Shown here in pieces: positions 1 to 64,000 of a DNA stretch of 64,000 bases (position 1 is the stretch's first letter; each line of letters begins with the position of its first letter). The notes beneath the pieces are model-generated. The model searched no databases. It was not told where the DNA came from and was given only the letters and a program-made list of their open reading frames with translations. Position numbers and translations under genes: made by a program. The stretch is from Niabella sp. (GTDB lineage: Bacteria; Bacteroidota; Bacteroidia; Chitinophagales; Chitinophagaceae): assembly GCA_027493055.1 (NCBI GenBank), contig JAPUDO010000075.1:1-64000 (forward strand), in the 5' to 3' direction.

Positions 1-246
1 CACCAGGTCAATAATCACATTTTTGATCTTTTCAATAATGCGGCTTTTTTTATCGTCAATGACCTGAAATCCTAATGATACAAGAGCTTCATCCAAAGCA
101 TTCCTTTCTTTAGATGTGAGTTCTTTTTTAAGGGTCACTTCTCCCAGCTTTATATTTGTAGCCTTTATACCCAGTTTGTCAAGTTCATTCTGGACCACCA
201 TAATGCAACGGTTACAAACCATATTTTTGATAAACAATGTATTCAT
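1..246 (-). CDS. AraC-family transcriptional regulator, N-terminal part (runs off the window)
   Basis: The 82 visible residues start MNTLFIKNMVCNRC and show a CxxC pair (C11, C14) in a heavy-metal-associated-like beta-alpha fold, followed by a lysine-rich helix. In Bacteroidota this N-terminal segment is commonly joined to an AraC-type helix-turn-helix domain and often lies near metal transport genes; that is family knowledge, because the DNA-binding half lies outside the window. The ATG at 246 is used because the protein reads cleanly from there. The next gene, a ClC channel, is on the same strand and ends 48 bp upstream of this start, so co-transcription is possible. It could instead be a stand-alone metal chaperone-like protein. 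Confidence 0.65.
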   Translation of the reverse strand, partial: MNTLFIKNMVCNRCIMVVQNELDKLGIKATNIKLGEVTLKKELTSKERNALDEALVSLGFQVIDDKKSRIIEKIKNVIIDLV

Positions 247-294
247 ATCCTGCTAAATCTAAGTTCTAAATAGGTTGAACCTGTAAATCTACTA

Positions 295-2139
295 TTATTC
301 CGAGTAAGTCTGCAACTGTTTACGGTAGTTGATAAGGATGGTGGGTTTGGATATAAAACCAATAAACTTTTCCTGCGCATTAAGTACCGGTAAATACCAG
401 GCATCTGTTTTATCAAACTTTTCAACAACCTCCAGCATATCTTCGTTTTCATACACTATTGCCGGAGGTATTTTCATAAGACTGGAAATACTAAAGGATT
501 CCGGATCACCGGCAAAAATGACAGGCCTTAAATCATCTATTGTTATCATACCCGAGAATTTACCTGAAGCGTCCATAACTGCAAAAACATTCTTGCTGCC
601 TGTTTTTACCATACCCAGCAATTTACTTACAGGCGCATCTGTCAAAATAACCTGCGGATTTTTATCAATCATATCAGTTACCTGGAGCCTGGTAATAAGG
701 TTCCTGTCATGCTCGTGAGTAAAAATCTTCCCTTCATCGGCCAGTTTTTTTAAGTCGGGAGATACCGGAGAAAAGCGCTTGGCCACCAGGTAAGAGATTA
801 CGGATACAATCATCAGCGGGATAAACAGGTCGTACCCAAAACTGGATTCAGCAATCAGGAATATAGCAGTAAGGGGCGCATACAAAACGCCGCTCATTAC
901 ACCGGCCATACCTGCCAGCACCAGGTTGGTCTCTGGCACATTGCTCAATCCCATGAGCTTGCAAACCTGGGCAAAGAGATAGCCTAATGTACCACCGGCA
1001 AATAAAGAGGGTGCAAAATTGCCACCGTTACCACCACTAAAGATAGTAATAGGCGTTGCAAAGGCTTTAAGCAGGCAAATAAGTGCCAGGAAAACAATGA
1101 TGGACCATTCCTTAAACTCAAAATAACGGAAGAAGCTATTGTTAATTACAAACTGAACATGGCCGTTGGTAAAGGATTTGATCACATCATAACCTTCGCC
1201 AAAAAGCGGGGGCAGTAACACGCATAATAAAGAGAGCGCTGCACCTCCAGCCATAGCCCGTTTCATCTTTGAAAGATGAAGCCCTTTTATGAAGTGCTCC
1301 ACTTTTTGAGCTACCACAACGAAATACCTTGCATAGAATGCAGTAAGCAGGCCTAATGCCAGGTAAAAAAGAATATTATTATAATTAAACGGCTCACGGG
1401 TATGGAAGCGGAACAACACATCTTCCTGTAATATTACTTTCGACACCAGGCTGCCGCAAACAGCTGCCACAACCAAAGGAACAAAATCTGAAAAAACCAC
1501 GCCTGTGAGTAATATTTCAAACGCAAACATGATCCCCGCTATCGGAGCGTTAAATGCAGATGCAATGCCCGCAGTAGCTCCTGCCGCTAGCAGTAAAGTT
1601 CTTTCTTTATAACTCAGTTTATAGGTTTGAGCAAAATTTGACCCTATAGCTGATCCTGTAACTGCAATAGGACTTTCCAGGCCAGCCGAGCCACCCAACG
1701 CCACAGTTACGGCACTCTGTATTACCTGTGAATACATTTTTACGGGAGAAACAATACTTGAATTACGGGCAATTTCATAAAGAATAGCCCCGATACCTTT
1801 TCTGTCCTGGCCTTTAAAAAAAGTCAATACAATTGCGGTAGTAAGCACAATACCCAGAAAAGGAAATATAATGTAAAAGAAAACCTGGTATCCGAAGTGT
1901 ATCTTATGAGTGATCAGGTAGTGAATATAATGAACAAGGATCTTAAGTACAACACCGGCAAGGCCTGCGGTGCATCCCACCAAAATACCTGAAAGAATGA
2001 GGAACTGGGTTCTGTTCATGTGGCTTTTGAGCCAGTATAGCAATATCTCATAGCTTTTTACCTTTTTAATGCTGTAGCGGGTAAAATCCCTTTTAAACTT
2101 TAAAAAGCTATGATATTTTCTTAAATAAGTTTTTCGCAC
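295..2139 (-). CDS. ClC-type chloride channel/antiporter with C-terminal CBS pair
   Basis: This 614-residue integral membrane protein moves chloride, probably by exchange with protons or as a channel, across the inner membrane. It carries the ClC signature GSAGLESP at residues 150-157 with the gating glutamate (E155), FNAPIAG near 196-202, and GGNGGNFAP at 369-377, which matches the GxFxP chloride-binding motif. The usual GSGIP serine motif is altered: the corresponding stretch reads RKGIGAI. The residue aligning with the internal proton glutamate looks like Ile209, so channel rather than antiport behaviour is possible. Two CBS domains fill residues about 485-610 and probably bind nucleotides. 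The start at 2139 lies 29 bp downstream of a good -7 box. Confidence 0.9.
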   Translation of the reverse strand: MRKTYLRKYHSFLKFKRDFTRYSIKKVKSYEILLYWLKSHMNRTQFLILSGILVGCTAGLAGVVLKILVHYIHYLITHKIHFGYQVFFYIIFPFLGIVLTTAIVLTFFKGQDRKGIGAILYEIARNSSIVSPVKMYSQVIQSAVTVALGGSAGLESPIAVTGSAIGSNFAQTYKLSYKERTLLLAAGATAGIASAFNAPIAGIMFAFEILLTGVVFSDFVPLVVAAVCGSLVSKVILQEDVLFRFHTREPFNYNNILFYLALGLLTAFYARYFVVVAQKVEHFIKGLHLSKMKRAMAGGAALSLLCVLLPPLFGEGYDVIKSFTNGHVQFVINNSFFRYFEFKEWSIIVFLALICLLKAFATPITIFSGGNGGNFAPSLFAGGTLGYLFAQVCKLMGLSNVPETNLVLAGMAGVMSGVLYAPLTAIFLIAESSFGYDLFIPLMIVSVISYLVAKRFSPVSPDLKKLADEGKIFTHEHDRNLITRLQVTDMIDKNPQVILTDAPVSKLLGMVKTGSKNVFAVMDASGKFSGMITIDDLRPVIFAGDPESFSISSLMKIPPAIVYENEDMLEVVEKFDKTDAWYLPVLNAQEKFIGFISKPTILINYRKQLQTYSE

Positions 2140-2168
2140 ATTTTCCCTTGTTTTTGTAACAAATGCCC

Positions 2169-2198
2169 CAAAGATATCAAACTGAAAGGCATTTCAAA
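2169..2198 (-). promoter_or_regulatory. Bacteroidota-type promoter for the ClC gene
   Basis: On the minus strand there is a -33 TTTG (2195-2198), an 18-bp spacer and a perfect -7 TATCTTTG (2169-2176). The ATG of the ClC gene is 29 bp downstream. The match to the TTTG/TAnnTTTG consensus is seen directly; promoter activity is inferred. Confidence 0.6.
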
Positions 2199-2342
2199 AA
2201 GATATCACTGAATCCATTCAAAACACAAAAGAGCAAACCGGTTTTTTAGTTTTTAGAAATGAATAGCTTTATGCTTCTTGCTTCCTGACAGCTTTTTAAT
2301 ATAAACGGTGTATCTTGCATCCCTTTTAAATATTTTTGAGCG

Positions 2343-3389
2343 ATGTTAGACTTAAAAAACTTCGATCAGAATGCAGTAAGCAATCCCGAGAACAATATTT
2401 TCGGACTGCCCAGCACCGAAGAAAATGCCGAACTGGTCATCATCAGTGTGCCCTGGGAAGTTACAGTAAGTTACGGGTCGGGGACCGCAAAAGCACCGGA
2501 AGCTATTTCCAAAGCCAGCCTGCAGGTTGATCTGTACGATCCTCATTTTCCTGATGCCTGGAAAAGAGGTTTTTATATTACCCCTACTGATAAACAATTG
2601 CAGCTTAAAAGCGCTTACTTAAGAAGAGAAGCCGAATTATATATTGATTATATTTCCCGCGGTGAAGAACTCCAGGCCAACCAGTTCATGTGCAGGACCA
2701 TTAAAGAAGTCAATGACGGAGGTACCCTCCTGAACGACTGGGTATATAAACAGGCAAAAGGTTATTTAGACAATGGTAAGCTGGTAGGACTGCTGGGAGG
2801 TGATCATAGTACCCCTCTTGGCCTTTACAAAGCGCTTGCAGAAAAGCACCGGGAATACGGCATTTTACAAATTGATGCCCATTGCGATCTTAAAATAGCT
2901 TATGAAGGTTTTACCTATTCCCACGCCAGTATTATGTATAATGCGCTGACCGAAGTGCCGGAGATCAGGAGCATTGTACAGCTGGGCCTCAGGGATATCA
3001 GCCAGGACGAATGGGAATATATTCAAAACAGTAACGGCAGGGTTATTCCCTACTTCGACCAGGAGATGAAGGAAAGGCTGTTTGCAGGAGACACTTTTAA
3101 AAATATTGTGGATGAACTGGTTAGCAGGCTGCCGCAAAAAGTTCACATTAGCTTTGACATTGACGGCCTCGATCCCAAGCTTTGTCCTAACACAGGCACA
3201 CCGGTACCCGGCGGACTTGAACTGGAAATGGTTTTTTACCTGTTTCATGAAATATTAAAAACCGGCAGACAGATCATTGGTTTTGACCTGGTGGAAGTAG
3301 GTGTTGGTGATACAGAATGGAATGCTAACGTAGGCGCCAGAGCATTATTTAAACTTTGCAATGTGCTGGCAAGCTGCAATTGTAGCTAA
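2343..3389 (+). CDS. Arginase/agmatinase/formimidoylglutamase family ureohydrolase
   Basis: This 348-residue cytosolic enzyme has the di-manganese ureohydrolase motifs in order: GGDHS at 152-156, DAHCDL at 178-183 and SFDIDGLDP at 270-278, followed by GTPVPGGL. These provide the His and Asp metal ligands, so hydrolysis of a guanidino or formimino group is expected. The exact substrate (arginine, agmatine or formiminoglutamate) cannot be decided from the motifs, and no hut, speA or arg genes lie beside it. The gene is divergent from the ClC gene, with 203 bp between them. An AT-rich stretch of 90 bp follows, with no clear terminator. Confidence 0.85.
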   Translation: MLDLKNFDQNAVSNPENNIFGLPSTEENAELVIISVPWEVTVSYGSGTAKAPEAISKASLQVDLYDPHFPDAWKRGFYITPTDKQLQLKSAYLRREAELYIDYISRGEELQANQFMCRTIKEVNDGGTLLNDWVYKQAKGYLDNGKLVGLLGGDHSTPLGLYKALAEKHREYGILQIDAHCDLKIAYEGFTYSHASIMYNALTEVPEIRSIVQLGLRDISQDEWEYIQNSNGRVIPYFDQEMKERLFAGDTFKNIVDELVSRLPQKVHISFDIDGLDPKLCPNTGTPVPGGLELEMVFYLFHEILKTGRQIIGFDLVEVGVGDTEWNANVGARALFKLCNVLASCNCS

Positions 3390-3479
3390 TTATTATTCTA
3401 CATAAAAATTTTATATATAATTTACTAATAACTGAAAATGATATATTTAAAATACTTATATAAAATTTTAAATTAATAA

Positions 3480-4022
3480 ATGTACCAATTTATTATTCCT
3501 AACAAAAAAATACTGACCTACCAGATATTTGCTTATGGAATAATTATACTGAATCTGCTGGGTCTGTTTTTGGCGCAACCTGTTACAGGTGAAAAAAAAT
3601 TTAATATAGCACCAGCAGGGATAGCTGTTGTGCTTATTATTTTATGGGATCTGTACCGGTATAAAAAGAAGGGGACCCTACAATCTATAGGCATAATTAT
3701 TCTGTTATGCGGTATTTTCTGGATGAGCCGGGAATATACTTACCTGTTATTGCTCAATATTTTTTTATGGGCACTATATATGATATCCAAAAGAAAACTG
3801 GTTATAACTGCAGATAAATCCTGTGTAGCTTATCCTTCCTTCCCTGAAAAAAAGATCCTGTGGCGGGATATCAGCAATGTGGTTCTTAAAGATGATATCT
3901 TAACCCTGGACCTGAAAAACAACAAAATCTATCAGCATATTATTGAATATACAGATAAAGAAGCCGTAAATGAAGCAGAATTTAACGACTTTTGCAGGAA
4001 ACAGTTAATGGTTCATAGTTAA
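3480..4022 (+). CDS. Membrane protein of unknown function with a possible PH-like C-terminus
   Basis: I do not recognise the family. The 180-residue protein has about four hydrophobic segments in its first 105 residues (around 13-33, 45-57, 66-82 and 86-102). A soluble C-terminal part with beta-strand-like stretches (KLVITADKSCVAYPS, then KKILWRDISNV and LDLKNNKIY) resembles small bacterial PH-like membrane proteins. That resemblance is an inference from pattern only. The upstream 90 bp are very AT-rich. The gene is followed after 74 bp by a radical SAM gene on the same strand. Confidence 0.6.
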   Translation: MYQFIIPNKKILTYQIFAYGIIILNLLGLFLAQPVTGEKKFNIAPAGIAVVLIILWDLYRYKKKGTLQSIGIIILLCGIFWMSREYTYLLLLNIFLWALYMISKRKLVITADKSCVAYPSFPEKKILWRDISNVVLKDDILTLDLKNNKIYQHIIEYTDKEAVNEAEFNDFCRKQLMVHS

Positions 4023-4096
4023 TGCTTCATAGTCTATGCAACTCATTACTCATTATTGACCATTCACTACTCACTATTCACAAATAAATCACTCTC

Positions 4097-5395
4097 ATGT
4101 CACTACTATCATCTCCATATATTTTATATTCTGACGGCAAAGGAAATATTTTTGAAGATACTTCCCTGTATGTAACCGGCCGTACCGGCTGGGATGCTAT
4201 GCCTATACCTGAAGATGAGTGGATAGCATTACCCGAGGGCGGCTCTTTGTATGAGCTGCCTGGGCGCAGGGGTATTGGTATAGATGTACAAACCGGTGAA
4301 ATGCGCCTTTGTGAAAAAGGCTGGGCAGTAGCAGCTTTCATTCCGCCTGCTCATACAGGCTTTTACCTGTCGGCTTACGAAACCGCACCTGATGCACCCA
4401 CCCTGCCACTCTTCTGCTATACAGCAGTTGGCTGGCATAATGAAAAATTTTATGTACCTGCTACAAGAATTGAACAGGACATCAGGCAGGAATGCCAGGG
4501 ATTTGATGCCAATAAGGTAACGCATGGTGTAGATTACTTGGTAGGCGCTTACCCGCACAACCGGCTGGTAAAACATCTGGCAGAAAATTGCGCACTCACT
4601 TACCACTGTCCTGCTGCACGTAACTATTTTATGGGCCGATGGGAATGCCCCGTACCTGCCTCGCCGGCCTGTAATGCCAATTGCGTAGGATGTATTTCCC
4701 TTCAGCCCGATGAAGAAACGATTGTATCCACGCAGGACCGGTTAAAATTCAAACCTTCGGTAGAAGAAATAGTGGAGTTCACAGTTCCCCATTTAGAAAC
4801 AGCCCCTTTCCCCCTGGTCAGCTTTGGCCAGGGATGCGAAGGAGAACCACTGCTGATGTGGGAAACCATAGAAAAAGCCATCATTGAAATAAGGAAGCAC
4901 ACAGATAAAGGCAGCATTAATATTAATACCAATGGCTCTAAGCCCGATGCGGTAAAACGCCTGTGCGAGGCCGGCCTTAATTCCATCCGCGTTAGCACCA
5001 ATAGCGCAAGAAGCGAAATCTATATGCCTTATTACCGCCCTAATAACTACGAATTTGAAGATATTATTGAAAGCCTGAAAGTAGTAGACAGTTTTGGGGG
5101 CTGGACCTCTATTAACTATTTCGTTTTTCCCGGCATGACAGATAGCGTTGCCGAATATGAAGCCTTACGCAAACTGATCAGGGAAACCCATCTTAAAATG
5201 ATACAATGGCGCAATTTTAATATTGATCCGGATTGGTACCTGGGAAAAATTGGTGTTGCTGATACAGGTGAATGCATGGGAGTGAAGCAGCTTTTACAGG
5301 AAATAAGAGCCGAATTCCCCCATCTTAAATTTGGCTATTATAACCCGCCCATGGAAAGGATCGCAGGAAATTACGAGATGGATTTTGCGCATTAG
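4097..5395 (+). CDS. Radical SAM protein
   Basis: The 432-residue protein carries the canonical CxxxCxxC iron-sulfur/SAM motif (C192, C196, C199 in the stretch ACNANCVGC). A glycine-rich GQGCEGEPL region follows near 240, and INTNGS and IRVSTNS strands fit the radical SAM half-barrel. The 190 residues before the cluster are unusually long and contain several extra cysteines (for example C165 and C171). I cannot name the reaction. There is no obvious substrate peptide or partner enzyme next to it; the following gene encodes a secreted CAP-domain protein. The ATG at 4097 gives a full-length product. Confidence 0.85.
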   Translation: MSLLSSPYILYSDGKGNIFEDTSLYVTGRTGWDAMPIPEDEWIALPEGGSLYELPGRRGIGIDVQTGEMRLCEKGWAVAAFIPPAHTGFYLSAYETAPDAPTLPLFCYTAVGWHNEKFYVPATRIEQDIRQECQGFDANKVTHGVDYLVGAYPHNRLVKHLAENCALTYHCPAARNYFMGRWECPVPASPACNANCVGCISLQPDEETIVSTQDRLKFKPSVEEIVEFTVPHLETAPFPLVSFGQGCEGEPLLMWETIEKAIIEIRKHTDKGSININTNGSKPDAVKRLCEAGLNSIRVSTNSARSEIYMPYYRPNNYEFEDIIESLKVVDSFGGWTSINYFVFPGMTDSVAEYEALRKLIRETHLKMIQWRNFNIDPDWYLGKIGVADTGECMGVKQLLQEIRAEFPHLKFGYYNPPMERIAGNYEMDFAH

Positions 5396-5434
5396 AACCT
5401 GTTTAATATCTTTTAAAGAAGCCATTCAATAAAT

Positions 5435-5914
5435 ATGAAAGCACTGGTGTTGATACTTTTTGTAACTGCTACTGTAACCGCCTGTACAACAAAAAGGGTT
5501 ACGGGGACCTCTACATTAACAGACCCGAAAGATTTACTGAGCGCTGTTAACAAGGTAAGAGCCAAAGGTTGTAAATGCGGTGGCGTCTATATGGCACCTG
5601 TAAAGGCCCTTCAATGGAACAACAAACTGGCAACAGCCGCACAGGGCCATAGTGATTATATGAACCGCAATAAAACCTTAAATCATACAGGAGCTAAAGG
5701 ATCTACACCCGGCAGCAGGATCAACGCTGCTGGTTATAAATGGAGCTTTTTTGCAGAAAATATTGCAATGGGTCAAAGCACTGTGGAAGAGGTGATGCAA
5801 AGCTGGCTGAAGAGCCCCGGCCATTGCAAAAATATTATGAATAAAAACGCCGCAGAAATGGGAGCAGCAAAAAGCGGTGCTTACTGGACGCTCAATTTTG
5901 CAGCACCGTTATAG
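5435..5914 (+). CDS. CAP-domain (SCP/PR-1-like) lipoprotein
   Basis: The 159-residue protein starts with a lipoprotein signal peptide whose lipobox ends at Cys17 (TVTAC), so it is probably anchored in the outer or inner membrane facing the periplasm. The rest is a compact CAP domain, with the conserved HSDYMNRN stretch, GSRINAAGY, the ENIAMG motif and the W..SPGHCKNIMN motif near the end. The role of bacterial CAP proteins is mostly unknown; some bind lipids or wall material. It ends convergently with mutS2, with a hairpin in between. Confidence 0.85.
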   Translation: MKALVLILFVTATVTACTTKRVTGTSTLTDPKDLLSAVNKVRAKGCKCGGVYMAPVKALQWNNKLATAAQGHSDYMNRNKTLNHTGAKGSTPGSRINAAGYKWSFFAENIAMGQSTVEEVMQSWLKSPGHCKNIMNKNAAEMGAAKSGAYWTLNFAAPL

Positions 5915-5950
5915 CCTGTCTCTGTGCAATGAATGGCATAGGTTGTCCGG

Positions 5951-5993
5951 AGGCTATAATAAAAATGCGAAGCGAGGACACCTCGCATAGCCT
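5951..5993. terminator. Imperfect hairpin between convergent genes
   Basis: An outer stem AGGCT/AGCCT and an inner stem ATGCGA/TCGCAT (5965-5970 with 5983-5988) enclose a second possible stem GCGAGG/CCTCGC. The hairpin lies between the stop codons of the CAP gene and mutS2, so a bidirectional terminator is likely, although no strong T-run follows. Confidence 0.45.
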
Positions 5994-6007
5994 GTTTCCC
6001 GCACACT

Positions 6008-8110
6008 TTATGCCGTTGTATTTTCCTTCACCACTACCAGGTCGCTCAGCTCTACCTGCATGGGCAGCAGGCCTATTTTTACAACAGCTCTTTTGCTTTT
6101 TATTTCAAGTACCTCGCCAACCTGGTGGTTACGTTTCATTTTTACCTTATCTCCTACCTTTATATCTCCACCCACCTCACTGTATTTGTTTTCGATTTTT
6201 TTCTGCATTTTACTTGCTTTTTTGGTTTCCCCCTGGTTAAAAAGCAATGCAGTTATTTGCCTTATAAGCTTAGGCTTATCGTCTTCCTTTTTCCATTCAA
6301 TGGTGATCTGCTTTAGCTTGCGCTCCATGTCTTTCAGATAGGCGATACGTTGTTCGCTTATCCTGTTTTGCTCTTTCAGCACGGCCACCTGCTGTTTATG
6401 GCGCTCCCTGTCCATAACCTGGTTCATTTCTTTTTGCAGGCGCTCATTCTCTTTTATCAGGTGTTGCAGCTCTTTATCTTTTTTTGCAATATCCCGCAGG
6501 TCCTGCTCCGTCCGGTTCAGCAGCTTATCCAGGCGATATTGATCTTCCTCCACCAGGCCACGGGCTTTTTCAATCAGCCTTTTGTCAAGCCCTATTCTTT
6601 CTGCAATTGAAAAGGTATAAGAGCTTCCCGGCTTGCCCACAATTAACTGGTATTGAGGCTGTAACCGTTTTTCATCAAAAGCCATAGCGCCGTTAATAAT
6701 ACCTGCTGTTTTCCCGGCCATCACTTTCAGATTGAGATAATGGGTAGTTACCACACCATAAGAATGCTTCCTGAGCAGCTCCAGCAGTATTACTTCGGCA
6801 AAAGCGCCGCCCAGGTTAGGATCGCTGCCGCTCCCCAGCTCATCTATAAAAAACAATGTTTTACCACTGGCATTTTCCATGAAATGCTTCATGTGTATCA
6901 GGTGGCTGCTGTAAGTGCTTAGCTCAAACTCCAGGCTTTGGGTATCACCAATATGGATCATCAGCTGTTTAAAAACACCAAATTCGCTGGACGGATGCAC
7001 CGGCACCAGCAGCCCGCTTTGCAGCATCATTTGCAGCAGTCCAATGGTTTTCATGGTAACTGTTTTACCACCGGCATTGGGCCCGCTGATGACCAGGATC
7101 CTGCGGCTGTCGTCCAGGCTAATGGAAACAGGAATGGTTGGTTTATCTGTATTTTTATTATATAAATATAAAAGCGGATGGTAAGCATTTACCAGGTGTA
7201 CAAAAGCTTTATCATGCACAACAGGGTATTCCCCGTTAATATCTATAGCAAACTTTGCTTTAGCCCTTGCGAAATCATATTCACCCACAACAGCATGGTA
7301 AATATGGAGCAGCGCAGCATACTGGGACAACCTGGAGGTCAGCAGCCTTAATATCCTGTACACTTCTTTACGCTCCTGGTTTTCAAGATCACTGATCTCG
7401 TTATTCAGGTGCATGGTTTCTTCCGGCTCTATAAAAGTAGTTTTGCGACTGTCGCTTTCCCCATGCAGGATACCTTTCACCGCGCGTTTATGCTCAGCAA
7501 ATACAGCAACCACTCTCCTGCCGTTCATGAAGCTTTCTTCTATTTCAGCCAGGTATCCCTGCTTGTTCAGCTTGGAAATGATACGATCAAATATGCGCCT
7601 GAGCTCTGTTCTTTTGCGGTAGAGGCCCAGCCTGATCTCTCTCAGCTCTTCAGAAGCCGAGTCTTTAACGGCACCCAGTTCATCTACAATTTCATCAATA
7701 AGCGCTTTAATAGCTTTCTCATAATAGGTATGCTGAATAATTTCCAGCAGGCCGGGATAGGCTACTCTCCTTTCCTCGTTGAACCAGCGAAAAATTTTTT
7801 CAATGCCTTCTGCCAGCCTGCGGATCTGCACCAGGTCTTCTCCCTGCAAAACAGCACCATCAATGGATAAAAGCTTCAGCTCTTTGGCAAGGTTCAGCAC
7901 ATGGTCATTAGGAAAATAAATGCTATTCAGCAGTAATTGCCTGAACTCATGCGACTGCCGCAAATCGGTATCTACAAATTTTTTATGAGTATGAATACGC
8001 AATTCCTTTGCTTTTTCCTGCGCATAATGGCTTTGGCAATGGGCGGCCAAAAGCTCTTTGATCTTATTAAACTCTAGCTGAACTGCTGCTGATTCGGGGT
8101 ATAACTTCAT
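6008..8110 (-). CDS. mutS2: MutS2-family ATPase without a Smr domain
   Basis: MutS2 proteins bind branched DNA or stalled ribosomes rather than mismatches. The 700-residue product has the MutS-type core, with Walker A GPNAGGKT at 343-350 and the FIDELGSGSDP Walker B stretch, then a long coiled coil (about 500-620) and a KOW/SH3-like end (KVGDKVKMK...). The Smr nuclease domain found at the end of the roughly 780-residue MutS2 of Bacillus is absent. I use the ATG at 8110 because a good promoter (-7 TAATTTTG) lies between it and an upstream in-frame ATG at 8155, and because GAGGAG sits just before it. The gene ends convergently with the CAP gene and is divergent from msrA. Confidence 0.9.
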   Translation of the reverse strand: MKLYPESAAVQLEFNKIKELLAAHCQSHYAQEKAKELRIHTHKKFVDTDLRQSHEFRQLLLNSIYFPNDHVLNLAKELKLLSIDGAVLQGEDLVQIRRLAEGIEKIFRWFNEERRVAYPGLLEIIQHTYYEKAIKALIDEIVDELGAVKDSASEELREIRLGLYRKRTELRRIFDRIISKLNKQGYLAEIEESFMNGRRVVAVFAEHKRAVKGILHGESDSRKTTFIEPEETMHLNNEISDLENQERKEVYRILRLLTSRLSQYAALLHIYHAVVGEYDFARAKAKFAIDINGEYPVVHDKAFVHLVNAYHPLLYLYNKNTDKPTIPVSISLDDSRRILVISGPNAGGKTVTMKTIGLLQMMLQSGLLVPVHPSSEFGVFKQLMIHIGDTQSLEFELSTYSSHLIHMKHFMENASGKTLFFIDELGSGSDPNLGGAFAEVILLELLRKHSYGVVTTHYLNLKVMAGKTAGIINGAMAFDEKRLQPQYQLIVGKPGSSYTFSIAERIGLDKRLIEKARGLVEEDQYRLDKLLNRTEQDLRDIAKKDKELQHLIKENERLQKEMNQVMDRERHKQQVAVLKEQNRISEQRIAYLKDMERKLKQITIEWKKEDDKPKLIRQITALLFNQGETKKASKMQKKIENKYSEVGGDIKVGDKVKMKRNHQVGEVLEIKSKRAVVKIGLLPMQVELSDLVVVKENTTA

Positions 8111-8136
8111 GCGTAATGCTCCTCTGTAAAAACCTG

Positions 8137-8168
8137 CAAAATTAATGTTATTCAATTTTCCCGGCCAA
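8137..8168 (-). promoter_or_regulatory. Promoter of mutS2
   Basis: On the minus strand, a -33 TTG (8166-8168), a 21-bp spacer and a perfect -7 TAATTTTG (8137-8144) lie 26 bp before the ATG at 8110. This placement argues against translation starting at the upstream ATG. Confidence 0.6.
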
Positions 8169-8227
8169 TGTTAATTATCAATTACTTTCAACTTTACCAG
8201 GAGGCTATTGTTATTTATAATAAAAGC

Positions 8228-8896
8228 ATGTATAAATTTCTACTCCCTGCATTTTTTGTTATTTTGTCGTCCCTGAGCGCCTGTGCGCAAAAAAAACCGA
8301 AAAAAACCGGCGAAGTAACATTTGCCGGGCCAGAGCATAAATCATCAAACATGGAACAAAAAACAGATACTGCCACTTTTGCCAACGGATGCTTTTGGTG
8401 CACGGAGGCTATTTTCCAGGATGTAAAAGGGGTAAAAAGCGTAACCAGCGGCTATACCGATGGAAAAACCAAGAATCCCACCTACGAGGAAGTTTGTACC
8501 GGTAATACCGGGTTTGCCGAAGCCTTACAAATTGTTTACGATCCGGCTATGATTTCCTTTGATGAGCTGCTGGAAATTTTCTGGAAAACCCATGATCCAA
8601 CCACTCTTAACAGGCAGGGAAACGATGTGGGTACGCAATACAGGAGTGGGATTTATTATCACAATGATCGTCAGAGAGAAAGATCGGAGTTCTATAAAAG
8701 TGCCTTAGATAAAAGCGGTGCATTTAATCATCCTATAGTAACTGAGATCAAACCTTTTACTGTATTTTACCCTGCAGAAGATTACCATCAATCCTATTTT
8801 AACAATAATGAGAACAAAAATCCTTACTGCCAGGCTGTTATCAGGCCAAAAGTGGATAAATTTCGGGCAGTATTTAAAGATAAATTGAAAAAATAG
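8228..8896 (+). CDS. msrA: Peptide-methionine (S)-S-oxide reductase, secreted lipoprotein form
   Basis: MsrA repairs the S-epimer of oxidised methionine. The catalytic GCFWCTE motif lies at about residues 54-60 with the nucleophilic cysteine at 55, and SGYTDG, EVCTGNTGFAEA and YRSGIYYH follow as expected. From the ATG at 8228 the product is 222 residues and begins with a lipoprotein signal peptide (SLSAC lipobox), so it probably protects periplasmic or outer-membrane proteins. An earlier in-frame ATG at 8168 would add 20 residues that spoil the signal peptide, so I reject it. It ends at a strong terminator shared with the convergent TPR gene. Confidence 0.92.
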   Translation: MYKFLLPAFFVILSSLSACAQKKPKKTGEVTFAGPEHKSSNMEQKTDTATFANGCFWCTEAIFQDVKGVKSVTSGYTDGKTKNPTYEEVCTGNTGFAEALQIVYDPAMISFDELLEIFWKTHDPTTLNRQGNDVGTQYRSGIYYHNDRQRERSEFYKSALDKSGAFNHPIVTEIKPFTVFYPAEDYHQSYFNNNENKNPYCQAVIRPKVDKFRAVFKDKLKK

Positions 8897-8948
8897 TCTT
8901 TTAGGCTTAATTTTTGCTTATTTTTAGTACGGAGCAAGAAGGACAATC

Positions 8949-8983
8949 AAAAAACCTCACAGATAATAGCTGTGAGGTTTTTT
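8949..8983. terminator. Bidirectional intrinsic terminator
   Basis: A 14-bp perfect stem (AAAAAACCTCACAG with its complement) closes a 7-nt loop, giving an A-run on one side and a T-run on the other. It lies between the convergent msrA and TPR genes. Confidence 0.9.
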
Positions 8984-9004
8984 GTATGCGAAAATGCACT
9001 TATA

Positions 9005-10330
9005 CTATTTCAGCTTGCTAAACAGTTCGTCCCATTTTTTCTCAAGCGCAACAAATTTATCCCGGTCTGCACCTTTGGCATCCTCAATTCTGAAAGAATA
9101 ATATTCTGCGAGATTACCTGCAATAGCACGGTAGCTACGTTTCTGATTAGCATTGAGATTAGGAATCTTAGCAAAAAGCTCTGCTGCCTTCTCGTAATTT
9201 ACACGGGCCAGATCATAATTTGAACTATATAATTTTTTAGCCTCGGCAAATTTAGCTTTGTCATCAGCTGTTGCTTTAGCACCTTTTTTGGCAACATTTG
9301 TTTCTGCAGTAACCATAGCATCTCTCAGTTTCTCTGATTTCAGCAGATAGTGATCTCCTGACAGCAGATAAGGCTGCATTTCATCGGGTTTGAGACTTGA
9401 AGCTTTGTTTAAAGCTGCTAACATTTTTGCTTCCAGCTCTTCGGCATTGGCGGGAAGCACAGCTCCCTCTTTCCTTGAGTCCAGGGTGTCATAAATAATT
9501 TCTGCCAATGCGATATTGCTTTTATAATCATCGGGGTTAGAAGCAATAAGTTTTTCGAGACTGGCAATCCTTTCGTTAAAATCTGAACTGCTTCCTACAG
9601 CAAAATCAAGCATTGAGTAGGTAAAGAAGTCGCTTTGGGGGTATAATTCTTTTCCTAAAGCCCTGTACTTTTCAAAATTGGCATTATCATTTTTAGTAGC
9701 ATAATGCCTTACCAAACCCTGGTAAATACTTTCGTAAGAAGCGTCATTGTATTCTTTGATTTTAGCATCGGACAGGCGTGTGTAATACTTTAAGGCCTCT
9801 TCAGGGCGCTTGGTATTTTCTGCCAGCAGACCCGCATAGTACACAGCAGCAGTATCCATCTGCTTATCCATTATTTTTTTAGCTATCAATAATTCTGAAT
9901 AATCAACGGTTTGCTTAAATTTTTCATACGCTCCCTCATAATTCTTGCTATTGATATCGGCAATACCTGCATTAAAATACGCGGCATACAGGTTGAACGG
10001 CGTATTCCGGTACAAAGGATCTTCTAATAATTTCATTCCGGCATCCAGTTCCTTGTACTTTGCCAAAGCGGCATCAGCCTCAGCCCTGTTTTTATCTGCC
10101 TCTGCTGCTCTGCTGCTATCTACGGCAAGGTTTGAGTAAAGCGCTGCCTTTAACAGGTAGCCTTCAGGCTTATTAAAAAATTTTTCGTTAGCTGAGTTTT
10201 TGTCATACATTTCTTTTGCCTTTGCAATCTGCCCGATTGTCAAGGCGGTTTTAATGTCATCATATCTCTGCGCAAATGCTGCCGCAGTAGAAAATACTGC
10301 AACGCCTGCGAGTAAAATAACCTTTTTCAT
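9005..10330 (-). CDS. Secreted TPR-like protein downstream of gyrA
   Basis: From the ATG at 10330 the protein has 441 residues and begins with a clear signal peptide (MKKVILLAGVAVFSTAAAFA). The rest is helical and repeat-like, with TPR-type A/Y/G patterns, for example near KAKEMYDKN, NAGIADINSKNYEGAYEKF and EALKYYTRL. It is probably a periplasmic scaffold of unknown function. The reading frame stays open up to 10507, but that extension overlaps the end of gyrA and hides the signal peptide, so the later start is better. The gap to gyrA is only 25 bp, which suggests one transcript. Confidence 0.8.
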   Translation of the reverse strand: MKKVILLAGVAVFSTAAAFAQRYDDIKTALTIGQIAKAKEMYDKNSANEKFFNKPEGYLLKAALYSNLAVDSSRAAEADKNRAEADAALAKYKELDAGMKLLEDPLYRNTPFNLYAAYFNAGIADINSKNYEGAYEKFKQTVDYSELLIAKKIMDKQMDTAAVYYAGLLAENTKRPEEALKYYTRLSDAKIKEYNDASYESIYQGLVRHYATKNDNANFEKYRALGKELYPQSDFFTYSMLDFAVGSSSDFNERIASLEKLIASNPDDYKSNIALAEIIYDTLDSRKEGAVLPANAEELEAKMLAALNKASSLKPDEMQPYLLSGDHYLLKSEKLRDAMVTAETNVAKKGAKATADDKAKFAEAKKLYSSNYDLARVNYEKAAELFAKIPNLNANQKRSYRAIAGNLAEYYSFRIEDAKGADRDKFVALEKKWDELFSKLK

Positions 10331-10355
10331 CTGTTTATTTTTTATTATTTTTAAA

Positions 10356-12941
10356 CTATTTCTCCAAAGCTTCTCCCGCTCCGCTTTCTGATGTATTAGA
10401 TTCCGAATCACCATTGGGGGTTGCATCTGTCCCATCCTGTGGTTCGTTCTCTTCAATCTCTTCCTGCTCATCCATCCTGGTAATTGCTGCAATTTCATCT
10501 CCTTCATCTACCCGGATCAGCTTAACCCCCTGTGTAGCACGGCCTAATTCACTAATACCGCTTACGGCCATCCTGATCGTAATACCACTTTTACAGGTTA
10601 TCATAAGGTCGTGCTTTTCTGTAACATCCAGTAAACCTACCAATTTGCCGGTTTTTTCAGTTACACTAATTGTTTTTACACCTTTACCACCCCTGTTGGT
10701 GAAGCGATACTCATCAACAGCCGTACGTTTACCGTATCCTTTTTCGCTGACTACCAAAACCGTTGATGCTGTTTCAGCGTTTTTGTTAACACAAATCATG
10801 CCTATCACTTCATCCTTTTCATCATCCACTTCAATACCGGCAACGCCAATAGCGCCGCGCCCGGTAGCCCTTACTTTTTCTTCAGAAAAACGAATAGCAC
10901 GGCCACTGGCTACTGCCATCATTATCTCCGAATCACCGTTTGTAAGCTTAGCTTCCAGCAACTGGTCTCCCTCAATAATAGTAATCGCATTTACGCCTGT
11001 CTGTCTTGGCCTGCTGAAATCGCTCAGGCTTGTTTTCTTAATAATTCCTTTTTTGGTACAAAGCACAATATTATGCGACTTTACAAAGTCTTCATCCTTC
11101 AGGTCCTTAATATCAATGATAGCACGGATCTTATCATCGGGCGGCAACTGCATGAGGTTTTGGATGGCGCGTCCCTTTCCTGTTTTCTCTCCATCCGGAA
11201 TTTCATAAACATTCAGCCAGTAGCATCTTCCTTTTTCTGTAAAGAATAACAGGGTATGATGCGTGGATGCTACAAACAGGTGCTCAATATAATCTTCCTC
11301 ACGGGTTTTACCTCCTCTTACGCCACGGCCCCCTCTGCGCTGCGCGCGGTATTCATCGGCGGGTGTTCTTTTAATATATCCCAGATGAGAAATAGTGATT
11401 ACCACATCTTCCTCCTTAATCAAATCTTTGATGCTCACCTCATCATTGAGGTAAGTGATCTCGGTTCTGCGTTCATCGCCAAATTTTTGCTTGATCTCTA
11501 AAAGCTCCGTTTTAATGATATCGAAGCGAATACCGGCGTTGGCAAGAATTTCTTTCAGGTGTGCAATAAGCTTCATTAGCTGGTCGTACTCTTCTTTGAT
11601 CTTCTCGCGCTCCATTCCGGTTAACCGTTGCAGGCGCAGCTCCAATATAGCTTTTGCCTGGATCTCATCAAGGCCCCAGCCTGCATTGATCAGGTTGTCT
11701 TTTGCAATTTCGGGAGTTGCAGAACTGCGGATCAGCCGGATCACTTCATCAAGGTGATCTAAAGCTATCAGGTAACCCTGTAAGATATGCGCTCTTTTTT
11801 CAGCTTCTTTCAATTCAAACTGGGTGCGCCTTACCACTACTTCATGCCTGAACTCAACAAATTCGGCGATCATATCCTTCAGGTTCAGCACCCTGGGCCT
11901 TCCTTTTACGATAGCCACATTATTGATCCCAAAAGACGTTTGCAGATCTGTATGCTTATAAAGCATATTGATCACAACATTGGCAATGGCATCACGCTTC
12001 AAGTCAAGTACAATACGCGTACCATCTTTATTGGACTCGTTATTAACGTGAACAATCCCATCAATAACCTTGTTGTTTACCAGCTCGCCTATACGGTTGG
12101 TCAACGTATCGCGATTCACCTGGTAAGGCACTTCGGTAATTACCACCTGCTCACGTCCGCTGGGTTTTGTATCTACCTGCACTCTTCCTCTTACAACCAC
12201 TCTTCCACGCCCGGTGTGCATACCTGCGTTAATTCCTTCCATACCGTAAATGATACCCCCGGTAGGAAAATCGGGCGCTTTCACATACTGCATCAATTCA
12301 TCTACACTTATTTCGTTATTGTCGATATAAGCAACACATCCATCAATTGCCTCGCTCAGGTTGTGGGGCATGATGCTGGTAGCCATACCTACGGCAATAC
12401 CGCTGGAGCCATTTACCAGTAACTGCGGAATACGTGTGGGCAGTATAGTGGGCTCTTTTTCAGAGTCATCAAAATTGAGCTGGAAATTCACTGTATCTTT
12501 TTCGATATCATCCAGCATGTGCTCGGCAAGCTTTTGCAGCCTTACCTCCGTATAACGCATAGCCGCCGGTCCATCGCCATCCTGGTTACCAAAGTTACCC
12601 TGCCCGTCTACCATCCTGTAGCGCATGCTCCATTCCTGCGCCATACGCACCATGGCATCATATACCGAGCTATCACCATGAGGGTGATACTTACCCAATA
12701 CCTCCCCTACTACACGGGCCGATTTTTTATAGGGCTTGTTGGCATTTAAGCCCAGCTCGTTCATGGCATATAATATTCTGCGATGAACAGGTTTCAGGCC
12801 ATCCCGTACGTCGGGTAAGGCACGTCCTACAATTACACTCATTGAATAGTCAATGTAGGCCGTTTTCATTTGCTCTTCTATATTAACGGGAATAATCCTG
12901 TTGTTATCCTGCGTTTCCTGTGGCTCCTGCTTTTCTTCCAT
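10356..12941 (-). CDS. gyrA: DNA gyrase subunit A
   Basis: The 861-residue protein is the cutting and rejoining subunit of gyrase. The catalytic tyrosine is Tyr130 in [10 protein letters not shown], and the [10 protein letters not shown] stretch at 86-95 is the quinolone region with Ser91 and Asp95, matching the sensitive-type Ser83 and Asp87 of E. coli. The GyrA box QRRGGRG, which wraps DNA, marks it as gyrase rather than topoisomerase IV. The C-terminal beta-pinwheel ends in a long acidic, Ser/Thr-rich tail. A -7 box lies 56 bp upstream. It is probably co-transcribed with the TPR gene behind it. Confidence 0.97.
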
Positions 12942-12996
12942 CTAATATATTCTGTTCTTAAAATTTAAAAGTAAAAAATGGCTTTTACAATGTTCG

Positions 12997-13004
12997 CAAA
13001 TTTA
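12997..13004 (-). promoter_or_regulatory. Likely -7 box of gyrA
   Basis: A perfect TAAATTTG on the minus strand lies 55 bp upstream of the gyrA ATG. I see no convincing -33 TTTG at the right distance, only a T-run, so confidence is moderate. Confidence 0.45.
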
Positions 13005-13076
13005 ATCTATTTGTGGTTTAAAAAACTGATATAAATCAGTGTTTTTTCACCAGCTTATACACCTGATTTGAAACAA

Positions 13077-13106
13077 AAAAGCCGCTTCCTGCAGGTAACG
13101 GCTTTT
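13077..13106 (-). terminator. Terminator of metK
   Basis: The stem AAAAGCCG (13077-13084) pairs with CGGCTTTT (13099-13106) around a loop holding CCTGCAGG. On the minus strand it lies 21 bp after the metK stop and ends in a T-run. Confidence 0.75.
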
Positions 13107-13127
13107 AGAATGGTAAGGTATGGTAAA

Positions 13128-14381
13128 TTACTTTAGCTTAAATGCTTTTTTAACCTTAGCAACATAGTCTAACTTTTCCCATGTAAATAACTCTACTTTT
13201 TTGGTAATTTTTTTACCATCGGGAGAAACAAAAGTTTTATCAACTATTTTGCTTTCACGCCCCATGTGACCATAAGCAGCCGTTTCGCTATAAATAGGAT
13301 TGCGCAGCTTTAATCTTTGCTCAATAAAATAGGGGCGCATATCGAAGATACTTTCTACTACTTTGCTGATCTCCCCATCAGTAAGGCTCACTTTGGCCGT
13401 GCCATAAGTGTTTACATTGATGCTGGTGGGTTTGGCAACGCCAATAGCATAAGAAACCTGCACCAGCACTTCATCACACAGGCCGGCTGCTACAAGATTT
13501 TTGGCAATATGCCTTGTTGCGTAAGCCGCGCTCCTGTCTACCTTGCTGGGGTCTTTACCACTAAAGGCACCACCACCGTGCGCTCCTTTACCACCGTAGC
13601 TATCAACAATAATTTTACGGCCGGTTAAACCGGTATCGCCGTGCGGGCCACCAATTACAAACTTACCGGTGGGGTTAATATGATATTTAATTTTATCATT
13701 GAACAGGCGCTTATACTGAGGGTATTTTTTGATAACACGGGGGATCAGTATCTTTTTCACATCTTCACTGATCTTTGCCAGCATTTTAGCTTCTGTATCA
13801 AACTCATCGTGCTGAGTGGAAATAACAATAGCGTCAATCCTTACCGGCTTGTTATTGTCATCATACTCTAATGTTACCTGACTTTTAGAATCGGGACGCA
13901 GGTATTTTATCTGCTTATTTTCTCTTCTTAAATCAGCTAATTCTATTAATAAAGTGTGGGCCAGGTCCAAAGCCAGCGGCATATAATTATCCGTTTCGTT
14001 GGTAGCATAACCAAACATCATACCCTGGTCACCGGCACCCTGCTCTTCTTTCTTCTTTCTGTCAACACCCTGGTTGATATCTGATGATTGCTCATGTATG
14101 GCAGACAGCACCCCACAGGAGTGCGCTTCAAACATATACTCGCTTTTTGTATAACCTATTTTACCGATCACTTTACGGGCAATATCCTGCACATCTAAAT
14201 AGGCACTGGATTTTACTTCCCCTGCTAAAATCACCTGGCCGGTGGTAACTAATGTTTCGCAGGCTACTTTGGATTGCGGATCAAAAGCCAGAAAATTATC
14301 AATTAATGCGTCTGATATCTGATCAGCAACTTTGTCAGGGTGCCCTTCAGAAACACTCTCAGAAGTAAATAGATAAGGCAT
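13128..14381 (-). CDS. metK: S-adenosylmethionine synthase
   Basis: MetK makes SAM from methionine and ATP in the cytosol. The 417-residue protein has the ATP-binding [16 protein letters not shown] stretch at about 14-29, the hexapeptide GAGDQG with MMFGYA after it, and the phosphate loop [19 protein letters not shown]. Length and motif order are typical. It stands alone between two promoters and has its own terminator. No SAM riboswitch is visible in the 89-bp upstream gap; only a -7 box is found there. SAM made here would feed the radical SAM protein and the methyltransferase elsewhere in the window. Confidence 0.97.
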
Positions 14382-14421
14382 TTTAAGTATATATTTATAA
14401 GTCTATAAAAATAATCGGGTG

Positions 14422-14429
14422 CAAATATA
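14422..14429 (-). promoter_or_regulatory. Likely -7 box of metK
   Basis: A perfect TATATTTG on the minus strand lies 40 bp upstream of the metK ATG. The -33 position is T-rich but not a clear TTTG. Confidence 0.45.
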
Positions 14430-14470
14430 GTACCTGTACGTGTTTAAATAAAATTTAATAGTACTGAACC

Positions 14471-15967
14471 TTACAGTTTGGAATAAACTATTCGCAGTTT
14501 CATTTTTTGTGTGGGATGACTTCCTCCCCCAATACGAACACGGCCTATACCTGCTATACCATAAAAATTAGACTGTGGTATGGCAAAGTTGCTGGTAACA
14601 TAAGGGGTTAAATCGCCAAGCGGCAATGCTGTGCCGGCAGGAGCATATACCCTCATCATATAGTAGGGTATTTTACCTGATACCAGGTGCTGCGCATACC
14701 GGGTAATGTTAAAACGCCACTGACGAACTTTATTTCCAAACGGATCTAAAGTGCCATAATAAGTTTGAGCAGAGCTACGCGCGCTGTAAAAACTTTCATA
14801 ACCAGACAAGGCAGTACCGCCATAACCAAATGCATAAGGGACTAATTTGAATTTCCCTGCCGTAGAATCATAAACATCCAGGAACACATTGGGTGGTGCG
14901 TAGAAAACGGTATCAGAAACATCATAAATACTTTCCATTTGCAGCTCTGCCAGATGTATAACGCCATTAGGAAAGCTTTTTAACCCGGGTATTTTTACGT
15001 TGGCATAGGTGCCTGGTGTGTTTTGTATGTACACAACAGGATCCTGAACCAAATCCCCGGATCCGGTTAGCACCTGGGTTCCGTTATAGTCCCTCTTTAT
15101 ATAATTTGCAATGGCATTTTCACCATTATAAAAGGTAAAGGCTGCAGTTGCCGTATCCATATCGGTTGGCGTAGTAACATTGTTATACCTGTAGTACACA
15201 ACCATCTGCGTGGTAGCATTATTCAGGTACATGCTTATTAAAGCATTGCCACCGCTAACGGATTGGAGTGCGAAGCCTTTGAACCTGGTTCTGAAAACCG
15301 AATCTGTACTATAGCCATCATTGGCGCCTGTAGAATCATAACTCAATAAACGCTGTCCAAAGCTGTTATCCAGCTTTATCCTTAGCTGGTTGGCCACAGT
15401 AGTGGTATCAGGATAATTAATTACCTGTATAGAATCTTTAAGAGAAGCGGGTGTGAAGGTTTTGGTACCTAAAATTCCGGAGGTAGTGAACAGCGAGTTG
15501 ATTTTGTATAACGAGTCATACCTGAAATCATTAGAGCCCTCAATTTCTGATACCTGTATGGTTTGCGGCAACAAAGTATCACCATAAATAAAACCATTCC
15601 GATGGTCAATCACTAAAACCACAGAATCGAGGTAAAGAGAGCCGGGGCGGTTTTTAAACGGATAAGATCCCGGCGATACCTGGAAAAACATCCTGGCATC
15701 TGTTTTACCAAAAATGGGATCGTTATTAATTACTCCTAATAGCTGGGGAAAACTTACTCCTGTCCTGAATGAATCAAGGACGGGGTCAAATAAACCATTA
15801 TACGTTTCCACCTCCAGCGTGGTATCAAATGTATGGATTTTGTCTATAGGCGGAATCAGCTCCTGCCCTAACTCTGTTGGAAGGTTTATTTTGTTACAGG
15901 AAAAAAGAGCCGTAGTAACAATAAGATATATTCCTAATGCAGGAAGAAAATATTTTTTCACTCGCAA
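14471..15967 (-). CDS. DUF4270-family outer-surface lipoprotein
   Basis: The 498-residue protein begins with a lipoprotein signal ending at Cys24 (TALFSC), then the characteristic LPTELGQELIPP segment and a beta-rich body with many Ser, Thr, Tyr and Asp residues. This matches DUF4270 proteins, which in Bacteroidota usually sit beside a starch-synthase-like gene and panC, as here. The function is not established. The gene is 30 bp downstream of the starch-synthase-like gene on the same strand, so both are probably one transcript. Confidence 0.8.
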   Translation of the reverse strand: MRVKKYFLPALGIYLIVTTALFSCNKINLPTELGQELIPPIDKIHTFDTTLEVETYNGLFDPVLDSFRTGVSFPQLLGVINNDPIFGKTDARMFFQVSPGSYPFKNRPGSLYLDSVVLVIDHRNGFIYGDTLLPQTIQVSEIEGSNDFRYDSLYKINSLFTTSGILGTKTFTPASLKDSIQVINYPDTTTVANQLRIKLDNSFGQRLLSYDSTGANDGYSTDSVFRTRFKGFALQSVSGGNALISMYLNNATTQMVVYYRYNNVTTPTDMDTATAAFTFYNGENAIANYIKRDYNGTQVLTGSGDLVQDPVVYIQNTPGTYANVKIPGLKSFPNGVIHLAELQMESIYDVSDTVFYAPPNVFLDVYDSTAGKFKLVPYAFGYGGTALSGYESFYSARSSAQTYYGTLDPFGNKVRQWRFNITRYAQHLVSGKIPYYMMRVYAPAGTALPLGDLTPYVTSNFAIPQSNFYGIAGIGRVRIGGGSHPTQKMKLRIVYSKL

Positions 15968-15997
15968 ATATTTGAAACTAATTCAAGTCTATTAAAA

Positions 15998-16810
15998 TTA
16001 TTCCGCAAGATCGTTATACAGTTGTAAATACTCTGTTAAATCAGAATCTTCTTTGAACTGCAGTGTTTTTTTACCGCGAACCTTGGTAAACTCAGTCAGC
16101 AGTTTTTTATCCACATTAGGTGCGCCAAAAGTGATAGCATCAGCATAAGCTGCACCGCCCCTCATCATGGCGATATTAGTGCCTTCTTTAAAAGGCTCCA
16201 GGTCTTTTTCTTTAATGGATGGATGGATCAGCGCCTTGGAAATAAAACCTTTACCCAGCTTTTCCTTAAAAGTAGTTTCGCCTATAGTAAAAACAATCTT
16301 GCTGTGGGCAAAAACAGGTTCTTTCTTATAAACCGTTTTGAGGTAAGCGGGGATTAAACCCGTCATCCAGCCGCTGCAATGGATCACATCGGGGCTCCAT
16401 CCAAATTTTTTGACCGTTTCTAAAGCGCCTTTACAATAAAACACTGTTCTAAGGTCGTTATCTGCGAACCATTTTTCTTCCTCGTCATGAAAAAGGGTCT
16501 TTCTTTTGAACAGCTCTTCATTTTCCAGAAAGTACACCTGCAACCGGGCGCTGGGCAAAGATGCCACTTTAATCTGCAGGGGCATGTCATCATTATCAAC
16601 GGCTACGTTAATACCAGAAAGCCTTACTACCTCGTGAAGCCTGTGCCTTCGTTCGTTAATCATCCCGAAACGAGGCATAATACAACGAACTTCAAATCCG
16701 TTATCATTAGCTTTTATAGCGAGCTTATTAACAATTTCAGAAAATTCAGTCAACTCTAAATATGGAGACATTTCATTGGCTATAAATAAAATTCTTTTCT
16801 TTGTTGACAT
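15998..16810 (-). CDS. Short glycogen/starch synthase-like protein (GT5 N-terminal half)
   Basis: The 270-residue protein resembles only the N-terminal half of GT5 glycogen synthases: ILFIANEMSPYLE near the start, RCIMPRFG near 60, and DVIHCSGWMTGLIPAYLK near 155, the equivalent of the catalytic HxxDWxT..P region. The C-terminal ADP-glucose-binding half is missing, so it may not be a catalytic synthase. The same short form next to panC and DUF4270 is common in this phylum, which speaks against recent truncation. It is divergent from panC, and a perfect -7 box lies 23 bp upstream of the start. Confidence 0.75.
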   Translation of the reverse strand: MSTKKRILFIANEMSPYLELTEFSEIVNKLAIKANDNGFEVRCIMPRFGMINERRHRLHEVVRLSGINVAVDNDDMPLQIKVASLPSARLQVYFLENEELFKRKTLFHDEEEKWFADNDLRTVFYCKGALETVKKFGWSPDVIHCSGWMTGLIPAYLKTVYKKEPVFAHSKIVFTIGETTFKEKLGKGFISKALIHPSIKEKDLEPFKEGTNIAMMRGGAAYADAITFGAPNVDKKLLTEFTKVRGKKTLQFKEDSDLTEYLQLYNDLAE

Positions 16811-16833
16811 GCTTTAGCAATTTTTAAAGTTTG

Positions 16834-16841
16834 CAAAGTTA
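16834..16841 (-). promoter_or_regulatory. Likely -7 box of the starch-synthase-like gene
   Basis: A perfect TAACTTTG on the minus strand lies 23 bp before the ATG at 16810. A TTTG occurs upstream, but with only a 12-bp spacer, so no good -33 box is assigned. Confidence 0.4.
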
Positions 16842-16894
16842 AACATTTATAGCCAAACGGCCTTATAAAACAAATTATATTATAAAATAAGTTA

Positions 16895-17743
16895 ATGAAA
16901 CTATTTCAAAAAATAGCAGATTTACAGGCTTTTATCAGCAGGAAAAAAGACCAGAACCTGTCAATAGGTTTTGTGCCTACAATGGGGGCATTGCATGAGG
17001 GGCATTTAAGCTTATTATCTGAATGTAAAAAACAGTGTGATATAGCTATAGTAAGCATTTTTGTAAATCCTACACAGTTTAACGACAAGAAAGATCTTGA
17101 TAAATATCCACGTACAATAGCAAAAGATATACAGGCATTGATAGCCGGTTCATGTGATGTACTTTTTTACCCGGAAATAGATGAAATATATCCTGCTAAA
17201 GAAATAACAAGATTTTATGATTTGGGAGCGCTTGAAAAAGTATTTGAAGGAGCCCACAGGCCGGGGCATTTCCAGGGGGTTTGCCAGGTGGTAGACAAAT
17301 TATTTTCCATTGTGGGACCCAACCGGGCCTTCTTTGGTCAGAAAGATTACCAGCAATGTATGGTCATTAAAAGACTGATTGAGCTAACTCCTGCGTTCTC
17401 CTCCATTGCCGTAAATATTGTATCCACCATGCGTGAGGAAAGCGGGCTGGCTATGAGCAGCCGCAACACGCTTCTGTCTGATGCCGAAAAAAAGGACGCA
17501 GAAACAATTTATCAATCGTTATTGTTTATAAAAGAAACGCTTAAGCCCGGTCCTGTAGAAGCAGTAGCTAATGAGGCGGCAAAGCAGCTCCAATTAAAAG
17601 GTTTTAAACCTGATTATGTGGGTATAGCAGATGCCAACACCCTCCGGCCTGTTACGGAATGGGATGGGAAAAGACCGCTTGTAGCATTAATTGCAGCCTT
17701 TGTTGGTAATATAAGGCTTATAGATAATTTGGTAATAGCGTAG
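16895..17743 (+). CDS. panC: Pantothenate synthetase
   Basis: PanC joins pantoate and beta-alanine with ATP in coenzyme A synthesis. The 282-residue protein has PTMGALHEGHLSL at about 28-40 (HxGH ATP-binding motif), FVNPTQFN, the FFGQKDYQQ stretch that contacts pantoate and ATP, and MSSRN as the KMSKS-like loop. Length is normal. The partner panB lies about 18 kb away at 35917, and no panD is seen in the window; the slot after panC is held by an OsmC gene instead. Confidence 0.96.
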   Translation: MKLFQKIADLQAFISRKKDQNLSIGFVPTMGALHEGHLSLLSECKKQCDIAIVSIFVNPTQFNDKKDLDKYPRTIAKDIQALIAGSCDVLFYPEIDEIYPAKEITRFYDLGALEKVFEGAHRPGHFQGVCQVVDKLFSIVGPNRAFFGQKDYQQCMVIKRLIELTPAFSSIAVNIVSTMREESGLAMSSRNTLLSDAEKKDAETIYQSLLFIKETLKPGPVEAVANEAAKQLQLKGFKPDYVGIADANTLRPVTEWDGKRPLVALIAAFVGNIRLIDNLVIA

Positions 17744-17774
17744 TTGGAAAGCTGCCTTATTTAAAATACTTTTG
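17743..17774 (+). promoter_or_regulatory. Promoter of the OsmC gene
   Basis: GTTG at 17743-17746, a 20-bp spacer and a perfect -7 TACTTTTG at 17767-17774 lie 21 bp before the ATG at 17796. The gene therefore probably has its own promoter although it follows panC closely. Confidence 0.6.
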
Positions 17775-17795
17775 CAATCCTAAATAAAGTACAAT

Positions 17796-18224
17796 ATGAA
17801 CACAGTAAAACTCAAGAGGGTAAACGGCGATTACGGCTTTGATACGATAAATGAAAACGGCACCGTTGTTAAAACAGATACCAACCCGCAAATGGGGGGC
17901 CAGGAATACGGCGCGCGCCCTATGCAGCTTTTACTGAATGCGCTTGCGGCCTGCTCCAGTATAGATGTGATCAGCATTTTGAAAAAACAGCGGCAGGATA
18001 TTAAAGATTATGAGGTTACTGTAAACGGTGAACGGGAACCTGGTGTGGAACCTTCGCTCTGGAAAAATATAGAAATGATTTTTGAAATAACAGGGGACGT
18101 GGACGAAGACAAAGCAAAGCGTGCTATCGAGATCTCACTTAACAAATACTGCTCAGTAGCCATTACTTTGATTAAAGCCGGAGCCGATATCAAAACAAAA
18201 GTGATCGTACATAAAGCCGGTTAA
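17796..18224 (+). CDS. OsmC/Ohr-family peroxide-detoxifying protein
   Basis: OsmC-family proteins reduce organic peroxides with two cysteines. The 142-residue protein has both expected sites, ALAACSSIDV (Cys near 53) and NKYCSVAITL (Cys near 115), and the RPMQLLLNAL segment typical of the family. It is cytosolic, with no signal peptide. It has its own promoter behind panC and is followed after 71 bp by a sulfhydrylase gene. OsmC and Ohr cannot be told apart with confidence by eye. Confidence 0.85.
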   Translation: MNTVKLKRVNGDYGFDTINENGTVVKTDTNPQMGGQEYGARPMQLLLNALAACSSIDVISILKKQRQDIKDYEVTVNGEREPGVEPSLWKNIEMIFEITGDVDEDKAKRAIEISLNKYCSVAITLIKAGADIKTKVIVHKAG

Positions 18225-18249
18225 GGAAACTTGTAAGGTAAAATATTAA

Positions 18250-18274
18250 ATATTGAATTTTAAATATTCAATAT
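18250..18274. other. AT-only inverted repeat before the sulfhydrylase gene
   Basis: ATATTGAA and TTCAATAT are separated by 9 nt, upstream of the start at 18296. It has little GC and could be a weak operator or chance in AT-rich sequence. Confidence 0.25.
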
Positions 18275-18295
18275 CAAGCATCAAATCATTAAACA

Positions 18296-19477
18296 TTGAG
18301 CACAGAAAGAAAGCTACACCCTTCAACCATAGCTATACGCACACAAACCCCTCGCACCAGCCAAATGGAGCATTCCACGCCGCTATTTTTAACCAGCAGC
18401 TTTACTTTTGAAACAGCAGAGACCATGCGCGCTGCTTTTGCTGATGAATCGGAGGATAATATTTACAGCAGGTACAGCAACCCTACTGTTGATGAGTTTG
18501 CCCACAAAATGGCGCTTCTGGAAAAATGCGAAGCCGGCTTTGCCGTATCAAGCGGCATGGCCGCCGTATTCAATTCATTCATGGCTTTATTAAAAGCCGG
18601 CGACCATTTATTATGCTGCCGGTCAATGTTTGGGGGCACAAATACGGTAGTTACAAAGTTCTTAGGCCGGTTTGGTATTGAATACACCCTGGTTGATGCT
18701 GATGATATTGACAACTGGGAAGCTGCTGTCAGGCCCAATACAAAAATGCTTTACCTCGAAACACCTACCAACCCGCAGTTAGAGCTGATCGACCTTGAAA
18801 AAGCAGGTAAGATTGCAAAAAAGTATAACATCATTTTTAATGTTGATAATTGCTTTGCTACCCCGTTTTTGCAAAGCCCGGCTGATTTTGGCGCTGACCT
18901 GGTTATTCACTCTGCTACCAAGTGGATTGACGGGCAAGGGCGTGTACTGGGCGGTGTTATTGCCGGCAGAAAAGAACTGATTGACCAGGTATATTTATTT
19001 TGCCGCAACTCTGGCCCTACTCTTTCAGCATTTAATGCATGGGTACTGACTAAAAGCCTTGAAACACTTGAAGTAAGGATACACCGCCATTCAGAAAATG
19101 CATTAAAAGTAGCACTGGCGCTCGAAAAAAATAAAAATATTGAGTGGGTCAAATACCCGTTTCTCCCCTCCCACCCACAGTATGAGATTGCTAAAAAGCA
19201 AATGACTGGCGGTGGTGGCATTGTATGTTTTGAAATCAAAGGAGGTGTTGACGCCGGCCGTAAGTTTATGGACGCCCTGGAACTGCTGTCGCTGACGCCC
19301 AACCTGGGTGATTCCCGCAGCATTGCCTCACACCCGGCAAGCACCACCCACTCCAAACTGAATGATGAAGAGCGCAGTAAAGTAGGCATTACACCGGGAC
19401 TGATCCGTATTTCGGTTGGACTGGAACACCCGGATGACGTAGTTTACGATATTGAACAGGCGCTTAGCAAAATCTGA
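18296..19477 (+). CDS. metZ: PLP-dependent trans-sulfuration enzyme, probably O-succinylhomoserine sulfhydrylase
   Basis: The 393-residue cytosolic enzyme belongs to the Cys/Met metabolism PLP family. Visible motifs are YSRYSNPTVD near 58-67, SSGMAA near 86, the ETPTNP stretch near 150, NVDNCFATP, and HSATKW with the PLP lysine near 205. The sequence pattern fits MetZ (direct sulfhydrylation to homocysteine) better than cystathionine gamma-synthase, but this cannot be settled without alignment. The chosen start is TTG at 18296, because the reading frame and the family N-terminus begin there; the next ATG at about 18365 would remove 23 residues. Homocysteine made here would feed methionine and then MetK. 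Confidence 0.85.
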   Translation: MSTERKLHPSTIAIRTQTPRTSQMEHSTPLFLTSSFTFETAETMRAAFADESEDNIYSRYSNPTVDEFAHKMALLEKCEAGFAVSSGMAAVFNSFMALLKAGDHLLCCRSMFGGTNTVVTKFLGRFGIEYTLVDADDIDNWEAAVRPNTKMLYLETPTNPQLELIDLEKAGKIAKKYNIIFNVDNCFATPFLQSPADFGADLVIHSATKWIDGQGRVLGGVIAGRKELIDQVYLFCRNSGPTLSAFNAWVLTKSLETLEVRIHRHSENALKVALALEKNKNIEWVKYPFLPSHPQYEIAKKQMTGGGGIVCFEIKGGVDAGRKFMDALELLSLTPNLGDSRSIASHPASTTHSKLNDEERSKVGITPGLIRISVGLEHPDDVVYDIEQALSKI

Positions 19478-19507
19478 TGTATCCATTTGTTGTGTTTCTG
19501 TGTATCG

Positions 19508-20632
19508 CTATGTTGTTTTCCTGTAATTCCAGATAGCAAAGCTGTTTAATGCAACGGCAAATATTGCAAGATAGCCTAACTCCGTTTTTATATCTGCAAA
19601 CCCGCTTCCTTTCAAAACAATTAAACGAACAACTTTAATAAAGTGTGTTACAGGTGTGCAGTTTGAAAGGGTTCTTGCCCAGCCCGGCATACTGTCCGTG
19701 CTGGTAAAAAAGCCACTCATCAGCATAAATATCATCATAAAGAAAAAGGCTATGAACATGGCCTGTAATTGCGTGTTAGCAAAAGTGGAAATCAATAAAC
19801 CTAAACCCAGCAAGGCAACCAGGTAAACGGCTGCAAACAAATAAAGCACTAGCAGGCTTCCTTTAGGAAAAATTCCGTAAACCAGATACATTACCGTTAA
19901 TCCTACGGTAAATACAATCATGCCTACTATCCAGAATGGTATAAGCTTCCCGAGTATGAACTGCCATTTCTGAATGGGCGTTACATTGATTTGCTCAATA
20001 GTGCCGATCTCTTTTTCTCTTACAATATTCAACGCGGTAATGAAGCCGCCAATTATAGTGAGCAATAAAACCAAAATGCCGGGAACCATATAGTATTTGT
20101 ACTCCGCTCTTGGATTATACCAATTGGCGCTTGCTACTGAAATTTTTGCAGCCGGTGCTGCTGTGGAACCATTAGGCAACTTTATGTTTATATCAAGATT
20201 ACTGTTAAAATCAGCAAGAACCGAAACCAGGTAGGAACCACCTAACGAAGCTTTTGTTCCGTTAATTGCATCTACAGACAGGTTAACTTTCTGGCTTCCT
20301 TCCCGCACAAGGTTCTTCTCAAAGCCGGGCGGAATTTCCAGCACCAAATCGGCAGTACCGTATTCGATCATTTCCAGGCCTTCTTTATAGGAAAAAGCAC
20401 TACTAACTATTTTGAAATAACCCGATGATGCAATTTTATTTTCCAACTTTCGGGAGTAACTGCTATGGTCGTGGTCTATATAGGCAACGTTTATATTCTT
20501 CACCTCAAAATTGGCAGCTAACGGCAGTATAATCAGCTGCATGACAGGCACCACAAGCATCATTGCCAAAATGGTTTTATCCCTGAATATCTGGCGAAAC
20601 TCCTTTTGTAATATGAAACGTAATACTTTCAT
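19508..20632 (-). CDS. ABC-2 type export permease (YbhR/YbhS-like), last in the efflux operon
   Basis: The 374-residue protein has one N-terminal membrane segment after FRDKTIL, a large extracytoplasmic loop (about 40-170) and five or six membrane segments between about 178 and 370, with the REKEIGTIEQINVTP cytoplasmic helix between them. This is the layout of the ABC-2 permeases in YbhFSR-type exporters. It pairs with the second permease at 21347. The two are separated by a repeat-bounded cassette rather than adjoining as in typical operons. The gene ends 30 bp from the convergent metZ gene. Confidence 0.88.
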   Translation of the reverse strand: MKVLRFILQKEFRQIFRDKTILAMMLVVPVMQLIILPLAANFEVKNINVAYIDHDHSSYSRKLENKIASSGYFKIVSSAFSYKEGLEMIEYGTADLVLEIPPGFEKNLVREGSQKVNLSVDAINGTKASLGGSYLVSVLADFNSNLDINIKLPNGSTAAPAAKISVASANWYNPRAEYKYYMVPGILVLLLTIIGGFITALNIVREKEIGTIEQINVTPIQKWQFILGKLIPFWIVGMIVFTVGLTVMYLVYGIFPKGSLLVLYLFAAVYLVALLGLGLLISTFANTQLQAMFIAFFFMMIFMLMSGFFTSTDSMPGWARTLSNCTPVTHFIKVVRLIVLKGSGFADIKTELGYLAIFAVALNSFAIWNYRKTT

Positions 20633-20647
20633 TCCTGATTTATTTAT

Positions 20648-20667
20648 GCCACAGATGCACAGATAAT
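20648..20667 (+). repeat. CACAGATG repeat, copy 1 (left edge of cassette)
   Basis: GCCACAGATGCACAGATAAT in direct orientation lies between the permease start and the GxxExxY stop. It is nearly identical to the reverse complement of the copy at 21291-21310, so the two bound the GxxExxY gene as inverted repeats. Confidence 0.8.
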
Positions 20668-20691
20668 ATTCCTGACATCATCTATAGCTTA

Positions 20692-21066
20692 TTATAATAT
20701 CAATCGTTTATAGTTTAACCTTATCTCTCCAAAATTAACCAGAAGCACCACTCTGTTTTGTGATACTTTTAAATAATTAATAGCTTGAGCAATGTGCTCA
20801 TTGGCAATGGAAGACGCGCCCTTCACCTCCAGGACAATATTATCAAACACTACAAAATCAGCATAAAATTTATGCGGCAGGATAACTCCTTTGTAATTGA
20901 CAGCATATTCTTTTTCTCTTTTGTAAGGGATTCCTGCATTCCGGAACTCATACTCCAAAGCATCTTTGTACACAATTTCCAGGAATCCTGCACCGAGATT
21001 ATTGTGTACTTCCATACAAGTCCCAATGATTTCATAAGTTTTTTCCTTTGCGATAAAGTTTTTCAT
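20692..21066 (-). CDS. GxxExxY family protein, PD-(D/E)XK nuclease-like
   Basis: The 124-residue protein carries the family motif GFLEIVY (GxxExxY) near residue 27. The later stretch KFYADFVVFDNIVLEVKG provides the spaced D and ExK residues of a PD-(D/E)XK nuclease-like core. No catalytic activity has been proven here. The ATG at 21066 is chosen; a longer frame to 21198 reads through a copy of the CACAGATG repeat and is not credible. The gene sits between two permease genes of an export operon and is bounded by inverted repeats at 20648 and 21291, which looks like an inserted cassette. Its distance from any DNA-repair or phage gene makes its role open. Confidence 0.8.
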   Translation of the reverse strand: MKNFIAKEKTYEIIGTCMEVHNNLGAGFLEIVYKDALEYEFRNAGIPYKREKEYAVNYKGVILPHKFYADFVVFDNIVLEVKGASSIANEHIAQAINYLKVSQNRVVLLVNFGEIRLNYKRLIL

Positions 21067-21097
21067 GGTATTTGTTTTTAGGTTAGAAATATAGTTA

Positions 21098-21117
21098 GCC
21101 ACAGATGCACAAATAAT
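21098..21117 (+). repeat. CACAGATG repeat, copy 2
   Basis: GCCACAGATGCACAAATAAT lies 31 bp upstream of the GxxExxY start, in direct orientation, one mismatch from copy 1 within the core. Confidence 0.75.
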
Positions 21118-21185
21118 GCCTATCTGATTTCTATTGTAGCTGTTTGTGCATTCATTGCCAAACATTAGACTCTTCAAGTTTAAAA

Positions 21186-21205
21186 AACATCTAGGCATCT
21201 GTGGC
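21186..21205 (-). repeat. CACAGATG repeat, copy 3 (degenerate)
   Basis: The reverse complement reads GCCACAGATGCCTAGATGTT, inverted relative to copies 1 and 2. Confidence 0.65.
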
Positions 21206-21290
21206 TATTTTCTTTCTCTATTTACCATGTTCTCCTAATTCACATTGATGATATATATGTTCGTCACTCATTGTATTCTCCATATTTAAA

Positions 21291-21310
21291 AATATCTGTG
21301 CATCTGTGGC
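21291..21310 (-). repeat. CACAGATG repeat, copy 4 (right edge of cassette)
   Basis: The reverse complement reads GCCACAGATGCACAGATATT. With copy 1 it forms terminal inverted repeats around a 663-bp segment. A partial copy (AAAACATCTGAGC) follows near 21330. Confidence 0.8.
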
Positions 21311-21346
21311 TATTTTATCTCCTTATTTAAAAACATCTGAGCTCCT

Positions 21347-22450
21347 TTACAACCTTATCTTAAAATTCTTCAATGCAACAAACAACAATCCCGTCGCCAT
21401 TCCAGCCAGGATGAGTGTTTCCTTCCACACATAACCAAAACCAAGTCCTTTGAGCATTACACCTTTTATAATGGCATAATAGTATTTTGACGGTATGATA
21501 TAGGATATCCATTGAAATATTTTGGGCATATTCTCTAAAGGGAACATAAAGCCTGTAAAAAAAATGGTTGGCAGCATCATTCCCATCATGGATATCAACA
21601 TAGCCGTTTGCTGCGAAGTAGTAAGGTTGGATATCAGCAAACCGAGCGAAAGGCAGGTAATGATAAACAAAATGCTTTCTGCAAAAATCAGCAGCAGGCT
21701 TCCCCTGACCCCAACATTCAGCAAGAATACCGACAGTAATAAAATAATAATAAAATCAATGAGTGACAGCACCAGGTAAGGAACTGCTTTTGCAATCAAT
21801 ACCATTATTGGCTTGAAAGGTGATACCAGCAGAATCTCCATTGTTCCCAGTTCTTTTTCACGCACTACTGCAACAGATGTAAGTGCAGTGCTTACAATCA
21901 TAAAGATCAAAGCAATAACGCCGGGAATAAAGTTGAGCGAGCCGTTCTGCTCTTCATTGTATAACTGCCGCATTTCAGGAATAATCTGATACGCCAGCTT
22001 TGCTGTAGGATTAAGTTCCTGCTGATAATTATTGATAATATTATTCAGGTAGTTTGTAACTACTGTTGCCGTATTTGGATCGGAAGCATCGGCAATAACC
22101 TGCACCTGTGCACCGCCTGTTTTATAAATATCGGAACCAAAGTTTAAGGGGAATAATATAGCACATTTTATTTCGCCCTGTTTAAACCGCTGCTCAATAT
22201 CCCTGTAATTTAATGCGGCGTCCTTTATCTGAAAATAAGAACCTGACTGTATCCTGGAAATAATCTGCTCCGACTGCACATCGCGGGCATTATCCAGAAC
22301 CGCAATACCGATATTTTTTACTTCGCTGCTCAATGCAAATCCGAAAAGAATGATTTGTACAATAGGCATTCCAAAAAGAATTAGCAACGTGCGCCTGTCC
22401 CTGAACACATGGTAAAACTCTTTACGTATGAAAGCTAATAATTGTTTCAT
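21347..22450 (-). CDS. ABC-2 type export permease (YbhS-like)
   Basis: The 367-residue membrane protein has a first membrane segment near 22-42, an extracytoplasmic domain (about 45-165) and about five membrane segments from 170 onward. The REKELGTMEILLVSPFKP cytoplasmic stretch matches that of the partner permease at 19508. Together they should form the channel for the two ABC ATPases upstream. A 116-bp gap separates its start from the methyltransferase stop, so transcription from the tolC-side promoter is plausible. The substrate is unknown. Confidence 0.88.
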   Translation of the reverse strand: MKQLLAFIRKEFYHVFRDRRTLLILFGMPIVQIILFGFALSSEVKNIGIAVLDNARDVQSEQIISRIQSGSYFQIKDAALNYRDIEQRFKQGEIKCAILFPLNFGSDIYKTGGAQVQVIADASDPNTATVVTNYLNNIINNYQQELNPTAKLAYQIIPEMRQLYNEEQNGSLNFIPGVIALIFMIVSTALTSVAVVREKELGTMEILLVSPFKPIMVLIAKAVPYLVLSLIDFIIILLLSVFLLNVGVRGSLLLIFAESILFIITCLSLGLLISNLTTSQQTAMLISMMGMMLPTIFFTGFMFPLENMPKIFQWISYIIPSKYYYAIIKGVMLKGLGFGYVWKETLILAGMATGLLFVALKNFKIRL

Positions 22451-22566
22451 TTTTGATTATTGTTTTGAACTACATAGAAGCATAGTTTTTTCTTCTTCTG
22501 TTTTCAGTTTATCATGATTGGCCAAGGCAAAATAGAGACCGAAGTCTTGTTTCAAGGCTTTTTGTT

Positions 22567-23406
22567 TTATGTTTTTGCAACCAGGAAAAATTCCCCGCTT
22601 GCAGGAACCAGGTTGTCGCTTCTGCCTTTAAAATATTTTTCTGTCATATCTTTTGTTGAAATAATTTGGATGTCTTTCAGGCCAATTTCCACCGCAAGTT
22701 TCATAATTTCTTCGATGGAGAAAAAGCTGATAAAAGGAGTTCCGGAAGCAGCGGCTCCTTTGATAGCCATTTCCTGCATCGGCTTATCTTCTTCGTCAAG
22801 CTGTTCCAAAGGCAAATAAAATGCTATTGCAACGGTTGAGCCGGGTGCAAGCAAAGTCATCTTTTTCAGTGTGTCTGTAATTGCTTCTTTTGTAAGATAA
22901 AGCGTAACGCCGGTACAGGAAACAACAGCTTTTTTGTGAATGTCAAATCCTTTGTTTAATAGTTCTGCCCACCAGGACGAGGTTTCAAAGTCAACAGGAA
23001 CAAAGTGAAGATTCGCCGGAATTTTGTACTCCTTTTCATTTAATTTTTCTTCTTTCCAGGCTAACGTGTCGGGCTGGTCAATTTCATAAACATCAGTTTG
23101 AGAACAAATTTCCGTATTTCGTTGAGCAAAACTGTCAAGGCCTGCTCCAAGCAAAACATATTGAGTGATGCCTTTTTCAATTTGCTCTTTAGCTATATCT
23201 TCAACAAAACGGGCTCGGGCTACAATAGAAGCCCGAAGTCGTTTGGTAAATTTCATATCAGGGCGTTCCTGCCAATCACTTTCTGGGTTGATCAGGTCAT
23301 ATCCAATTTTGTCTTCAATGATATACGGCTTTTCGTCTGTGCAAACGTGCAAAGCTCTCCATAAGGCTGTCCGTAATGCTGTATTGTCTGGTTGTTTTGT
23401 TGTCAT
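22567..23406 (-). CDS. LCMT/Ppm-type SAM-dependent methyltransferase
   Basis: The product is 279 residues from the ATG at 23406; an upstream ATG at 23436 is also in frame and would add ten. It has the leucine-carboxyl-methyltransferase-like motif VLLGAGLDSFAQRN, then VYEIDQP (acidic residue for SAM ribose) and FVPVDFE. Members of this family modify small molecules such as polyketides or protein carboxylates. It lies inside the efflux operon between ATPase and permease genes, so the natural substrate may be related to the exported compound; that is inference only. No signal peptide is seen. Confidence 0.82.
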   Translation of the reverse strand: MTTKQPDNTALRTALWRALHVCTDEKPYIIEDKIGYDLINPESDWQERPDMKFTKRLRASIVARARFVEDIAKEQIEKGITQYVLLGAGLDSFAQRNTEICSQTDVYEIDQPDTLAWKEEKLNEKEYKIPANLHFVPVDFETSSWWAELLNKGFDIHKKAVVSCTGVTLYLTKEAITDTLKKMTLLAPGSTVAIAFYLPLEQLDEEDKPMQEMAIKGAAASGTPFISFFSIEEIMKLAVEIGLKDIQIISTKDMTEKYFKGRSDNLVPASGEFFLVAKT

Positions 23407-23484
23407 AATTTTTGTTTTATGAGCGGTATCTGCCAACTTATTTTTTTGTATTTGTCAAAGCATGTCTTTAATTATCAAAACACA

Positions 23485-24225
23485 TCAATCACCACTCCGC
23501 TTTGCGCCTCTTGCCAACTGATAAAAAACATCGTCCATAGTATTGGTGTTAAACCTGTTTTTTAGATTTGCAGGCGTATCCAGCGCTTCCACACGGCCGT
23601 CCACCATTACACTGATACGGTTACAGTATTCCGCTTCGTCCATATAATGCGTGGTTACAAATACCGTAATGCCGTTAGCTGCAGCTTCGTAAATCATATC
23701 CCAGAACTGGCGTCTGGTTACAGGGTCTACGCCTCCTGTTGGCTCATCTAAAAACACAATTTTCGGACGGTGGAAAATAGCAACCGAAAAAGCCAGTTTT
23801 TGCTTCCAGCCCAACGGTAGTTCACCTACTAATTTTTTTGCTTCTTTTTCCAGGCCCAATGTGCTGATCAATTCATTACTGCGCGTTTTTATTTCTGCTC
23901 CTGAAACACCATACACGCCTCCGTAAAACTCAATATTCTCCAATATGGTCAAATTATCATATAATGAAAATTTCTGACTCATATAACCAATATTCCTTTT
24001 GATTTTTTCCTGCTGTTTATACACATCAAAACCCGCTACGGTGGCTTCTCCTGAAGTAGGATAAGAGAGGCCGCAGAGAATGCGCATAGCCGTTGTTTTG
24101 CCTGCCCCGTTAGCCCCAAGAAAGCCGAATATCTCACCCTGCGCCACATCAAAGGAAACGCTGTCGACGGCTTTGAAATCACCAAACTGCTTTGTGAGAT
24201 TTTTACAGATGATTGCCTTTTCCAT
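23485..24225 (-). CDS. ABC transporter ATPase, second (degenerate-signature) subunit
   Basis: The ATPase has Walker A GANGAGKT, Q-loop region GYMSQKFSLYDNL, and Walker B VFLDEP with GGVDPVTRR. The signature motif reads LPLGWKQKLAF instead of LSGGQ, which is typical of the second nucleotide-binding domain in YbhF-like exporters. I use the ATG at 24225, giving 246 residues; a GTG at 24252 is also in frame and overlaps the AAA gene stop by four bases. It should pair with the ATPase at 24808 and drive the two ABC-2 permeases. Confidence 0.88.
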   Translation of the reverse strand: MEKAIICKNLTKQFGDFKAVDSVSFDVAQGEIFGFLGANGAGKTTAMRILCGLSYPTSGEATVAGFDVYKQQEKIKRNIGYMSQKFSLYDNLTILENIEFYGGVYGVSGAEIKTRSNELISTLGLEKEAKKLVGELPLGWKQKLAFSVAIFHRPKIVFLDEPTGGVDPVTRRQFWDMIYEAAANGITVFVTTHYMDEAEYCNRISVMVDGRVEALDTPANLKNRFNTNTMDDVFYQLARGAKRSGD

Positions 24226-24248
24226 TTTCTGATTATTATTTGTTCTGT

Positions 24249-24824
24249 TCACGCTCCAATGTGTGACAAAATAAACTGCCTACGATTCTCTATTGTATCC
24301 TTAGGAACGATAATTGGTTGATAACCGTATTGCTTATACGTTTCTATCATCTTCTCAAATGTATATGCGGCTTCTGCCCAACTTTGCTTTCGTTCGTTAT
24401 CGGTTTCATATATTTCTTTCCAGGGAGGTAAAACAAAAACAGTAAGGTTATACCGGTATTGCTGAGCCATTTCCTCAAATTCATCAGGCATAGCAATCCC
24501 TTCCATATTCATATAACAAATACTATCCAAAATACCCCTATCGAACAAATAAACAGCTGCCTGATCCCGATTTGCAATATGCCGATATGTTTCAACAGAT
24601 TTTAAAAACATCAATTGCGCATATTCAGCTTTATCTTTCCAGGGTAAAGCTACCCCGCCTATCGCCATTTGATCTTTGATTATCTGCCTCGCATCTTCGG
24701 GTACAACAAAAAAGCCATCACTTTCTAAAGCACCCAGCAATGATGTTTTACCACATCCGGGACCGCCTGTTATTACGTATAAGTTTTGATAGGTATTCAT
24801 ATTTGTATCATTCGCTATTTTCAT
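24249..24824 (-). CDS. Small AAA family NTPase (AAA_28/NadR kinase-like)
   Basis: The 191-residue protein is a P-loop NTPase with GGPGCGKT at 20-27, a DRGILD stretch near 93-98 and a lid-like C-terminus, resembling AAA_28 proteins and NadR-type kinases. Phosphorylation of a small molecule is possible, but the substrate is unknown. Starts at 24824 and 24800 are both in frame; the first overlaps the stop of the upstream ATPase gene, which suggests translational coupling. The gene does not belong to the usual YbhFSR operon set. Confidence 0.75.
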   Translation of the reverse strand: MKIANDTNMNTYQNLYVITGGPGCGKTSLLGALESDGFFVVPEDARQIIKDQMAIGGVALPWKDKAEYAQLMFLKSVETYRHIANRDQAAVYLFDRGILDSICYMNMEGIAMPDEFEEMAQQYRYNLTVFVLPPWKEIYETDNERKQSWAEAAYTFEKMIETYKQYGYQPIIVPKDTIENRRQFILSHIGA

Positions 24825-25725
24825 TCATCAAACAAATAAAACTGTCTTCGATAGTTGGTGTTATCAATTTTACTTCCAGCCCCTCCAGATTGTTCCTGCC
24901 GGCAACCCGCATTACACTCAGGGCATCTGCATCATTGGCCTTCATAGTAAGATGTATATATTCGCCAAAGGCATAACAGCTTTCAACTTCGGCATCTGCG
25001 CGCAGATCATGTAAGAGCTTATAAATATTATCAGCTTTAGCGGCAAACAATGGTTTAGGAAAACGTTGCACAATATTACCCGGTGTATTAATGGACATAA
25101 TACTGCCATTTTGTATCAGTGCGATGCGGTCGCAAAGCGTGGCTTCGTCCATATAGGGCGTAGAAACTATAATGGTAATACCTTGTTTTTTCAGCTTACC
25201 CAACATTTCCCAAAACTCTTTCCGTGAAACTACATCCACGCCTGTGGTCGGTTCATCCAGGAACAGAATGACGGGCTTATGAATTAAAGCACAACACAAG
25301 GCTAACTTCTGTTTCATTCCACCCGAAAGTTTGCCTGCCCTGCGGTTACTAAAGGGTTTTATCTGCTCATAAATATCTTTGATAAGCTCATAATTTTCTT
25401 CAATAGTGGTACTGAATACTGTTGCAAAAAAGGTCAGGTTTTCTTTTACTGTTAAATCCTGGTACAGCGAAAAGCGGCCGGGCATATACCCTACGATATT
25501 GCGGATTTTCCTGTAATCTTTTACCACATCCAAACCTTCTACGGTTGCTGTGCCACTATCTGCAAGCAATAGTGTGGTCAATATACGGAAGAGTGATGTT
25601 TTGCCCGCTCCATCAGGGCCGATCAAACCAAACAGCTCTCCCTTTTGCACTTCAAAGGAAACATCATTTACGGCTTTTACATCTCCGTAGGTTTTGACGA
25701 TACTTTTTACTTCAACTGAAACCAT
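24808..25725 (-). CDS. ABC transporter ATPase, first subunit
   Basis: The 305-residue ATPase carries Walker A GPDGAGKT at about 36-43, Q-loop region GYMPGRFSLYQDL, intact signature LSGGMKQKLAL, and Walker B ILFLDEPTTGVD. The last 70 residues form a C-terminal extension beyond the ABC core. With the ATPase at 23485 it matches the two halves of YbhF, here encoded separately. It is preceded by an inverted pair of CACAGATG repeats in the gap to hlyD and overlaps the AAA gene by 17 bp. Confidence 0.9.
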   Translation of the reverse strand: MVSVEVKSIVKTYGDVKAVNDVSFEVQKGELFGLIGPDGAGKTSLFRILTTLLLADSGTATVEGLDVVKDYRKIRNIVGYMPGRFSLYQDLTVKENLTFFATVFSTTIEENYELIKDIYEQIKPFSNRRAGKLSGGMKQKLALCCALIHKPVILFLDEPTTGVDVVSRKEFWEMLGKLKKQGITIIVSTPYMDEATLCDRIALIQNGSIMSINTPGNIVQRFPKPLFAAKADNIYKLLHDLRADAEVESCYAFGEYIHLTMKANDADALSVMRVAGRNNLEGLEVKLITPTIEDSFICLMNENSE

Positions 25726-25736
25726 ATTATTTTTTT

Positions 25737-25757
25737 GCTACAGATGCACAGATATTT
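25737..25757 (+). repeat. CACAGATG repeat, copy 5
   Basis: GCTACAGATGCACAGATATT lies immediately before the start of the ABC ATPase gene. It is inverted relative to the copy at 25835-25860, so the 125-bp gap could fold into a large hairpin. Confidence 0.75.
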
Positions 25758-25790
25758 TTACTGAGCATCTCTGATTTTAAACCCAATCTT

Positions 25791-25860
25791 GCCACAGATA
25801 TATTATTGTACTCATGTTTATCATTGCTTATTTTCATCTGTGCATCTGTGCATCTGTGGC
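25791..25860 (-). repeat. CACAGATG repeats, copies 6a and 6b
   Basis: A partial direct copy (GCCACAGATAT) at 25791 is followed by an inverted, tandemly extended copy at 25835-25860, whose reverse complement repeats GATGCACA twice after GCCACA. The tandem unit is eight bases (CACAGATG). The copy ends exactly where the hlyD stop begins. Confidence 0.75.
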
Positions 25861-26798
25861 TATCTGTCATTAAACAAAACCTCGCCGTACATTCCGATTT
25901 TCAGATAGCCGTCGTTCTTTACCCTTACTTTTATAGCATAAACAAGGTTAGCTCTCTCATCTTTGGTTTGAATGGTCTTAGGCGAAAATTCAGATTTGGC
26001 TGAAACCCAGGTAATCGTTCCCGGGTATTCTTTATAATTGTCTTTGCCATTATCAATCCTCACTTTTACCTGCTGCCCAACTTTTATTTGCGGCAGTTGT
26101 GCACCTGTGATATAAGCCTTTAAATTGAGCGTGTCAGTATTGGCAATTTTGTACAGCGGCTTACCTACTACCTGCATTTCACCCTGTAAAGCATAGCTTA
26201 CCAATACAGTTCCGGTAACCGGATTTATTATCTGGCCTTTATTGATCTGCTCCTGGAGCTGCTCCGAGGCTCTCTCCATCGGAGCTTTCTCACTTAATAT
26301 GCTGCGGTTTTGGACGTTAGTGTTGTAGGTATTCAGTTTTAATTGCTGTTCGGTTACCGCAATTTGCTTTTTCAACTGGTCAATAGCCGCATTGATATCA
26401 TCCAACTGTTTGCGTGTGGCTGCATCTGCTTCTACCAGGTTTTCAGTACGTGTTTTTTCTCTTAACTGTTGTGTCAACTGTGATTGCTGCACCTCAAGCT
26501 GACGGTGTACCAATTCTGCCTGGTCATTTGGAGCAGCTGTTTTTTCGCTCAATGCAGCAATGCTGGCTTCGGTTTGCAGCTTTTGAAGTTCTACAACTTT
26601 AACATCAATCTGCCCAATCTTATCTCCTGCCTGTAATTGATTACCTTCTTTCACGCTATAAGAAAGCAACACACCATTTTGCTGTGCCGATACAATAACT
26701 TCATCCGCTTCAAAATTTCCCGAAGCATCATAATCATTTTTAGAGGCACAGGCATGCAGCAATAACGCCACTGAAATAAATACTATTAGTTTTTTCAT
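25860..26798 (-). CDS. HlyD-family membrane-fusion lipoprotein
   Basis: From the ATG at 26798 the protein has 312 residues and begins MKKLIVFISVALLLHAC, a lipoprotein signal. It then has two biotinyl-lipoyl-like half motifs around a long coiled-coil hairpin (about 75-185), and a beta-barrel region with GQQVKVRIDNG. This is the adaptor linking the inner-membrane exporter to the TolC-like channel, like YbhG. An upstream ATG at 26858 is in frame, but its first residues are encoded by a CACAGATG repeat and I reject it. Confidence 0.88.
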   Translation of the reverse strand: MKKLIVFISVALLLHACASKNDYDASGNFEADEVIVSAQQNGVLLSYSVKEGNQLQAGDKIGQIDVKVVELQKLQTEASIAALSEKTAAPNDQAELVHRQLEVQQSQLTQQLREKTRTENLVEADAATRKQLDDINAAIDQLKKQIAVTEQQLKLNTYNTNVQNRSILSEKAPMERASEQLQEQINKGQIINPVTGTVLVSYALQGEMQVVGKPLYKIANTDTLNLKAYITGAQLPQIKVGQQVKVRIDNGKDNYKEYPGTITWVSAKSEFSPKTIQTKDERANLVYAIKVRVKNDGYLKIGMYGEVLFNDR

Positions 26799-26824
26799 TT
26801 TGATTGTTGTTTTATTTTTAAGTT

Positions 26825-26844
26825 GCCACAGATGCACAGATGTT
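26825..26844 (+). repeat. CACAGATG repeat, copy 7
   Basis: GCCACAGATGCACAGATGTT lies 27 bp upstream of the hlyD start, between hlyD and tolC. Confidence 0.75.
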
Positions 26845-26876
26845 TTTAATTCTTTCAAACGGGAAATTTATTTTAC

Positions 26877-26896
26877 GTCACAAATGCATGGATATA
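26877..26896 (+). repeat. CACAGATG repeat, copy 8 (degenerate)
   Basis: GTCACAAATGCATGGATATA is a diverged direct copy in the same hlyD-tolC gap. Confidence 0.45.
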
Positions 26897-26958
26897 TTTT
26901 AAGAATTACTTAATCATCATATACTCTCATCTGTATTCCGATATATCGGAATGGCTTT

Positions 26959-28233
26959 TTAATTACCTGTGATAAATTTTTGATTGTATTGAGCCTGTAG
27001 CAGCTGTATTTCATGCAGTATCTTGTTCTGCCTGGCCAGATGCTCTGCATTTACTTTTTGGATGTACTCGTGCGTAGTTATCATCCCATTATTCAACTGT
27101 GCTGCCGCTGACTTTGTAACGGAGGCTCGCAAAGAAACCGCCTGTTCATCCTGCTTAATGAGTTCTATATATTTTTTTACATTTTCATCCTGCTGTGCTA
27201 AATCAAGCCGGGTGTTGAACAAAAATGTTTCCCTGTCCGCTTCTACGGATTGCTGGTTGAGCAATAATGTATTTTTCTTATTTGACAAAGTGTAAAGACT
27301 ACCCAATGACCAGTTAAACCGTAAGCCTGTTACAAACCAGGGGCCAAATTTATTTTCAATAATATTTAGCGTTGGCCTGCCATAAGCTCCCTGGAAAAAC
27401 GCACTTACCTGCGGCAGATACCCCGACTTTAAATCTTTTTGCTGCACATCATAAATAGATCTTTGCAGGTCAAATGACTTTAATTCCGGCCTGTTGATGG
27501 AAGGTTGAATAACTTTTGTTTCAGGAATTGCCAGCTGTGCAGCCTCAGTGAGCTCTTTACCAATAAATAATGAAAGCATTTTTAAATAAGCCGTTCGATT
27601 GGCTTTGCATTCCGTTCCTGCCATTTCGATATTCACAATCTCAGCTCTCAGCTCATCAAGGCTGCTTCTGAAGGCAACACCATTTTCAAGTGCTGCTTCG
27701 GTTTTTTGTATCTGCGTTTGCAGGTTTGACTTATTCAGCTCGTTTTGCTTTAGCTGCGCGTCCATCAGCAAAACAGAAAAGAAGATATTATTTATCCTGC
27801 TGTTGATAGCATACAGGTTGGTTTCCAGGCTTTGCTCCTGCAATTCCATACTGGCGCTGATCAGCTCTTTTTGGTTTTTGGTGCTGCCCCCGTCATACAA
27901 AAGCTGGCTCACCTCGCCCTGTATTTTGTATTGGTCTTTACTGATGGAGGGAAGCGCTATTCCCGATGGCAAAGAGGAACCCATAGCATCAGCGAAGCTC
28001 ACTGTTTGCGACTGGTAAGTAGCCTGCCCGGAAAAATTTACCTGCGGCAGGTATCGTTTATTAGCATTCTGAATATCATAGTCGCTGGTTTTGATAATCA
28101 AATCCATTTTTTTGATAGCAGGGTAATTTGCCTTTGCCAACCGATAACAGTCTTCCAGTGGTAGCGGCTGCCCGTTTACTATGCCATAGGTAAACAGCCA
28201 ATAAGTAATGGCCAATAATATTTTCCTGATCAT
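26959..28233 (-). CDS. TolC-family outer-membrane efflux protein
   Basis: The 424-residue protein has a signal peptide (ending near GIVNGQ), then the paired helical repeats typical of TolC-like channels: LEDCYRLAKANYPAIKK near the start, SDYDIQNANKRYLPQV, and a second repeat near RPELKSFDLQ. The length and Gln/Asn/Ala-rich helices fit. It is the first structural gene after tetR, and a TetR-like operator lies 18-33 bp upstream of its ATG. It should complete the tripartite exporter with HlyD and the ABC-2 permeases. Confidence 0.9.
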   Translation of the reverse strand: MIRKILLAITYWLFTYGIVNGQPLPLEDCYRLAKANYPAIKKMDLIIKTSDYDIQNANKRYLPQVNFSGQATYQSQTVSFADAMGSSLPSGIALPSISKDQYKIQGEVSQLLYDGGSTKNQKELISASMELQEQSLETNLYAINSRINNIFFSVLLMDAQLKQNELNKSNLQTQIQKTEAALENGVAFRSSLDELRAEIVNIEMAGTECKANRTAYLKMLSLFIGKELTEAAQLAIPETKVIQPSINRPELKSFDLQRSIYDVQQKDLKSGYLPQVSAFFQGAYGRPTLNIIENKFGPWFVTGLRFNWSLGSLYTLSNKKNTLLLNQQSVEADRETFLFNTRLDLAQQDENVKKYIELIKQDEQAVSLRASVTKSAAAQLNNGMITTHEYIQKVNAEHLARQNKILHEIQLLQAQYNQKFITGN

Positions 28234-28250
28234 ACTATTTATCTTTTGTT

Positions 28251-28266
28251 TTAATCATTTGATTAA
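28251..28266. promoter_or_regulatory. Probable TetR operator 2
   Basis: The palindrome TTAATCA-TT-TGATTAA lies in the 50-bp gap between tetR and tolC. It has the same arms as the larger palindrome upstream of tetR at 28945, which is the reason to call it an operator. Confidence 0.7.
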
Positions 28267-28283
28267 TATTCGTGTAAAAAAAA

Positions 28284-28886
28284 TCAGCTTTTTAAAATTG
28301 CTTTTATCCACTGAGCAACCAGCCTTTTCCGCTCTTGCATCATTTCATTAAAAACCGAATCACTGGCAAATAAAATTGGTTTTGCCACAAACGGGAAAAT
28401 AACCATACCAAGCAGCGATACAACAAAATGGATGGGGTCAATATCAGGTCTTTTCTCTCGGACCTGACGAATCAATGAAGAGCCTTTTAAAATCTTCTGC
28501 ACCTGTACCGCTTGTTTAAACCTTTCGGGATGGACCCTGATCTCACTCAGGACAAAAAGCGGCAAATCCTGGTTTTCCAGCAACAGGTCAATATAGTTTT
28601 CAACAAGAATTTCCACCTTTTCTTCGAGAGACAGATCTTCATTATTGATCACCGGCTGAATCACACTAAACAATTGCTGAAATTTTTCCGACATTACCTC
28701 CTGGAACAGTCTTTCCTTGCTCCTGAAATAGTAGTTAAGCAAAGCCAGGTTGATGCCCGCCTCCTCTGCTATATCACGGGTGCGCGTAGCAGCATACCCC
28801 TTTTTAATAAAGACTTTACGAGCCGCCTCCTTAATTTTTTCCCCGGTGGAAGTATCTAAATTCTTTGCATCTTTTGCTTTTGCCAT
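28284..28886 (-). CDS. TetR-family repressor of the efflux operon
   Basis: The 200-residue regulator has an N-terminal helix-turn-helix (AARKVFIKKGYAATRTRDIA, then EEAGINLALLNYYF) and a helical ligand-binding part. It resembles the CecR/YbiH regulator that controls ybhGFSR in E. coli, by position and family. Two matching palindromes, one upstream of it and one between it and tolC, suggest it represses both its own promoter and the efflux genes. The ATG at 28886 lies 25 bp from a -7 box. Confidence 0.9.
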   Translation of the reverse strand: MAKAKDAKNLDTSTGEKIKEAARKVFIKKGYAATRTRDIAEEAGINLALLNYYFRSKERLFQEVMSEKFQQLFSVIQPVINNEDLSLEEKVEILVENYIDLLLENQDLPLFVLSEIRVHPERFKQAVQVQKILKGSSLIRQVREKRPDIDPIHFVVSLLGMVIFPFVAKPILFASDSVFNEMMQERKRLVAQWIKAILKS

Positions 28887-28910
28887 TTTGTAACACGCTG
28901 GTTTCTGCTG

Positions 28911-28943
28911 TAAATATAAAAAGTTCTTTTTGAATTAAACAAA
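28911..28943 (-). promoter_or_regulatory. Promoter of tetR
   Basis: On the minus strand, -33 TTTG (28940-28943), a 21-bp spacer and -7 TATATTTA (28911-28918, one mismatch). The operator palindrome sits directly upstream of the -33 box. Confidence 0.55.
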
Positions 28944-28944
28944 T

Positions 28945-28966
28945 ATTTTAATCAAATGATTAAAAT
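28945..28966. promoter_or_regulatory. Probable TetR operator 1
   Basis: A perfect inverted repeat, ATTTTAATCA and TGATTAAAAT separated by AA, abuts the tetR promoter. It shares its seven inner arm bases with the palindrome at 28251. Confidence 0.75.
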
Positions 28967-29138
28967 TATATGAAGAACATTTCTTCCGGGAAACAAAACG
29001 ATCGTTGTTTCGAGTTCTCTATAAAGGGTCCTGATTAAGGAGGTGATGACAAAGAGGATCGTCGCTTCGCAGTGAAGCAGAGAAGTCCCAACGAAAAGCC
29101 TGCTACAATCGCAATTCAACTCAGATTTCACAGGCGCT

Positions 29139-29220
29139 GAAAAGAGTTGGGCTTTAAAATAATCAAGTAACGGGTATATACCCAGATCTGGTCCAAAGAT
29201 CCAGAGAACTCCTAAGGAGG
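29139..29220 (+). repeat. Diverged dispersed repeat, family 1 copy A
   Basis: This stretch aligns over about 80 bp with 61344-61425, best in the segment AATAATCAAGTAACGGGTAT. It lies in the 405-bp gap between tetR and the CCG-domain gene. Apart from the tetR promoter, its operator and a short GCTTC/GAAGC hairpin (29064-29078), I see nothing else in that gap. A frame of about 120 codons here looks accidental. Confidence 0.6.
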
Positions 29221-29291
29221 CTCCCCTGGAAGAGATTGATAAATCGGGACTATGCACGGAGAAGGGGAGCGAATTTCTACCGGCCAAAGAC

Positions 29292-30014
29292 TTACCAGCC
29301 ACTTGCCAGCACATCTGCCAGGTGCATGGTCTTTATCTTATAGCCCCTGCCATTTATATAACCTTGTAAGTGCATTAAGCAGGAAAGGTCGGTAGCAATA
29401 ATATAATCGGCATCCGTAGCCATTGCGTTTTCTACCTTTTGCTCCCCCATTCCTACTGATATCCCCGGAAATTTTACAGCAAAAGTGCCACCAAAGCCAC
29501 AACAGGTTTCCACATCATTCATTTCTACCATGTGAAGTCCTCTTACATGAGAAAGCAATTGCCTGGGGCCCTGCTTTATTTTACACTCCCTTAAAGCTGC
29601 ACAGCTATCATGGTAAGTAGCTATCCCATTAAGCTCGGCCCCGCAATCTTCTACCCTTAATACATTTACTAAAAATTCGGAGAACTCATAAGTTTTGGCA
29701 CCAATGGCTTTTACTTCGTTGTGCAAAGAAGAATTATCAAATAACTTCTGGTAATAGTTTCTTACGAAGCCTACGCAGCTGGCACTTGGAGCTACAATGT
29801 ATGCTGCGCCCCTGAAGTCGTTGATAAATTTATTACATACGGATTTGGATTCCTCCCAAAAACCGGCGTTGAATGCAGGCTGACCGCAACAGGTTTGTTC
29901 AGCGTTGTATGTAACATTACAGCCGAATTTTTCCAGCACCTTGACCATGTTAAACCCTGTTTCGGGGTACAGCTGGTCTACAAAGCAGGGAATGAAAATA
30001 TGGACGTTGTACAT
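29292..30014 (-). CDS. CCG-domain iron-sulfur protein (LutA/LldE/GlpC-like)
   Basis: The 240-residue protein has the two cysteine-rich CCG motifs of the LutA family: TCCGQPAFNAG near 40 and ETCCGFGGTFAVKFP near 185, plus IPCFVDQLYPETG at the start. Such proteins bind an iron-sulfur cluster and usually work with LutB and LutC to oxidise lactate, or as part of glycerol-3-phosphate or heterodisulfide-type redox complexes. No lutB or lutC partner is nearby. It is 67 bp downstream of ribH on the same strand. Confidence 0.82.
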   Translation of the reverse strand: MYNVHIFIPCFVDQLYPETGFNMVKVLEKFGCNVTYNAEQTCCGQPAFNAGFWEESKSVCNKFINDFRGAAYIVAPSASCVGFVRNYYQKLFDNSSLHNEVKAIGAKTYEFSEFLVNVLRVEDCGAELNGIATYHDSCAALRECKIKQGPRQLLSHVRGLHMVEMNDVETCCGFGGTFAVKFPGISVGMGEQKVENAMATDADYIIATDLSCLMHLQGYINGRGYKIKTMHLADVLASGW

Positions 30015-30081
30015 TTCTTAAGTTGACAGATGATAGATGACAGTTGACAGACTATTGCTTCTACTTCCTCTACAAAACCTA

Positions 30082-30558
30082 TTACTCAAGCATCTTTAAT
30101 GCTGTTATAGCCGCCTCTTCCCCTTTATGGCCATGCCTGCCACCAAGCCGTTCAAGTGCCTGCTCTTCGGTATTTACCGTAAGCACACCAAAAATAGTGG
30201 GAACAGGAAGTGTAAGGTTCAGTTGCAAAATACCATCGGCTACCATTTTGCACACAAAATCAAAATGGGGCGTATCGCCCTGTATCACACAGCCTAAAGC
30301 TATATACGCATGAGGTTCATCCAGCAGCTGCCTGGACCTGTTCCAGTGCCTGTTAACTGCAAAAGGAATCTCCACACACCCAGGGACTACCAATGTTTGC
30401 ACCCTGGCGTTATGTTGCTGCAATACGCGCAGGCAGCCTGCTTCCAGCTCATCAACAATACCTGCATTCCATTCTGTCTTTACCAAAACAATAAAGGCAT
30501 CCTGTTTAAAGATGCCCGTATTGGTATTCAATAAGTTACTGTTACCAGTTGATGCCAT
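30082..30558 (-). CDS. ribH: 6,7-dimethyl-8-ribityllumazine synthase
   Basis: RibH condenses the butanone phosphate and ribityl-pyrimidine precursors in riboflavin synthesis. The 158-residue protein has the expected VKTEWNAGIVDELEAG stretch near the start, VPGCVEIPFAV, ALGCVIQGDTPHFDFV with the catalytic His near 91, and P-x-x-FGVLT with the C-terminal GHKGEEAA region. Length is typical. The gene starts 2 bp after the TPR gene, so the two are translationally close; other rib genes are not in the window. Confidence 0.95.
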   Translation of the reverse strand: MASTGNSNLLNTNTGIFKQDAFIVLVKTEWNAGIVDELEAGCLRVLQQHNARVQTLVVPGCVEIPFAVNRHWNRSRQLLDEPHAYIALGCVIQGDTPHFDFVCKMVADGILQLNLTLPVPTIFGVLTVNTEEQALERLGGRHGHKGEEAAITALKMLE

Positions 30559-30560
30559 TA

Positions 30561-31259
30561 TTAATTTACATTGTAAACCCCTAATTGCGCCAGGTATTTA
30601 TCTGCTTCAAAGCCCTGTTGCGTACGGGGATATTTTTCCTTTAATTCTTTATATAGTTCAATAGCCTCATCTTTACTGTTCAATACGTGCTGCGCCAGGT
30701 AAGCGCCACGGAACAATGCTTCTGATGAGGCCTGTTGGTCAGACTCAAAATGATGTGCTGCCTTTTTGTAATAATCCAAAGCTTTGGAACCTTTGCCTAA
30801 ATCGCCATAAGCATCACCCAATAACAGGTAAGCACGCTGCTGGATCTGCTTGGAATCTGTGCTGAAATCTTCCAGGTATTGTACCGCCTTGTCATTCTGG
30901 TTCAGCTTGATATAGCAAATACCTGCATAATACCTGGCCAGGTTCCCGGTAGGTGTGCTGCCATAGCTGTCAGCTATTTTAATGAAACCGGGATTTACAC
31001 CATCACCATTTAAGGCCAGGTGAATAGAATCCATCCGGTAGTATTCCTCGGCTTTAAAGCTTTTATCCAGGGCCTCTGCTCTTTTAGGGCCTTTTACAAA
31101 TTGGTTATAGGCAAGGTAGCCACTTATGGCCACTATCAGCACTCCTAAAAAGAGAACGATGTTTTTCCCGTTTTTACTCCAGATCTGCTTTGCTTTATCT
31201 ACCGCCTCATTTGATACAGACGATTCATTTCCAGCCTGTTTACTAATATTAACTGCCAT
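30561..31259 (-). CDS. Membrane-anchored TPR protein (YfgM-like)
   Basis: The 232-residue protein has a cytoplasmic N-terminus (about 33 residues), one membrane segment (NIVLFLGVLIVAISGYLAY, about 34-52) and a periplasmic part with tetratricopeptide repeats, for example LARYYAGICYIKLNQNDKA and QRAYLLLGDAYGDLGKG. This matches YfgM-like chaperone-associated proteins. It lies between pdhA and ribH with 27 and 2 bp gaps, so it is probably co-transcribed with both. No direct link to pyruvate metabolism is known. Confidence 0.8.
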   Translation of the reverse strand: MAVNISKQAGNESSVSNEAVDKAKQIWSKNGKNIVLFLGVLIVAISGYLAYNQFVKGPKRAEALDKSFKAEEYYRMDSIHLALNGDGVNPGFIKIADSYGSTPTGNLARYYAGICYIKLNQNDKAVQYLEDFSTDSKQIQQRAYLLLGDAYGDLGKGSKALDYYKKAAHHFESDQQASSEALFRGAYLAQHVLNSKDEAIELYKELKEKYPRTQQGFEADKYLAQLGVYNVN

Positions 31260-31286
31260 TTTATTTTATAAGGAATTTATATTTTT

Positions 31287-32282
31287 TTAATCAACAATAA
31301 ATGGATAATTCTGATCAATGTACACATCTTTCAGCACTTCATCATCATCAGGGAACGGACTTTCTTCTGCAAATTTTACAGAACCGATCACCACTTCTTC
31401 GCACCGGGCATCAATTTCTTTTAAGATCTCTTCCGTTGCAAAATTACTTTCAAGAATTTTATTTCTCAGAACAACAATAGGGTCTTTTGATTTATATTCT
31501 TCCACTTCATCCTTGGTCCTGTATTTTTGAGGATCACTGATAGAATGGCCTTTGTAACGGTAGGTTTTAATTTCCAGCAAAGTAGGTCCGCCTTTTTCAC
31601 GGGCATGTTTAACAGCTTCAGCTACAGCATCGTGAACAGATTCAGGATTCATACCATCTACCACTTTAGAAGGCATATCATAAGCATATCCCAATTTGTA
31701 AATATCCGTAACATTGGAAGTACGCTCTACTGAGGTACCCATTGCATAGTTATTGTTCTCGCAAATGTAAATTACAGGCAGTTTCCAAAGCATAGCCAGG
31801 TTAAAGCTTTCGTGCAAAATGCCCTGCCTTGCAGCACCATCGCCAAAAAAACAAAGCACTACGTTATCAGTATCATTATAGTTCTCAGCAAAAGCTAAAC
31901 CGGTACCGGTACCAATCTGGGCTCCCACAATACCATGTCCGCCATAAAAATTTTCTTTTTTACCGAAGAAGTGCATACTGCCACCCTTACCTTTTGCACA
32001 GCCTGTTGCTTTACCATACAGCTCGGCCATACAGCCATCCACCGACATACCTTTTGCAATAGCCAAACCATGATCACGATAAGCTGTAATAAACTTATCC
32101 TCAGGTTTGGTTGCCGTCATACAACCTGCAGCAATAGCTTCCTGTCCAACATACGCGTGAAAGAACCCGCGTATTTTACCTTCCATTTTATATTTTTCTT
32201 CTGCAGTAAGTTCAAACTGGCGAATCAGCTGCATCAACTCATACCAGTACAAGTATGTTTCTTTAGAAAATTTTGTTGCCAC
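31287..32282 (-). CDS. pdhA: Pyruvate dehydrogenase E1 component, alpha subunit
   Basis: The 331-residue protein is the thiamine-diphosphate-binding alpha chain of a two-chain E1. It has FFHAYVGQEAIAAG near 37-50, HGIVGAQIGTGTG, and the ThDP motif from GDGAARQGILHES to ENNNYAMGTS. The phosphorylation-loop-like YRYKGHSISDPQ follows. The gene starts with GTG at 32282. It heads a likely four-gene run (pdhA, TPR, ribH, CCG protein). The beta chain is not next to it. A leader hairpin lies directly at the promoter. Confidence 0.95.
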   Translation of the reverse strand: MATKFSKETYLYWYELMQLIRQFELTAEEKYKMEGKIRGFFHAYVGQEAIAAGCMTATKPEDKFITAYRDHGLAIAKGMSVDGCMAELYGKATGCAKGKGGSMHFFGKKENFYGGHGIVGAQIGTGTGLAFAENYNDTDNVVLCFFGDGAARQGILHESFNLAMLWKLPVIYICENNNYAMGTSVERTSNVTDIYKLGYAYDMPSKVVDGMNPESVHDAVAEAVKHAREKGGPTLLEIKTYRYKGHSISDPQKYRTKDEVEEYKSKDPIVVLRNKILESNFATEEILKEIDARCEEVVIGSVKFAEESPFPDDDEVLKDVYIDQNYPFIVD

Positions 32283-32291
32283 CTGCTAAAA

Positions 32292-32328
32292 TTTTGTCCG
32301 AAGGACCCCTTCGGGGAGCACAAAAGTA
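32292..32328 (-). promoter_or_regulatory. pdhA promoter -7 box with overlapping leader hairpin
   Basis: A perfect -7 TACTTTTG (32321-32328, minus strand) lies 38 bp before the GTG. The leader can form CCGAAGG/CCTTCGG (32298-32304 with 32308-32314) with outer pairing TTTTGT/ACAAAA reaching into the -7 region. An alternative CCCC-GAA-GGGG hairpin is also possible. The rest of the 288-bp gap to ppk1 shows nothing I can name. Confidence 0.5.
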
Positions 32329-32570
32329 AGGGATTTAAAGCATAAAAACTCATGCCGCGAAAGCCGAAAAGTTTAAAATCAAAGGTTTGCCGGTTTATAA
32401 GGAAAAAGCCTTTATTTCTTTCAAAACTACTACCTAATGTGTTCTATAAATTGCCCATCCTGCGAAACAGTAGTACAATTTATGAAAAGATAATAATTCC
32501 TTAAAATGACTGGTATCAACTATATAAGAATGCACACATATATTTATCGGATATTTTTCTTTATATTGAA

Positions 32571-34643
32571 ATGCTAAATCTGATGATATTGAAATTAATT
32601 CCGAGAGACATAAGCTGGCTATCGTTTAATGAACGTGTGTTACAGGAAGCCGCAGATAAAACGGTGCCTTTGAGAGAACGGGTGAAATTCCTGGGCATTT
32701 TTTCCAATAACCGGGATGAGTTCTTCAGGGTTCGTGTGGCATCTCTGAAAAGAATGCTGCAAATAGAGACCAAAATGAAGATGCACTCCGAAAAAAATCC
32801 TCAAAAGATACTGGATGAAGTGCAGCGACTGAACACGGAGCACCAGCTGGCTTTTGAAAGAATATGGGCCGAAGTGCTAACCGAATTGAATAAAAGTAAT
32901 ATTTTCCTTAAAACAGATAAACAACTGAATGCAGAGCAAAAAAAATTTATACTTGATTTTTTTGACAACGAGATAAGCGCCAGCATTGTTCCACTCATGG
33001 TAGAGAACATCAAAAAATTTCCTAACCTGAGGGACAAATCCATTTTTCTGGGCGTTGTGATGTCAAAATCCACTGACAGGTCGGCCCGCAAGTATGCCAT
33101 TATTGAAGTACCCGTAGCGGCCATGGGCAGCCGTTTTATTGTATTGCCTTCCAAAGAAGGGAGGCATGATATCATGTTGCTGGAAGATGCCATCAAATTT
33201 AACCTGCCGGATATTTTCAGCTTTATGGGCTATGATGAGTTCCAGGCTAATGTATTTAAGTTTACAAGGGATGCCGAGCTGGAGATTGACAACTCTGATA
33301 CCACCACGATTATCCAAAAGCTTGAAAAAGGTTTAAAAAACAGGAAAAAAGGGAAACCCATACGCCTGGCCTACGATGAAAATATAGATCCCGGCTTTTT
33401 AGAATACTTGCTGACACGCCTGGGCCTGTCAAAAAAAGATAATATCACCCCTGGCGGCAGCATCCATAATTTCAGGCATTTTATGGATTTTCCCTCACAG
33501 GTGTTCACAGGCAAGCCCAAACGCCGGCAACCTTTTCTCCATCCCCTGTTAAAAGATAAGCGGGTAAGCGATGTGCTGATGAAGCAGGATGTGCTGCTGA
33601 ATTTTCCCTATCACAGCTTTACACCGGTGGTTGATATGATCCGCGAAGCGGCATTTGATCCTGACGTTATATCTATCAAAATTGCCTGTTACCGCCTGGC
33701 ATCGCAATCAAAAATTATCAATGCGCTGGTAAACGCAGTACGTAACGGTAAAGAGGTTACGGTAATGATGGAGCTGAAAGCCCGCTTTGATGAAGAAGCC
33801 AACCTGCAATGGCAGCAGGCGCTTACAGATGTGGGCGCCAGGGTACTGACCGGAATCCCCGAGATGAAGGTGCATTCCAAGATCTGTGTTATCAGGAAAC
33901 GGGTTAAGGGCAAAATGGTTCACTATGGCTTTGTGAGCACCGGTAATGTGAACGAGAAAACAGCCAGGATCTATGGCGATCACAGCCTGCTCACTTCCAA
34001 CAGGTTTATTATGGCAGATGTTAACCGTATTTTCAACTTTCTTGAAAAACCCGATACCGGCCAGCATTATCTTGAAAAATGCCGTACACTGATACCCAGC
34101 CCGCATTACCTGAGAACAGAGCTAAACAAGCTGATTGACCATGAAATCAATGCCACCCGTAAAGGCTTTTATGCAGAGATCATACTGAAAATGAACTCCT
34201 TAGCTGATGCCAAACTGATTGAGAAGCTGACGGATGCTGCAAAGGCGGGGGTAGTGATCAAGTTAATAGTAAGGGGAATTTTCTGCATGCAGTCAGAAAA
34301 TAAAAAATTTAAGAAACCCATTAAGGCCATCAGCATTATTGATGAGTACTTAGAACATGCCCGCGTATGGGTATTTCATAACCGCGGCGATGAAAAAGTA
34401 TTTATATCTTCTGCAGACTGGATGATCCGGAATATTGAGCATAGAGTTGAAGCTACCTGCCCCGTTAAAAGCGAGATCTTAAAAAAAGAACTGATTGATA
34501 TATTAGACATACAGCTTAAGGACAATACCAAAGCAAGGATCTTAAATAATAAGCTGGACAATGAATATGTAAAAAGAAAGAATAATAAAATAGTAAGGTC
34601 GCAGGAAGAAATTTACAATTACCTTGCTGATAAAACATACTAA
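32571..34643 (+). CDS. ppk1: Polyphosphate kinase 1
   Basis: PPK1 makes polyphosphate from ATP reversibly. The 690-residue protein starts with the family N-terminus (DISWLSFNERVLQEA) and ISNNRDEFFRVR-like stretch, and carries the two phospholipase-D-like histidines: VHSKICV (autophosphorylated His, near 440) with STGNVNEKTARIY after it, and WVFHNRGDEKVF near 600. The start ATG at 32571 gives a few extra residues before ILKLIPRDIS; the ATG at 32583 is also possible. A Ppx/GppA gene follows 320 bp later on the same strand, making a polyphosphate synthesis and breakdown pair. Confidence 0.95.
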   Translation: MLNLMILKLIPRDISWLSFNERVLQEAADKTVPLRERVKFLGIFSNNRDEFFRVRVASLKRMLQIETKMKMHSEKNPQKILDEVQRLNTEHQLAFERIWAEVLTELNKSNIFLKTDKQLNAEQKKFILDFFDNEISASIVPLMVENIKKFPNLRDKSIFLGVVMSKSTDRSARKYAIIEVPVAAMGSRFIVLPSKEGRHDIMLLEDAIKFNLPDIFSFMGYDEFQANVFKFTRDAELEIDNSDTTTIIQKLEKGLKNRKKGKPIRLAYDENIDPGFLEYLLTRLGLSKKDNITPGGSIHNFRHFMDFPSQVFTGKPKRRQPFLHPLLKDKRVSDVLMKQDVLLNFPYHSFTPVVDMIREAAFDPDVISIKIACYRLASQSKIINALVNAVRNGKEVTVMMELKARFDEEANLQWQQALTDVGARVLTGIPEMKVHSKICVIRKRVKGKMVHYGFVSTGNVNEKTARIYGDHSLLTSNRFIMADVNRIFNFLEKPDTGQHYLEKCRTLIPSPHYLRTELNKLIDHEINATRKGFYAEIILKMNSLADAKLIEKLTDAAKAGVVIKLIVRGIFCMQSENKKFKKPIKAISIIDEYLEHARVWVFHNRGDEKVFISSADWMIRNIEHRVEATCPVKSEILKKELIDILDIQLKDNTKARILNNKLDNEYVKRKNNKIVRSQEEIYNYLADKTY

Positions 34644-34791
34644 ATAGTATGGAAGCCAAGAGCAAATCTGATAAAACACTCAATACTTAATGTTCAATAA
34701 ATTAATGCTCAGGGATGGCTGCAGCAGAAAGCTGAAAGCATAAGGCTTAAAGCTTTTAGCATTCGGTGTACGTTGAAAATTGAGTATTCCT

Positions 34792-34835
34792 GCCCCCGTC
34801 CGTACCGGCACGGGCGGACGTCCGGTCAGGCGAGG
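34792..34835. repeat. GC-rich palindromic REP-like element
   Basis: A run with nested inverted repeats (CCCGTCCG ... CGGGCGGAC and CCGTACCGGCACGG) stands out from AT-rich surroundings in the 319-bp gap between ppk1 and ppx. The rest of that gap holds only AT-rich sequence. Confidence 0.45.
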
Positions 34836-34962
34836 ATTATTGATTCTTGATATACCATAGCTATTAATATAACGGCACTCCCGTTTGTTCAGTAGCTAAC
34901 CCTAATAAATATTTATTCCCTCTAATTTTTGTATTAGCAAAAAGAAACATTAAAATTGTAGC

Positions 34963-35850
34963 ATGAAACTGGCAGCTATTGATATAGGAAGCAACGCAGC
35001 GAGGTTATTAATTACGGATGTATTTCTTGACAAAAAAAAGCAACCGGAATTTATTAAATCAAATCTTGTAAGGGTACCGCTAAGGTTAGGCTTTGATGTT
35101 TTTGAAACAGGCGAGATCTCTGAGGAAAGAGCTAACTGCCTGGTAGAAACCATGAAAGCATACAGGAACCTGCTTACCGCTTATAATGTAAAGCATCTCA
35201 AAGCCTGCGCTACATCTGCCATGCGCGATGCCAGGAACTCCAAAGACCTTATTGATCGGGTAAAAAAAGAGACCAATATAGAAATAGAGATCATATCAGG
35301 AGACCGTGAAGCCTCAATGATATATGAAACACATATAGCCGAAACTCTGGAAAAAGAAATTTTATACTTATATATTGATGTGGGAGGAGGCAGCACGGAG
35401 CTCACTTTTTTCCTGAATGGCAAAGTTATCTTTAAACAATCTTTCAATATAGGTACCATCAGACTCCTGAAACAACAGGTTAAAGAAGAGCAGTGGGAAG
35501 AAATGAAGGAAGTGATCAAAACCCAGGTAAAAGGTGCCAAAACCGTGATGAGCATTGGTAGTGGCGGTAATATCAACAAAGTCTTTTCTTTATCCAAAAG
35601 GAAAGAAGGGAAGCCTCTGCCCTTAGATCTGCTGCGCGATTATTATAAAGAAATGAGCAGCCTTAGCTTACAGGAAAGGATGAGCCTGTATAAAATGCGC
35701 GAAGACCGGGCGGATGTGATCGTTCCTGCCCTTTTGATCTATGTGAACGTATTGAAATGGGCCGGCGCGGACGAAATATTAATCCCTAAAATAGGATTGG
35801 CGGATGGCCTGATCCATGCTTTGTATGATGAGCTGGTAAACGCGTTGTAA
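34963..35850 (+). CDS. Ppx/GppA-family phosphatase (exopolyphosphatase-like)
   Basis: The 295-residue protein has the ASKHA-fold phosphate loops: AIDIGSNAARLLI at the start, YIDVGGGSTELTFF near 128-142, and MSIGSGGNINK near 195. The family hydrolyses polyphosphate or pppGpp; the short length (no C-terminal HD part) fits Bacteroidota Ppx. Position after ppk1 favours polyphosphate. The protein is probably cytosolic. panB follows 66 bp later. Confidence 0.9.
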   Translation: MKLAAIDIGSNAARLLITDVFLDKKKQPEFIKSNLVRVPLRLGFDVFETGEISEERANCLVETMKAYRNLLTAYNVKHLKACATSAMRDARNSKDLIDRVKKETNIEIEIISGDREASMIYETHIAETLEKEILYLYIDVGGGSTELTFFLNGKVIFKQSFNIGTIRLLKQQVKEEQWEEMKEVIKTQVKGAKTVMSIGSGGNINKVFSLSKRKEGKPLPLDLLRDYYKEMSSLSLQERMSLYKMREDRADVIVPALLIYVNVLKWAGADEILIPKIGLADGLIHALYDELVNAL

Positions 35851-35916
35851 GATGACCGTTGACAGATGACGGGTTTAAAAATTTCAAACTTTAATTTCAA
35901 ATCTTAAAACAGAATA

Positions 35917-36732
35917 GTGTCAATAAATAAAGAAGTAAAACGTGTTACCACCAACACGCTGCTGATGATGAAGCAGGCAGGGGAAAAGATCGCTATGCTT
36001 ACAGCCTACGATTATTCTTTCGCAAAAATAATTGACGGTGCAGGTATTGATGTAATACTGGTGGGCGATTCTGCCTCCAATGTAATGGCAGGTCATGAAA
36101 CCACCCTGCCTATTACGCTTGACCAGATGATCTATCACGCAGCATCAGTGATACGTGGTGTTCACAGGTGCCTGGTAGTGGTGGATCTGCCTTTTGGAGC
36201 CTACCAGTCCAACTCCGAAATAGCGCTGGCATCGGCCATCCGTATTATGAAAGAAACCGGCGCGCACGCTATAAAGCTGGAAGGCGGTGAGGAAGTGGTG
36301 GAATCTATCAGGAAAATTGTTTCGGCAGGTATCCCGGTAATGGGGCACCTCGGGTTAACGCCCCAATCCATTTATAAGTTTGGCACTTATGCTGTTCGTG
36401 CCAAAGAAGAAGCCGAAGCGGCCAAACTAAAATCAGATGTTCAGCTTTTGCAGGAAGCAGGCTGCTTTGCAACAGTGCTTGAAAAAATACCGGCGCTGCT
36501 GGCAAAAGAAGTTACTGAAAGTGTGCACATTCCTGTAATTGGAATTGGCGCCGGCAAATATTGCGATGGCCAGGTACTGGTAATGCATGATATGCTGGGC
36601 ATTAATACCGAATTTAAGCCCAAATTCTTAAGGCAATACCTGAACATTTTTGAACAGGCAACAGAAGCGGTAAAAAATTACGTTGATGATGTAAAAAATG
36701 CAGATTTCCCCAACGATAAGGAACAATATTAG
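35917..36732 (+). CDS. panB: 3-methyl-2-oxobutanoate hydroxymethyltransferase
   Basis: PanB makes ketopantoate, the first committed step to pantothenate. The 271-residue protein has [13 protein letters not shown] near 28, [18 protein letters not shown] with the metal-binding Asp, [27 protein letters not shown] and [15 protein letters not shown]. It starts with GTG at 35917; no upstream ATG is in frame nearby. It is far from panC (16895). Its last bases overlap the stop of the convergent epimerase gene by 4 bp. Confidence 0.96.
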
Positions 36733-37769
36733 AAACCTGTTTCAACTTTTTCGTACAAACCCTTATATATCACTCCCAGCCCAGGCTTGTCGCTATATAT
36801 TATTTTACCATTATCGTAACCAATGCCGGTGGCAACATCTTCCTGCAAAAGCAGAGGGCCATCCATATCCAGGTAATCCACCTGCGGGGCTAAGTGAGCC
36901 ATAGCCGCAGACCCTACCGTGCTTTCGTTCATACATCCCAGCATTACTTTCAGGCCGCGCTTACGGGCATCGGGTATCATACGCAGTGCCGGTGTTATAC
37001 CGCTGCATTTAGTCAGCTTTATATTAATACCATGAAAATGGCCTTCGCAGAGAGCCACATCCTTTTCAGACACACAACTTTCATCAGCAAATAAAGGCAG
37101 GGACGATGCTTTATATAAAACTTTCATTCCCTCCCAGTTATCTTTAGCCAATGGCTGCTCCACCAGGTCAACCCCTAAGGCTTTCAGTTGCGGAATAAGC
37201 TGTAAAGCGGTTTCAAGATCCCAGCCGGCATTGGCATCCACCCTCAGCGCCGCATCTGTTGCTGCACGCAGGGCCTTTACAATAGCAATGTCATCAGCAG
37301 TGCCCACTTTAATTTTATAAACGGGCCAGGGTTTCTCCTTTAGCTTTGCTACCATTTTTTCCACACTGTCAATACCAATAGTATAATCAGTTAACGGGCT
37401 TTTAGCTATATCGCTGCGCCATACCTTGTGTAACGGCTTTAATGCCATCTTGCCAAAGATATCCCAGGCTGCTATATCCAAAGCACAAACCAGGAAAGGA
37501 TTCCGGGGCAACAGATGGTGAAGAAAATGCCAGTACCGTTCAGGTTCTGTAAAGGCAAATTTTTCAATGATACTCCTTTTCGCCTCCAGATCGGCAATCA
37601 TATCATCTACGGTGATATTATAATAAGTGATAGCAGGCGCTTCTCCATAGCCCTTTATTCCAAAATGCTCCAGCTCTACGATCAATGTAGGCTGATGTGT
37701 TTTACTGCCTTTGGAAATAGTAAAAGGATGACGGAATTTTAACTGGAAAGGATAATAATTAAGCTTCAC
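36729..37769 (-). CDS. Enolase-superfamily dipeptide epimerase (L-Ala-D/L-Glu epimerase type)
   Basis: The 346-residue protein fits the muconate-lactonising subgroup: the KxK pair in VYKIKVG near 161, metal ligands in DANAGWD, VEQPL and ADES, and NIKLTKCSG near 254-262. Such enzymes epimerise dipeptides from peptidoglycan; substrate specificity is uncertain by eye. It starts with GTG at 37769 and has a perfect -7 TAATTTTG 29 bp upstream. The neighbouring genes do not point to wall recycling. Confidence 0.85.
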
Positions 37770-37798
37770 TGAAATTTATATTTTATATCATAAAGCTT

Positions 37799-37806
37799 CA
37801 AAATTA
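37799..37806 (-). promoter_or_regulatory. Likely -7 box of the epimerase gene
   Basis: A perfect TAATTTTG on the minus strand lies 29 bp before the GTG start. No -33 box at a suitable distance is convincing. Confidence 0.35.
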
Positions 37807-37856
37807 TTGAAAACAAAATTCCTGCTGCATTTTTGTTGAGCGCTGCTTCTAAAAAA

Positions 37857-39062
37857 TCAGGAAACAATATCAGAATACGCTTCCTTCCAATATGTCATTT
37901 CCTGGTTATACAAAGCCTGGTTAGCCAGGTGAACGCATATGGCAGTTTTCGCTCCTGTGTAAACATTGGAGTCTGGCAATTTTCCGGTTTTGACCGCCTT
38001 GTAAAAATCCATTAAGGCATACCAGGTACCGTCCTTCGTAGGCTCGGGCAAAATGGATATTCCGCCCTCCTTATTCCAGGCAATTTTAGAAGCGCCGGTT
38101 ACACCATCGACCACTTCATTTTGGGGCGAAGCATTTTTCTCAGGAGAAAAAACACCTCTGTCTGTTAGTAAAGAGATAGTGCCTTTTGTGCCCTTTATTT
38201 TAAAAAGGTATCCATCATAAGCATTACCGCAGGTAGCCCCAAAATTACCAATGATGCCTTCTTCAGGATAACGTAACATCACCTGTGCATTATCATGCGT
38301 TTCGCGGCCGTCTTTAAAAATATCAATACCCCCTGTTGCCTGAAATGTTGCGGGATGTGTATCAAAGGTCCAATTAATAAAATCGATCTGATGCGATAAT
38401 AGTTCAGCCACCAATCCTCCTGAATATTCTTTGTACATCCGCCAGTTGATCCGGCGCTCTAAAGACGAATCAGGTACCGGCCTGCGCCAATTACCGTTAC
38501 GGTCCCACCTGCAGTCTATCTGGTTCACCTTGCCAAGCAGACCCTTACCTATAATCTCTTTCACTTTGTAGTAAAGCGGCGAATAGCGGTACTGGTGCCC
38601 TATCTGCACCACTTGTTTGGGCAGCCGTTTAGATATTTCCACAAGCTTTAATGCTTGCGGTATATCAAAGGTCATTGTTTTTTCAAGATACAGGTGTTTA
38701 CCAGCCTGTAAACTATCTGCGGCAATAGGATAATGCATATTGAGCGGTACTGCAACTACCACCGCATCCACATTTTTGTCGTCCAGCAGTTTCCGGTAAT
38801 CCTTATAAGCCCGGAAGGTGTCTGCCTTTAATATTTTACGGGTTTCATCCAGCCGAAAATCAAGTGTATCACATATGGCCGTGATGCTGAATTTATCCTT
38901 CAGCTCCTGAATTACGTGCGCCATTCCTTTTCCTCTGTCACCACAACCAATAATACCTACTTTTATAACAGGTTGCTGATTGTTAGCGATCACATCTACA
39001 TTACTAATCATAGCTCCGCCTGTTAACAGTCCCGCACTTTTTAAAAAACTTCTTCTTTTCAT
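37857..39062 (-). CDS. Exported Gfo/Idh/MocA-family oxidoreductase
   Basis: The 401-residue protein begins MKRRSFLKSAG with a twin-arginine-type signal, so it is probably exported folded with its cofactor. The nucleotide-binding VGIIGCGDRGKG is near 33-44, and LYLEKTMTFDIP replaces the usual EKP motif. The C-terminal half has the Gfo/Idh beta-sheet domain. Family members act on sugars or their derivatives; NAD-dependent glycoside hydrolysis is known for relatives. The proximity to the sugar locus supports a role there, but no shared operator is seen upstream. Confidence 0.85.
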   Translation of the reverse strand: MKRRSFLKSAGLLTGGAMISNVDVIANNQQPVIKVGIIGCGDRGKGMAHVIQELKDKFSITAICDTLDFRLDETRKILKADTFRAYKDYRKLLDDKNVDAVVVAVPLNMHYPIAADSLQAGKHLYLEKTMTFDIPQALKLVEISKRLPKQVVQIGHQYRYSPLYYKVKEIIGKGLLGKVNQIDCRWDRNGNWRRPVPDSSLERRINWRMYKEYSGGLVAELLSHQIDFINWTFDTHPATFQATGGIDIFKDGRETHDNAQVMLRYPEEGIIGNFGATCGNAYDGYLFKIKGTKGTISLLTDRGVFSPEKNASPQNEVVDGVTGASKIAWNKEGGISILPEPTKDGTWYALMDFYKAVKTGKLPDSNVYTGAKTAICVHLANQALYNQEMTYWKEAYSDIVS

Positions 39063-39380
39063 CCGTATATTTATTTTTTAATATCCTGATGTTACCGATA
39101 GCTACCGGTAGCCCTAATATCCTTTTTCCTATAATTATCGTTTCCTATACTTTATTTAATCCAACCTCTCATTATTTTTTGCCGCTGATAAAAACAGGTT
39201 GATATTTTTTTAACATTCCCCAACCTATGTAGTTCTTACCAGTTCATTCATGCAAAAGCGGAGGTCGCTTATGCTGTCCCGGTAGGTTTGCAACCGGCCG
39301 TCTAACTCCTGCTCCTGCAATTTACCACAGGTAACAAACCCGTTTCTGACTTTTGTCAGATCGCAGCTTTGTGCTTAAGA

Positions 39381-39407
39381 TGACGATGTTATTAAAACGT
39401 ATCGTCA
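39381..39407. other. Inverted repeat in the 539-bp gap upstream of the oxidoreductase gene
   Basis: TGACGAT and ATCGTCA are separated by 13 nt. A second small palindrome, TCTGAC-TTTT-GTCAGA, lies at 39345-39360. I see no gene in the rest of 39063-39601. Confidence 0.35.
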
Positions 39408-39601
39408 GATATTTAATCATCGGCTTTGTTTATAACACCAATCATCAATGAAGCTGCATACATTAAAAATACGGTTTCGATTTGAAAATATACCATCATT
39501 ATGCCCAAAGGAAAAAATAAAACTCAAAAATACTGTACAGTCTTTTATGGATTTGTACCAAAATTTATTAACCCTGGGGTTTATTTGTGAACTACGATAA
39601 T

Positions 39602-40651
39602 TTACCGGGTTTTCCTGATTAAAAATGTAGCCAGATTTCCTTTATGATCAGTAGGCCATACTCCTGCGGGAACAATAAATGAATCCTGCGAATCGTTTGC
39701 TGTTATTTTTCCGTATGATATGGTTTCGGCAGGCCCAACGATGGACGCATGCTTCAACAACCAGGCTCTATTGGGATAATAGTATATAAAATCAATTCGG
39801 TCTCTTTCGTCTGCCTCCGGCGCCCAGGTAAGCTTGCTTATTGCGGCTCCCGGGTTAGCAGATGGAAAAGTCAAACCCGGATTTTTTACCGCATCAGGAA
39901 ATATTTTCCTGTAGGTATCTATCATACCCATATCAGTAAGCATAACAGAGCAATCCCAATTTACAACCAGCCCATTATGATCTCTTATGTTTTTGGTATC
40001 GGCCTGCCAGTCTAAGTGGGACGGCTCGTTAAAATCGCCGCCTAGTAAGATTAAATTTCCTTTTTTTATTTCCTGCTTTGCGTCTTTTATAAATGCAGCT
40101 ATTGTTTCATCCCGCTGCGAAAGCCGGTTTGCCTTTAATACAGTGTCTGCATCTAATACAGGAGCAGGCAGCTTTTTCCAGGTAGTACCACTATAACCTC
40201 TTGGAAGATAGCATGCATAATTAGTATAATCCAGGTGTGCAGCATAAATAACTACGGTATGCCCCGCCACAGAAATATAGTTTTTTGTCATAGCCCCCTG
40301 CACATCCGAATAACAGCATAATTGCTGATCTTCGATTTTATACTTTGAGATCATTCCTGCACTTTGATTAGCTTGTTTGCCATAGTAGATCTGTCCGTCT
40401 TTTTTTAAGGTATCCGTTAACCGTGCAATCAAATCAGTTTTTTGAGCATTCTGAAGTTCGCAGAAAAGTACAATATCCGGATCAGTTTGTTTTATAAGAC
40501 TTACCAAACCGTCAAAGCCGCCGGGCACAGCATATGTACCATGCCATAAATTAAGCTGCAGCACCTTTAGCTGCTGCATTTTTTCTTTTGTAGTGCTGCC
40601 AAGCAGCAAGAACGAAAATACAAGAAATACTAACGACTTTATTTTTTTCAT
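39602..40651 (-). CDS. Secreted endonuclease/exonuclease/phosphatase-family protein
   Basis: From the ATG at 40651 the protein has 349 residues with an N-terminal signal peptide (SLVFLVFSFLLLGS). EEP-family motifs follow: LQLNLWHG near the start, DIVLFCELQN with the metal-binding Glu, GGDFNEPSHLDW, and WPTDHKG near the end with the catalytic DH pair. It could be a nuclease, a phosphodiesterase or a sugar/lipid phosphatase; the family alone does not decide. An upstream in-frame ATG at 40678 is less suitable. Confidence 0.85.
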   Translation of the reverse strand: MKKIKSLVFLVFSFLLLGSTTKEKMQQLKVLQLNLWHGTYAVPGGFDGLVSLIKQTDPDIVLFCELQNAQKTDLIARLTDTLKKDGQIYYGKQANQSAGMISKYKIEDQQLCCYSDVQGAMTKNYISVAGHTVVIYAAHLDYTNYACYLPRGYSGTTWKKLPAPVLDADTVLKANRLSQRDETIAAFIKDAKQEIKKGNLILLGGDFNEPSHLDWQADTKNIRDHNGLVVNWDCSVMLTDMGMIDTYRKIFPDAVKNPGLTFPSANPGAAISKLTWAPEADERDRIDFIYYYPNRAWLLKHASIVGPAETISYGKITANDSQDSFIVPAGVWPTDHKGNLATFLIRKTR

Positions 40652-40848
40652 TAAGGAATCAATCTTAAAATACAACAATGCATATCATCAAATCCATGCT
40701 AAAGTACTTATTGTATGTATTATTCCCTGCAAAACGGGCATATAACATTTTTACTGCCGGTTATAAAACTCGACAGCGGCGGTTTGCAGGTGCTACCCAC
40801 CAAGGGCTCCCTGATGGCCATATTGAATTACTGATCAGGCAAGCCTTA

Positions 40849-40903
40849 ATAGCTCAAGGCTCCGCCAAGCTCTCCCTAAGAAGTCTTTGGACTGCCTGAC
40901 AAT
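40849..40903 (+). repeat. Dispersed repeat, family 2 copy 1
   Basis: ATAGCTCAAGGCT at the start and GGACTGCCTGACAAT at the end are shared, in the same order, with 61211-61259; the middle differs. It lies in the 322-bp gap (40652-40973) between the EEP and GH105 genes. A 73-codon frame overlapping it is not credible as a gene. Confidence 0.6.
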
Positions 40904-40973
40904 GCTTCTTGGGTTTGAAATGTATCAGATACCCTCTTAATCAATGCCTGTTTTTAATCGAAAGCGCTATACC

Positions 40974-42080
40974 TTAATTTTCCAGCAAAGCTGCAACGCA
41001 CCATAAATAAGGGCCCTGCCCGTGATAGTCGCCGGTATTGCGCGGACGATCATAATAATACTGTTTATCATTCTTTTTGTTTGTTCCCACGCAAACTTCC
41101 GATACGGCGCCCTTAGCATCTACATAATCCACCAGGGCCATCCATGCTTTACGGGCTGCCGGGGCATATTCCTCAGCATTTAACCATCCTTTTTTAACCC
41201 CGGTTATGAACGCATACGCAAACATGGCCGATCCGGATGTTTCTGCCCAGCAATCGGGCTCATCTATCAGCTGGTTCCACATACCATTGGGTTGCTGATA
41301 GCTTTTCAGACTTTTCATCATTTTTTGGTAACCCTGCAGGATGCGGGAGTAATATTTATTATTTCCAGATAAATAACGTAATAATTCCGTTACGCCCGCC
41401 GCCATCCATCCATTACCCCGGCCCCAGTAGAAAGGCACATCAGGCGCATGATAAAAAAGGCCGTTGGGGCGTTGCAGCTCATCTAAATAAAGAGCCATTT
41501 CCCTGGCCGCCCTGTCAATATACTTTTCGTCGCCGGTTGCCTTATAAGCCTGGGTTTGCACAATAGTGATCATATACATATCATCTATCCACAGGCGCGT
41601 TTGCCAGCTATAGCCTTTATCCGCCCATGCTTTTTCTTCAGGCTTCGCATCTGCAGGCACTTCCCACTGGGTTTTGGCATAAGGCAAGCCCAGGTCAAAA
41701 TAGCGCTGCTCCTTTGTAAGCTGCCAGAGCGTTAACGGCAGACTGCCAAACATATTCAGGTCTACATGGTTCTGAATAGGCAACAGCTCTTTTTCGGTTG
41801 AAAACAATGGCTCAAACCTTTTTTGAAGGAAACCGGCCAGCATATCATCTTTTGTCAGCCTGGCAAAGTTAAGCGCACCGTTCCAGTAAAAGGTTTCGGG
41901 GTAACCAATCCATTTCCCGGCATGAAGTGCATGTTTCGAATACACAAAACGGTAGGCAATAAGCTTCCCCACTTCTTCGGGCGTATAACCTTTGGGAAAG
42001 CCGGTCAACACATCCTTCTGCGCAAACAAAAACTGAAAGGGAAGAGATAACAACAATAACGTAAAGATTCTTTTATTCAT
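40974..42080 (-). CDS. GH88/GH105 unsaturated uronyl hydrolase, secreted
   Basis: From the ATG at 42080 the protein has 368 residues with a signal peptide (LLLLSLPFQFLFAQ). Family marks are WIDDMYM with a conserved Asp, FYWGRGNGWMAAG, and WAETSGSAMFAYAF. These enzymes remove 4,5-unsaturated uronic acids from lyase products. It is a paralogue of the protein at 50713, with matching motifs throughout. It lies 142 bp behind the GH43 gene at 42223, probably in the same transcript from promoter A. No polysaccharide lyase is seen in the window to make its substrate. Confidence 0.88.
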   Translation of the reverse strand: MNKRIFTLLLLSLPFQFLFAQKDVLTGFPKGYTPEEVGKLIAYRFVYSKHALHAGKWIGYPETFYWNGALNFARLTKDDMLAGFLQKRFEPLFSTEKELLPIQNHVDLNMFGSLPLTLWQLTKEQRYFDLGLPYAKTQWEVPADAKPEEKAWADKGYSWQTRLWIDDMYMITIVQTQAYKATGDEKYIDRAAREMALYLDELQRPNGLFYHAPDVPFYWGRGNGWMAAGVTELLRYLSGNNKYYSRILQGYQKMMKSLKSYQQPNGMWNQLIDEPDCWAETSGSAMFAYAFITGVKKGWLNAEEYAPAARKAWMALVDYVDAKGAVSEVCVGTNKKNDKQYYYDRPRNTGDYHGQGPYLWCVAALLEN

Positions 42081-42222
42081 TATGCTTATTCTTTTAAATA
42101 TCATTTCACCCGGTGTGCATAACATTTGAAATAAGGTAGTATTTATTTTCATACACTACTGCAAAAAGCCTTCTATTCGGGTCCTCATGAATCCGAAAAC
42201 TGTTATGTACCGTCTATTATTA

Positions 42223-43746
42223 TTAATCTTTATACCTGAAAGTGGATACTTCCGCCAGCCCGGGCTGCTTTTCGCTGTCATGACCGGATTTGGGCACCAG
42301 CCTGAAATACCGGAACTGCTTACGTTGCGGCAGATCAATATACAGATTCCGAAGATCAAAATTATTAAGCGTAAATGTGCCGAGATTCTCCCAGGTATTG
42401 TTGTCATTGCTGGTCAATATCTGGAGCTCTTTTATTTTGCTGTTCTCAGATTTCTGGTTAATAATAAAACCATTCACCCTTGATACTGCCCCCATGTCAA
42501 CTGTTACATAGTGATTCGGATAGTCTGATGATGCGGCAGCCGCCCAAAATGTAGAAGTGTTGCCATCTATAATACGCTTACTGGCATTAGCCGTTACTTC
42601 TGAGCTAAATCCTGCAATATTCCAGTTTGTTTTAGGATGGATATACCGTACTGTTTCGCCGGAAGGCCGGTTTTGCGGAATATCTATATTTGTTGGCGTA
42701 CCGAAATTGGGGGTACCATCAGTGTTCCATGTAAAGCGCTGGATACGCGGGTTGCGCCCTGCATTGCCATCGTTGGCAACGCTGCGTGCATGGTAAATGA
42801 TCCAGTCTTCTTTGCCATCGGGCGATTTGAAAAAGCCGTTATGCCCGGGGCCATACGCTTTGCTGGCCGCCAGCATGGAAAAAACAGGCTGAGGATTTTT
42901 TGTCCAGTCGCTAGGGTTCATAGGATCTCCGTTATTTTTCAACGTGAGCAGCCCGAGGCAATACCCGTCAGACCAGTAGCCACTGCCGGAGTACACTACA
43001 AACACGCGACCATCAGGATTGATCAACACCTGTGGCCCTTCGTTGATGGGATTGCCTTTTTTTTCCCAGTCATAGTTAGGCGTAGCAATCATTACCTTTT
43101 CGCCGGTAATCGTCCAGGGATTGCTCATTTTAGCAATATAAATATTTTGTGGCGGCGCACCAGCATTTCCCCCGGACCATAACATATACAACTGGCCTTT
43201 ATAATCCAACACTGTACCATCTATAGCCCACAGGTTGGTAGGGTCAGAAATTTTCCCCCGCAGTGCCCAGCTCCCCTGTACAGGATTGGGCGAGGAGTTT
43301 TCCAGCACATACATGCGGTGGTTGGCATTTGTACCGTCATCGGCGGCAAAATAAAAGTACCATTTACCGTTAATTTCGTGAAGTTCAGGGGCCCATACAT
43401 TTTTTGAATAGGATTGATTGGCAGGCGGAGTCCACACATCGGTACGGCGTCCCGAAGCAAGCTCTGATAAATTTTTTGTTTCGATGATCACCAACTTGCT
43501 GCCCTGTGTAAAGGTATAATAGTAAGTGCCGTTTTTCTGCACTACCCAGGGATCGGGCCCGCCCGGCATAACCGGATTCGTGAACTTTTCGTCTTTCGTG
43601 AATTTGGTTAAATCATCCTCTCCCACAGGTGGATCAGGGGTAGGCTTTACAGGATCCGGCTGTTTTATCCCAGGATCTGATTTGCCGCATGATGTCCATA
43701 ACAATCCACTACAGAGAAAACATACAATAAGTATTAATCGTTTCAT
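42223..43746 (-). CDS. GH43-family lipoprotein with F5/8-type C-terminal domain
   Basis: The 507-residue protein has a lipoprotein signal ending at Cys20 (LLWTSC) and a proline-rich linker, then a five-bladed GH43 domain. Its catalytic residues can be placed at PDPW (Asp65), AIDG and NEGPQV (acidic general acid). From about 365 a discoidin-like domain (TVDMGAVSRVNGFIINQ, NNTWENLG) may bind sugars. GH43 enzymes are mostly arabinofuranosidases, xylosidases or galactanases. The gene is first behind promoter A. Confidence 0.88.
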   Translation of the reverse strand: MKRLILIVCFLCSGLLWTSCGKSDPGIKQPDPVKPTPDPPVGEDDLTKFTKDEKFTNPVMPGGPDPWVVQKNGTYYYTFTQGSKLVIIETKNLSELASGRRTDVWTPPANQSYSKNVWAPELHEINGKWYFYFAADDGTNANHRMYVLENSSPNPVQGSWALRGKISDPTNLWAIDGTVLDYKGQLYMLWSGGNAGAPPQNIYIAKMSNPWTITGEKVMIATPNYDWEKKGNPINEGPQVLINPDGRVFVVYSGSGYWSDGYCLGLLTLKNNGDPMNPSDWTKNPQPVFSMLAASKAYGPGHNGFFKSPDGKEDWIIYHARSVANDGNAGRNPRIQRFTWNTDGTPNFGTPTNIDIPQNRPSGETVRYIHPKTNWNIAGFSSEVTANASKRIIDGNTSTFWAAAASSDYPNHYVTVDMGAVSRVNGFIINQKSENSKIKELQILTSNDNNTWENLGTFTLNNFDLRNLYIDLPQRKQFRYFRLVPKSGHDSEKQPGLAEVSTFRYKD

Positions 43747-43913
43747 TCGTATATTTTTTCGTTTTTCTATAAATCCAGAATCGTAATCTTGAAAATATTA
43801 TTCCGCAGGAGCACAACCGCTAAAAGCCTGTAAAAAGGGAAGATTAAATTTCATGGACAAACAGTATCTGACCTCTAAAGCCAAACTATCCTAACGCGGC
43901 TTATCCCGTACAA

Positions 43914-43970
43914 CGAAGTAAGCAAATGCACCTGAAATATTTTGTTCAAGCTTTTGTCAAATCGTTTCAA
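43914..43970 (-). promoter_or_regulatory. PUL promoter A with operator-like direct repeat
   Basis: Read on the plus strand, TTGTTCAA (43942-43949) and TCGTTTCAA (43962-43970) start 20 bp apart. On the minus strand they sit upstream of a -7-like TACTTCG (43914-43920) with exactly 21 bp between. The gene at 43746 starts 168 bp downstream of the -7 box. The same layout occurs at 52326 and 57007. With 43846-43866 it forms a 125-bp block matching 52258-52382. The rest of the 432-bp gap holds a hairpin at 44072. Confidence 0.7.
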
Positions 43971-44071
43971 ACTCTAAAGAGTTGTTAGAACAGGGGTACG
44001 CTATACACCGCTCCTTGTGAAGCAGTACAAAATAATTTTTACATTTATCAGCCTTTTTATATTTTTAGAAT

Positions 44072-44105
44072 GATCCTGCCCCAAATTACTATTCAGGGCA
44101 GGATC
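44072..44105 (-). terminator. Hairpin after the Ig-like lipoprotein gene
   Basis: A perfect 10-bp stem (GATCCTGCCC with GGGCAGGATC) and a 14-nt loop lie about 75 bp after the stop at 44179 on the minus strand. A T-run is lacking, so it may end the susCD transcript or stabilise its 3 prime end. Confidence 0.55.
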
Positions 44106-44178
44106 GTTTCACTTTCTCTTAACCATATGCCCGCCGGCTGATAGTTAGATTATGTTTTAAAATAAAACTTACAGGCTT

Positions 44179-45336
44179 TTAGGGTGTAAGGCCAAGGTAT
44201 AATTCCTGCATTTGCACGGTATTACCCTGTGATGTGTACGACGATTGGTAGAAACATTGTGCTTTCTGCGCATAGAATTTCAGGTATCGGTACTTAGATT
44301 TCGGTAGAGGTATATTAACAGATTCCTGCAGGGATGCTGTTGCTGCATCAGGAATGACCACATTTGTTGCAATCACCTCGAAATTCGTACCATCGTTGCT
44401 ACCCTGTATTTCGTCAAAAGCATACCATCTTATAAAGGCTTGCGTTATATCTCTGTGGCGTATCCTGAAATAATTTACCTCCTGAGAAGTCTTCATATCT
44501 ACGATAAAGTAAATAGCTGCACCAGAAGGCACTGTTACCTTAGTAGTTGTACCGGAGGTTTTACCTGGCCTTACGAGGCAGAAATTGGTAGCCAGGTCAC
44601 CGTCAATTGCAGCGGCTAACGAGTTCCCTTCGGGATTACCAGTTGCTATCATGAGCTCATGAGAGGCTGTCATTGTCCAGCCGGTTCTTGGGTAATCGCC
44701 GCTAAAAGCTACCACATTCACCGTTACCGCGGCCTTAATTGATGCATTGTGCTTCGATGCTACGGTAACTATAGCAGTGCCTTTTGTTACACCGCTTAGC
44801 ATTCCTTCCCCGGTTACCGTTACCACTGCAGGACTGGAAGAAGTATAAGTCAACCCGTCGTTTGCATCAAGCGGCGTAAGCTTTACCTCGCTAAACAGGT
44901 TATAGGTGTCTCCTAATTTCAGGTCCATTTCAGACTTGAGCAACTGGACTCCCGTAGCCGGTATTAAAAACTTATCAACCACTGTTACGGGGAACTCAAC
45001 GCTATGCCCCCCTGCACCTACCGATATGGTAATGGTGGCGGTACCTTCGCTAACGGCGGTAACAATGCCTAACCCACTTACGGTAGCTACGGCAGGGTTA
45101 GATGAAGAATAGCTTTCTGCCCTGTCTGTGGCATTTTCGGGGAATACGTTTACTTGCCAGCTTGCATCAAGCGTAGTGCCTGTAAGCAAGGTATTGTCTC
45201 CTTTAAGTGCATCTTTTAAAGTAACACTTTCTACTGCTACTTCCGGCGCTGTTACCATGTTTTTGTTGCAACCAGCCAACAACAGGCCGCACAGTAAAAA
45301 AACAGCCGCGAAGAAGGATATTTTACTTTTTTTCAT
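44179..45336 (-). CDS. Surface lipoprotein with two Ig-like (BIG2) domains and an F5/8-like C-terminus
   Basis: The 385-residue protein has a lipoprotein signal ending at Cys23 (LLLAGC). Two Ig-like group 2 repeats follow: about 32-120 (SSSNPAVATVSGLGIVTAVS) and about 128-212 (TSSSPAVVTVTGEGMLSGVT). The C-terminal part (about 220-385) resembles discoidin domains and may bind sugar. Position after susD suggests a surface glycan-binding protein. It is probably the last gene of the GH105-susC-susD transcript, since a hairpin follows. Confidence 0.8.
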   Translation of the reverse strand: MKKSKISFFAAVFLLCGLLLAGCNKNMVTAPEVAVESVTLKDALKGDNTLLTGTTLDASWQVNVFPENATDRAESYSSSNPAVATVSGLGIVTAVSEGTATITISVGAGGHSVEFPVTVVDKFLIPATGVQLLKSEMDLKLGDTYNLFSEVKLTPLDANDGLTYTSSSPAVVTVTGEGMLSGVTKGTAIVTVASKHNASIKAAVTVNVVAFSGDYPRTGWTMTASHELMIATGNPEGNSLAAAIDGDLATNFCLVRPGKTSGTTTKVTVPSGAAIYFIVDMKTSQEVNYFRIRHRDITQAFIRWYAFDEIQGSNDGTNFEVIATNVVIPDAATASLQESVNIPLPKSKYRYLKFYAQKAQCFYQSSYTSQGNTVQMQELYLGLTP

Positions 45337-45433
45337 GTGTATGTTTTTTAATAATTGAAACTGAGATCAAGCCATGAGGCACAGAGGAACGAAGCCCCTG
45401 CAAAGTTTTTCAAAACTCCTGGCCCCCCCGGCT

Positions 45434-47278
45434 CTACCTGTCCCAACCAGGGTTTTGCACCAACATGCCTTTGGTACGCTGCATTTCTGTCAGTGGTATA
45501 GGGTACAGATAATTTTTACGGCCGAAATAACGGGTCTGGAACCTCCTGCGAGTGTGGAATGCGGCTTTATTCCCATCGGGGTTCATGCCGGTAAATTCGC
45601 CGCCCTGGCCACCCTGGCCCACGGGGTTTTCGGCTATCATCCACCTGCGCACATCAAAGTAGCGCTGTCCTTCGGTGGCCAGCTCAATGCGGCTTTCGCG
45701 GCGTATGGCTTCGCGCTGAAGGCTCTGACTGCCTGCTATGGCTGGGTTCAGGTCTTCCAGCTTGGGCAACCCGGCGCGCTCACGCACCATGTTGGTATAG
45801 CGTAGCACATCGGGGTTGCCGGGTTCTACTTCATTCAGCATTTCGGCATATAGCAGGTAAAACTCTGCCAGCCTGAAAATAATAGACGGCCGGTACCTCC
45901 TGGTTACAGCTCCTGTAGCGGAACGCCCATACACAGTGCGGTTCATCCTTTTGTATAAAAGATAGCCGGTAATAGGCGCGCCATCCGGTACGGTTTTATC
46001 GGCATTGCCACCGAGATAAAACTGCGTTTCCGCATTGCTGATATGCCATTTTTTACCGGAGAAAGTGATAGTGTTATAAAAACGTGGTTCGCGCCCGATA
46101 TACATCCTGGATACTTCTATCCCGTCATACGTGCCAAAGCCTGTTTCACTGTATGAAGGTGAGGCGGAAAGAAAAGTCGTATTCTTTATCGGAAATCCAT
46201 CCGCCATATAAAAGTCATCTACCAGTTCCTGCACTACGTGTATGCCGCCCAGGCCCGATGGCTCGTTCCTGGGAGTTACAAACTGGTCAAAAGCACCGTT
46301 GGTGGCAGTACCCCAGGCATCTTTTGAAGTGGCCCAAATGATCTCTTTATTGTAATCCTGAAACACTCCGTACACAGACAACGCAGGGTTGAAAGTGCCT
46401 GTATTCTTAAAAAGCTCGTAACGGCCCTGCTCTGCGTAATCTAAAAACTCTCTTAACGCTGTTACGGCTTTTTGCACTTTGCTGTTGTCTCGGTCGGGGA
46501 ACAGACGCTTGCCATCGCTGTTCGCAAGCAACAAAGCTTCTGTAAACCCGCCGTTAAAGAGCGGGCTGGCCGCATATACCCACAGCTTCGCGCGCAATGC
46601 CATGGCCGCGCCTTTGGTAGGCACTGCTGCATAGTCCAACTGGGTGTGGTAAGGCTCCTGCTCCATGCCCATCATGGCTCCCCGCAGTTCCGAATCAATA
46701 AAGTTAATCACTTCATCCAGGGAATTACGAGGCACATCGAGTTCGTCCTGCAGGGTTTTGGATTGGGTTATGATGGGTACGGGGCCGTACTGTTCCATCA
46801 GGTAGTAATAATACGCCGCCCTCATGAAGCGAATATTGGCTTTGTAGCGTTCTACTTCAGCCTCAGTAAGCACGGCCGCACTTACACCCGTAGCAACGAT
46901 GGGTTTCACTTTTTCCAGGAAGATATTGGCCTGCCTTATGCTTTCGTACAGCGTGCCCCACCGGTGGTTGTTGGAGTTGGAAGAGTTCCAGTTACCATAT
47001 TTACCTGTATTATTTGCCAACCTGTGGTATAGCTCATCGGTATAGCCTGCCCAGGCATTAGCCATGGAAGAGCCGGCTACCCATATTGCAGAATAATCGG
47101 GCACATTGTTATATACCTGCCCGTACCATTTTCTTGTGCGGTCTACGTTATCAAACACCTGTTCAACATCGGTGATACCGCCAGCCAGCTCATCGGACAC
47201 ATCCAGAAACTTACTGCAGGATGTAAACCAACCGAGCGAAAGGCTTATTAACCCTATTTTTATAATATTAGTTTTCAT
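45434..47278 (-). CDS. SusD/RagB-family glycan-binding lipoprotein
   Basis: The 614-residue protein has a lipoprotein signal ending near Cys21 (GWFTSC), then the SusD N-terminal TPR-like part (FDNVDRTRKWYGQVYNN, RQANIFLEKVKP, RFMRAAYYYYLMEQYGPVPI) and the C-terminal RagB part with RPSIIFRLAEFYLLYAEMLNEV and RRESRIELATEGQRYFDVRRW. It captures glycan at the surface and forms a lid on SusC. The gene is 121 bp downstream of the interrupted susC and starts with the same TATACGA-ATG context. Confidence 0.95.
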   Translation of the reverse strand: MKTNIIKIGLISLSLGWFTSCSKFLDVSDELAGGITDVEQVFDNVDRTRKWYGQVYNNVPDYSAIWVAGSSMANAWAGYTDELYHRLANNTGKYGNWNSSNSNNHRWGTLYESIRQANIFLEKVKPIVATGVSAAVLTEAEVERYKANIRFMRAAYYYYLMEQYGPVPIITQSKTLQDELDVPRNSLDEVINFIDSELRGAMMGMEQEPYHTQLDYAAVPTKGAAMALRAKLWVYAASPLFNGGFTEALLLANSDGKRLFPDRDNSKVQKAVTALREFLDYAEQGRYELFKNTGTFNPALSVYGVFQDYNKEIIWATSKDAWGTATNGAFDQFVTPRNEPSGLGGIHVVQELVDDFYMADGFPIKNTTFLSASPSYSETGFGTYDGIEVSRMYIGREPRFYNTITFSGKKWHISNAETQFYLGGNADKTVPDGAPITGYLLYKRMNRTVYGRSATGAVTRRYRPSIIFRLAEFYLLYAEMLNEVEPGNPDVLRYTNMVRERAGLPKLEDLNPAIAGSQSLQREAIRRESRIELATEGQRYFDVRRWMIAENPVGQGGQGGEFTGMNPDGNKAAFHTRRRFQTRYFGRKNYLYPIPLTEMQRTKGMLVQNPGWDR

Positions 47279-47399
47279 TCGTATATTTTTTATGTTTTCA
47301 ATTGTCGAATGGAACTTATCAGGTATAAAATTTTCATTTCCTGTGTGATAAAAACGAAAATTTTATAATGAACGTTTCATGTGTATTCTTCTTTAAATT

Positions 47400-49454
47400 T
47401 TATAAGTTCACTTCAAGGCCTAATGTAAATGTGCGCGACATAGGGTAGCTTACGCCCTTGTTACGATCACCCATTTCAGGGTCCCATATTTTTATTTTGT
47501 CCCATACATAAAGGTTGTACCCCATAATGTAGGCTCTTGCACCACTGATACCCAATCTTTGAATAGTGTTTTTGGGAATCGTATATCCAAATTCCAGGTT
47601 TTTGAAACGCAGGAAGCTGGCATCGCGCATCCACCAGGTACTGGCTTCTTTGCTTATATTGTTGCCGTATCCCTCATGTAGTCTGGTCATCATCACATTC
47701 TGGCTGGGGTTGTCTGCCGTCCAGCGGTTTAAAAACTCCTTGCGATAGTTCCCTTTTTCTATACCCCATGTAAAAGGCCATACGGTATAAGCTTCTGTGC
47801 CTGAGCCCTCTGTGCCTATTACAAAAGAGGTGTTGGCTGCACCCTGGAAGAACACGCTTATATAAAATCCTTTATAATCCACGTTCAGGCCAAAGCCGTA
47901 GTTGATTTCAGGGTTTTCAGGGTGGCCTACGCCTCTTTTACGGTCGTTATTATCTATAATACCATCATTGTTCAGGTCGGCAGAGTTAAAATCGCCGGGA
48001 CCCAAGGGAGCGTTACCGGGCCTGGTAGGCACGGGCAGCCCGGGTTTTAACTGGTAGCGGTAAGTGCCGTTGGGGTTTTGCGTTCTTATAAAATCATCTT
48101 CGGTATAAAGCCTTTCGGCGATGTACACGGTTTGCTCCCCTACCCTTGTGCCGGTAACCTGCATCCAGGGATAATTTTGAGGCAGCTCATCATACTCAAG
48201 CACTTTGTTACGGGCAAAGGTGAACGTACCCCTGGTTCCTATTGTGAACTCGCCTATTTTATGATTGCTTTTCAGACTGGCATCCACACCGTGGTTATGC
48301 ACAATGCCATAGTTTTGCCAGGGATTTGCATGGAAACCTGCCGAACCAGGAATGGTACGGCGCTGAATAAGGATACCTGTACGCTCGTTATTAAAATAAT
48401 CCACCGTTAACTCAATCCTGTTCCTGAAAAAACCTAAGTCAAGCCCTACGTTGCGTTTCTGCTCTATTTCCCAACCAATATAGTTGTTGAGAAAACGCTG
48501 GTCGAATATGCCGGCACCCAGGCCATTGGTACCGCCATTGGTGCTGATACCCTGATTGAAGTTATAGGCATTGTCACCACTTGTAACAAAGGTGGGGCGG
48601 TAAAGAAAACGGGAGCCGCCTGTATTATCGTTACCGGTACGGCCCATAGACAACCTGATTTTAGCGCTATACAGCACATCTTTCAATGCATCGGGATAGA
48701 AAGGCTCATTGGATACAAAATAGCTGATCCCCACGGCAGGGAAAAAACCAAAGCGGTTGCCTTTGGCAAAGGTTTCGCTACCGGTATAACCAAAGTTACC
48801 TTCTATAAAATACCGGTTAGCAAACGAGTAAGTAGCACGGCCTACCAGGCCCTGTTTGCGGTAAGGCAGCACATCGTTCCCGCGCTGGTTTTCCTTCTGC
48901 ATATAAAGCAGCATACCTCCCACATTGTGCTGCTCAAAAGTACGTGCGTAATTGATAGCGCCCTCCATGTATATATTGCGGTAGTTGTCCCTCCCATCAT
49001 CGTCATATACAGGATCTACCAACTGGGGATTGCCTGATACTGATTGACTGAACTGAAGGTTGCCCTCTGCATCGCGGCCGGTAGCATAGTATAAGCTTGG
49101 TCCGTAATTGCGCAGGGTTCTATTATTACCTTCATAGTCAAGGCTTAGGTTGGCCCTGGCGGTCAGCCCCTTGGTAACTATTTTCAGATCCTGGTTAATG
49201 CCTACGTTGGATTGTATGCGTGTGCTAAACTCCTTGCGGTAGCCCTGGTTGTAGAGCATATTGAAAGGATTGCGGTTGTTGCCATCGCCCACTATCCTAT
49301 AAGTAGCTAAAGTGCCATCGCTGTATATAGCAGGGAACAGGTGTGGTGGCGTAAAGAGCATGAACTTGAAAATATCATCGGGCGATCGGTTGGCTGTAAG
49401 CCGGTTAACATACTGCCCGGCGAGGTCTATGTTTAACTGGGTGGTATTGCTCAC
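47400..49454 (-). CDS. SusC/RagA TonB-dependent transporter, C-terminal barrel part after an in-frame stop
   Basis: This open frame of 684 residues holds most of the beta-barrel of a SusC-type transporter and ends with the typical aromatic-ending strand (MSRTFTLGLEVNL). It continues the frame of the N-terminal part at 49482-50627: only nine codons and one TAA separate the GTG at 49454 from the end of that part. Independent initiation at GTG 49454 would make a barrel without a signal peptide or plug and is unlikely to work alone. No other stop or frame error is seen, so this is a recent mutation, a sequence error or a readthrough case. Confidence 0.85.
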   Translation of the reverse strand: MSNTTQLNIDLAGQYVNRLTANRSPDDIFKFMLFTPPHLFPAIYSDGTLATYRIVGDGNNRNPFNMLYNQGYRKEFSTRIQSNVGINQDLKIVTKGLTARANLSLDYEGNNRTLRNYGPSLYYATGRDAEGNLQFSQSVSGNPQLVDPVYDDDGRDNYRNIYMEGAINYARTFEQHNVGGMLLYMQKENQRGNDVLPYRKQGLVGRATYSFANRYFIEGNFGYTGSETFAKGNRFGFFPAVGISYFVSNEPFYPDALKDVLYSAKIRLSMGRTGNDNTGGSRFLYRPTFVTSGDNAYNFNQGISTNGGTNGLGAGIFDQRFLNNYIGWEIEQKRNVGLDLGFFRNRIELTVDYFNNERTGILIQRRTIPGSAGFHANPWQNYGIVHNHGVDASLKSNHKIGEFTIGTRGTFTFARNKVLEYDELPQNYPWMQVTGTRVGEQTVYIAERLYTEDDFIRTQNPNGTYRYQLKPGLPVPTRPGNAPLGPGDFNSADLNNDGIIDNNDRKRGVGHPENPEINYGFGLNVDYKGFYISVFFQGAANTSFVIGTEGSGTEAYTVWPFTWGIEKGNYRKEFLNRWTADNPSQNVMMTRLHEGYGNNISKEASTWWMRDASFLRFKNLEFGYTIPKNTIQRLGISGARAYIMGYNLYVWDKIKIWDPEMGDRNKGVSYPMSRTFTLGLEVNL

Positions 49455-49481
49455 TTTCAGGTCTATATTGCTGCTCAGTTT

Positions 49482-50627
49482 TTAGCTCTGATAGTCAAAA
49501 TCGCTGTTATACTTACCCATCTCGTTCTTTTTAAAAACGCCGTCCTGATTAAAGTACGCCATGGACACAAAATATTTGGCGTTCTCCGCGCCACCCCTGA
49601 AGTTTACGGTGTAGCGCTGGTTTTTAACATTCTTTGCCAGCAACTCATTCATCCAGTTGGTGTTGGGGTACAGGTCATTATCTACTCTGTTGCGGTATTT
49701 TTCAATCTGCTCCTGGGTCATATATGGATCCAGGCCATCATTAAAGCGAGCTTCGTTTGCCAACTCTATGTAGTCCCAGGAGTCTACAAACTCAGGCAGC
49801 CGTTGCGGCTGTGCAGTAGAAAGCTCCGCACGGAAAGAGATGCGCGGCTTGGATATAGTACCACGCTTGGTGGTAACGAGTATAACGCCATTAGCGCCTT
49901 CTGCACCGTACACCGCTGTGGCTGCCGCATCTTTCAGCAATGAAAAAGTTTCAATTTCATCGGCTTCTATCTCACCTATCTTACGCGGAATACCATCTAC
50001 CAGTACGAGCGGCTGAGAGCCTCCGGCGAAAGTGCTGATACCCCGTATCCAGAACTCGGCAGCGTCCCTGCCCGGCTCAGCGTTTCGCTGGATGGCTATA
50101 AGCCCCGAAAGCTGCCCGGCCAGGTTGCCGGTAATGTTGCCGGTGGGAGCCATCAGCTCTTTTGCCGTAATACTACTTACGGAGCTAACCATGGCGGCTT
50201 TCTTCTGCTTACCATAGCCTACTACTACTATCTGGTCGGACATCTGGATATCGCGGTCCAGCACCATATTCAGTACTTCGCTACCGTTTACTACCGTATC
50301 GCGCGACACATATCCTGTGTAACTGAACGTAAGCACATCTGTGGGAAGCGCATCAATGACATAAAGCCCGTCATTGTTGGCAGTGGTACCCATAGTGGTG
50401 TTTTGAATACCTATGGAAGCACCCACCAAAGGCTCACCGGCAGTGTTGGTTACCTTCCCTGTAATCCGTTTTTTGCTTTGTGAAGCTGACCGCTGTACCA
50501 CAATGGTATCATTTTGCGCATAAGCCATTCCCACACCTAATCCCTGGAACAGCATTGTAAGCATTACAACATACAATACCCGGGCATCTTTAAAGAGCCT
50601 TCTGCCTTGCTTAGATTTTCTTTTCAT
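49482..50627 (-). CDS. SusC/RagA TonB-dependent transporter, N-terminal plug part
   Basis: The 381-residue part has an atypically long N-terminus, signal peptide (about 15-38), the carboxypeptidase-like regulatory domain (ITGKVTNTAGEPLVGASIGIQ, about 54-74 onwards) and the TonB plug: VVVGYGKQKKAAMVSSVSSI near 143-162, LVLVDGIPRKIGEIEADEIE and YGAEGANGVILVTTKRG. SusC imports oligosaccharides with TonB energy together with SusD. The part stops at TAA (49482-49484) inside the first barrel strands. It follows GH105 (50713) by 85 bp, so it probably shares promoter B. Confidence 0.85.
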   Translation of the reverse strand: MKRKSKQGRRLFKDARVLYVVMLTMLFQGLGVGMAYAQNDTIVVQRSASQSKKRITGKVTNTAGEPLVGASIGIQNTTMGTTANNDGLYVIDALPTDVLTFSYTGYVSRDTVVNGSEVLNMVLDRDIQMSDQIVVVGYGKQKKAAMVSSVSSITAKELMAPTGNITGNLAGQLSGLIAIQRNAEPGRDAAEFWIRGISTFAGGSQPLVLVDGIPRKIGEIEADEIETFSLLKDAAATAVYGAEGANGVILVTTKRGTISKPRISFRAELSTAQPQRLPEFVDSWDYIELANEARFNDGLDPYMTQEQIEKYRNRVDNDLYPNTNWMNELLAKNVKNQRYTVNFRGGAENAKYFVSMAYFNQDGVFKKNEMGKYNSDFDYQS

Positions 50628-50712
50628 TCGTATACATTTTATTTTTTAGTTTGGTTAAATGGAACTTCTTATATCATAAAATATGTTTCAAAAAATTATT
50701 TAACAACGTTGC

Positions 50713-51933
50713 TTAATTTGCCTGGGCAAAACCAGATAAAGCATAAGCGCACCACATAAGCGCAGCCTGGCCATGATAATCCCCGGTCCATTTCCTGCGG
50801 TTCAAATAGTATTGGGTACTGTTTCCTGCGCCGGTACCCTCGCACACGTTACGGATATCGTAGTTAGTCTCCAGGAACGTCTGAAGCGCAAGCCATGCTT
50901 TACGCGCTACAGCGCCATATTTTTCTTTATTGAGCCAGCCGTTCTTTACACCCGTGATCATAGCATAGGTGAACATGGCAGAACCTGATGTTTCTCTCCA
51001 TGACGACATATTATCAATAAGCTGCCCCCACATACCATCGGAAGCCTGGTACATTGTCAAAGTGGACATCATATCCTGGTACCCTTTCATTATCCGCTCC
51101 CGGTAGGCATCGTATTGCGGCTTTTTAGGTAATATACGCAGCACTTCTGTCATTCCTACTGCCATCCAGCCATCGCCCCGCGCCCAAAAAAACGGTGCCT
51201 CAGGAGCATGGTAAAACAAACCGTTGACGCGTTGCAACCGGTTAAGATAAAGCACCATTTCCCGTGCTGTACGCTCGATGTACTTTTCATCTCCGGTGGC
51301 CAGATATGCCTGGGCCTGGAGTGCGGTTATCATAAACATATCGTCTATCCACAGGCGGGTTTGCCAGGAATAGCCATCATTGTGCCAGTCTTTTTGCGAC
51401 TGCGTGGCTTTGGAAGGAAGCGTCCATTGCCCATCGGCATATTTCATACCCAGATCTTTGTACCTGCTTTCTTTTTTCCTGCTGTATATTTCAAGCGGAA
51501 CGGCACCAAAAACATAATAATCCACTTTGTTATCCGCCGTTGTGTTCAGGTTGGGCTGCAAATGCTTTTCTGTTGTGAACAATGGTTCAAACCTGTTAAC
51601 CAGCTGATTATATAACTCATCATTTTTGATACTTTTGGCAAACCAAAATGCTCCCAGCCAGGCACATACATCGGGATAAGTAATATGATCCGCTGTATAC
51701 TGGGAATAAATATTGCCCCAATAGGAATGCTTTGTCTGCAAAAAACGTTCGGTTAATTTTATACCAACTTCTTCAGGCCGGGAACCTGCCGGAAAATTTT
51801 CCAGATCATACGCAGGGATGTCCGGTTTCGGATCCGGCTTTGGTTCTGTTTTAGAATCAACATTCCCCTTGCTACAGCTTATTAATAAAACCCCAGCTAG
51901 AAAAAATCCAGTAATCAAAACTGACACTTTCAT
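50713..51933 (-). CDS. GH88/GH105 unsaturated uronyl hydrolase, lipoprotein
   Basis: The 406-residue protein has a lipoprotein signal ending at Cys20 (VLLISC), then the same family motifs as its paralogue at 40974: WIDDMFM, FFWARGDGWMAVG and WRETSGSAMFTYAM. The lipid anchor suggests action at the outer membrane, while the paralogue looks soluble. It removes unsaturated uronic acid ends. It is the first gene behind promoter B, with a long leader, and probably heads the susCD transcript. Confidence 0.88.
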   Translation of the reverse strand: MKVSVLITGFFLAGVLLISCSKGNVDSKTEPKPDPKPDIPAYDLENFPAGSRPEEVGIKLTERFLQTKHSYWGNIYSQYTADHITYPDVCAWLGAFWFAKSIKNDELYNQLVNRFEPLFTTEKHLQPNLNTTADNKVDYYVFGAVPLEIYSRKKESRYKDLGMKYADGQWTLPSKATQSQKDWHNDGYSWQTRLWIDDMFMITALQAQAYLATGDEKYIERTAREMVLYLNRLQRVNGLFYHAPEAPFFWARGDGWMAVGMTEVLRILPKKPQYDAYRERIMKGYQDMMSTLTMYQASDGMWGQLIDNMSSWRETSGSAMFTYAMITGVKNGWLNKEKYGAVARKAWLALQTFLETNYDIRNVCEGTGAGNSTQYYLNRRKWTGDYHGQAALMWCAYALSGFAQAN

Positions 51934-52325
51934 CGCTATCTATTTTTGTTTTTTATGACCAGATGGCATATCCACTGCTTTACTGATGTTTTTCATTTCG
52001 CAGCACAGGCTAAAAGTTTTTACTACCTAATTGAACCAAACCGGTAAATACCTTGATAAGCATGACACAGCCAATATGTTGTTGGCCAGTTTATGAACTG
52101 TTACAGTATGGGTAGCAGAAAATTTACTATTGCTTCCAGGGTGTGCTAACCTTATTGTATAACCATCGGATTATAGTTTTCTAATCTTTGACTTTGCTTA
52201 ATAATGGCAGTTTTTGAAACGCAAACAATCAAATACATCCTTATAAACTCATTATAAAATTTCACAGACAAACAAGTACACTACATTCAAAAACCAAAAT
52301 CGTTTTAGTCAGATTTACTGCAACA

Positions 52326-52382
52326 CAAAGTAAACAAATAGGGCTAAGAAGTTTTGTTCAACGTTTTGTCGAATCGTTCCAA
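52326..52382 (-). promoter_or_regulatory. PUL promoter B with operator-like direct repeat
   Basis: TTGTTCAA (52354-52361) and TCGTTCCAA (52374-52382) start 20 bp apart, and a -7-like TACTTTG (52326-52332, minus strand) lies exactly 21 bp from the first. The ATG at 51933 is 393 bp downstream of the -7 box, an unusually long leader in which I see no gene. The element lies close to the GH115 stop at 52419. The 485-bp gap otherwise holds only AT-rich sequence. Confidence 0.7.
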
Positions 52383-52418
52383 GTTGTGCATTTTTCAGTA
52401 ATACATATTTCCTGCACA

Positions 52419-55340
52419 CTATCTGATTATGCTTGAAGGAGGCCCGTTGTAGGATTTCTTCATCCCTCCCATATCTATAACTATTTTCTGAATGACCATA
52501 CCAGGATCTCCGGCAATTACTTTCAGCCTGTGAAACCCAGGCTTATCAATATACAAAACCGATTTATTGATTGCTGCGTTCCGTATTACGTTATCAGCCC
52601 ACGCCTGAGTATACTCGGGATGAGAGGAGGAAGGATAGCTAACTGCACCATCATCTATACAAACGCCATACCTTGTTTGCGAAGTGGAAAACTCATGAAA
52701 AGCCAGATTACGATCTGTTGACAAAGGAAAGACGGGCAATACATAAGTATATACGTTTACCATACCCCGGCCAACCGTATAGAAGTCATATTCAACATAC
52801 GAGGCATCGCTGCGCCGCGGATCGTGCACAGGGCCGGTGGGATCGCCCATCAGCACAGAGCGTCCTTCAATACCCAGTTCATCAATCACAGCTATTTTAA
52901 CTTCATTACTTTCTTTTTTCCTGCTGAAGGCCGCTCCCGGTATGGAAACATATCCATTCATTTCTATAGCAATATTTTTTAAAGAATCAGCATGAGGCAA
53001 CGAGGAGTTGAATACGGGAACGTAAACCAGTTGTTCATAATCTTTCCATTTGACTTTTATAATTCCCTGGCAATCTATCCCAGGACTTAATTTACTCCAA
53101 TCAACATCAACAGTAATACGCTCCTGTTTTTCCAATAAGCCCCCTGCTTTACTAAGGCTAAGCCATTCCTTATCATAAGAGATAGTGAAAGGTATAGCCT
53201 CCTGTCCTGTATTATACAGCTCAAAATAAACTGGCTGTTTACTACCCTTACTAACAGCAGGCAGTACATACTGCAACCCGGTTGTAAGGCCGTTTGAGCC
53301 AGACGCTTTAATTTTAATTGATCCCTGTTGCGGAACAGTGAGGGAATCCAAAACCGGCTTTTCAAAATAAGATGCTGTTACGCCCTGGCGCAATGACATC
53401 ACCCGGTTCCATTTTCCGTTTAGAAGCGTGTTATATTGCTGTGTAATATAAACAAGGCTGTCCTGATACAACAGCGATTTTTGCCGGATATCATTGGTGG
53501 CGGCACGCTTTTGGTGAAAGTATTCCCGGCTAAGCTGCGCATATAACCATTTTTTGTTCATGTATTCTGCGCCTTTTGAAGGGTAATACACCAATTGACA
53601 GAAAGCTGGTTTCAATTCCTCCGGCAGTTGCATATAGAGCCTTTCTGCCATCTGCCCCAGATCACCGTACTGGTTCAGCCTGCGTTGTGCTTCCTCATAA
53701 TTATCAAAAGAAAACTCTGTATCCGTAGGCCGTTCGCGCGGGTATTTATTGGCATTCCATTCAAATCCCCAGCCCATATGTTCGGGCTTGCGTATAAAGG
53801 CCAGCCGGGTATAAAGCTGTGTAATTTTCACCAGCTGGTCATAATACCGGGCACCAAATTGTTCCGACAACCACTTCGCAGGAAAAAGTGGTGTGTTATC
53901 AAAATTAAATGAGTCAAGCGAATAGGCCATCTGTAAGAACAGGCTTACCGGCTGCTCACATGATTTTATATCTCCGGCATTCAGTAACCATAGCCTGTTT
54001 GCACCGGTTTTATAAGCTTTGCTCAATTCTTCAAACATAAGATTGGGCGTAGAAGAGCTTAGCCACAAATAGTCGTGCGGAATACCCAGGTAAGAGGCAT
54101 GATAATAAACGCCTGAGCCGCCAGACCTTTTTTGCTCGATCTCATTACTTAGCCGCTTCATATAGCCGTAATTATCATCGGGCCAAACGATCGTTACATC
54201 TTCGGGTATTTTAAGTCCTGCATTATACAGCTCCAGCACCTCCTTATATGGTATAAATATCTGTGGGATTTCATCTAATGGTTTGCTGATATATTTCTTT
54301 AAGATCTCTCTCTGATCTTTTATTGCCTGATCTACCAGGTTTAACCGGTCGGCCAGGCTGTAATCACCCGACATTTGTTTATCATGCAATCCCCGCAGTG
54401 CAAGCGTATACACATTTTCATATTCCGAGTTTTCACGGACCCTTTTATCAAGCGCTGCCACAATGTTTTGCCTGTTGGTCATATAATTCCAGTCGCCCAT
54501 CTTTTTTTTATCCCACTCGCTGGCATTATTGAATAATAAAGGTTCGGGATGTGTTGACCCCATTACAATGCCAAAGGAATCTGCCAGCATTTTATTTTCA
54601 GGATATTTATTAAAAGCGCCGGAAGCTTCGTGCATAGCCGGGCACAGGTAGTTGGCTTTTAACCTGAGTAGCAGCTCAAAAACCTTAGCATAGGTCTTAG
54701 GGCCAATATCTTTTAACTGCGGGTCAAAAGTATTTTTTGCCCAGGGCAGCAACCCCCAATCCTCATCATTGATAAAGATACCCCGGAACTTAACACTGGG
54801 TGAAGGTGAAATGAAATTTTGGACCCGAAGGCTGATCGTTTTATTTTTCTTTACCGGAACATCTGCCCACCAATACCAGGGAGAAACGCCCAGCGCTTCG
54901 GAAATAGAAAGCAGTCCAAAGGAAACCGCCCGCCGGTCGCTGCCTGCAACAACAAGCGCGCGCTTCACTTGAGGAAACGGGCGATCTATTATAAAAACAC
55001 CATAACGCTCCCACTGGCCGTGAAGCGAATCCACTTTAATCTTTCCGGCATTTACGAGTTCCCTGATCCATTTGCTGCCTAAGGTTCCGGCAATTACCAT
55101 CGTTTCCGCATTTACAGGACTGGTATAAATACCAGGTAGTGAGCCCGTTACCTGCTGTACATCTTTTGCCAGCAGCTGCACAGTAGTTTTTACAGATACA
55201 GCATCTGCTGCATCGTACAATATTTTTATGCCGGGAAAGTAAACGCCCGCTGCCGTTCTTTTATTTTCAACCGCGAACTGGGCTGACGCGTAAAGCCCGC
55301 ATACTAAAAACAAAGAAAGTACTATCGTTTTTGTCTTCAT
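52419..55340 (-). CDS. GH115 alpha-glucuronidase
   Basis: From the ATG at 55340 the protein has 973 residues with a signal peptide (TIVLSLFLVCGLYASAQ). The N-terminal part has YGVFIIDRPFP and AGSDRRAVSFGLLSISE, then the family-specific FRGIFINDEDWGLLPWAKNTF and ANYLCPAMHEASGAFN, then HPEPLL and WPDDNYGYM. A beta-rich C-terminal part (GH115_C-like) follows from about 780. GH115 removes glucuronic acid or 4-O-methyl-glucuronic acid from xylan, or from arabinogalactan in some relatives. It lies 69 bp behind the GH43 gene and shares promoter C with it. Confidence 0.9.
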   Translation of the reverse strand: MKTKTIVLSLFLVCGLYASAQFAVENKRTAAGVYFPGIKILYDAADAVSVKTTVQLLAKDVQQVTGSLPGIYTSPVNAETMVIAGTLGSKWIRELVNAGKIKVDSLHGQWERYGVFIIDRPFPQVKRALVVAGSDRRAVSFGLLSISEALGVSPWYWWADVPVKKNKTISLRVQNFISPSPSVKFRGIFINDEDWGLLPWAKNTFDPQLKDIGPKTYAKVFELLLRLKANYLCPAMHEASGAFNKYPENKMLADSFGIVMGSTHPEPLLFNNASEWDKKKMGDWNYMTNRQNIVAALDKRVRENSEYENVYTLALRGLHDKQMSGDYSLADRLNLVDQAIKDQREILKKYISKPLDEIPQIFIPYKEVLELYNAGLKIPEDVTIVWPDDNYGYMKRLSNEIEQKRSGGSGVYYHASYLGIPHDYLWLSSSTPNLMFEELSKAYKTGANRLWLLNAGDIKSCEQPVSLFLQMAYSLDSFNFDNTPLFPAKWLSEQFGARYYDQLVKITQLYTRLAFIRKPEHMGWGFEWNANKYPRERPTDTEFSFDNYEEAQRRLNQYGDLGQMAERLYMQLPEELKPAFCQLVYYPSKGAEYMNKKWLYAQLSREYFHQKRAATNDIRQKSLLYQDSLVYITQQYNTLLNGKWNRVMSLRQGVTASYFEKPVLDSLTVPQQGSIKIKASGSNGLTTGLQYVLPAVSKGSKQPVYFELYNTGQEAIPFTISYDKEWLSLSKAGGLLEKQERITVDVDWSKLSPGIDCQGIIKVKWKDYEQLVYVPVFNSSLPHADSLKNIAIEMNGYVSIPGAAFSRKKESNEVKIAVIDELGIEGRSVLMGDPTGPVHDPRRSDASYVEYDFYTVGRGMVNVYTYVLPVFPLSTDRNLAFHEFSTSQTRYGVCIDDGAVSYPSSSHPEYTQAWADNVIRNAAINKSVLYIDKPGFHRLKVIAGDPGMVIQKIVIDMGGMKKSYNGPPSSIIR

Positions 55341-55409
55341 GCTACACATTTAAGCCTATTAAATCATTAAAGAATTTCGTTAACAGTGGTTTGCTACTTT
55401 AGATGTTGA

Positions 55410-56891
55410 TTATTGACTATCCAAAACAAATTTTTTAAAAAGCGCAGCATGCCCTTCGGTTCCTTTTGAAACCAATCCTACACGTACGGCCCTGTCCCAC
55501 GGGGGCAGGTAAGAAATATCAGCTATTTCTTCATTCAATATCTTGAACCGTATTCCATCGGTACTATACATAAAAGTGGCCTGTGTATTGTTCTCCACTT
55601 TTACCTTCAGCACTAACTGCGAGGGCATTTTGATTGTCTTTTGAGCAATCATCTCTGCTTTATTCTTTTTCAATTGGATTAAGCGGATATGGTTATTATA
55701 AACTGTTGCATATACCATATTTTTATCATCCCCTATCAGGGCAATCCCCGCCTCGGACGCAGATTTTTTCAGTACTGTAACTTCGGCATTGTAATTAGCG
55801 GATAAAACAGACCGGCCAATGTATGCTCCGCAATCCGCCGGCAGCGCATTGAGCTTTAAGGTGTTTTTTGAAACTGTATATTGTACAGTCTGGAATATGC
55901 TCCAATGCCAGCTGTCAGCCAGCGTAGCGCCTGAAAAATCGTCTACAATTTTTCCTGCACTTACTAACCGGCCATAGTTATTACCATTTAAGAACCGAAT
56001 CCATCCATCCGGCGTAAACTCAAACTCATTTAACAACCCCTGCCGGCCTCCGTAAGCCCCGCTGCCTGTGCTATATGCGTGATAAAGAAAATAAAATTTA
56101 CCATCCTTTTCAACAGGTGTTCCATGACCAGGGCACTTCCAGTCTGCATTGCCTGTCAATACAGGGTTGCCCGGATATTTTTCCCATGGTCCAAGCAGAC
56201 TCTTCGATCTTGCGATGCCTGTTCCGTAGGTGCATGTTTTACCGCAACAGGCAGCCGCTGCATAAAATGTATAGAAATAGTCGTTGCGCCTAATTATAGC
56301 AACTCCTTCTACCAGGCCTTTCTCCCAGGGAGCATCCGCACGAAAAAGCTCTTTCTTTTCACTCACCAGTGCAGTCCTGTCCTCTTTCATTTCCGCTGCC
56401 CAGATTGGAGTGGGCTTACCAACGCTGTTACCATCTTCTTTCCATATCATATATAATTTCCCGTTCTCATCGCGGACGGAAAAAGGATCTATTGACCCAT
56501 ATTCCTGGCATATAAGCGGCCCCAGATCTTTATACGGTCCCTCAGGCTTGTCTGCCACAGCCGCCGCTATACATAAGCTTCCGTTTTTTTTGTGAGCATT
56601 GTAATACAGATATACTTTACCGTTTTCATAGGTGATTTCGGGCGCCCACATATAGTAATCGGCCCATGCAGGTATTTCTGTAAACACATGCCCTGCCGTT
56701 TTCCAGCTTACAAGATCGTTTGAACGATATAGAGTGAACACAGGAAACCAGTTTGAGGTTGTACCTACAGCCCAGTACTCATTGCCAATTTTAACTACAG
56801 AGGGATCAGGATGATCGCCCGGCAAAACCAATTGCTGAGCATCCGCTTTAAAAAGAAAAGAACACAGCAATAACGATAAAAACAAACGCAT
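55410..56891 (-). CDS. GH43-family glycosidase, secreted
   Basis: The 493-residue protein has a signal peptide (FLSLLLCSFLFKADAQ). Its GH43 domain shows LPGDHPDPSVV with catalytic Asp29, YGSIDPF with the second Asp near 138, and VEGVAI with the general acid near 196. The last 170 residues look like a beta-sandwich accessory domain. Beta-xylosidase or arabinofuranosidase activity is expected. It is first behind promoter C and followed by GH115. Confidence 0.9.
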   Translation of the reverse strand: MRLFLSLLLCSFLFKADAQQLVLPGDHPDPSVVKIGNEYWAVGTTSNWFPVFTLYRSNDLVSWKTAGHVFTEIPAWADYYMWAPEITYENGKVYLYYNAHKKNGSLCIAAAVADKPEGPYKDLGPLICQEYGSIDPFSVRDENGKLYMIWKEDGNSVGKPTPIWAAEMKEDRTALVSEKKELFRADAPWEKGLVEGVAIIRRNDYFYTFYAAAACCGKTCTYGTGIARSKSLLGPWEKYPGNPVLTGNADWKCPGHGTPVEKDGKFYFLYHAYSTGSGAYGGRQGLLNEFEFTPDGWIRFLNGNNYGRLVSAGKIVDDFSGATLADSWHWSIFQTVQYTVSKNTLKLNALPADCGAYIGRSVLSANYNAEVTVLKKSASEAGIALIGDDKNMVYATVYNNHIRLIQLKKNKAEMIAQKTIKMPSQLVLKVKVENNTQATFMYSTDGIRFKILNEEIADISYLPPWDRAVRVGLVSKGTEGHAALFKKFVLDSQ

Positions 56892-57006
56892 TATATCAAT
56901 TTATTTTGGGTAACAAATGTGTTTCAGACAGCAATCTTCTCTGATCGTTAAATCAAATTGTACTGATCTTCAGTTCTGTCAGATAAAACAGGCATCGTAA
57001 ACTTGT

Positions 57007-57063
57007 CAAAATAAATAAACCTGCGAGAAATGTATTGTTCAATGTTTTGACGAAACGTATCAA
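57007..57063 (-). promoter_or_regulatory. PUL promoter C with operator-like direct repeat
   Basis: TTGTTCAA (57035-57042) and ACGTATCAA (57055-57063) start 20 bp apart; the -7-like TATTTTG (57007-57013, minus strand) is exactly 21 bp from the first. The element lies in the 258-bp gap between the divergent GH43 and sensor kinase genes, 87 bp from the kinase start, so it could also affect that gene. Confidence 0.65.
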
Positions 57064-57149
57064 ATATGTGGTATGATATATAATAATTGTTATAAATCTA
57101 TTTTAAGACCATAATATTATAATACCATTATTTATATTTGAAATTAGTA

Positions 57150-60100
57150 ATGATAAAGTCTTTCTGTTATATTGTCTTGCTGAACTTTTTATTGCAGATC
57201 ATCGTTTTCCCCTGTTACAGCCAATACTATTTTAAGCATTACCAGGTGGATGACGGATTAGTGCATAATGCTGTAACCGCTGTAATACAGGATAGCAAAG
57301 GTTTTATATGGATAGGAACCCGTGGTGGTTTAAACCGTTTTGACGGGTACTCTTTTAAAACTTATAAAAACGGCAGTGATAAATTCGGCAGTTTGGGGAA
57401 TGACGTTATTAACAGTATAGCTGAGGATAAGAACAGGATGATATGGATAGGTACCGGCAAAGGCCTCTTTAAATATGATCCGTATAAAGAAACCCTCACC
57501 GAACTGAAAGGTGTTCCAAAAGAATATGCCAGTAATATTGTTATAGACAATGACAACAACTTATGGTTCCTTATTCAGTTTTCTCTATACAAATACACAC
57601 AGAAAAAAAACAGGATCGAACATTTAGAAGTACCCGCTTCCTGTATAGCCCTGGATTCAAATATGAATTTATGGATAGGCGATAATGATGGTAATATTAG
57701 TATTTACGACCCAAAAAATAAGGCAGGCACTAAAATCAGGATTACTGATAAAAGTTTGCCGACAAATGCACGGTCTATCAGCAAAATATATCCTATCGGC
57801 GATAACGAGCTATTGATAGGCTGCTTTAAGCAGGGATTGAAAAGCTACCATATTAAAACAGGCATTATTAAATCCCTTCCACTGGGTACCGATAAGAGCA
57901 AAGATATATTTGTCCGTGACATTGCAACAGGCAGTGACGGGCAATACTGGGTTGCTACTGAATCGGGGATTTACATTTACAACATAGCTACCCATACAAG
58001 TATCAACCTGAAAAAACAAACAGGTGATCCTTACGCTGTGGCAGACAATGCCGTTTATGCCATATGCAGGGATACGCAGGGCGGGATGTGGATCGGCACT
58101 TTTTTTGGTGGTCTGAATTATTATTCTAAGGACAATGCCCGGTTTGAGAAGTATTACCCGCTGCCGGGCCTAAACTCTATTTCAGGAAATGCAGTGAGAG
58201 AAATTTGTTCAGATAACAATGGGCATTTATGGATCGGCACTGAAGATGCAGGTATCAGTAAACTGGATTTAAAAACAGGAATATTTGCAAAATATACTGC
58301 TACCGGCGAAAAAGGGAGCCTCTCCTATCCTAATATCCATGGGCTCATGGCATGGGGAAACGAGTTATTTATTGGTCCTTTTTTGCAGGGTATGGAAATA
58401 ATGGATATGCGTACCGGTTTAATTACTGACCGGTTTAAGCTTATTCGGGATAAAAACGGACCGGTAAGTGATTTTGTGATTTCAATCTACCGGACAAGAA
58501 GCAATAAAATCCTGGTAGGCTGCGCCTATCGCAACGCAGGTTTATTTGAGTATGATGCACAGCTCAAAACATTCAGACGTATTCCTCAAATACCATTCAA
58601 TACTTATATCTATGATATTTTTGAAGACTCGGAAGGCAATATCTGGACAGGTAGTGTAAAGGAAGGCGCATTCTTTTATAATCCGCAAACGGGCCTGCAT
58701 GGAAATATACAGTTTGGCGATACTACAAAAGGCCGGACCATTAACGAATTTCCTGTCTATAATATCTTTGAAGACAGCAACCGCGCTTTATGGTTTACTA
58801 CAACCGGTTGTGGACTTATAAGACTAAGCCCCGACCGGAAAACCATCAAAAGATACACAACAACAAACGGGCTGCCAAGCAATGTATTATACAGTATCCT
58901 GGAAGATAATTCAAAACATTTGTGGATCAGCTCGCTTAAAGGTCTTATTAGTTTTGACCTGCGTACAGAACAGATAAGAGTGTACACACAAGCCAACGGA
59001 TTAATAACCGATCAATTCAACTATAACTCAGCCTATAAGCATACAGATGGCAAAATGTACTTTGGCTCTGTTAAGGGGATGATCGCTTTTGACCCGGCTT
59101 TGTTTAATCAAAAAGAACCCAGCCCACCCACCTATATCACAGGGTTCCAAATTAATAATGCAGAAACAACACCGGGAGAACATAAGAGTCCCCTTTCCAG
59201 GTCTATTTTGTATACAGATACTGTTATACTGGAATATGATCAAAACAATTTCAGCATTGAATTTGCCGCTCTGAACTTTTCTTCTCCTGAAGCAATCCGT
59301 TACAAATACATGATGAAAGGGATTGACCAAAACTGGACCTACCTCAACACCAATCGCAAAGCCTATTTTACCGACCTTACCTACGGCACTTATGAATTTA
59401 TCGTTCAGGCCGAAAGCAATACAGGAAGCTGGACCGGCAAAAAACAGCGGCTGCTCATTAAAATTCTTCCGCCATTCTGGAAAAGTAACATGGCCTTTAT
59501 ATTTTACCTGCTGCTTTTAGGTACGGGTATTTTTGCTGCCGACCGCTTATACCGGCAATACCTGGAGCGAAAAAACCTGCGAAAACTACAGTTGTTCGAA
59601 CACGAAAAGGAAAAAGAAATTTACCAGGCAAAGATTGAGTTCTTTACCAATATCACTCACGAAATACAAACCCCTCTTACACTCATCGCCGGTCCTATCG
59701 AATGGCTGATCAAAAAATTAGGTAAAGAACCTGACATTAGAAAAAGCCTGACAATAGCCGAAAAAAATACCAAAAGACTGGTAGAATTGACCGGGCAATT
59801 ACTTGACTTCAGAAAGACCGAAGCCAATCAGTTCAGCCTGAACTTTGTGAAAACAGATATTATTACCCTGGTTGCAGATCTTGTAACAGGATTCAAACAA
59901 CAGGCCAGCAGCAATAACATTGACTTAAACCTGGAATTACCCGAAAACCACTTCATGGCGTTTGTTGACAGAGAGGCCTTTATTAAAATATGCACTAATA
60001 TGGTCTCGAACGCTATTAAATATGCCGCTGGCAGGGTAACAATAACGATCAACAGCATAAAAGATGCTGACAAACACTTTACTATCCTTTTTAAAAATGA

Positions 60101-60338
60101 TGGTAAAGGCATACCCGAAGAATTCAGACAGCAGATATTTGAGCCCTTTGTCAGGTTAAGGGGAAACAATAAACCGGGAACCGGTATTGGCCTGTCACTT
60201 GCCAAATCGCTCACGGAGCTGCATAACGGATCACTGCAGCTGGTTTCGGGTGAGCAAGATTTAATTATTTTTGAGCTGCAATTGCCCGTACATCAAAAAT
60301 TTGAATTTCAATTAAGCAGTTGGAAAAAGATAGAATAA
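57150..60338 (+). CDS. Sensor histidine kinase with Reg_prop/Y_Y_Y periplasmic sensor
   Basis: The 1062-residue protein (ATG at 57150; a TTG at 57138 is in frame but overlaps a -7-like sequence) has an uncleaved or cleaved N-terminal signal, then a two-part beta-propeller made of Reg_prop repeats (IWIGTRGGLNRFDG, LWIGTEDAGISKLD and similar), a Y_Y_Y domain near 690-760, one membrane segment near 775-795, a HisKA domain with His837 in THEIQTPL, and a HATPase domain (NMVSNAIKYA, GKGIPEE, GTGIGLSL). The response-regulator and AraC parts of a hybrid two-component system are absent and are instead encoded by the next gene. Confidence 0.93.
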   Translation: MIKSFCYIVLLNFLLQIIVFPCYSQYYFKHYQVDDGLVHNAVTAVIQDSKGFIWIGTRGGLNRFDGYSFKTYKNGSDKFGSLGNDVINSIAEDKNRMIWIGTGKGLFKYDPYKETLTELKGVPKEYASNIVIDNDNNLWFLIQFSLYKYTQKKNRIEHLEVPASCIALDSNMNLWIGDNDGNISIYDPKNKAGTKIRITDKSLPTNARSISKIYPIGDNELLIGCFKQGLKSYHIKTGIIKSLPLGTDKSKDIFVRDIATGSDGQYWVATESGIYIYNIATHTSINLKKQTGDPYAVADNAVYAICRDTQGGMWIGTFFGGLNYYSKDNARFEKYYPLPGLNSISGNAVREICSDNNGHLWIGTEDAGISKLDLKTGIFAKYTATGEKGSLSYPNIHGLMAWGNELFIGPFLQGMEIMDMRTGLITDRFKLIRDKNGPVSDFVISIYRTRSNKILVGCAYRNAGLFEYDAQLKTFRRIPQIPFNTYIYDIFEDSEGNIWTGSVKEGAFFYNPQTGLHGNIQFGDTTKGRTINEFPVYNIFEDSNRALWFTTTGCGLIRLSPDRKTIKRYTTTNGLPSNVLYSILEDNSKHLWISSLKGLISFDLRTEQIRVYTQANGLITDQFNYNSAYKHTDGKMYFGSVKGMIAFDPALFNQKEPSPPTYITGFQINNAETTPGEHKSPLSRSILYTDTVILEYDQNNFSIEFAALNFSSPEAIRYKYMMKGIDQNWTYLNTNRKAYFTDLTYGTYEFIVQAESNTGSWTGKKQRLLIKILPPFWKSNMAFIFYLLLLGTGIFAADRLYRQYLERKNLRKLQLFEHEKEKEIYQAKIEFFTNITHEIQTPLTLIAGPIEWLIKKLGKEPDIRKSLTIAEKNTKRLVELTGQLLDFRKTEANQFSLNFVKTDIITLVADLVTGFKQQASSNNIDLNLELPENHFMAFVDREAFIKICTNMVSNAIKYAAGRVTITINSIKDADKHFTILFKNDGKGIPEEFRQQIFEPFVRLRGNNKPGTGIGLSLAKSLTELHNGSLQLVSGEQDLIIFELQLPVHQKFEFQLSSWKKIE

Positions 60339-60339
60339 T

Positions 60340-61104
60340 ATGAGGGACAGCATTCTTATTATTGACGACAATGAAGATATCCTGGAATTTTTATCTATGG
60401 TGTTAGGAGATACTTATAAAATACACCTTGCTTTAAATGGAGAAATAGCACAGGATATTCTGAACAAAGAAACGATCAGCCTGATTATATCGGACATTAT
60501 GATGCCTGGCATAGACGGTTTTGAACTGTGCAGCCTTATCAAATCAAATGTTGAATACTGCCATATTCCAATCATCCTGCTAACATCAAAAAATACTTAT
60601 ACGGCCCATATCGAAGGACTGGAAGTTGGAGCTGATGCCTATATTCAGAAACCATTTTCGTCGGAGCTGTTACAGGTACAGATAGCCAACCTGCTTAAAA
60701 ACCGGCGAAAAATAAAGGATCATTTTGCAAGCTCTCCGTTTGAGGATGTAAGGGTAATGGCCCATTCAAAAACAGATGAAGCTTTCCTGAAGAAGCTGGA
60801 TGAGTATATAAGAGCAAATATCAAAGATTCGAACATTGACATAGATATGCTTGCGGAGCACATGTTTATGAGCCGTACTACTCTTTACCGAAAGATAAAA
60901 TCCCTCTCATCATTATCACCGAAAGAATTAATAGATATTACACGCCTCAAAAAAGCCGCCAGCTTAATTGCTGAAAATGAATTTTCATTATACGAGATCT
61001 CAAAAATGGTAGGTTATAGTTCGCAAAGCCTTTTCAGCCGTAATTTTCAGAAATATTTTAAAATGTCACCTATAGAATATTTCAATTCATTACCAAGAAC
61101 CTAA
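60340..61104 (+). CDS. Response regulator with AraC-type DNA-binding domain
   Basis: The 254-residue protein has a receiver domain (acidic pair in IIDDNED near 9-10, phosphoacceptor Asp52 in IISDIMMPG, Thr in LLTSK, Lys in QKPF) and an AraC-type domain (about 150-250) with two helix-turn-helix units: IDMLAEHMFMSRTTLYRKI and YEISKMVGYSSQSLFSRNF. It starts one base after the kinase stop, in another frame. It most likely binds the direct repeats in promoters A, B and C, since AraC-type dimers bind direct repeats about two turns apart. That link is inference. Confidence 0.92.
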   Translation: MRDSILIIDDNEDILEFLSMVLGDTYKIHLALNGEIAQDILNKETISLIISDIMMPGIDGFELCSLIKSNVEYCHIPIILLTSKNTYTAHIEGLEVGADAYIQKPFSSELLQVQIANLLKNRRKIKDHFASSPFEDVRVMAHSKTDEAFLKKLDEYIRANIKDSNIDIDMLAEHMFMSRTTLYRKIKSLSSLSPKELIDITRLKKAASLIAENEFSLYEISKMVGYSSQSLFSRNFQKYFKMSPIEYFNSLPRT

Positions 61105-61210
61105 GCAGGGCTTCTACCTTCATCATTTCCTTTCGAGAGCAGCTATGGCATACAATAACAGACTCCTGCGAAGCGTTGAACGGGCTTGCCGAAGGACATT
61201 GAAACCATAG

Positions 61211-61259
61211 ATAGCTCAAGGCTTCGTGATCCCAATAGCCATCGGGACTGCCTGACAAT
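61211..61259 (+). repeat. Dispersed repeat, family 2 copy 2
   Basis: It shares ATAGCTCAAGGCT and GGACTGCCTGACAAT with 40849-40903. It lies in the 333-bp gap (61105-61437) after the response regulator gene, which holds no credible gene. Confidence 0.6.
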
Positions 61260-61343
61260 CATTTTAAAAAACTTGATTCTCACCTCGCGATGGCCCCCCG
61301 GCCAGTGCGTTGAAGTTACTTAATACACATTTCATTGACTCGT

Positions 61344-61425
61344 GAGAAGAGCTGGTTTCCAGAATAAGCAAGTAATGGATATGTCCAGGTCTGGAAACCT
61401 GAACAAAAAGAGAGCTCTCCGCACC
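61344..61425 (+). repeat. Diverged dispersed repeat, family 1 copy B
   Basis: It aligns with 29139-29220 (for example AATAAGCAAGTAATGGATAT here). It lies just before the stop of the GH130 gene. Confidence 0.6.
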
Positions 61426-61437
61426 TTATATGTTTTA

Positions 61438-62568
61438 TCAATTTTCAACGCGGGGATCATAAATGGCAACAGCCACCCTGCTATCAGCACAGCCATAGTA
61501 CAGGAACCATTTATTTTTAAAGAAAACCAATCCTTCCACAAAAACAGTACCTGCCGGATATTGGCCGCTCTTTTCAAATGGCTCTTCAGGAACAAAAAAC
61601 GGCTTATCCAAACGACCTATTACTTTTGAAGGATCTTTAAGATCGAACAGTACCTGGCCTGCTGCATAAGTATTGGCCGTATAATTAGTATCCCTTTCAT
61701 TGCCTCCTTTATTCTTACCGTTGTATAAGACCAGGATACCTTTATCAGTGATAATGGCAGGAGGTCCACATTCCGTAAGATCACTGTCAAAATAATGAGG
61801 TCTTGGCCTTACTATGATATGTAATGCTTCTTTTTTATCTAAAGTGGGCTGCCAGTTTATTAAATCATCGGAAGTAGCAATATTCATAAACCTTTCACCC
61901 CAATACATCATGTATTTCCCGTTCACCTTTGCTATTACCTGCTTTCCGTTTTCTATTTTGGTAACGATAGAAGCAGATTTGCATTTCAGGTCTTTAAACC
62001 TGCCATTATAGGCATTATAGAACGCCGGGCCATGCTTTGTCCAGTTTACCAGATCTTTAGACGTAGCAACAGCCAGGCGGAATGTTTTTCTGTTCCATTG
62101 GGTGTACAGCATGACATACAGGCCATCTTCTGTAACCGCAATACGCGGATCTTCACAGCCACCCGGCCATTCAAATTCCTTTTGCTCATCTTCAGCAGGG
62201 TAAAATACCGGCTTCGGGCTTTTTTTCATTTTAATACCATCCCTGCTTTCAGCGATACCTAGCCTGGAAGTACGTTTGCCTATCCCTTTCCCCGACTCAT
62301 CCTCTGCCCGATACAATACGTATATCCTGTTGTTTTTTACAGCCGCTGCAGGATTAAACACATCGCCTGCTTCCCAGGCCAGCTTTTTCTTACTCATCGG
62401 ATCCCAAAAAACACTTTTCTTATCAGGAGAAAGAACAGGATTTGCATTGGCCGGCCTTATAAAAGGGCCCATTGACCAATCCGGAAGCTGCTGATGCTGC
62501 GCGCCTGCCAATATAGTGAGCGGGAGGAAAACCATTAAGACGAGCAACCGTAAAACCATAATATGCAT
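61438..62568 (-). CDS. GH130-family protein, secreted
   Basis: The 376-residue protein has a signal peptide (VLRLLVLMVFLPLTILAGAQ) and a five-bladed propeller with the GH130 catalytic motif GGCEDPRI near 143-150, VYRAEDESGKG-like and MYWGERFMNIATS stretches. GH130 members are mannoside phosphorylases or hydrolases; the secreted location favours a hydrolase. In-frame ATGs at 62568 and 62559 are both possible. No promoter of the A/B/C type is seen in the 157-bp gap upstream. Confidence 0.85.
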   Translation of the reverse strand: MHIMVLRLLVLMVFLPLTILAGAQHQQLPDWSMGPFIRPANANPVLSPDKKSVFWDPMSKKKLAWEAGDVFNPAAAVKNNRIYVLYRAEDESGKGIGKRTSRLGIAESRDGIKMKKSPKPVFYPAEDEQKEFEWPGGCEDPRIAVTEDGLYVMLYTQWNRKTFRLAVATSKDLVNWTKHGPAFYNAYNGRFKDLKCKSASIVTKIENGKQVIAKVNGKYMMYWGERFMNIATSDDLINWQPTLDKKEALHIIVRPRPHYFDSDLTECGPPAIITDKGILVLYNGKNKGGNERDTNYTANTYAAGQVLFDLKDPSKVIGRLDKPFFVPEEPFEKSGQYPAGTVFVEGLVFFKNKWFLYYGCADSRVAVAIYDPRVEN

Positions 62569-62725
62569 AAACTTTAAAATTTTAAATTTATCCTCACCCG
62601 TATGTAAAGCAACGACTGATAACCGCTTTGCTTTACTTCATCTATCCTTTTGATACATCTACCGTAATAGTCAGCGCTTGGCCAGATACCTGCTACAATG
62701 GCAATTGATTAAAATGCTTATCTTG

Positions 62726-63811
62726 TTAATACACAGATCCAAGAATTTTAACCATTTCAGGTTTGATCACCTGCAGCATCCTGTCAAAACCTAAATCATT
62801 AGGATGAATGCCATCGGTTGTAGCCTCATGGTCCCTACCTAAAAGATCATCTCCCCGGATCAGGTAGAGTTTTTTAACCCCCTCTTTTTTTAGCTTTTCG
62901 AACGCATCCCATACGTTTTTATCTTTTAAGCGAGCGATATTAGCAATAGCCGAATCAAAATTACCGCCTTCCCGGAAACCAGCTTGTATCATGATGATTG
63001 GCGCATTGGGATGGGCAGTTCTGATTGCTTTGACCAGGTAAGCAGTTCGTTGTGTAATCTGATCAGGACTGGGATTAGCAAAACAATCAAGTACAAATGC
63101 ATCTGCCCGGATACCTGCCAGCATATCGGCTACTTCTTTTTCCATTTTACCATTTCCGCTCAAACCAAGATTAATAAAATTAATGCCCATATCTCTTGAA
63201 AGCCTCGCCAGATAAGCCATTCCCGGTCTGCTGGCAGACGCGCCCTGCGTAATGCTCGAACCATATACAGCTACCTTCATCTTTTTAAACGGATCTTCAC
63301 CTGCAGTAATATGATAACCACTATCAACGCCTACCGACAGGCTTTTAACTTCATCATACAGTGGCAGATAGAGTAAACATTCCTTTTCTGTTTCATCCAT
63401 ATTCTGCACCAATGTGTATTCATTGCACACCCCATCAGGCCTGCCTACTCCTGCAAACTGCCATACGCCATCCCGTTTGATGTATAAATCTAACCCTTTA
63501 TTCATGACAGGCGTCATGTTATTACCTGCTCTTGAGTTTGTTACACACCATTTGGCTGCAATACGCGGGCTGTTGGTTTTAAAGCTGATAACAAGCCCCG
63601 CGGCTTGCGTCAGTAATCTTTTAATTACCACAGGAAAATCCCGGTATTGCGCAGTATCGATACGGTGATAACTGTTCTGTAAAGGGAAAGCCTGTCCTAT
63701 CAAATTAAGAGAGAGCCCATCTGTATAAACTAAAGACGGCCTGGTTACTTGTTGTGCAGACAGGAAAAACGAAAAGCAAATACATACCAGCAGTATCAAA
63801 AGTTTTTTCAT
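62726..63811 (-). CDS. Secreted SGNH/GDSL hydrolase with GxDLY domain
   Basis: The 361-residue protein has a signal peptide (LLILLVCICFSFFLSAQ), a beta-rich N-terminal domain with GLDLYIKRDG (GxDLY), and an SGNH esterase domain: YGSSITQGAS (block I Ser), NLGLSGNGKM (Gly/Asn blocks) and DGIHPNDLGF (Asp-x-x-His). It probably removes acetyl or other acyl groups from a glycan, which fits the locus. It lies upstream of GH130 on the same strand, with 157 bp between. Confidence 0.88.
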   Translation of the reverse strand: MKKLLILLVCICFSFFLSAQQVTRPSLVYTDGLSLNLIGQAFPLQNSYHRIDTAQYRDFPVVIKRLLTQAAGLVISFKTNSPRIAAKWCVTNSRAGNNMTPVMNKGLDLYIKRDGVWQFAGVGRPDGVCNEYTLVQNMDETEKECLLYLPLYDEVKSLSVGVDSGYHITAGEDPFKKMKVAVYGSSITQGASASRPGMAYLARLSRDMGINFINLGLSGNGKMEKEVADMLAGIRADAFVLDCFANPSPDQITQRTAYLVKAIRTAHPNAPIIMIQAGFREGGNFDSAIANIARLKDKNVWDAFEKLKKEGVKKLYLIRGDDLLGRDHEATTDGIHPNDLGFDRMLQVIKPEMVKILGSVY

Positions 63812-63926
63812 GCTAAAACTTATTAAATTGCTTTATAAAGACCAGACATTTACCATCGCAACAGACCGGGGAGCGCACACTTCTATCTATATCCATCATA
63901 TTCCACGGAACATAATAGGCCTACTA

Positions 63927-63998
63927 TTAAAAAGCTGATAGCGTTACCTGACCGGCATTTATAGATTCCGTTGCCAGTCTTTTTGCTTTACCCCAGAT
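63927..63998 (-). CDS. Possible C-terminal end of a further minus-strand gene
   Basis: One minus-strand frame entering from the window edge reads IWGKAKRLATESINAG and ends AF before TAA at 63927-63929. Only 23 residues are visible, too few to assign a family. The ending resembles the tail of secreted glycosidases, but this is a guess. Confidence 0.3.
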   Translation of the reverse strand: MWGKAKRLATESINAGQVTLSAF

Positions 63999-64000
63999 AT

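Follow-up and report, generated by a model that had tools for sequence, protein, structure and literature searches.

Sugar loci with susC and susD genes are controlled in Bacteroides thetaiotaomicron by hybrid (HTCS) regulators, for 16 of 36 of which the available text of Ravcheev et al. (2013; PMC3878776) gives predicted direct-repeat operators, on average 21 bp between sites. Response-regulator fragments of two HTCSs, BT4124 and BT4663, bind the promoters of susCD homologs, and the partners of their S/CHIP loop are a D and a K of the DNA-binding domain, according to excerpts of Gao et al. (2024; PMC11253607). An XylR-type regulator of Vibrio is treated in PMC12125979, likewise represented here by an excerpt. 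A literature search returned no title appearing to describe the operator analysed below, which, with subscription journals mostly outside the search, is weak evidence of novelty. Searches on class II AraC sites and on Niabella sugar loci turned up nothing directly useful. To our knowledge, few sugar-locus regulators of soil Bacteroidota seem to have a described operator. A further point of reference is AraC at araI1-araI2, where a strong upstream half-site and a weaker downstream half-site at -35 lie about two helical turns apart and activation is of class II.

The window is the whole stretch of DNA analysed here, 64,000 nt from Niabella sp., a soil bacterium of the Chitinophagaceae. It holds a sugar locus for breaking down plant sugars and, next to it, two regulatory genes:

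57138-60338, plus strand: sensor kinase with Reg_prop, Y_Y_Y, HisKA and HATPase_c domains, its sensor of the periplasmic type
60340-61104, plus strand: response regulator, receiver plus AraC-type helix-turn-helix (HTH), a separate gene; predicted operator binder

The pair resembles the B. thetaiotaomicron HTCSs (PMC3878776, in part) in its AraC-type output, its Reg_prop/Y_Y_Y-type sensor and its predicted control of a susC/susD locus. Like BT4124 and BT4663 as excerpted (PMC11253607), the regulator combines a receiver with an AraC-type domain and carries the S/CHIP loop, here YCHIP in the receiver; its best solved relative, 12aw_A, is a hybrid two-component system protein (E 9.6e-48). Unlike the HTCSs in the available text of PMC3878776, kinase and regulator are separate genes, and unlike BT4124 and BT4663 in that of PMC11253607, where the regulator is tethered to a kinase dimer, the regulator is free. 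The kinase stop codon falls one base before the regulator ATG, giving two genes and not one polypeptide, and in its own genome and in nine close orthologs the regulator has a reading frame to itself, of 255-263 aa; the system is therefore not filed as an HTCS. Separate kinase and response-regulator genes are the classical two-component arrangement. The pair is best read as a relative of the Bacteroides hybrid regulators that is split into two genes.

Two observations concern the arrangement of these genes elsewhere. Regulators of 50-53 % identity in the relatives G018, G025 and G032 lie within frames of 1334-1348 aa, so that fused and split forms are close relatives. In Chitinophaga alhagiae (L084:9980-13980) the regulator gene (plus strand) and the kinase gene (minus strand) are convergent, not tandem.

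A common element at the sugar-locus promoters

Three promoters of the sugar locus share a 29-bp element, the putative operator, each copy followed by a -7 box:

43942-43970, minus strand: putative operator 1, upstream of GH43-F5/8 and GH105 genes (and a gene of the endonuclease/exonuclease/phosphatase family); profile E 2.0e-13
43914-43921, minus strand: -7 box 1, TTACTTCG, 20 bp from operator 1
52354-52382, minus strand: putative operator 2, upstream of GH105, susC-like, susD-like and Big_2/F5_F8 genes; profile E 2.5e-13
52326-52333, minus strand: -7 box 2, TTACTTTG, beside operator 2
57035-57063, minus strand: putative operator 3, upstream of GH43 and GH115 genes, with the divergent kinase gene 75 bp away; profile E 5.6e-10
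57007-57014, minus strand: -7 box 3, TTATTTTG, beside operator 3

The genes predicted to answer to these sites are:

55410-56891, minus strand: GH43, site 3
52419-55349, minus strand: GH115, site 3
50713-51933, minus strand: GH105/GH88-family enzyme, site 2
47400-50627, minus strand: susC-like gene, split into two parts by one in-frame TAA, site 2; the second part is without a Pfam match
45434-47278, minus strand: susD-like gene, site 2
44179-45336, minus strand: Big_2/F5_F8 protein, site 2
42223-43746, minus strand: GH43 with F5/8 domain, site 1
40974-42152, minus strand: GH105/GH88-family enzyme, site 1

The in-frame TAA of the susC-like gene, at 49482-49484, divides it into separate frames at 49482-50627 and 47400-49454, and is either a nonsense mutation or a sequencing error.

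An earlier note on this DNA had proposed that three promoters of the sugar locus share an operator, and the sequence bears this out at the places that it named: the plus-strand pattern TTGTTCAANNTTTTGWCRAAWCGTWYCAA matches at 43942-43970, 52354-52382 and 57035-57063. On the promoter strand the element is TTGGAACGATTCGACAAAANNTTGAACAA (columns 0-28), followed by a variable 20 bp and by TTnYTTYG at columns 49-56. The half-site starts are separated by 20 bp, with GAAC present in both half-sites, and a TAYTTYG-type heptamer lies 21 bp from TTGTTCAA (20 bp when the octamer TTnYTTYG is taken as the box); both spacings hold at all three sites, as claimed. Among the three copies, 22/29 operator columns, 6/20 spacer columns and 6/8 columns of the -7 octamer are identical, against 9/100 upstream and 11/100 downstream in the flanks. 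Similarity is thus confined to the element, and the three sites are not one duplicated stretch.

The same note had described the element as a two-turn direct repeat. Two half-sites 20 bp apart are present; the repeat itself is only partly symmetric, and by column permutation the operator appears asymmetric. The similarity at a 20-bp shift was reached by 0.050 of permutations and that at a 21-bp shift by 0.110, which leaves a clean 20/21-bp direct repeat marginal; for 19 sites of the SRPT type (defined below) the 20-bp-shift value was 0.210. The likeness to the HTCS operators is that these also consist of two sites with a spacer, there on average 21 bp apart (PMC3878776, in part). Compared with them, as given in the available text of PMC3878776, the element appears asymmetric: its half-sites are 20 bp apart and their symmetry as a repeat is weak. 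Separately, an internal similarity spaced by 12 bp, between columns 9-18 and 21-30 (TTCGACAAAA and TTGAACAAAA), exceeds the 20-bp one, with 0/300 permutations as high; it may reflect A-rich composition.

At up to three mismatches, the 29-bp pattern occurs in the 5.75-Mb genome at the three window sites and at one 3-mismatch place on contig C78 only, and the reversed control pattern gave 0 matches in the same genome at the same limit. A slightly different pattern matched in 12 of 59 genomes (the own genome and 58 relatives), its control in none. A sequence-only profile of 63 columns was built from 23 distinct sites from other genomes; the four own-genome sites were left out of this training set, and L077 (a chance-like match without a -7 box) and L069 (identical in sequence to L059) were left out of both the training set and a 27-site column table. 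In addition to the three window sites with the E values listed above, the profile found C78:3779 at 1.0e-11. Weaker matches were at 39506-39564 of the window (E 0.0014) and, partial, at C78:7176 (E 0.0017), and 11 further own-genome matches (E 0.0126 to 7.5) were taken as noise. A chance origin of the element is excluded by the pattern search, the reversed control and the profile scan. Many equally good matches at random places in the genome, which the note had named as grounds for giving up its reading, were looked for, and only four strong sites were found, so that the reading was not refuted on these grounds.

Because the training sites were found with a window-derived pattern, the 29-bp core was not obtained blind. 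The -7 box was, because it formed no part of the search pattern. In 25 of 28 distinct sites (L077 included) picked by the operator alone, the octamer T[TA]N[CT]TT[TC][GA] lies at exactly the 20-bp gap, compared with 0.002-0.003 occurrences per position in the flanks. The second position of the box is T, not A, in 27/27 aligned sites, and TTnYTTYG is close to the Bacteroidota sigma-A box TAnnTTTG. The aligned sites of the 27-site column table contain no TTTG near -33, a position set here by the rule for flavobacterial promoters, in which the TAnnTTTG box spans -12 to -5 (PMC9723704, excerpt).

A weaker site and a gene group at the edge of the window bear on the extent of the regulon:

39533-39561, minus strand: weak putative operator 4, about 500 bp upstream of a GFO/IDH/MocA oxidoreductase gene; profile E 0.0014
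39505-39512, minus strand: -7-like box of site 4, at a gap equal to that of the other sites
37857-39062, minus strand: GFO/IDH/MocA oxidoreductase, probable target of weak site 4
61438-63811, minus strand: GH130 and SGNH genes, no operator in front on contig C75

Site 4 scores 27.6 bits, the best reversed control within the window -5.1, and an enolase-superfamily gene accompanies the oxidoreductase gene behind it. The oxidoreductase gene, which had been counted among those lacking a copy, therefore probably has one. The GH130 and SGNH genes had been counted there as well, and no site of their own was found by the window scan or the own-genome profile scan; yet they appear to lie downstream of two sites on contig C78. 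On C78, GH105 and FAD oxidoreductase genes lie behind the strong site, and genes for a GDSL enzyme and GH2 behind the partial one. A single GH2 protein appears to be divided between two contig ends, C78 encoding residues 1-814 and C75, the contig of the window, residues 827-893, so that C78 very probably abuts C75 at the right end of the window, the sugar locus continuing on C78. With the contigs so joined, the C78 sites would have SGNH and GH130 downstream of them, all on one strand. Synteny in G010 has GH130 downstream of GH105, FAD oxidoreductase and GH2, and GH130 and SGNH are probably the end of a gene series starting on C78. Genes with a site in front of them in other genomes are those for GH43, GH105/GH88, TIG-protein/susC, TonB receptors and sulfatases.

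Distribution with the regulator and beside the kinase gene

Nine relatives out of the 58 have an ortholog of the regulator, at 85-92 % identity. A site at E<1e-5 occurs in 10/10 genomes with a close ortholog (the own genome included) versus 2/49 without, and, in a 147-genome family sample, in 4/4 genomes with the regulator versus 1/143 without. The Fisher values are 1.1e-9 and 2.7e-7, both of which overstate the evidence as the genomes are related. The regulator and site searches of the 147-genome sample name 24 and 25 genomes, and that both used an identical draw was judged from these names and from equal totals.

The exceptions among the relatives are G004 and G011, which have a site and no regulator above 54 % identity. 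In G004 one site precedes a gene of which 109/420 residues were found; the other is beside an acyltransferase gene, with neither kinase nor regulator found in the 20 kb covered, and G009 has a similar-looking gene at that place with a kinase on the other side. In G011 the site precedes short fragments of GH43-F5/8 and GH105 genes, and an intact, distant GH43-like frame lies further on. These sites are read as relics after loss of the regulator, a putative natural loss of the regulon. In G109, a site with an operator one base shorter precedes an intact GH43 ortholog (493 aa), and the best regulator has 53 % identity; this site may be a relic too, or may answer to another regulator. Operators persisting without a regulator, before truncated or fragmentary target genes, are at L224 and L225 (G004) and L226 (G011).

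In 22 of the 24 loci scored an operator is also present, in one constant orientation, at 15-149 bp upstream of where the kinase gene starts; G010 and L081 were the two scored loci with no operator beside the kinase gene. As a control, 24/891 windows from those loci reach an equal score, a number that may include other real sites. The 24 come from 25 loci given, L084 having been dropped with its kinase gene on the opposite strand from the regulator; by position L084 fits, its operator being at 14055 and its kinase gene, on the opposite strand, beginning at 13980. The count leaves out G022, L085 and L080, the last being the same contig as G010. Genes neighbouring the kinase and operator differ between loci while the operator stays, and the adjacency is kept in two families, the Chitinophagaceae and the Sphingobacteriaceae. 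In 7/22 of these loci (G002, G003, G005, G009, G012, L088 and L091) the best operator is without a -7 box at the proper gap, although in L091 another operator, with a -7 box, is close by. Persistence of the operator beside the kinase gene without a divergent promoter suggests that it may control the kinase and regulator genes themselves.

Helix-turn-helix residues and operator bases

Operator bases differ with residues of both HTH motifs of the regulator; the types named below are labelled by the first. In SRTT loci (Niabella and others) column 3 is G in 31/39 sites and column 4 is G in 1/39. In SRPT loci, whose hosts are Pedobacter, Mucilaginibacter, Desertivirga, Sphingobacterium, Filimonas and one Chitinophaga, column 3 is A in 19/19 sites and column 4 is G in 16/19. 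For a paralog at 62-67 % identity, which has SRAT and an altered second HTH, column 11 is G in 6/6 sites, versus 0/39 for SRTT and 1/19 for SRPT. Both SRTT (L081 and L084) and SRPT (L094) occur within Chitinophaga, and the operator tracks regulator type. The third SRTT residue presumably corresponds to the position of Trp42 in MarA.

These counts refer to sites collected with a profile built from Niabella sites and sorted by locus, so that some regulator-distant sites and those of G004 and G011 count as SRTT with no cognate regulator in sight; the outlying L015-L020, related regulators that also carry SRPT, supply none of the SRPT sites. Two changes on the tree suffice to account for the helix labels, so that the co-variation rests on few events, and the SRPT group is weakly supported (57/83).

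The downstream half-site, GAAYA, is nearly constant in all three groups, and the two half-sites are thus not equivalent. A tentative explanation, which we consider possible but somewhat doubtful, is that the half-sites are read by different rules, the upstream one being specific and setting identity and the downstream one, near-universal and placed over -33, contacting polymerase. A change of the first-HTH residue (T, P, A) would then go with a shift of the upstream half-site from GGAAC-like to GAGAC-like, and the changed second HTH with a shift from TTCGAC to TTGCAC. If true, this would amount to a simple recognition code for sugar-locus regulators. The three helix types and three operator types make half-site choice by AraC-type proteins directly testable.

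Proposed mechanism and alternatives

Taken as a whole, the evidence is best explained if the response regulator at 60340 has the 29-bp element as its operator, an assignment that we regard as likely with good confidence. The earlier note had made the same link, which is now supported by co-occurrence, by kinase-gene adjacency and by co-variation with the DNA-binding domain. On this sequence evidence, the kinase and regulator pair very probably switches the sugar genes on together. On sensing an oligosaccharide, the kinase at 57138 would phosphorylate the regulator, two monomers of which would bind side by side on the operator. The upstream monomer would read columns 0-18, TTGGAACGA through its first HTH motif and TTCGACAAAA through its second, and the downstream monomer TTGAACAA together with weakly conserved bases beyond it. 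With the -7 octamer placed at -12 to -5, the downstream half-site would fall at about -40 to -33 and the upstream one at about -61 to -54. If the -7 box is right, the promoter-proximal half-site would overlap the -33/-35 region, as with AraC-type class II activators. Since no TTTG is found near -33 in the aligned sites, bound regulator would replace the -33 box and do its work. A single signal would thereby turn on GH43 and GH115, GH105 and susCD, GH43 and GH105, the C78 genes and probably the oxidoreductase, and the operator copy beside the kinase gene would add autoregulation. The geometry of a strong upstream and a weaker downstream half-site is like that of AraC at araI1-araI2; unlike in the AraC system, a separate membrane kinase would provide the signal, and the promoter is of the Bacteroidota -7 type. 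Binding, phosphorylation and activation are proposed from the family as described in excerpts of PMC11253607.

The genome has at least 45 matches to the regulator's sequence at E <= 0.001, and G004, G011 and G109 have sites without a close ortholog, so the operator could belong to another HTCS or AraC-type protein, the regulator at 60340 being a mere neighbour. This is unlikely, however, given that site presence follows this very regulator across genomes, that the operator adjoins the kinase gene in 22/24 loci despite differing neighbour genes, and that operator bases shift with its HTH residues. If a sigma factor read the element as an extended part of the promoter, the fixed distance to the -7 box in 25/28 sites would be accounted for; such an element would hardly be limited to four strong sites in a whole genome, and to strong sites in 12/59 genomes, or persist beside the kinase gene without a -7 box in 7/22 loci, which makes it very improbable. 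Descent by duplication would also give three similar promoters, and GH43 and GH105 genes each occur more than once in the locus. That the promoters are copies of one stretch with the element common by descent only is scarcely credible, though, when 22/29 and 6/8 columns are identical in the element as opposed to 9/100 and 11/100 in the flanks and when the element is also present in other genomes, before sulfatase, susC-type and GH105 genes.

A different question is the sign of control. A site over about -40 to -33 could block polymerase too, and the orientation to the kinase gene is opposite to that toward the sugar genes, as might be expected of a repressor or of a system of mixed role. HTCS-type systems are nevertheless described as needed for expression of their loci (PMC3878776 and PMC11253607, both in part), and aligned sites without TTTG near -33 fit an activator-dependent promoter; repression or a mixed role is accordingly quite improbable.

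With the 29-bp element taken as the operator of the regulator at 60340, this is a real regulon of a generally known kind (Ravcheev et al. 2013), in a split variant and with unusually good comparative support. New here are the member itself, its split form, the asymmetry of the operator and a half-site code that can be tested. An explicit operator, a list of targets and a promoter geometry that is fixed are now linked to a single regulator, and as these are defined and adjacency to the kinase gene is kept, the regulon is predictable in relatives. Further operator-like sites, of 27.0 and 27.4 bits and without a -7 box, are present at L046:5271 (G003) and L052:5827 (G012), immediately 3′ of the regulator gene, on the side where an oxidoreductase-like gene lies.
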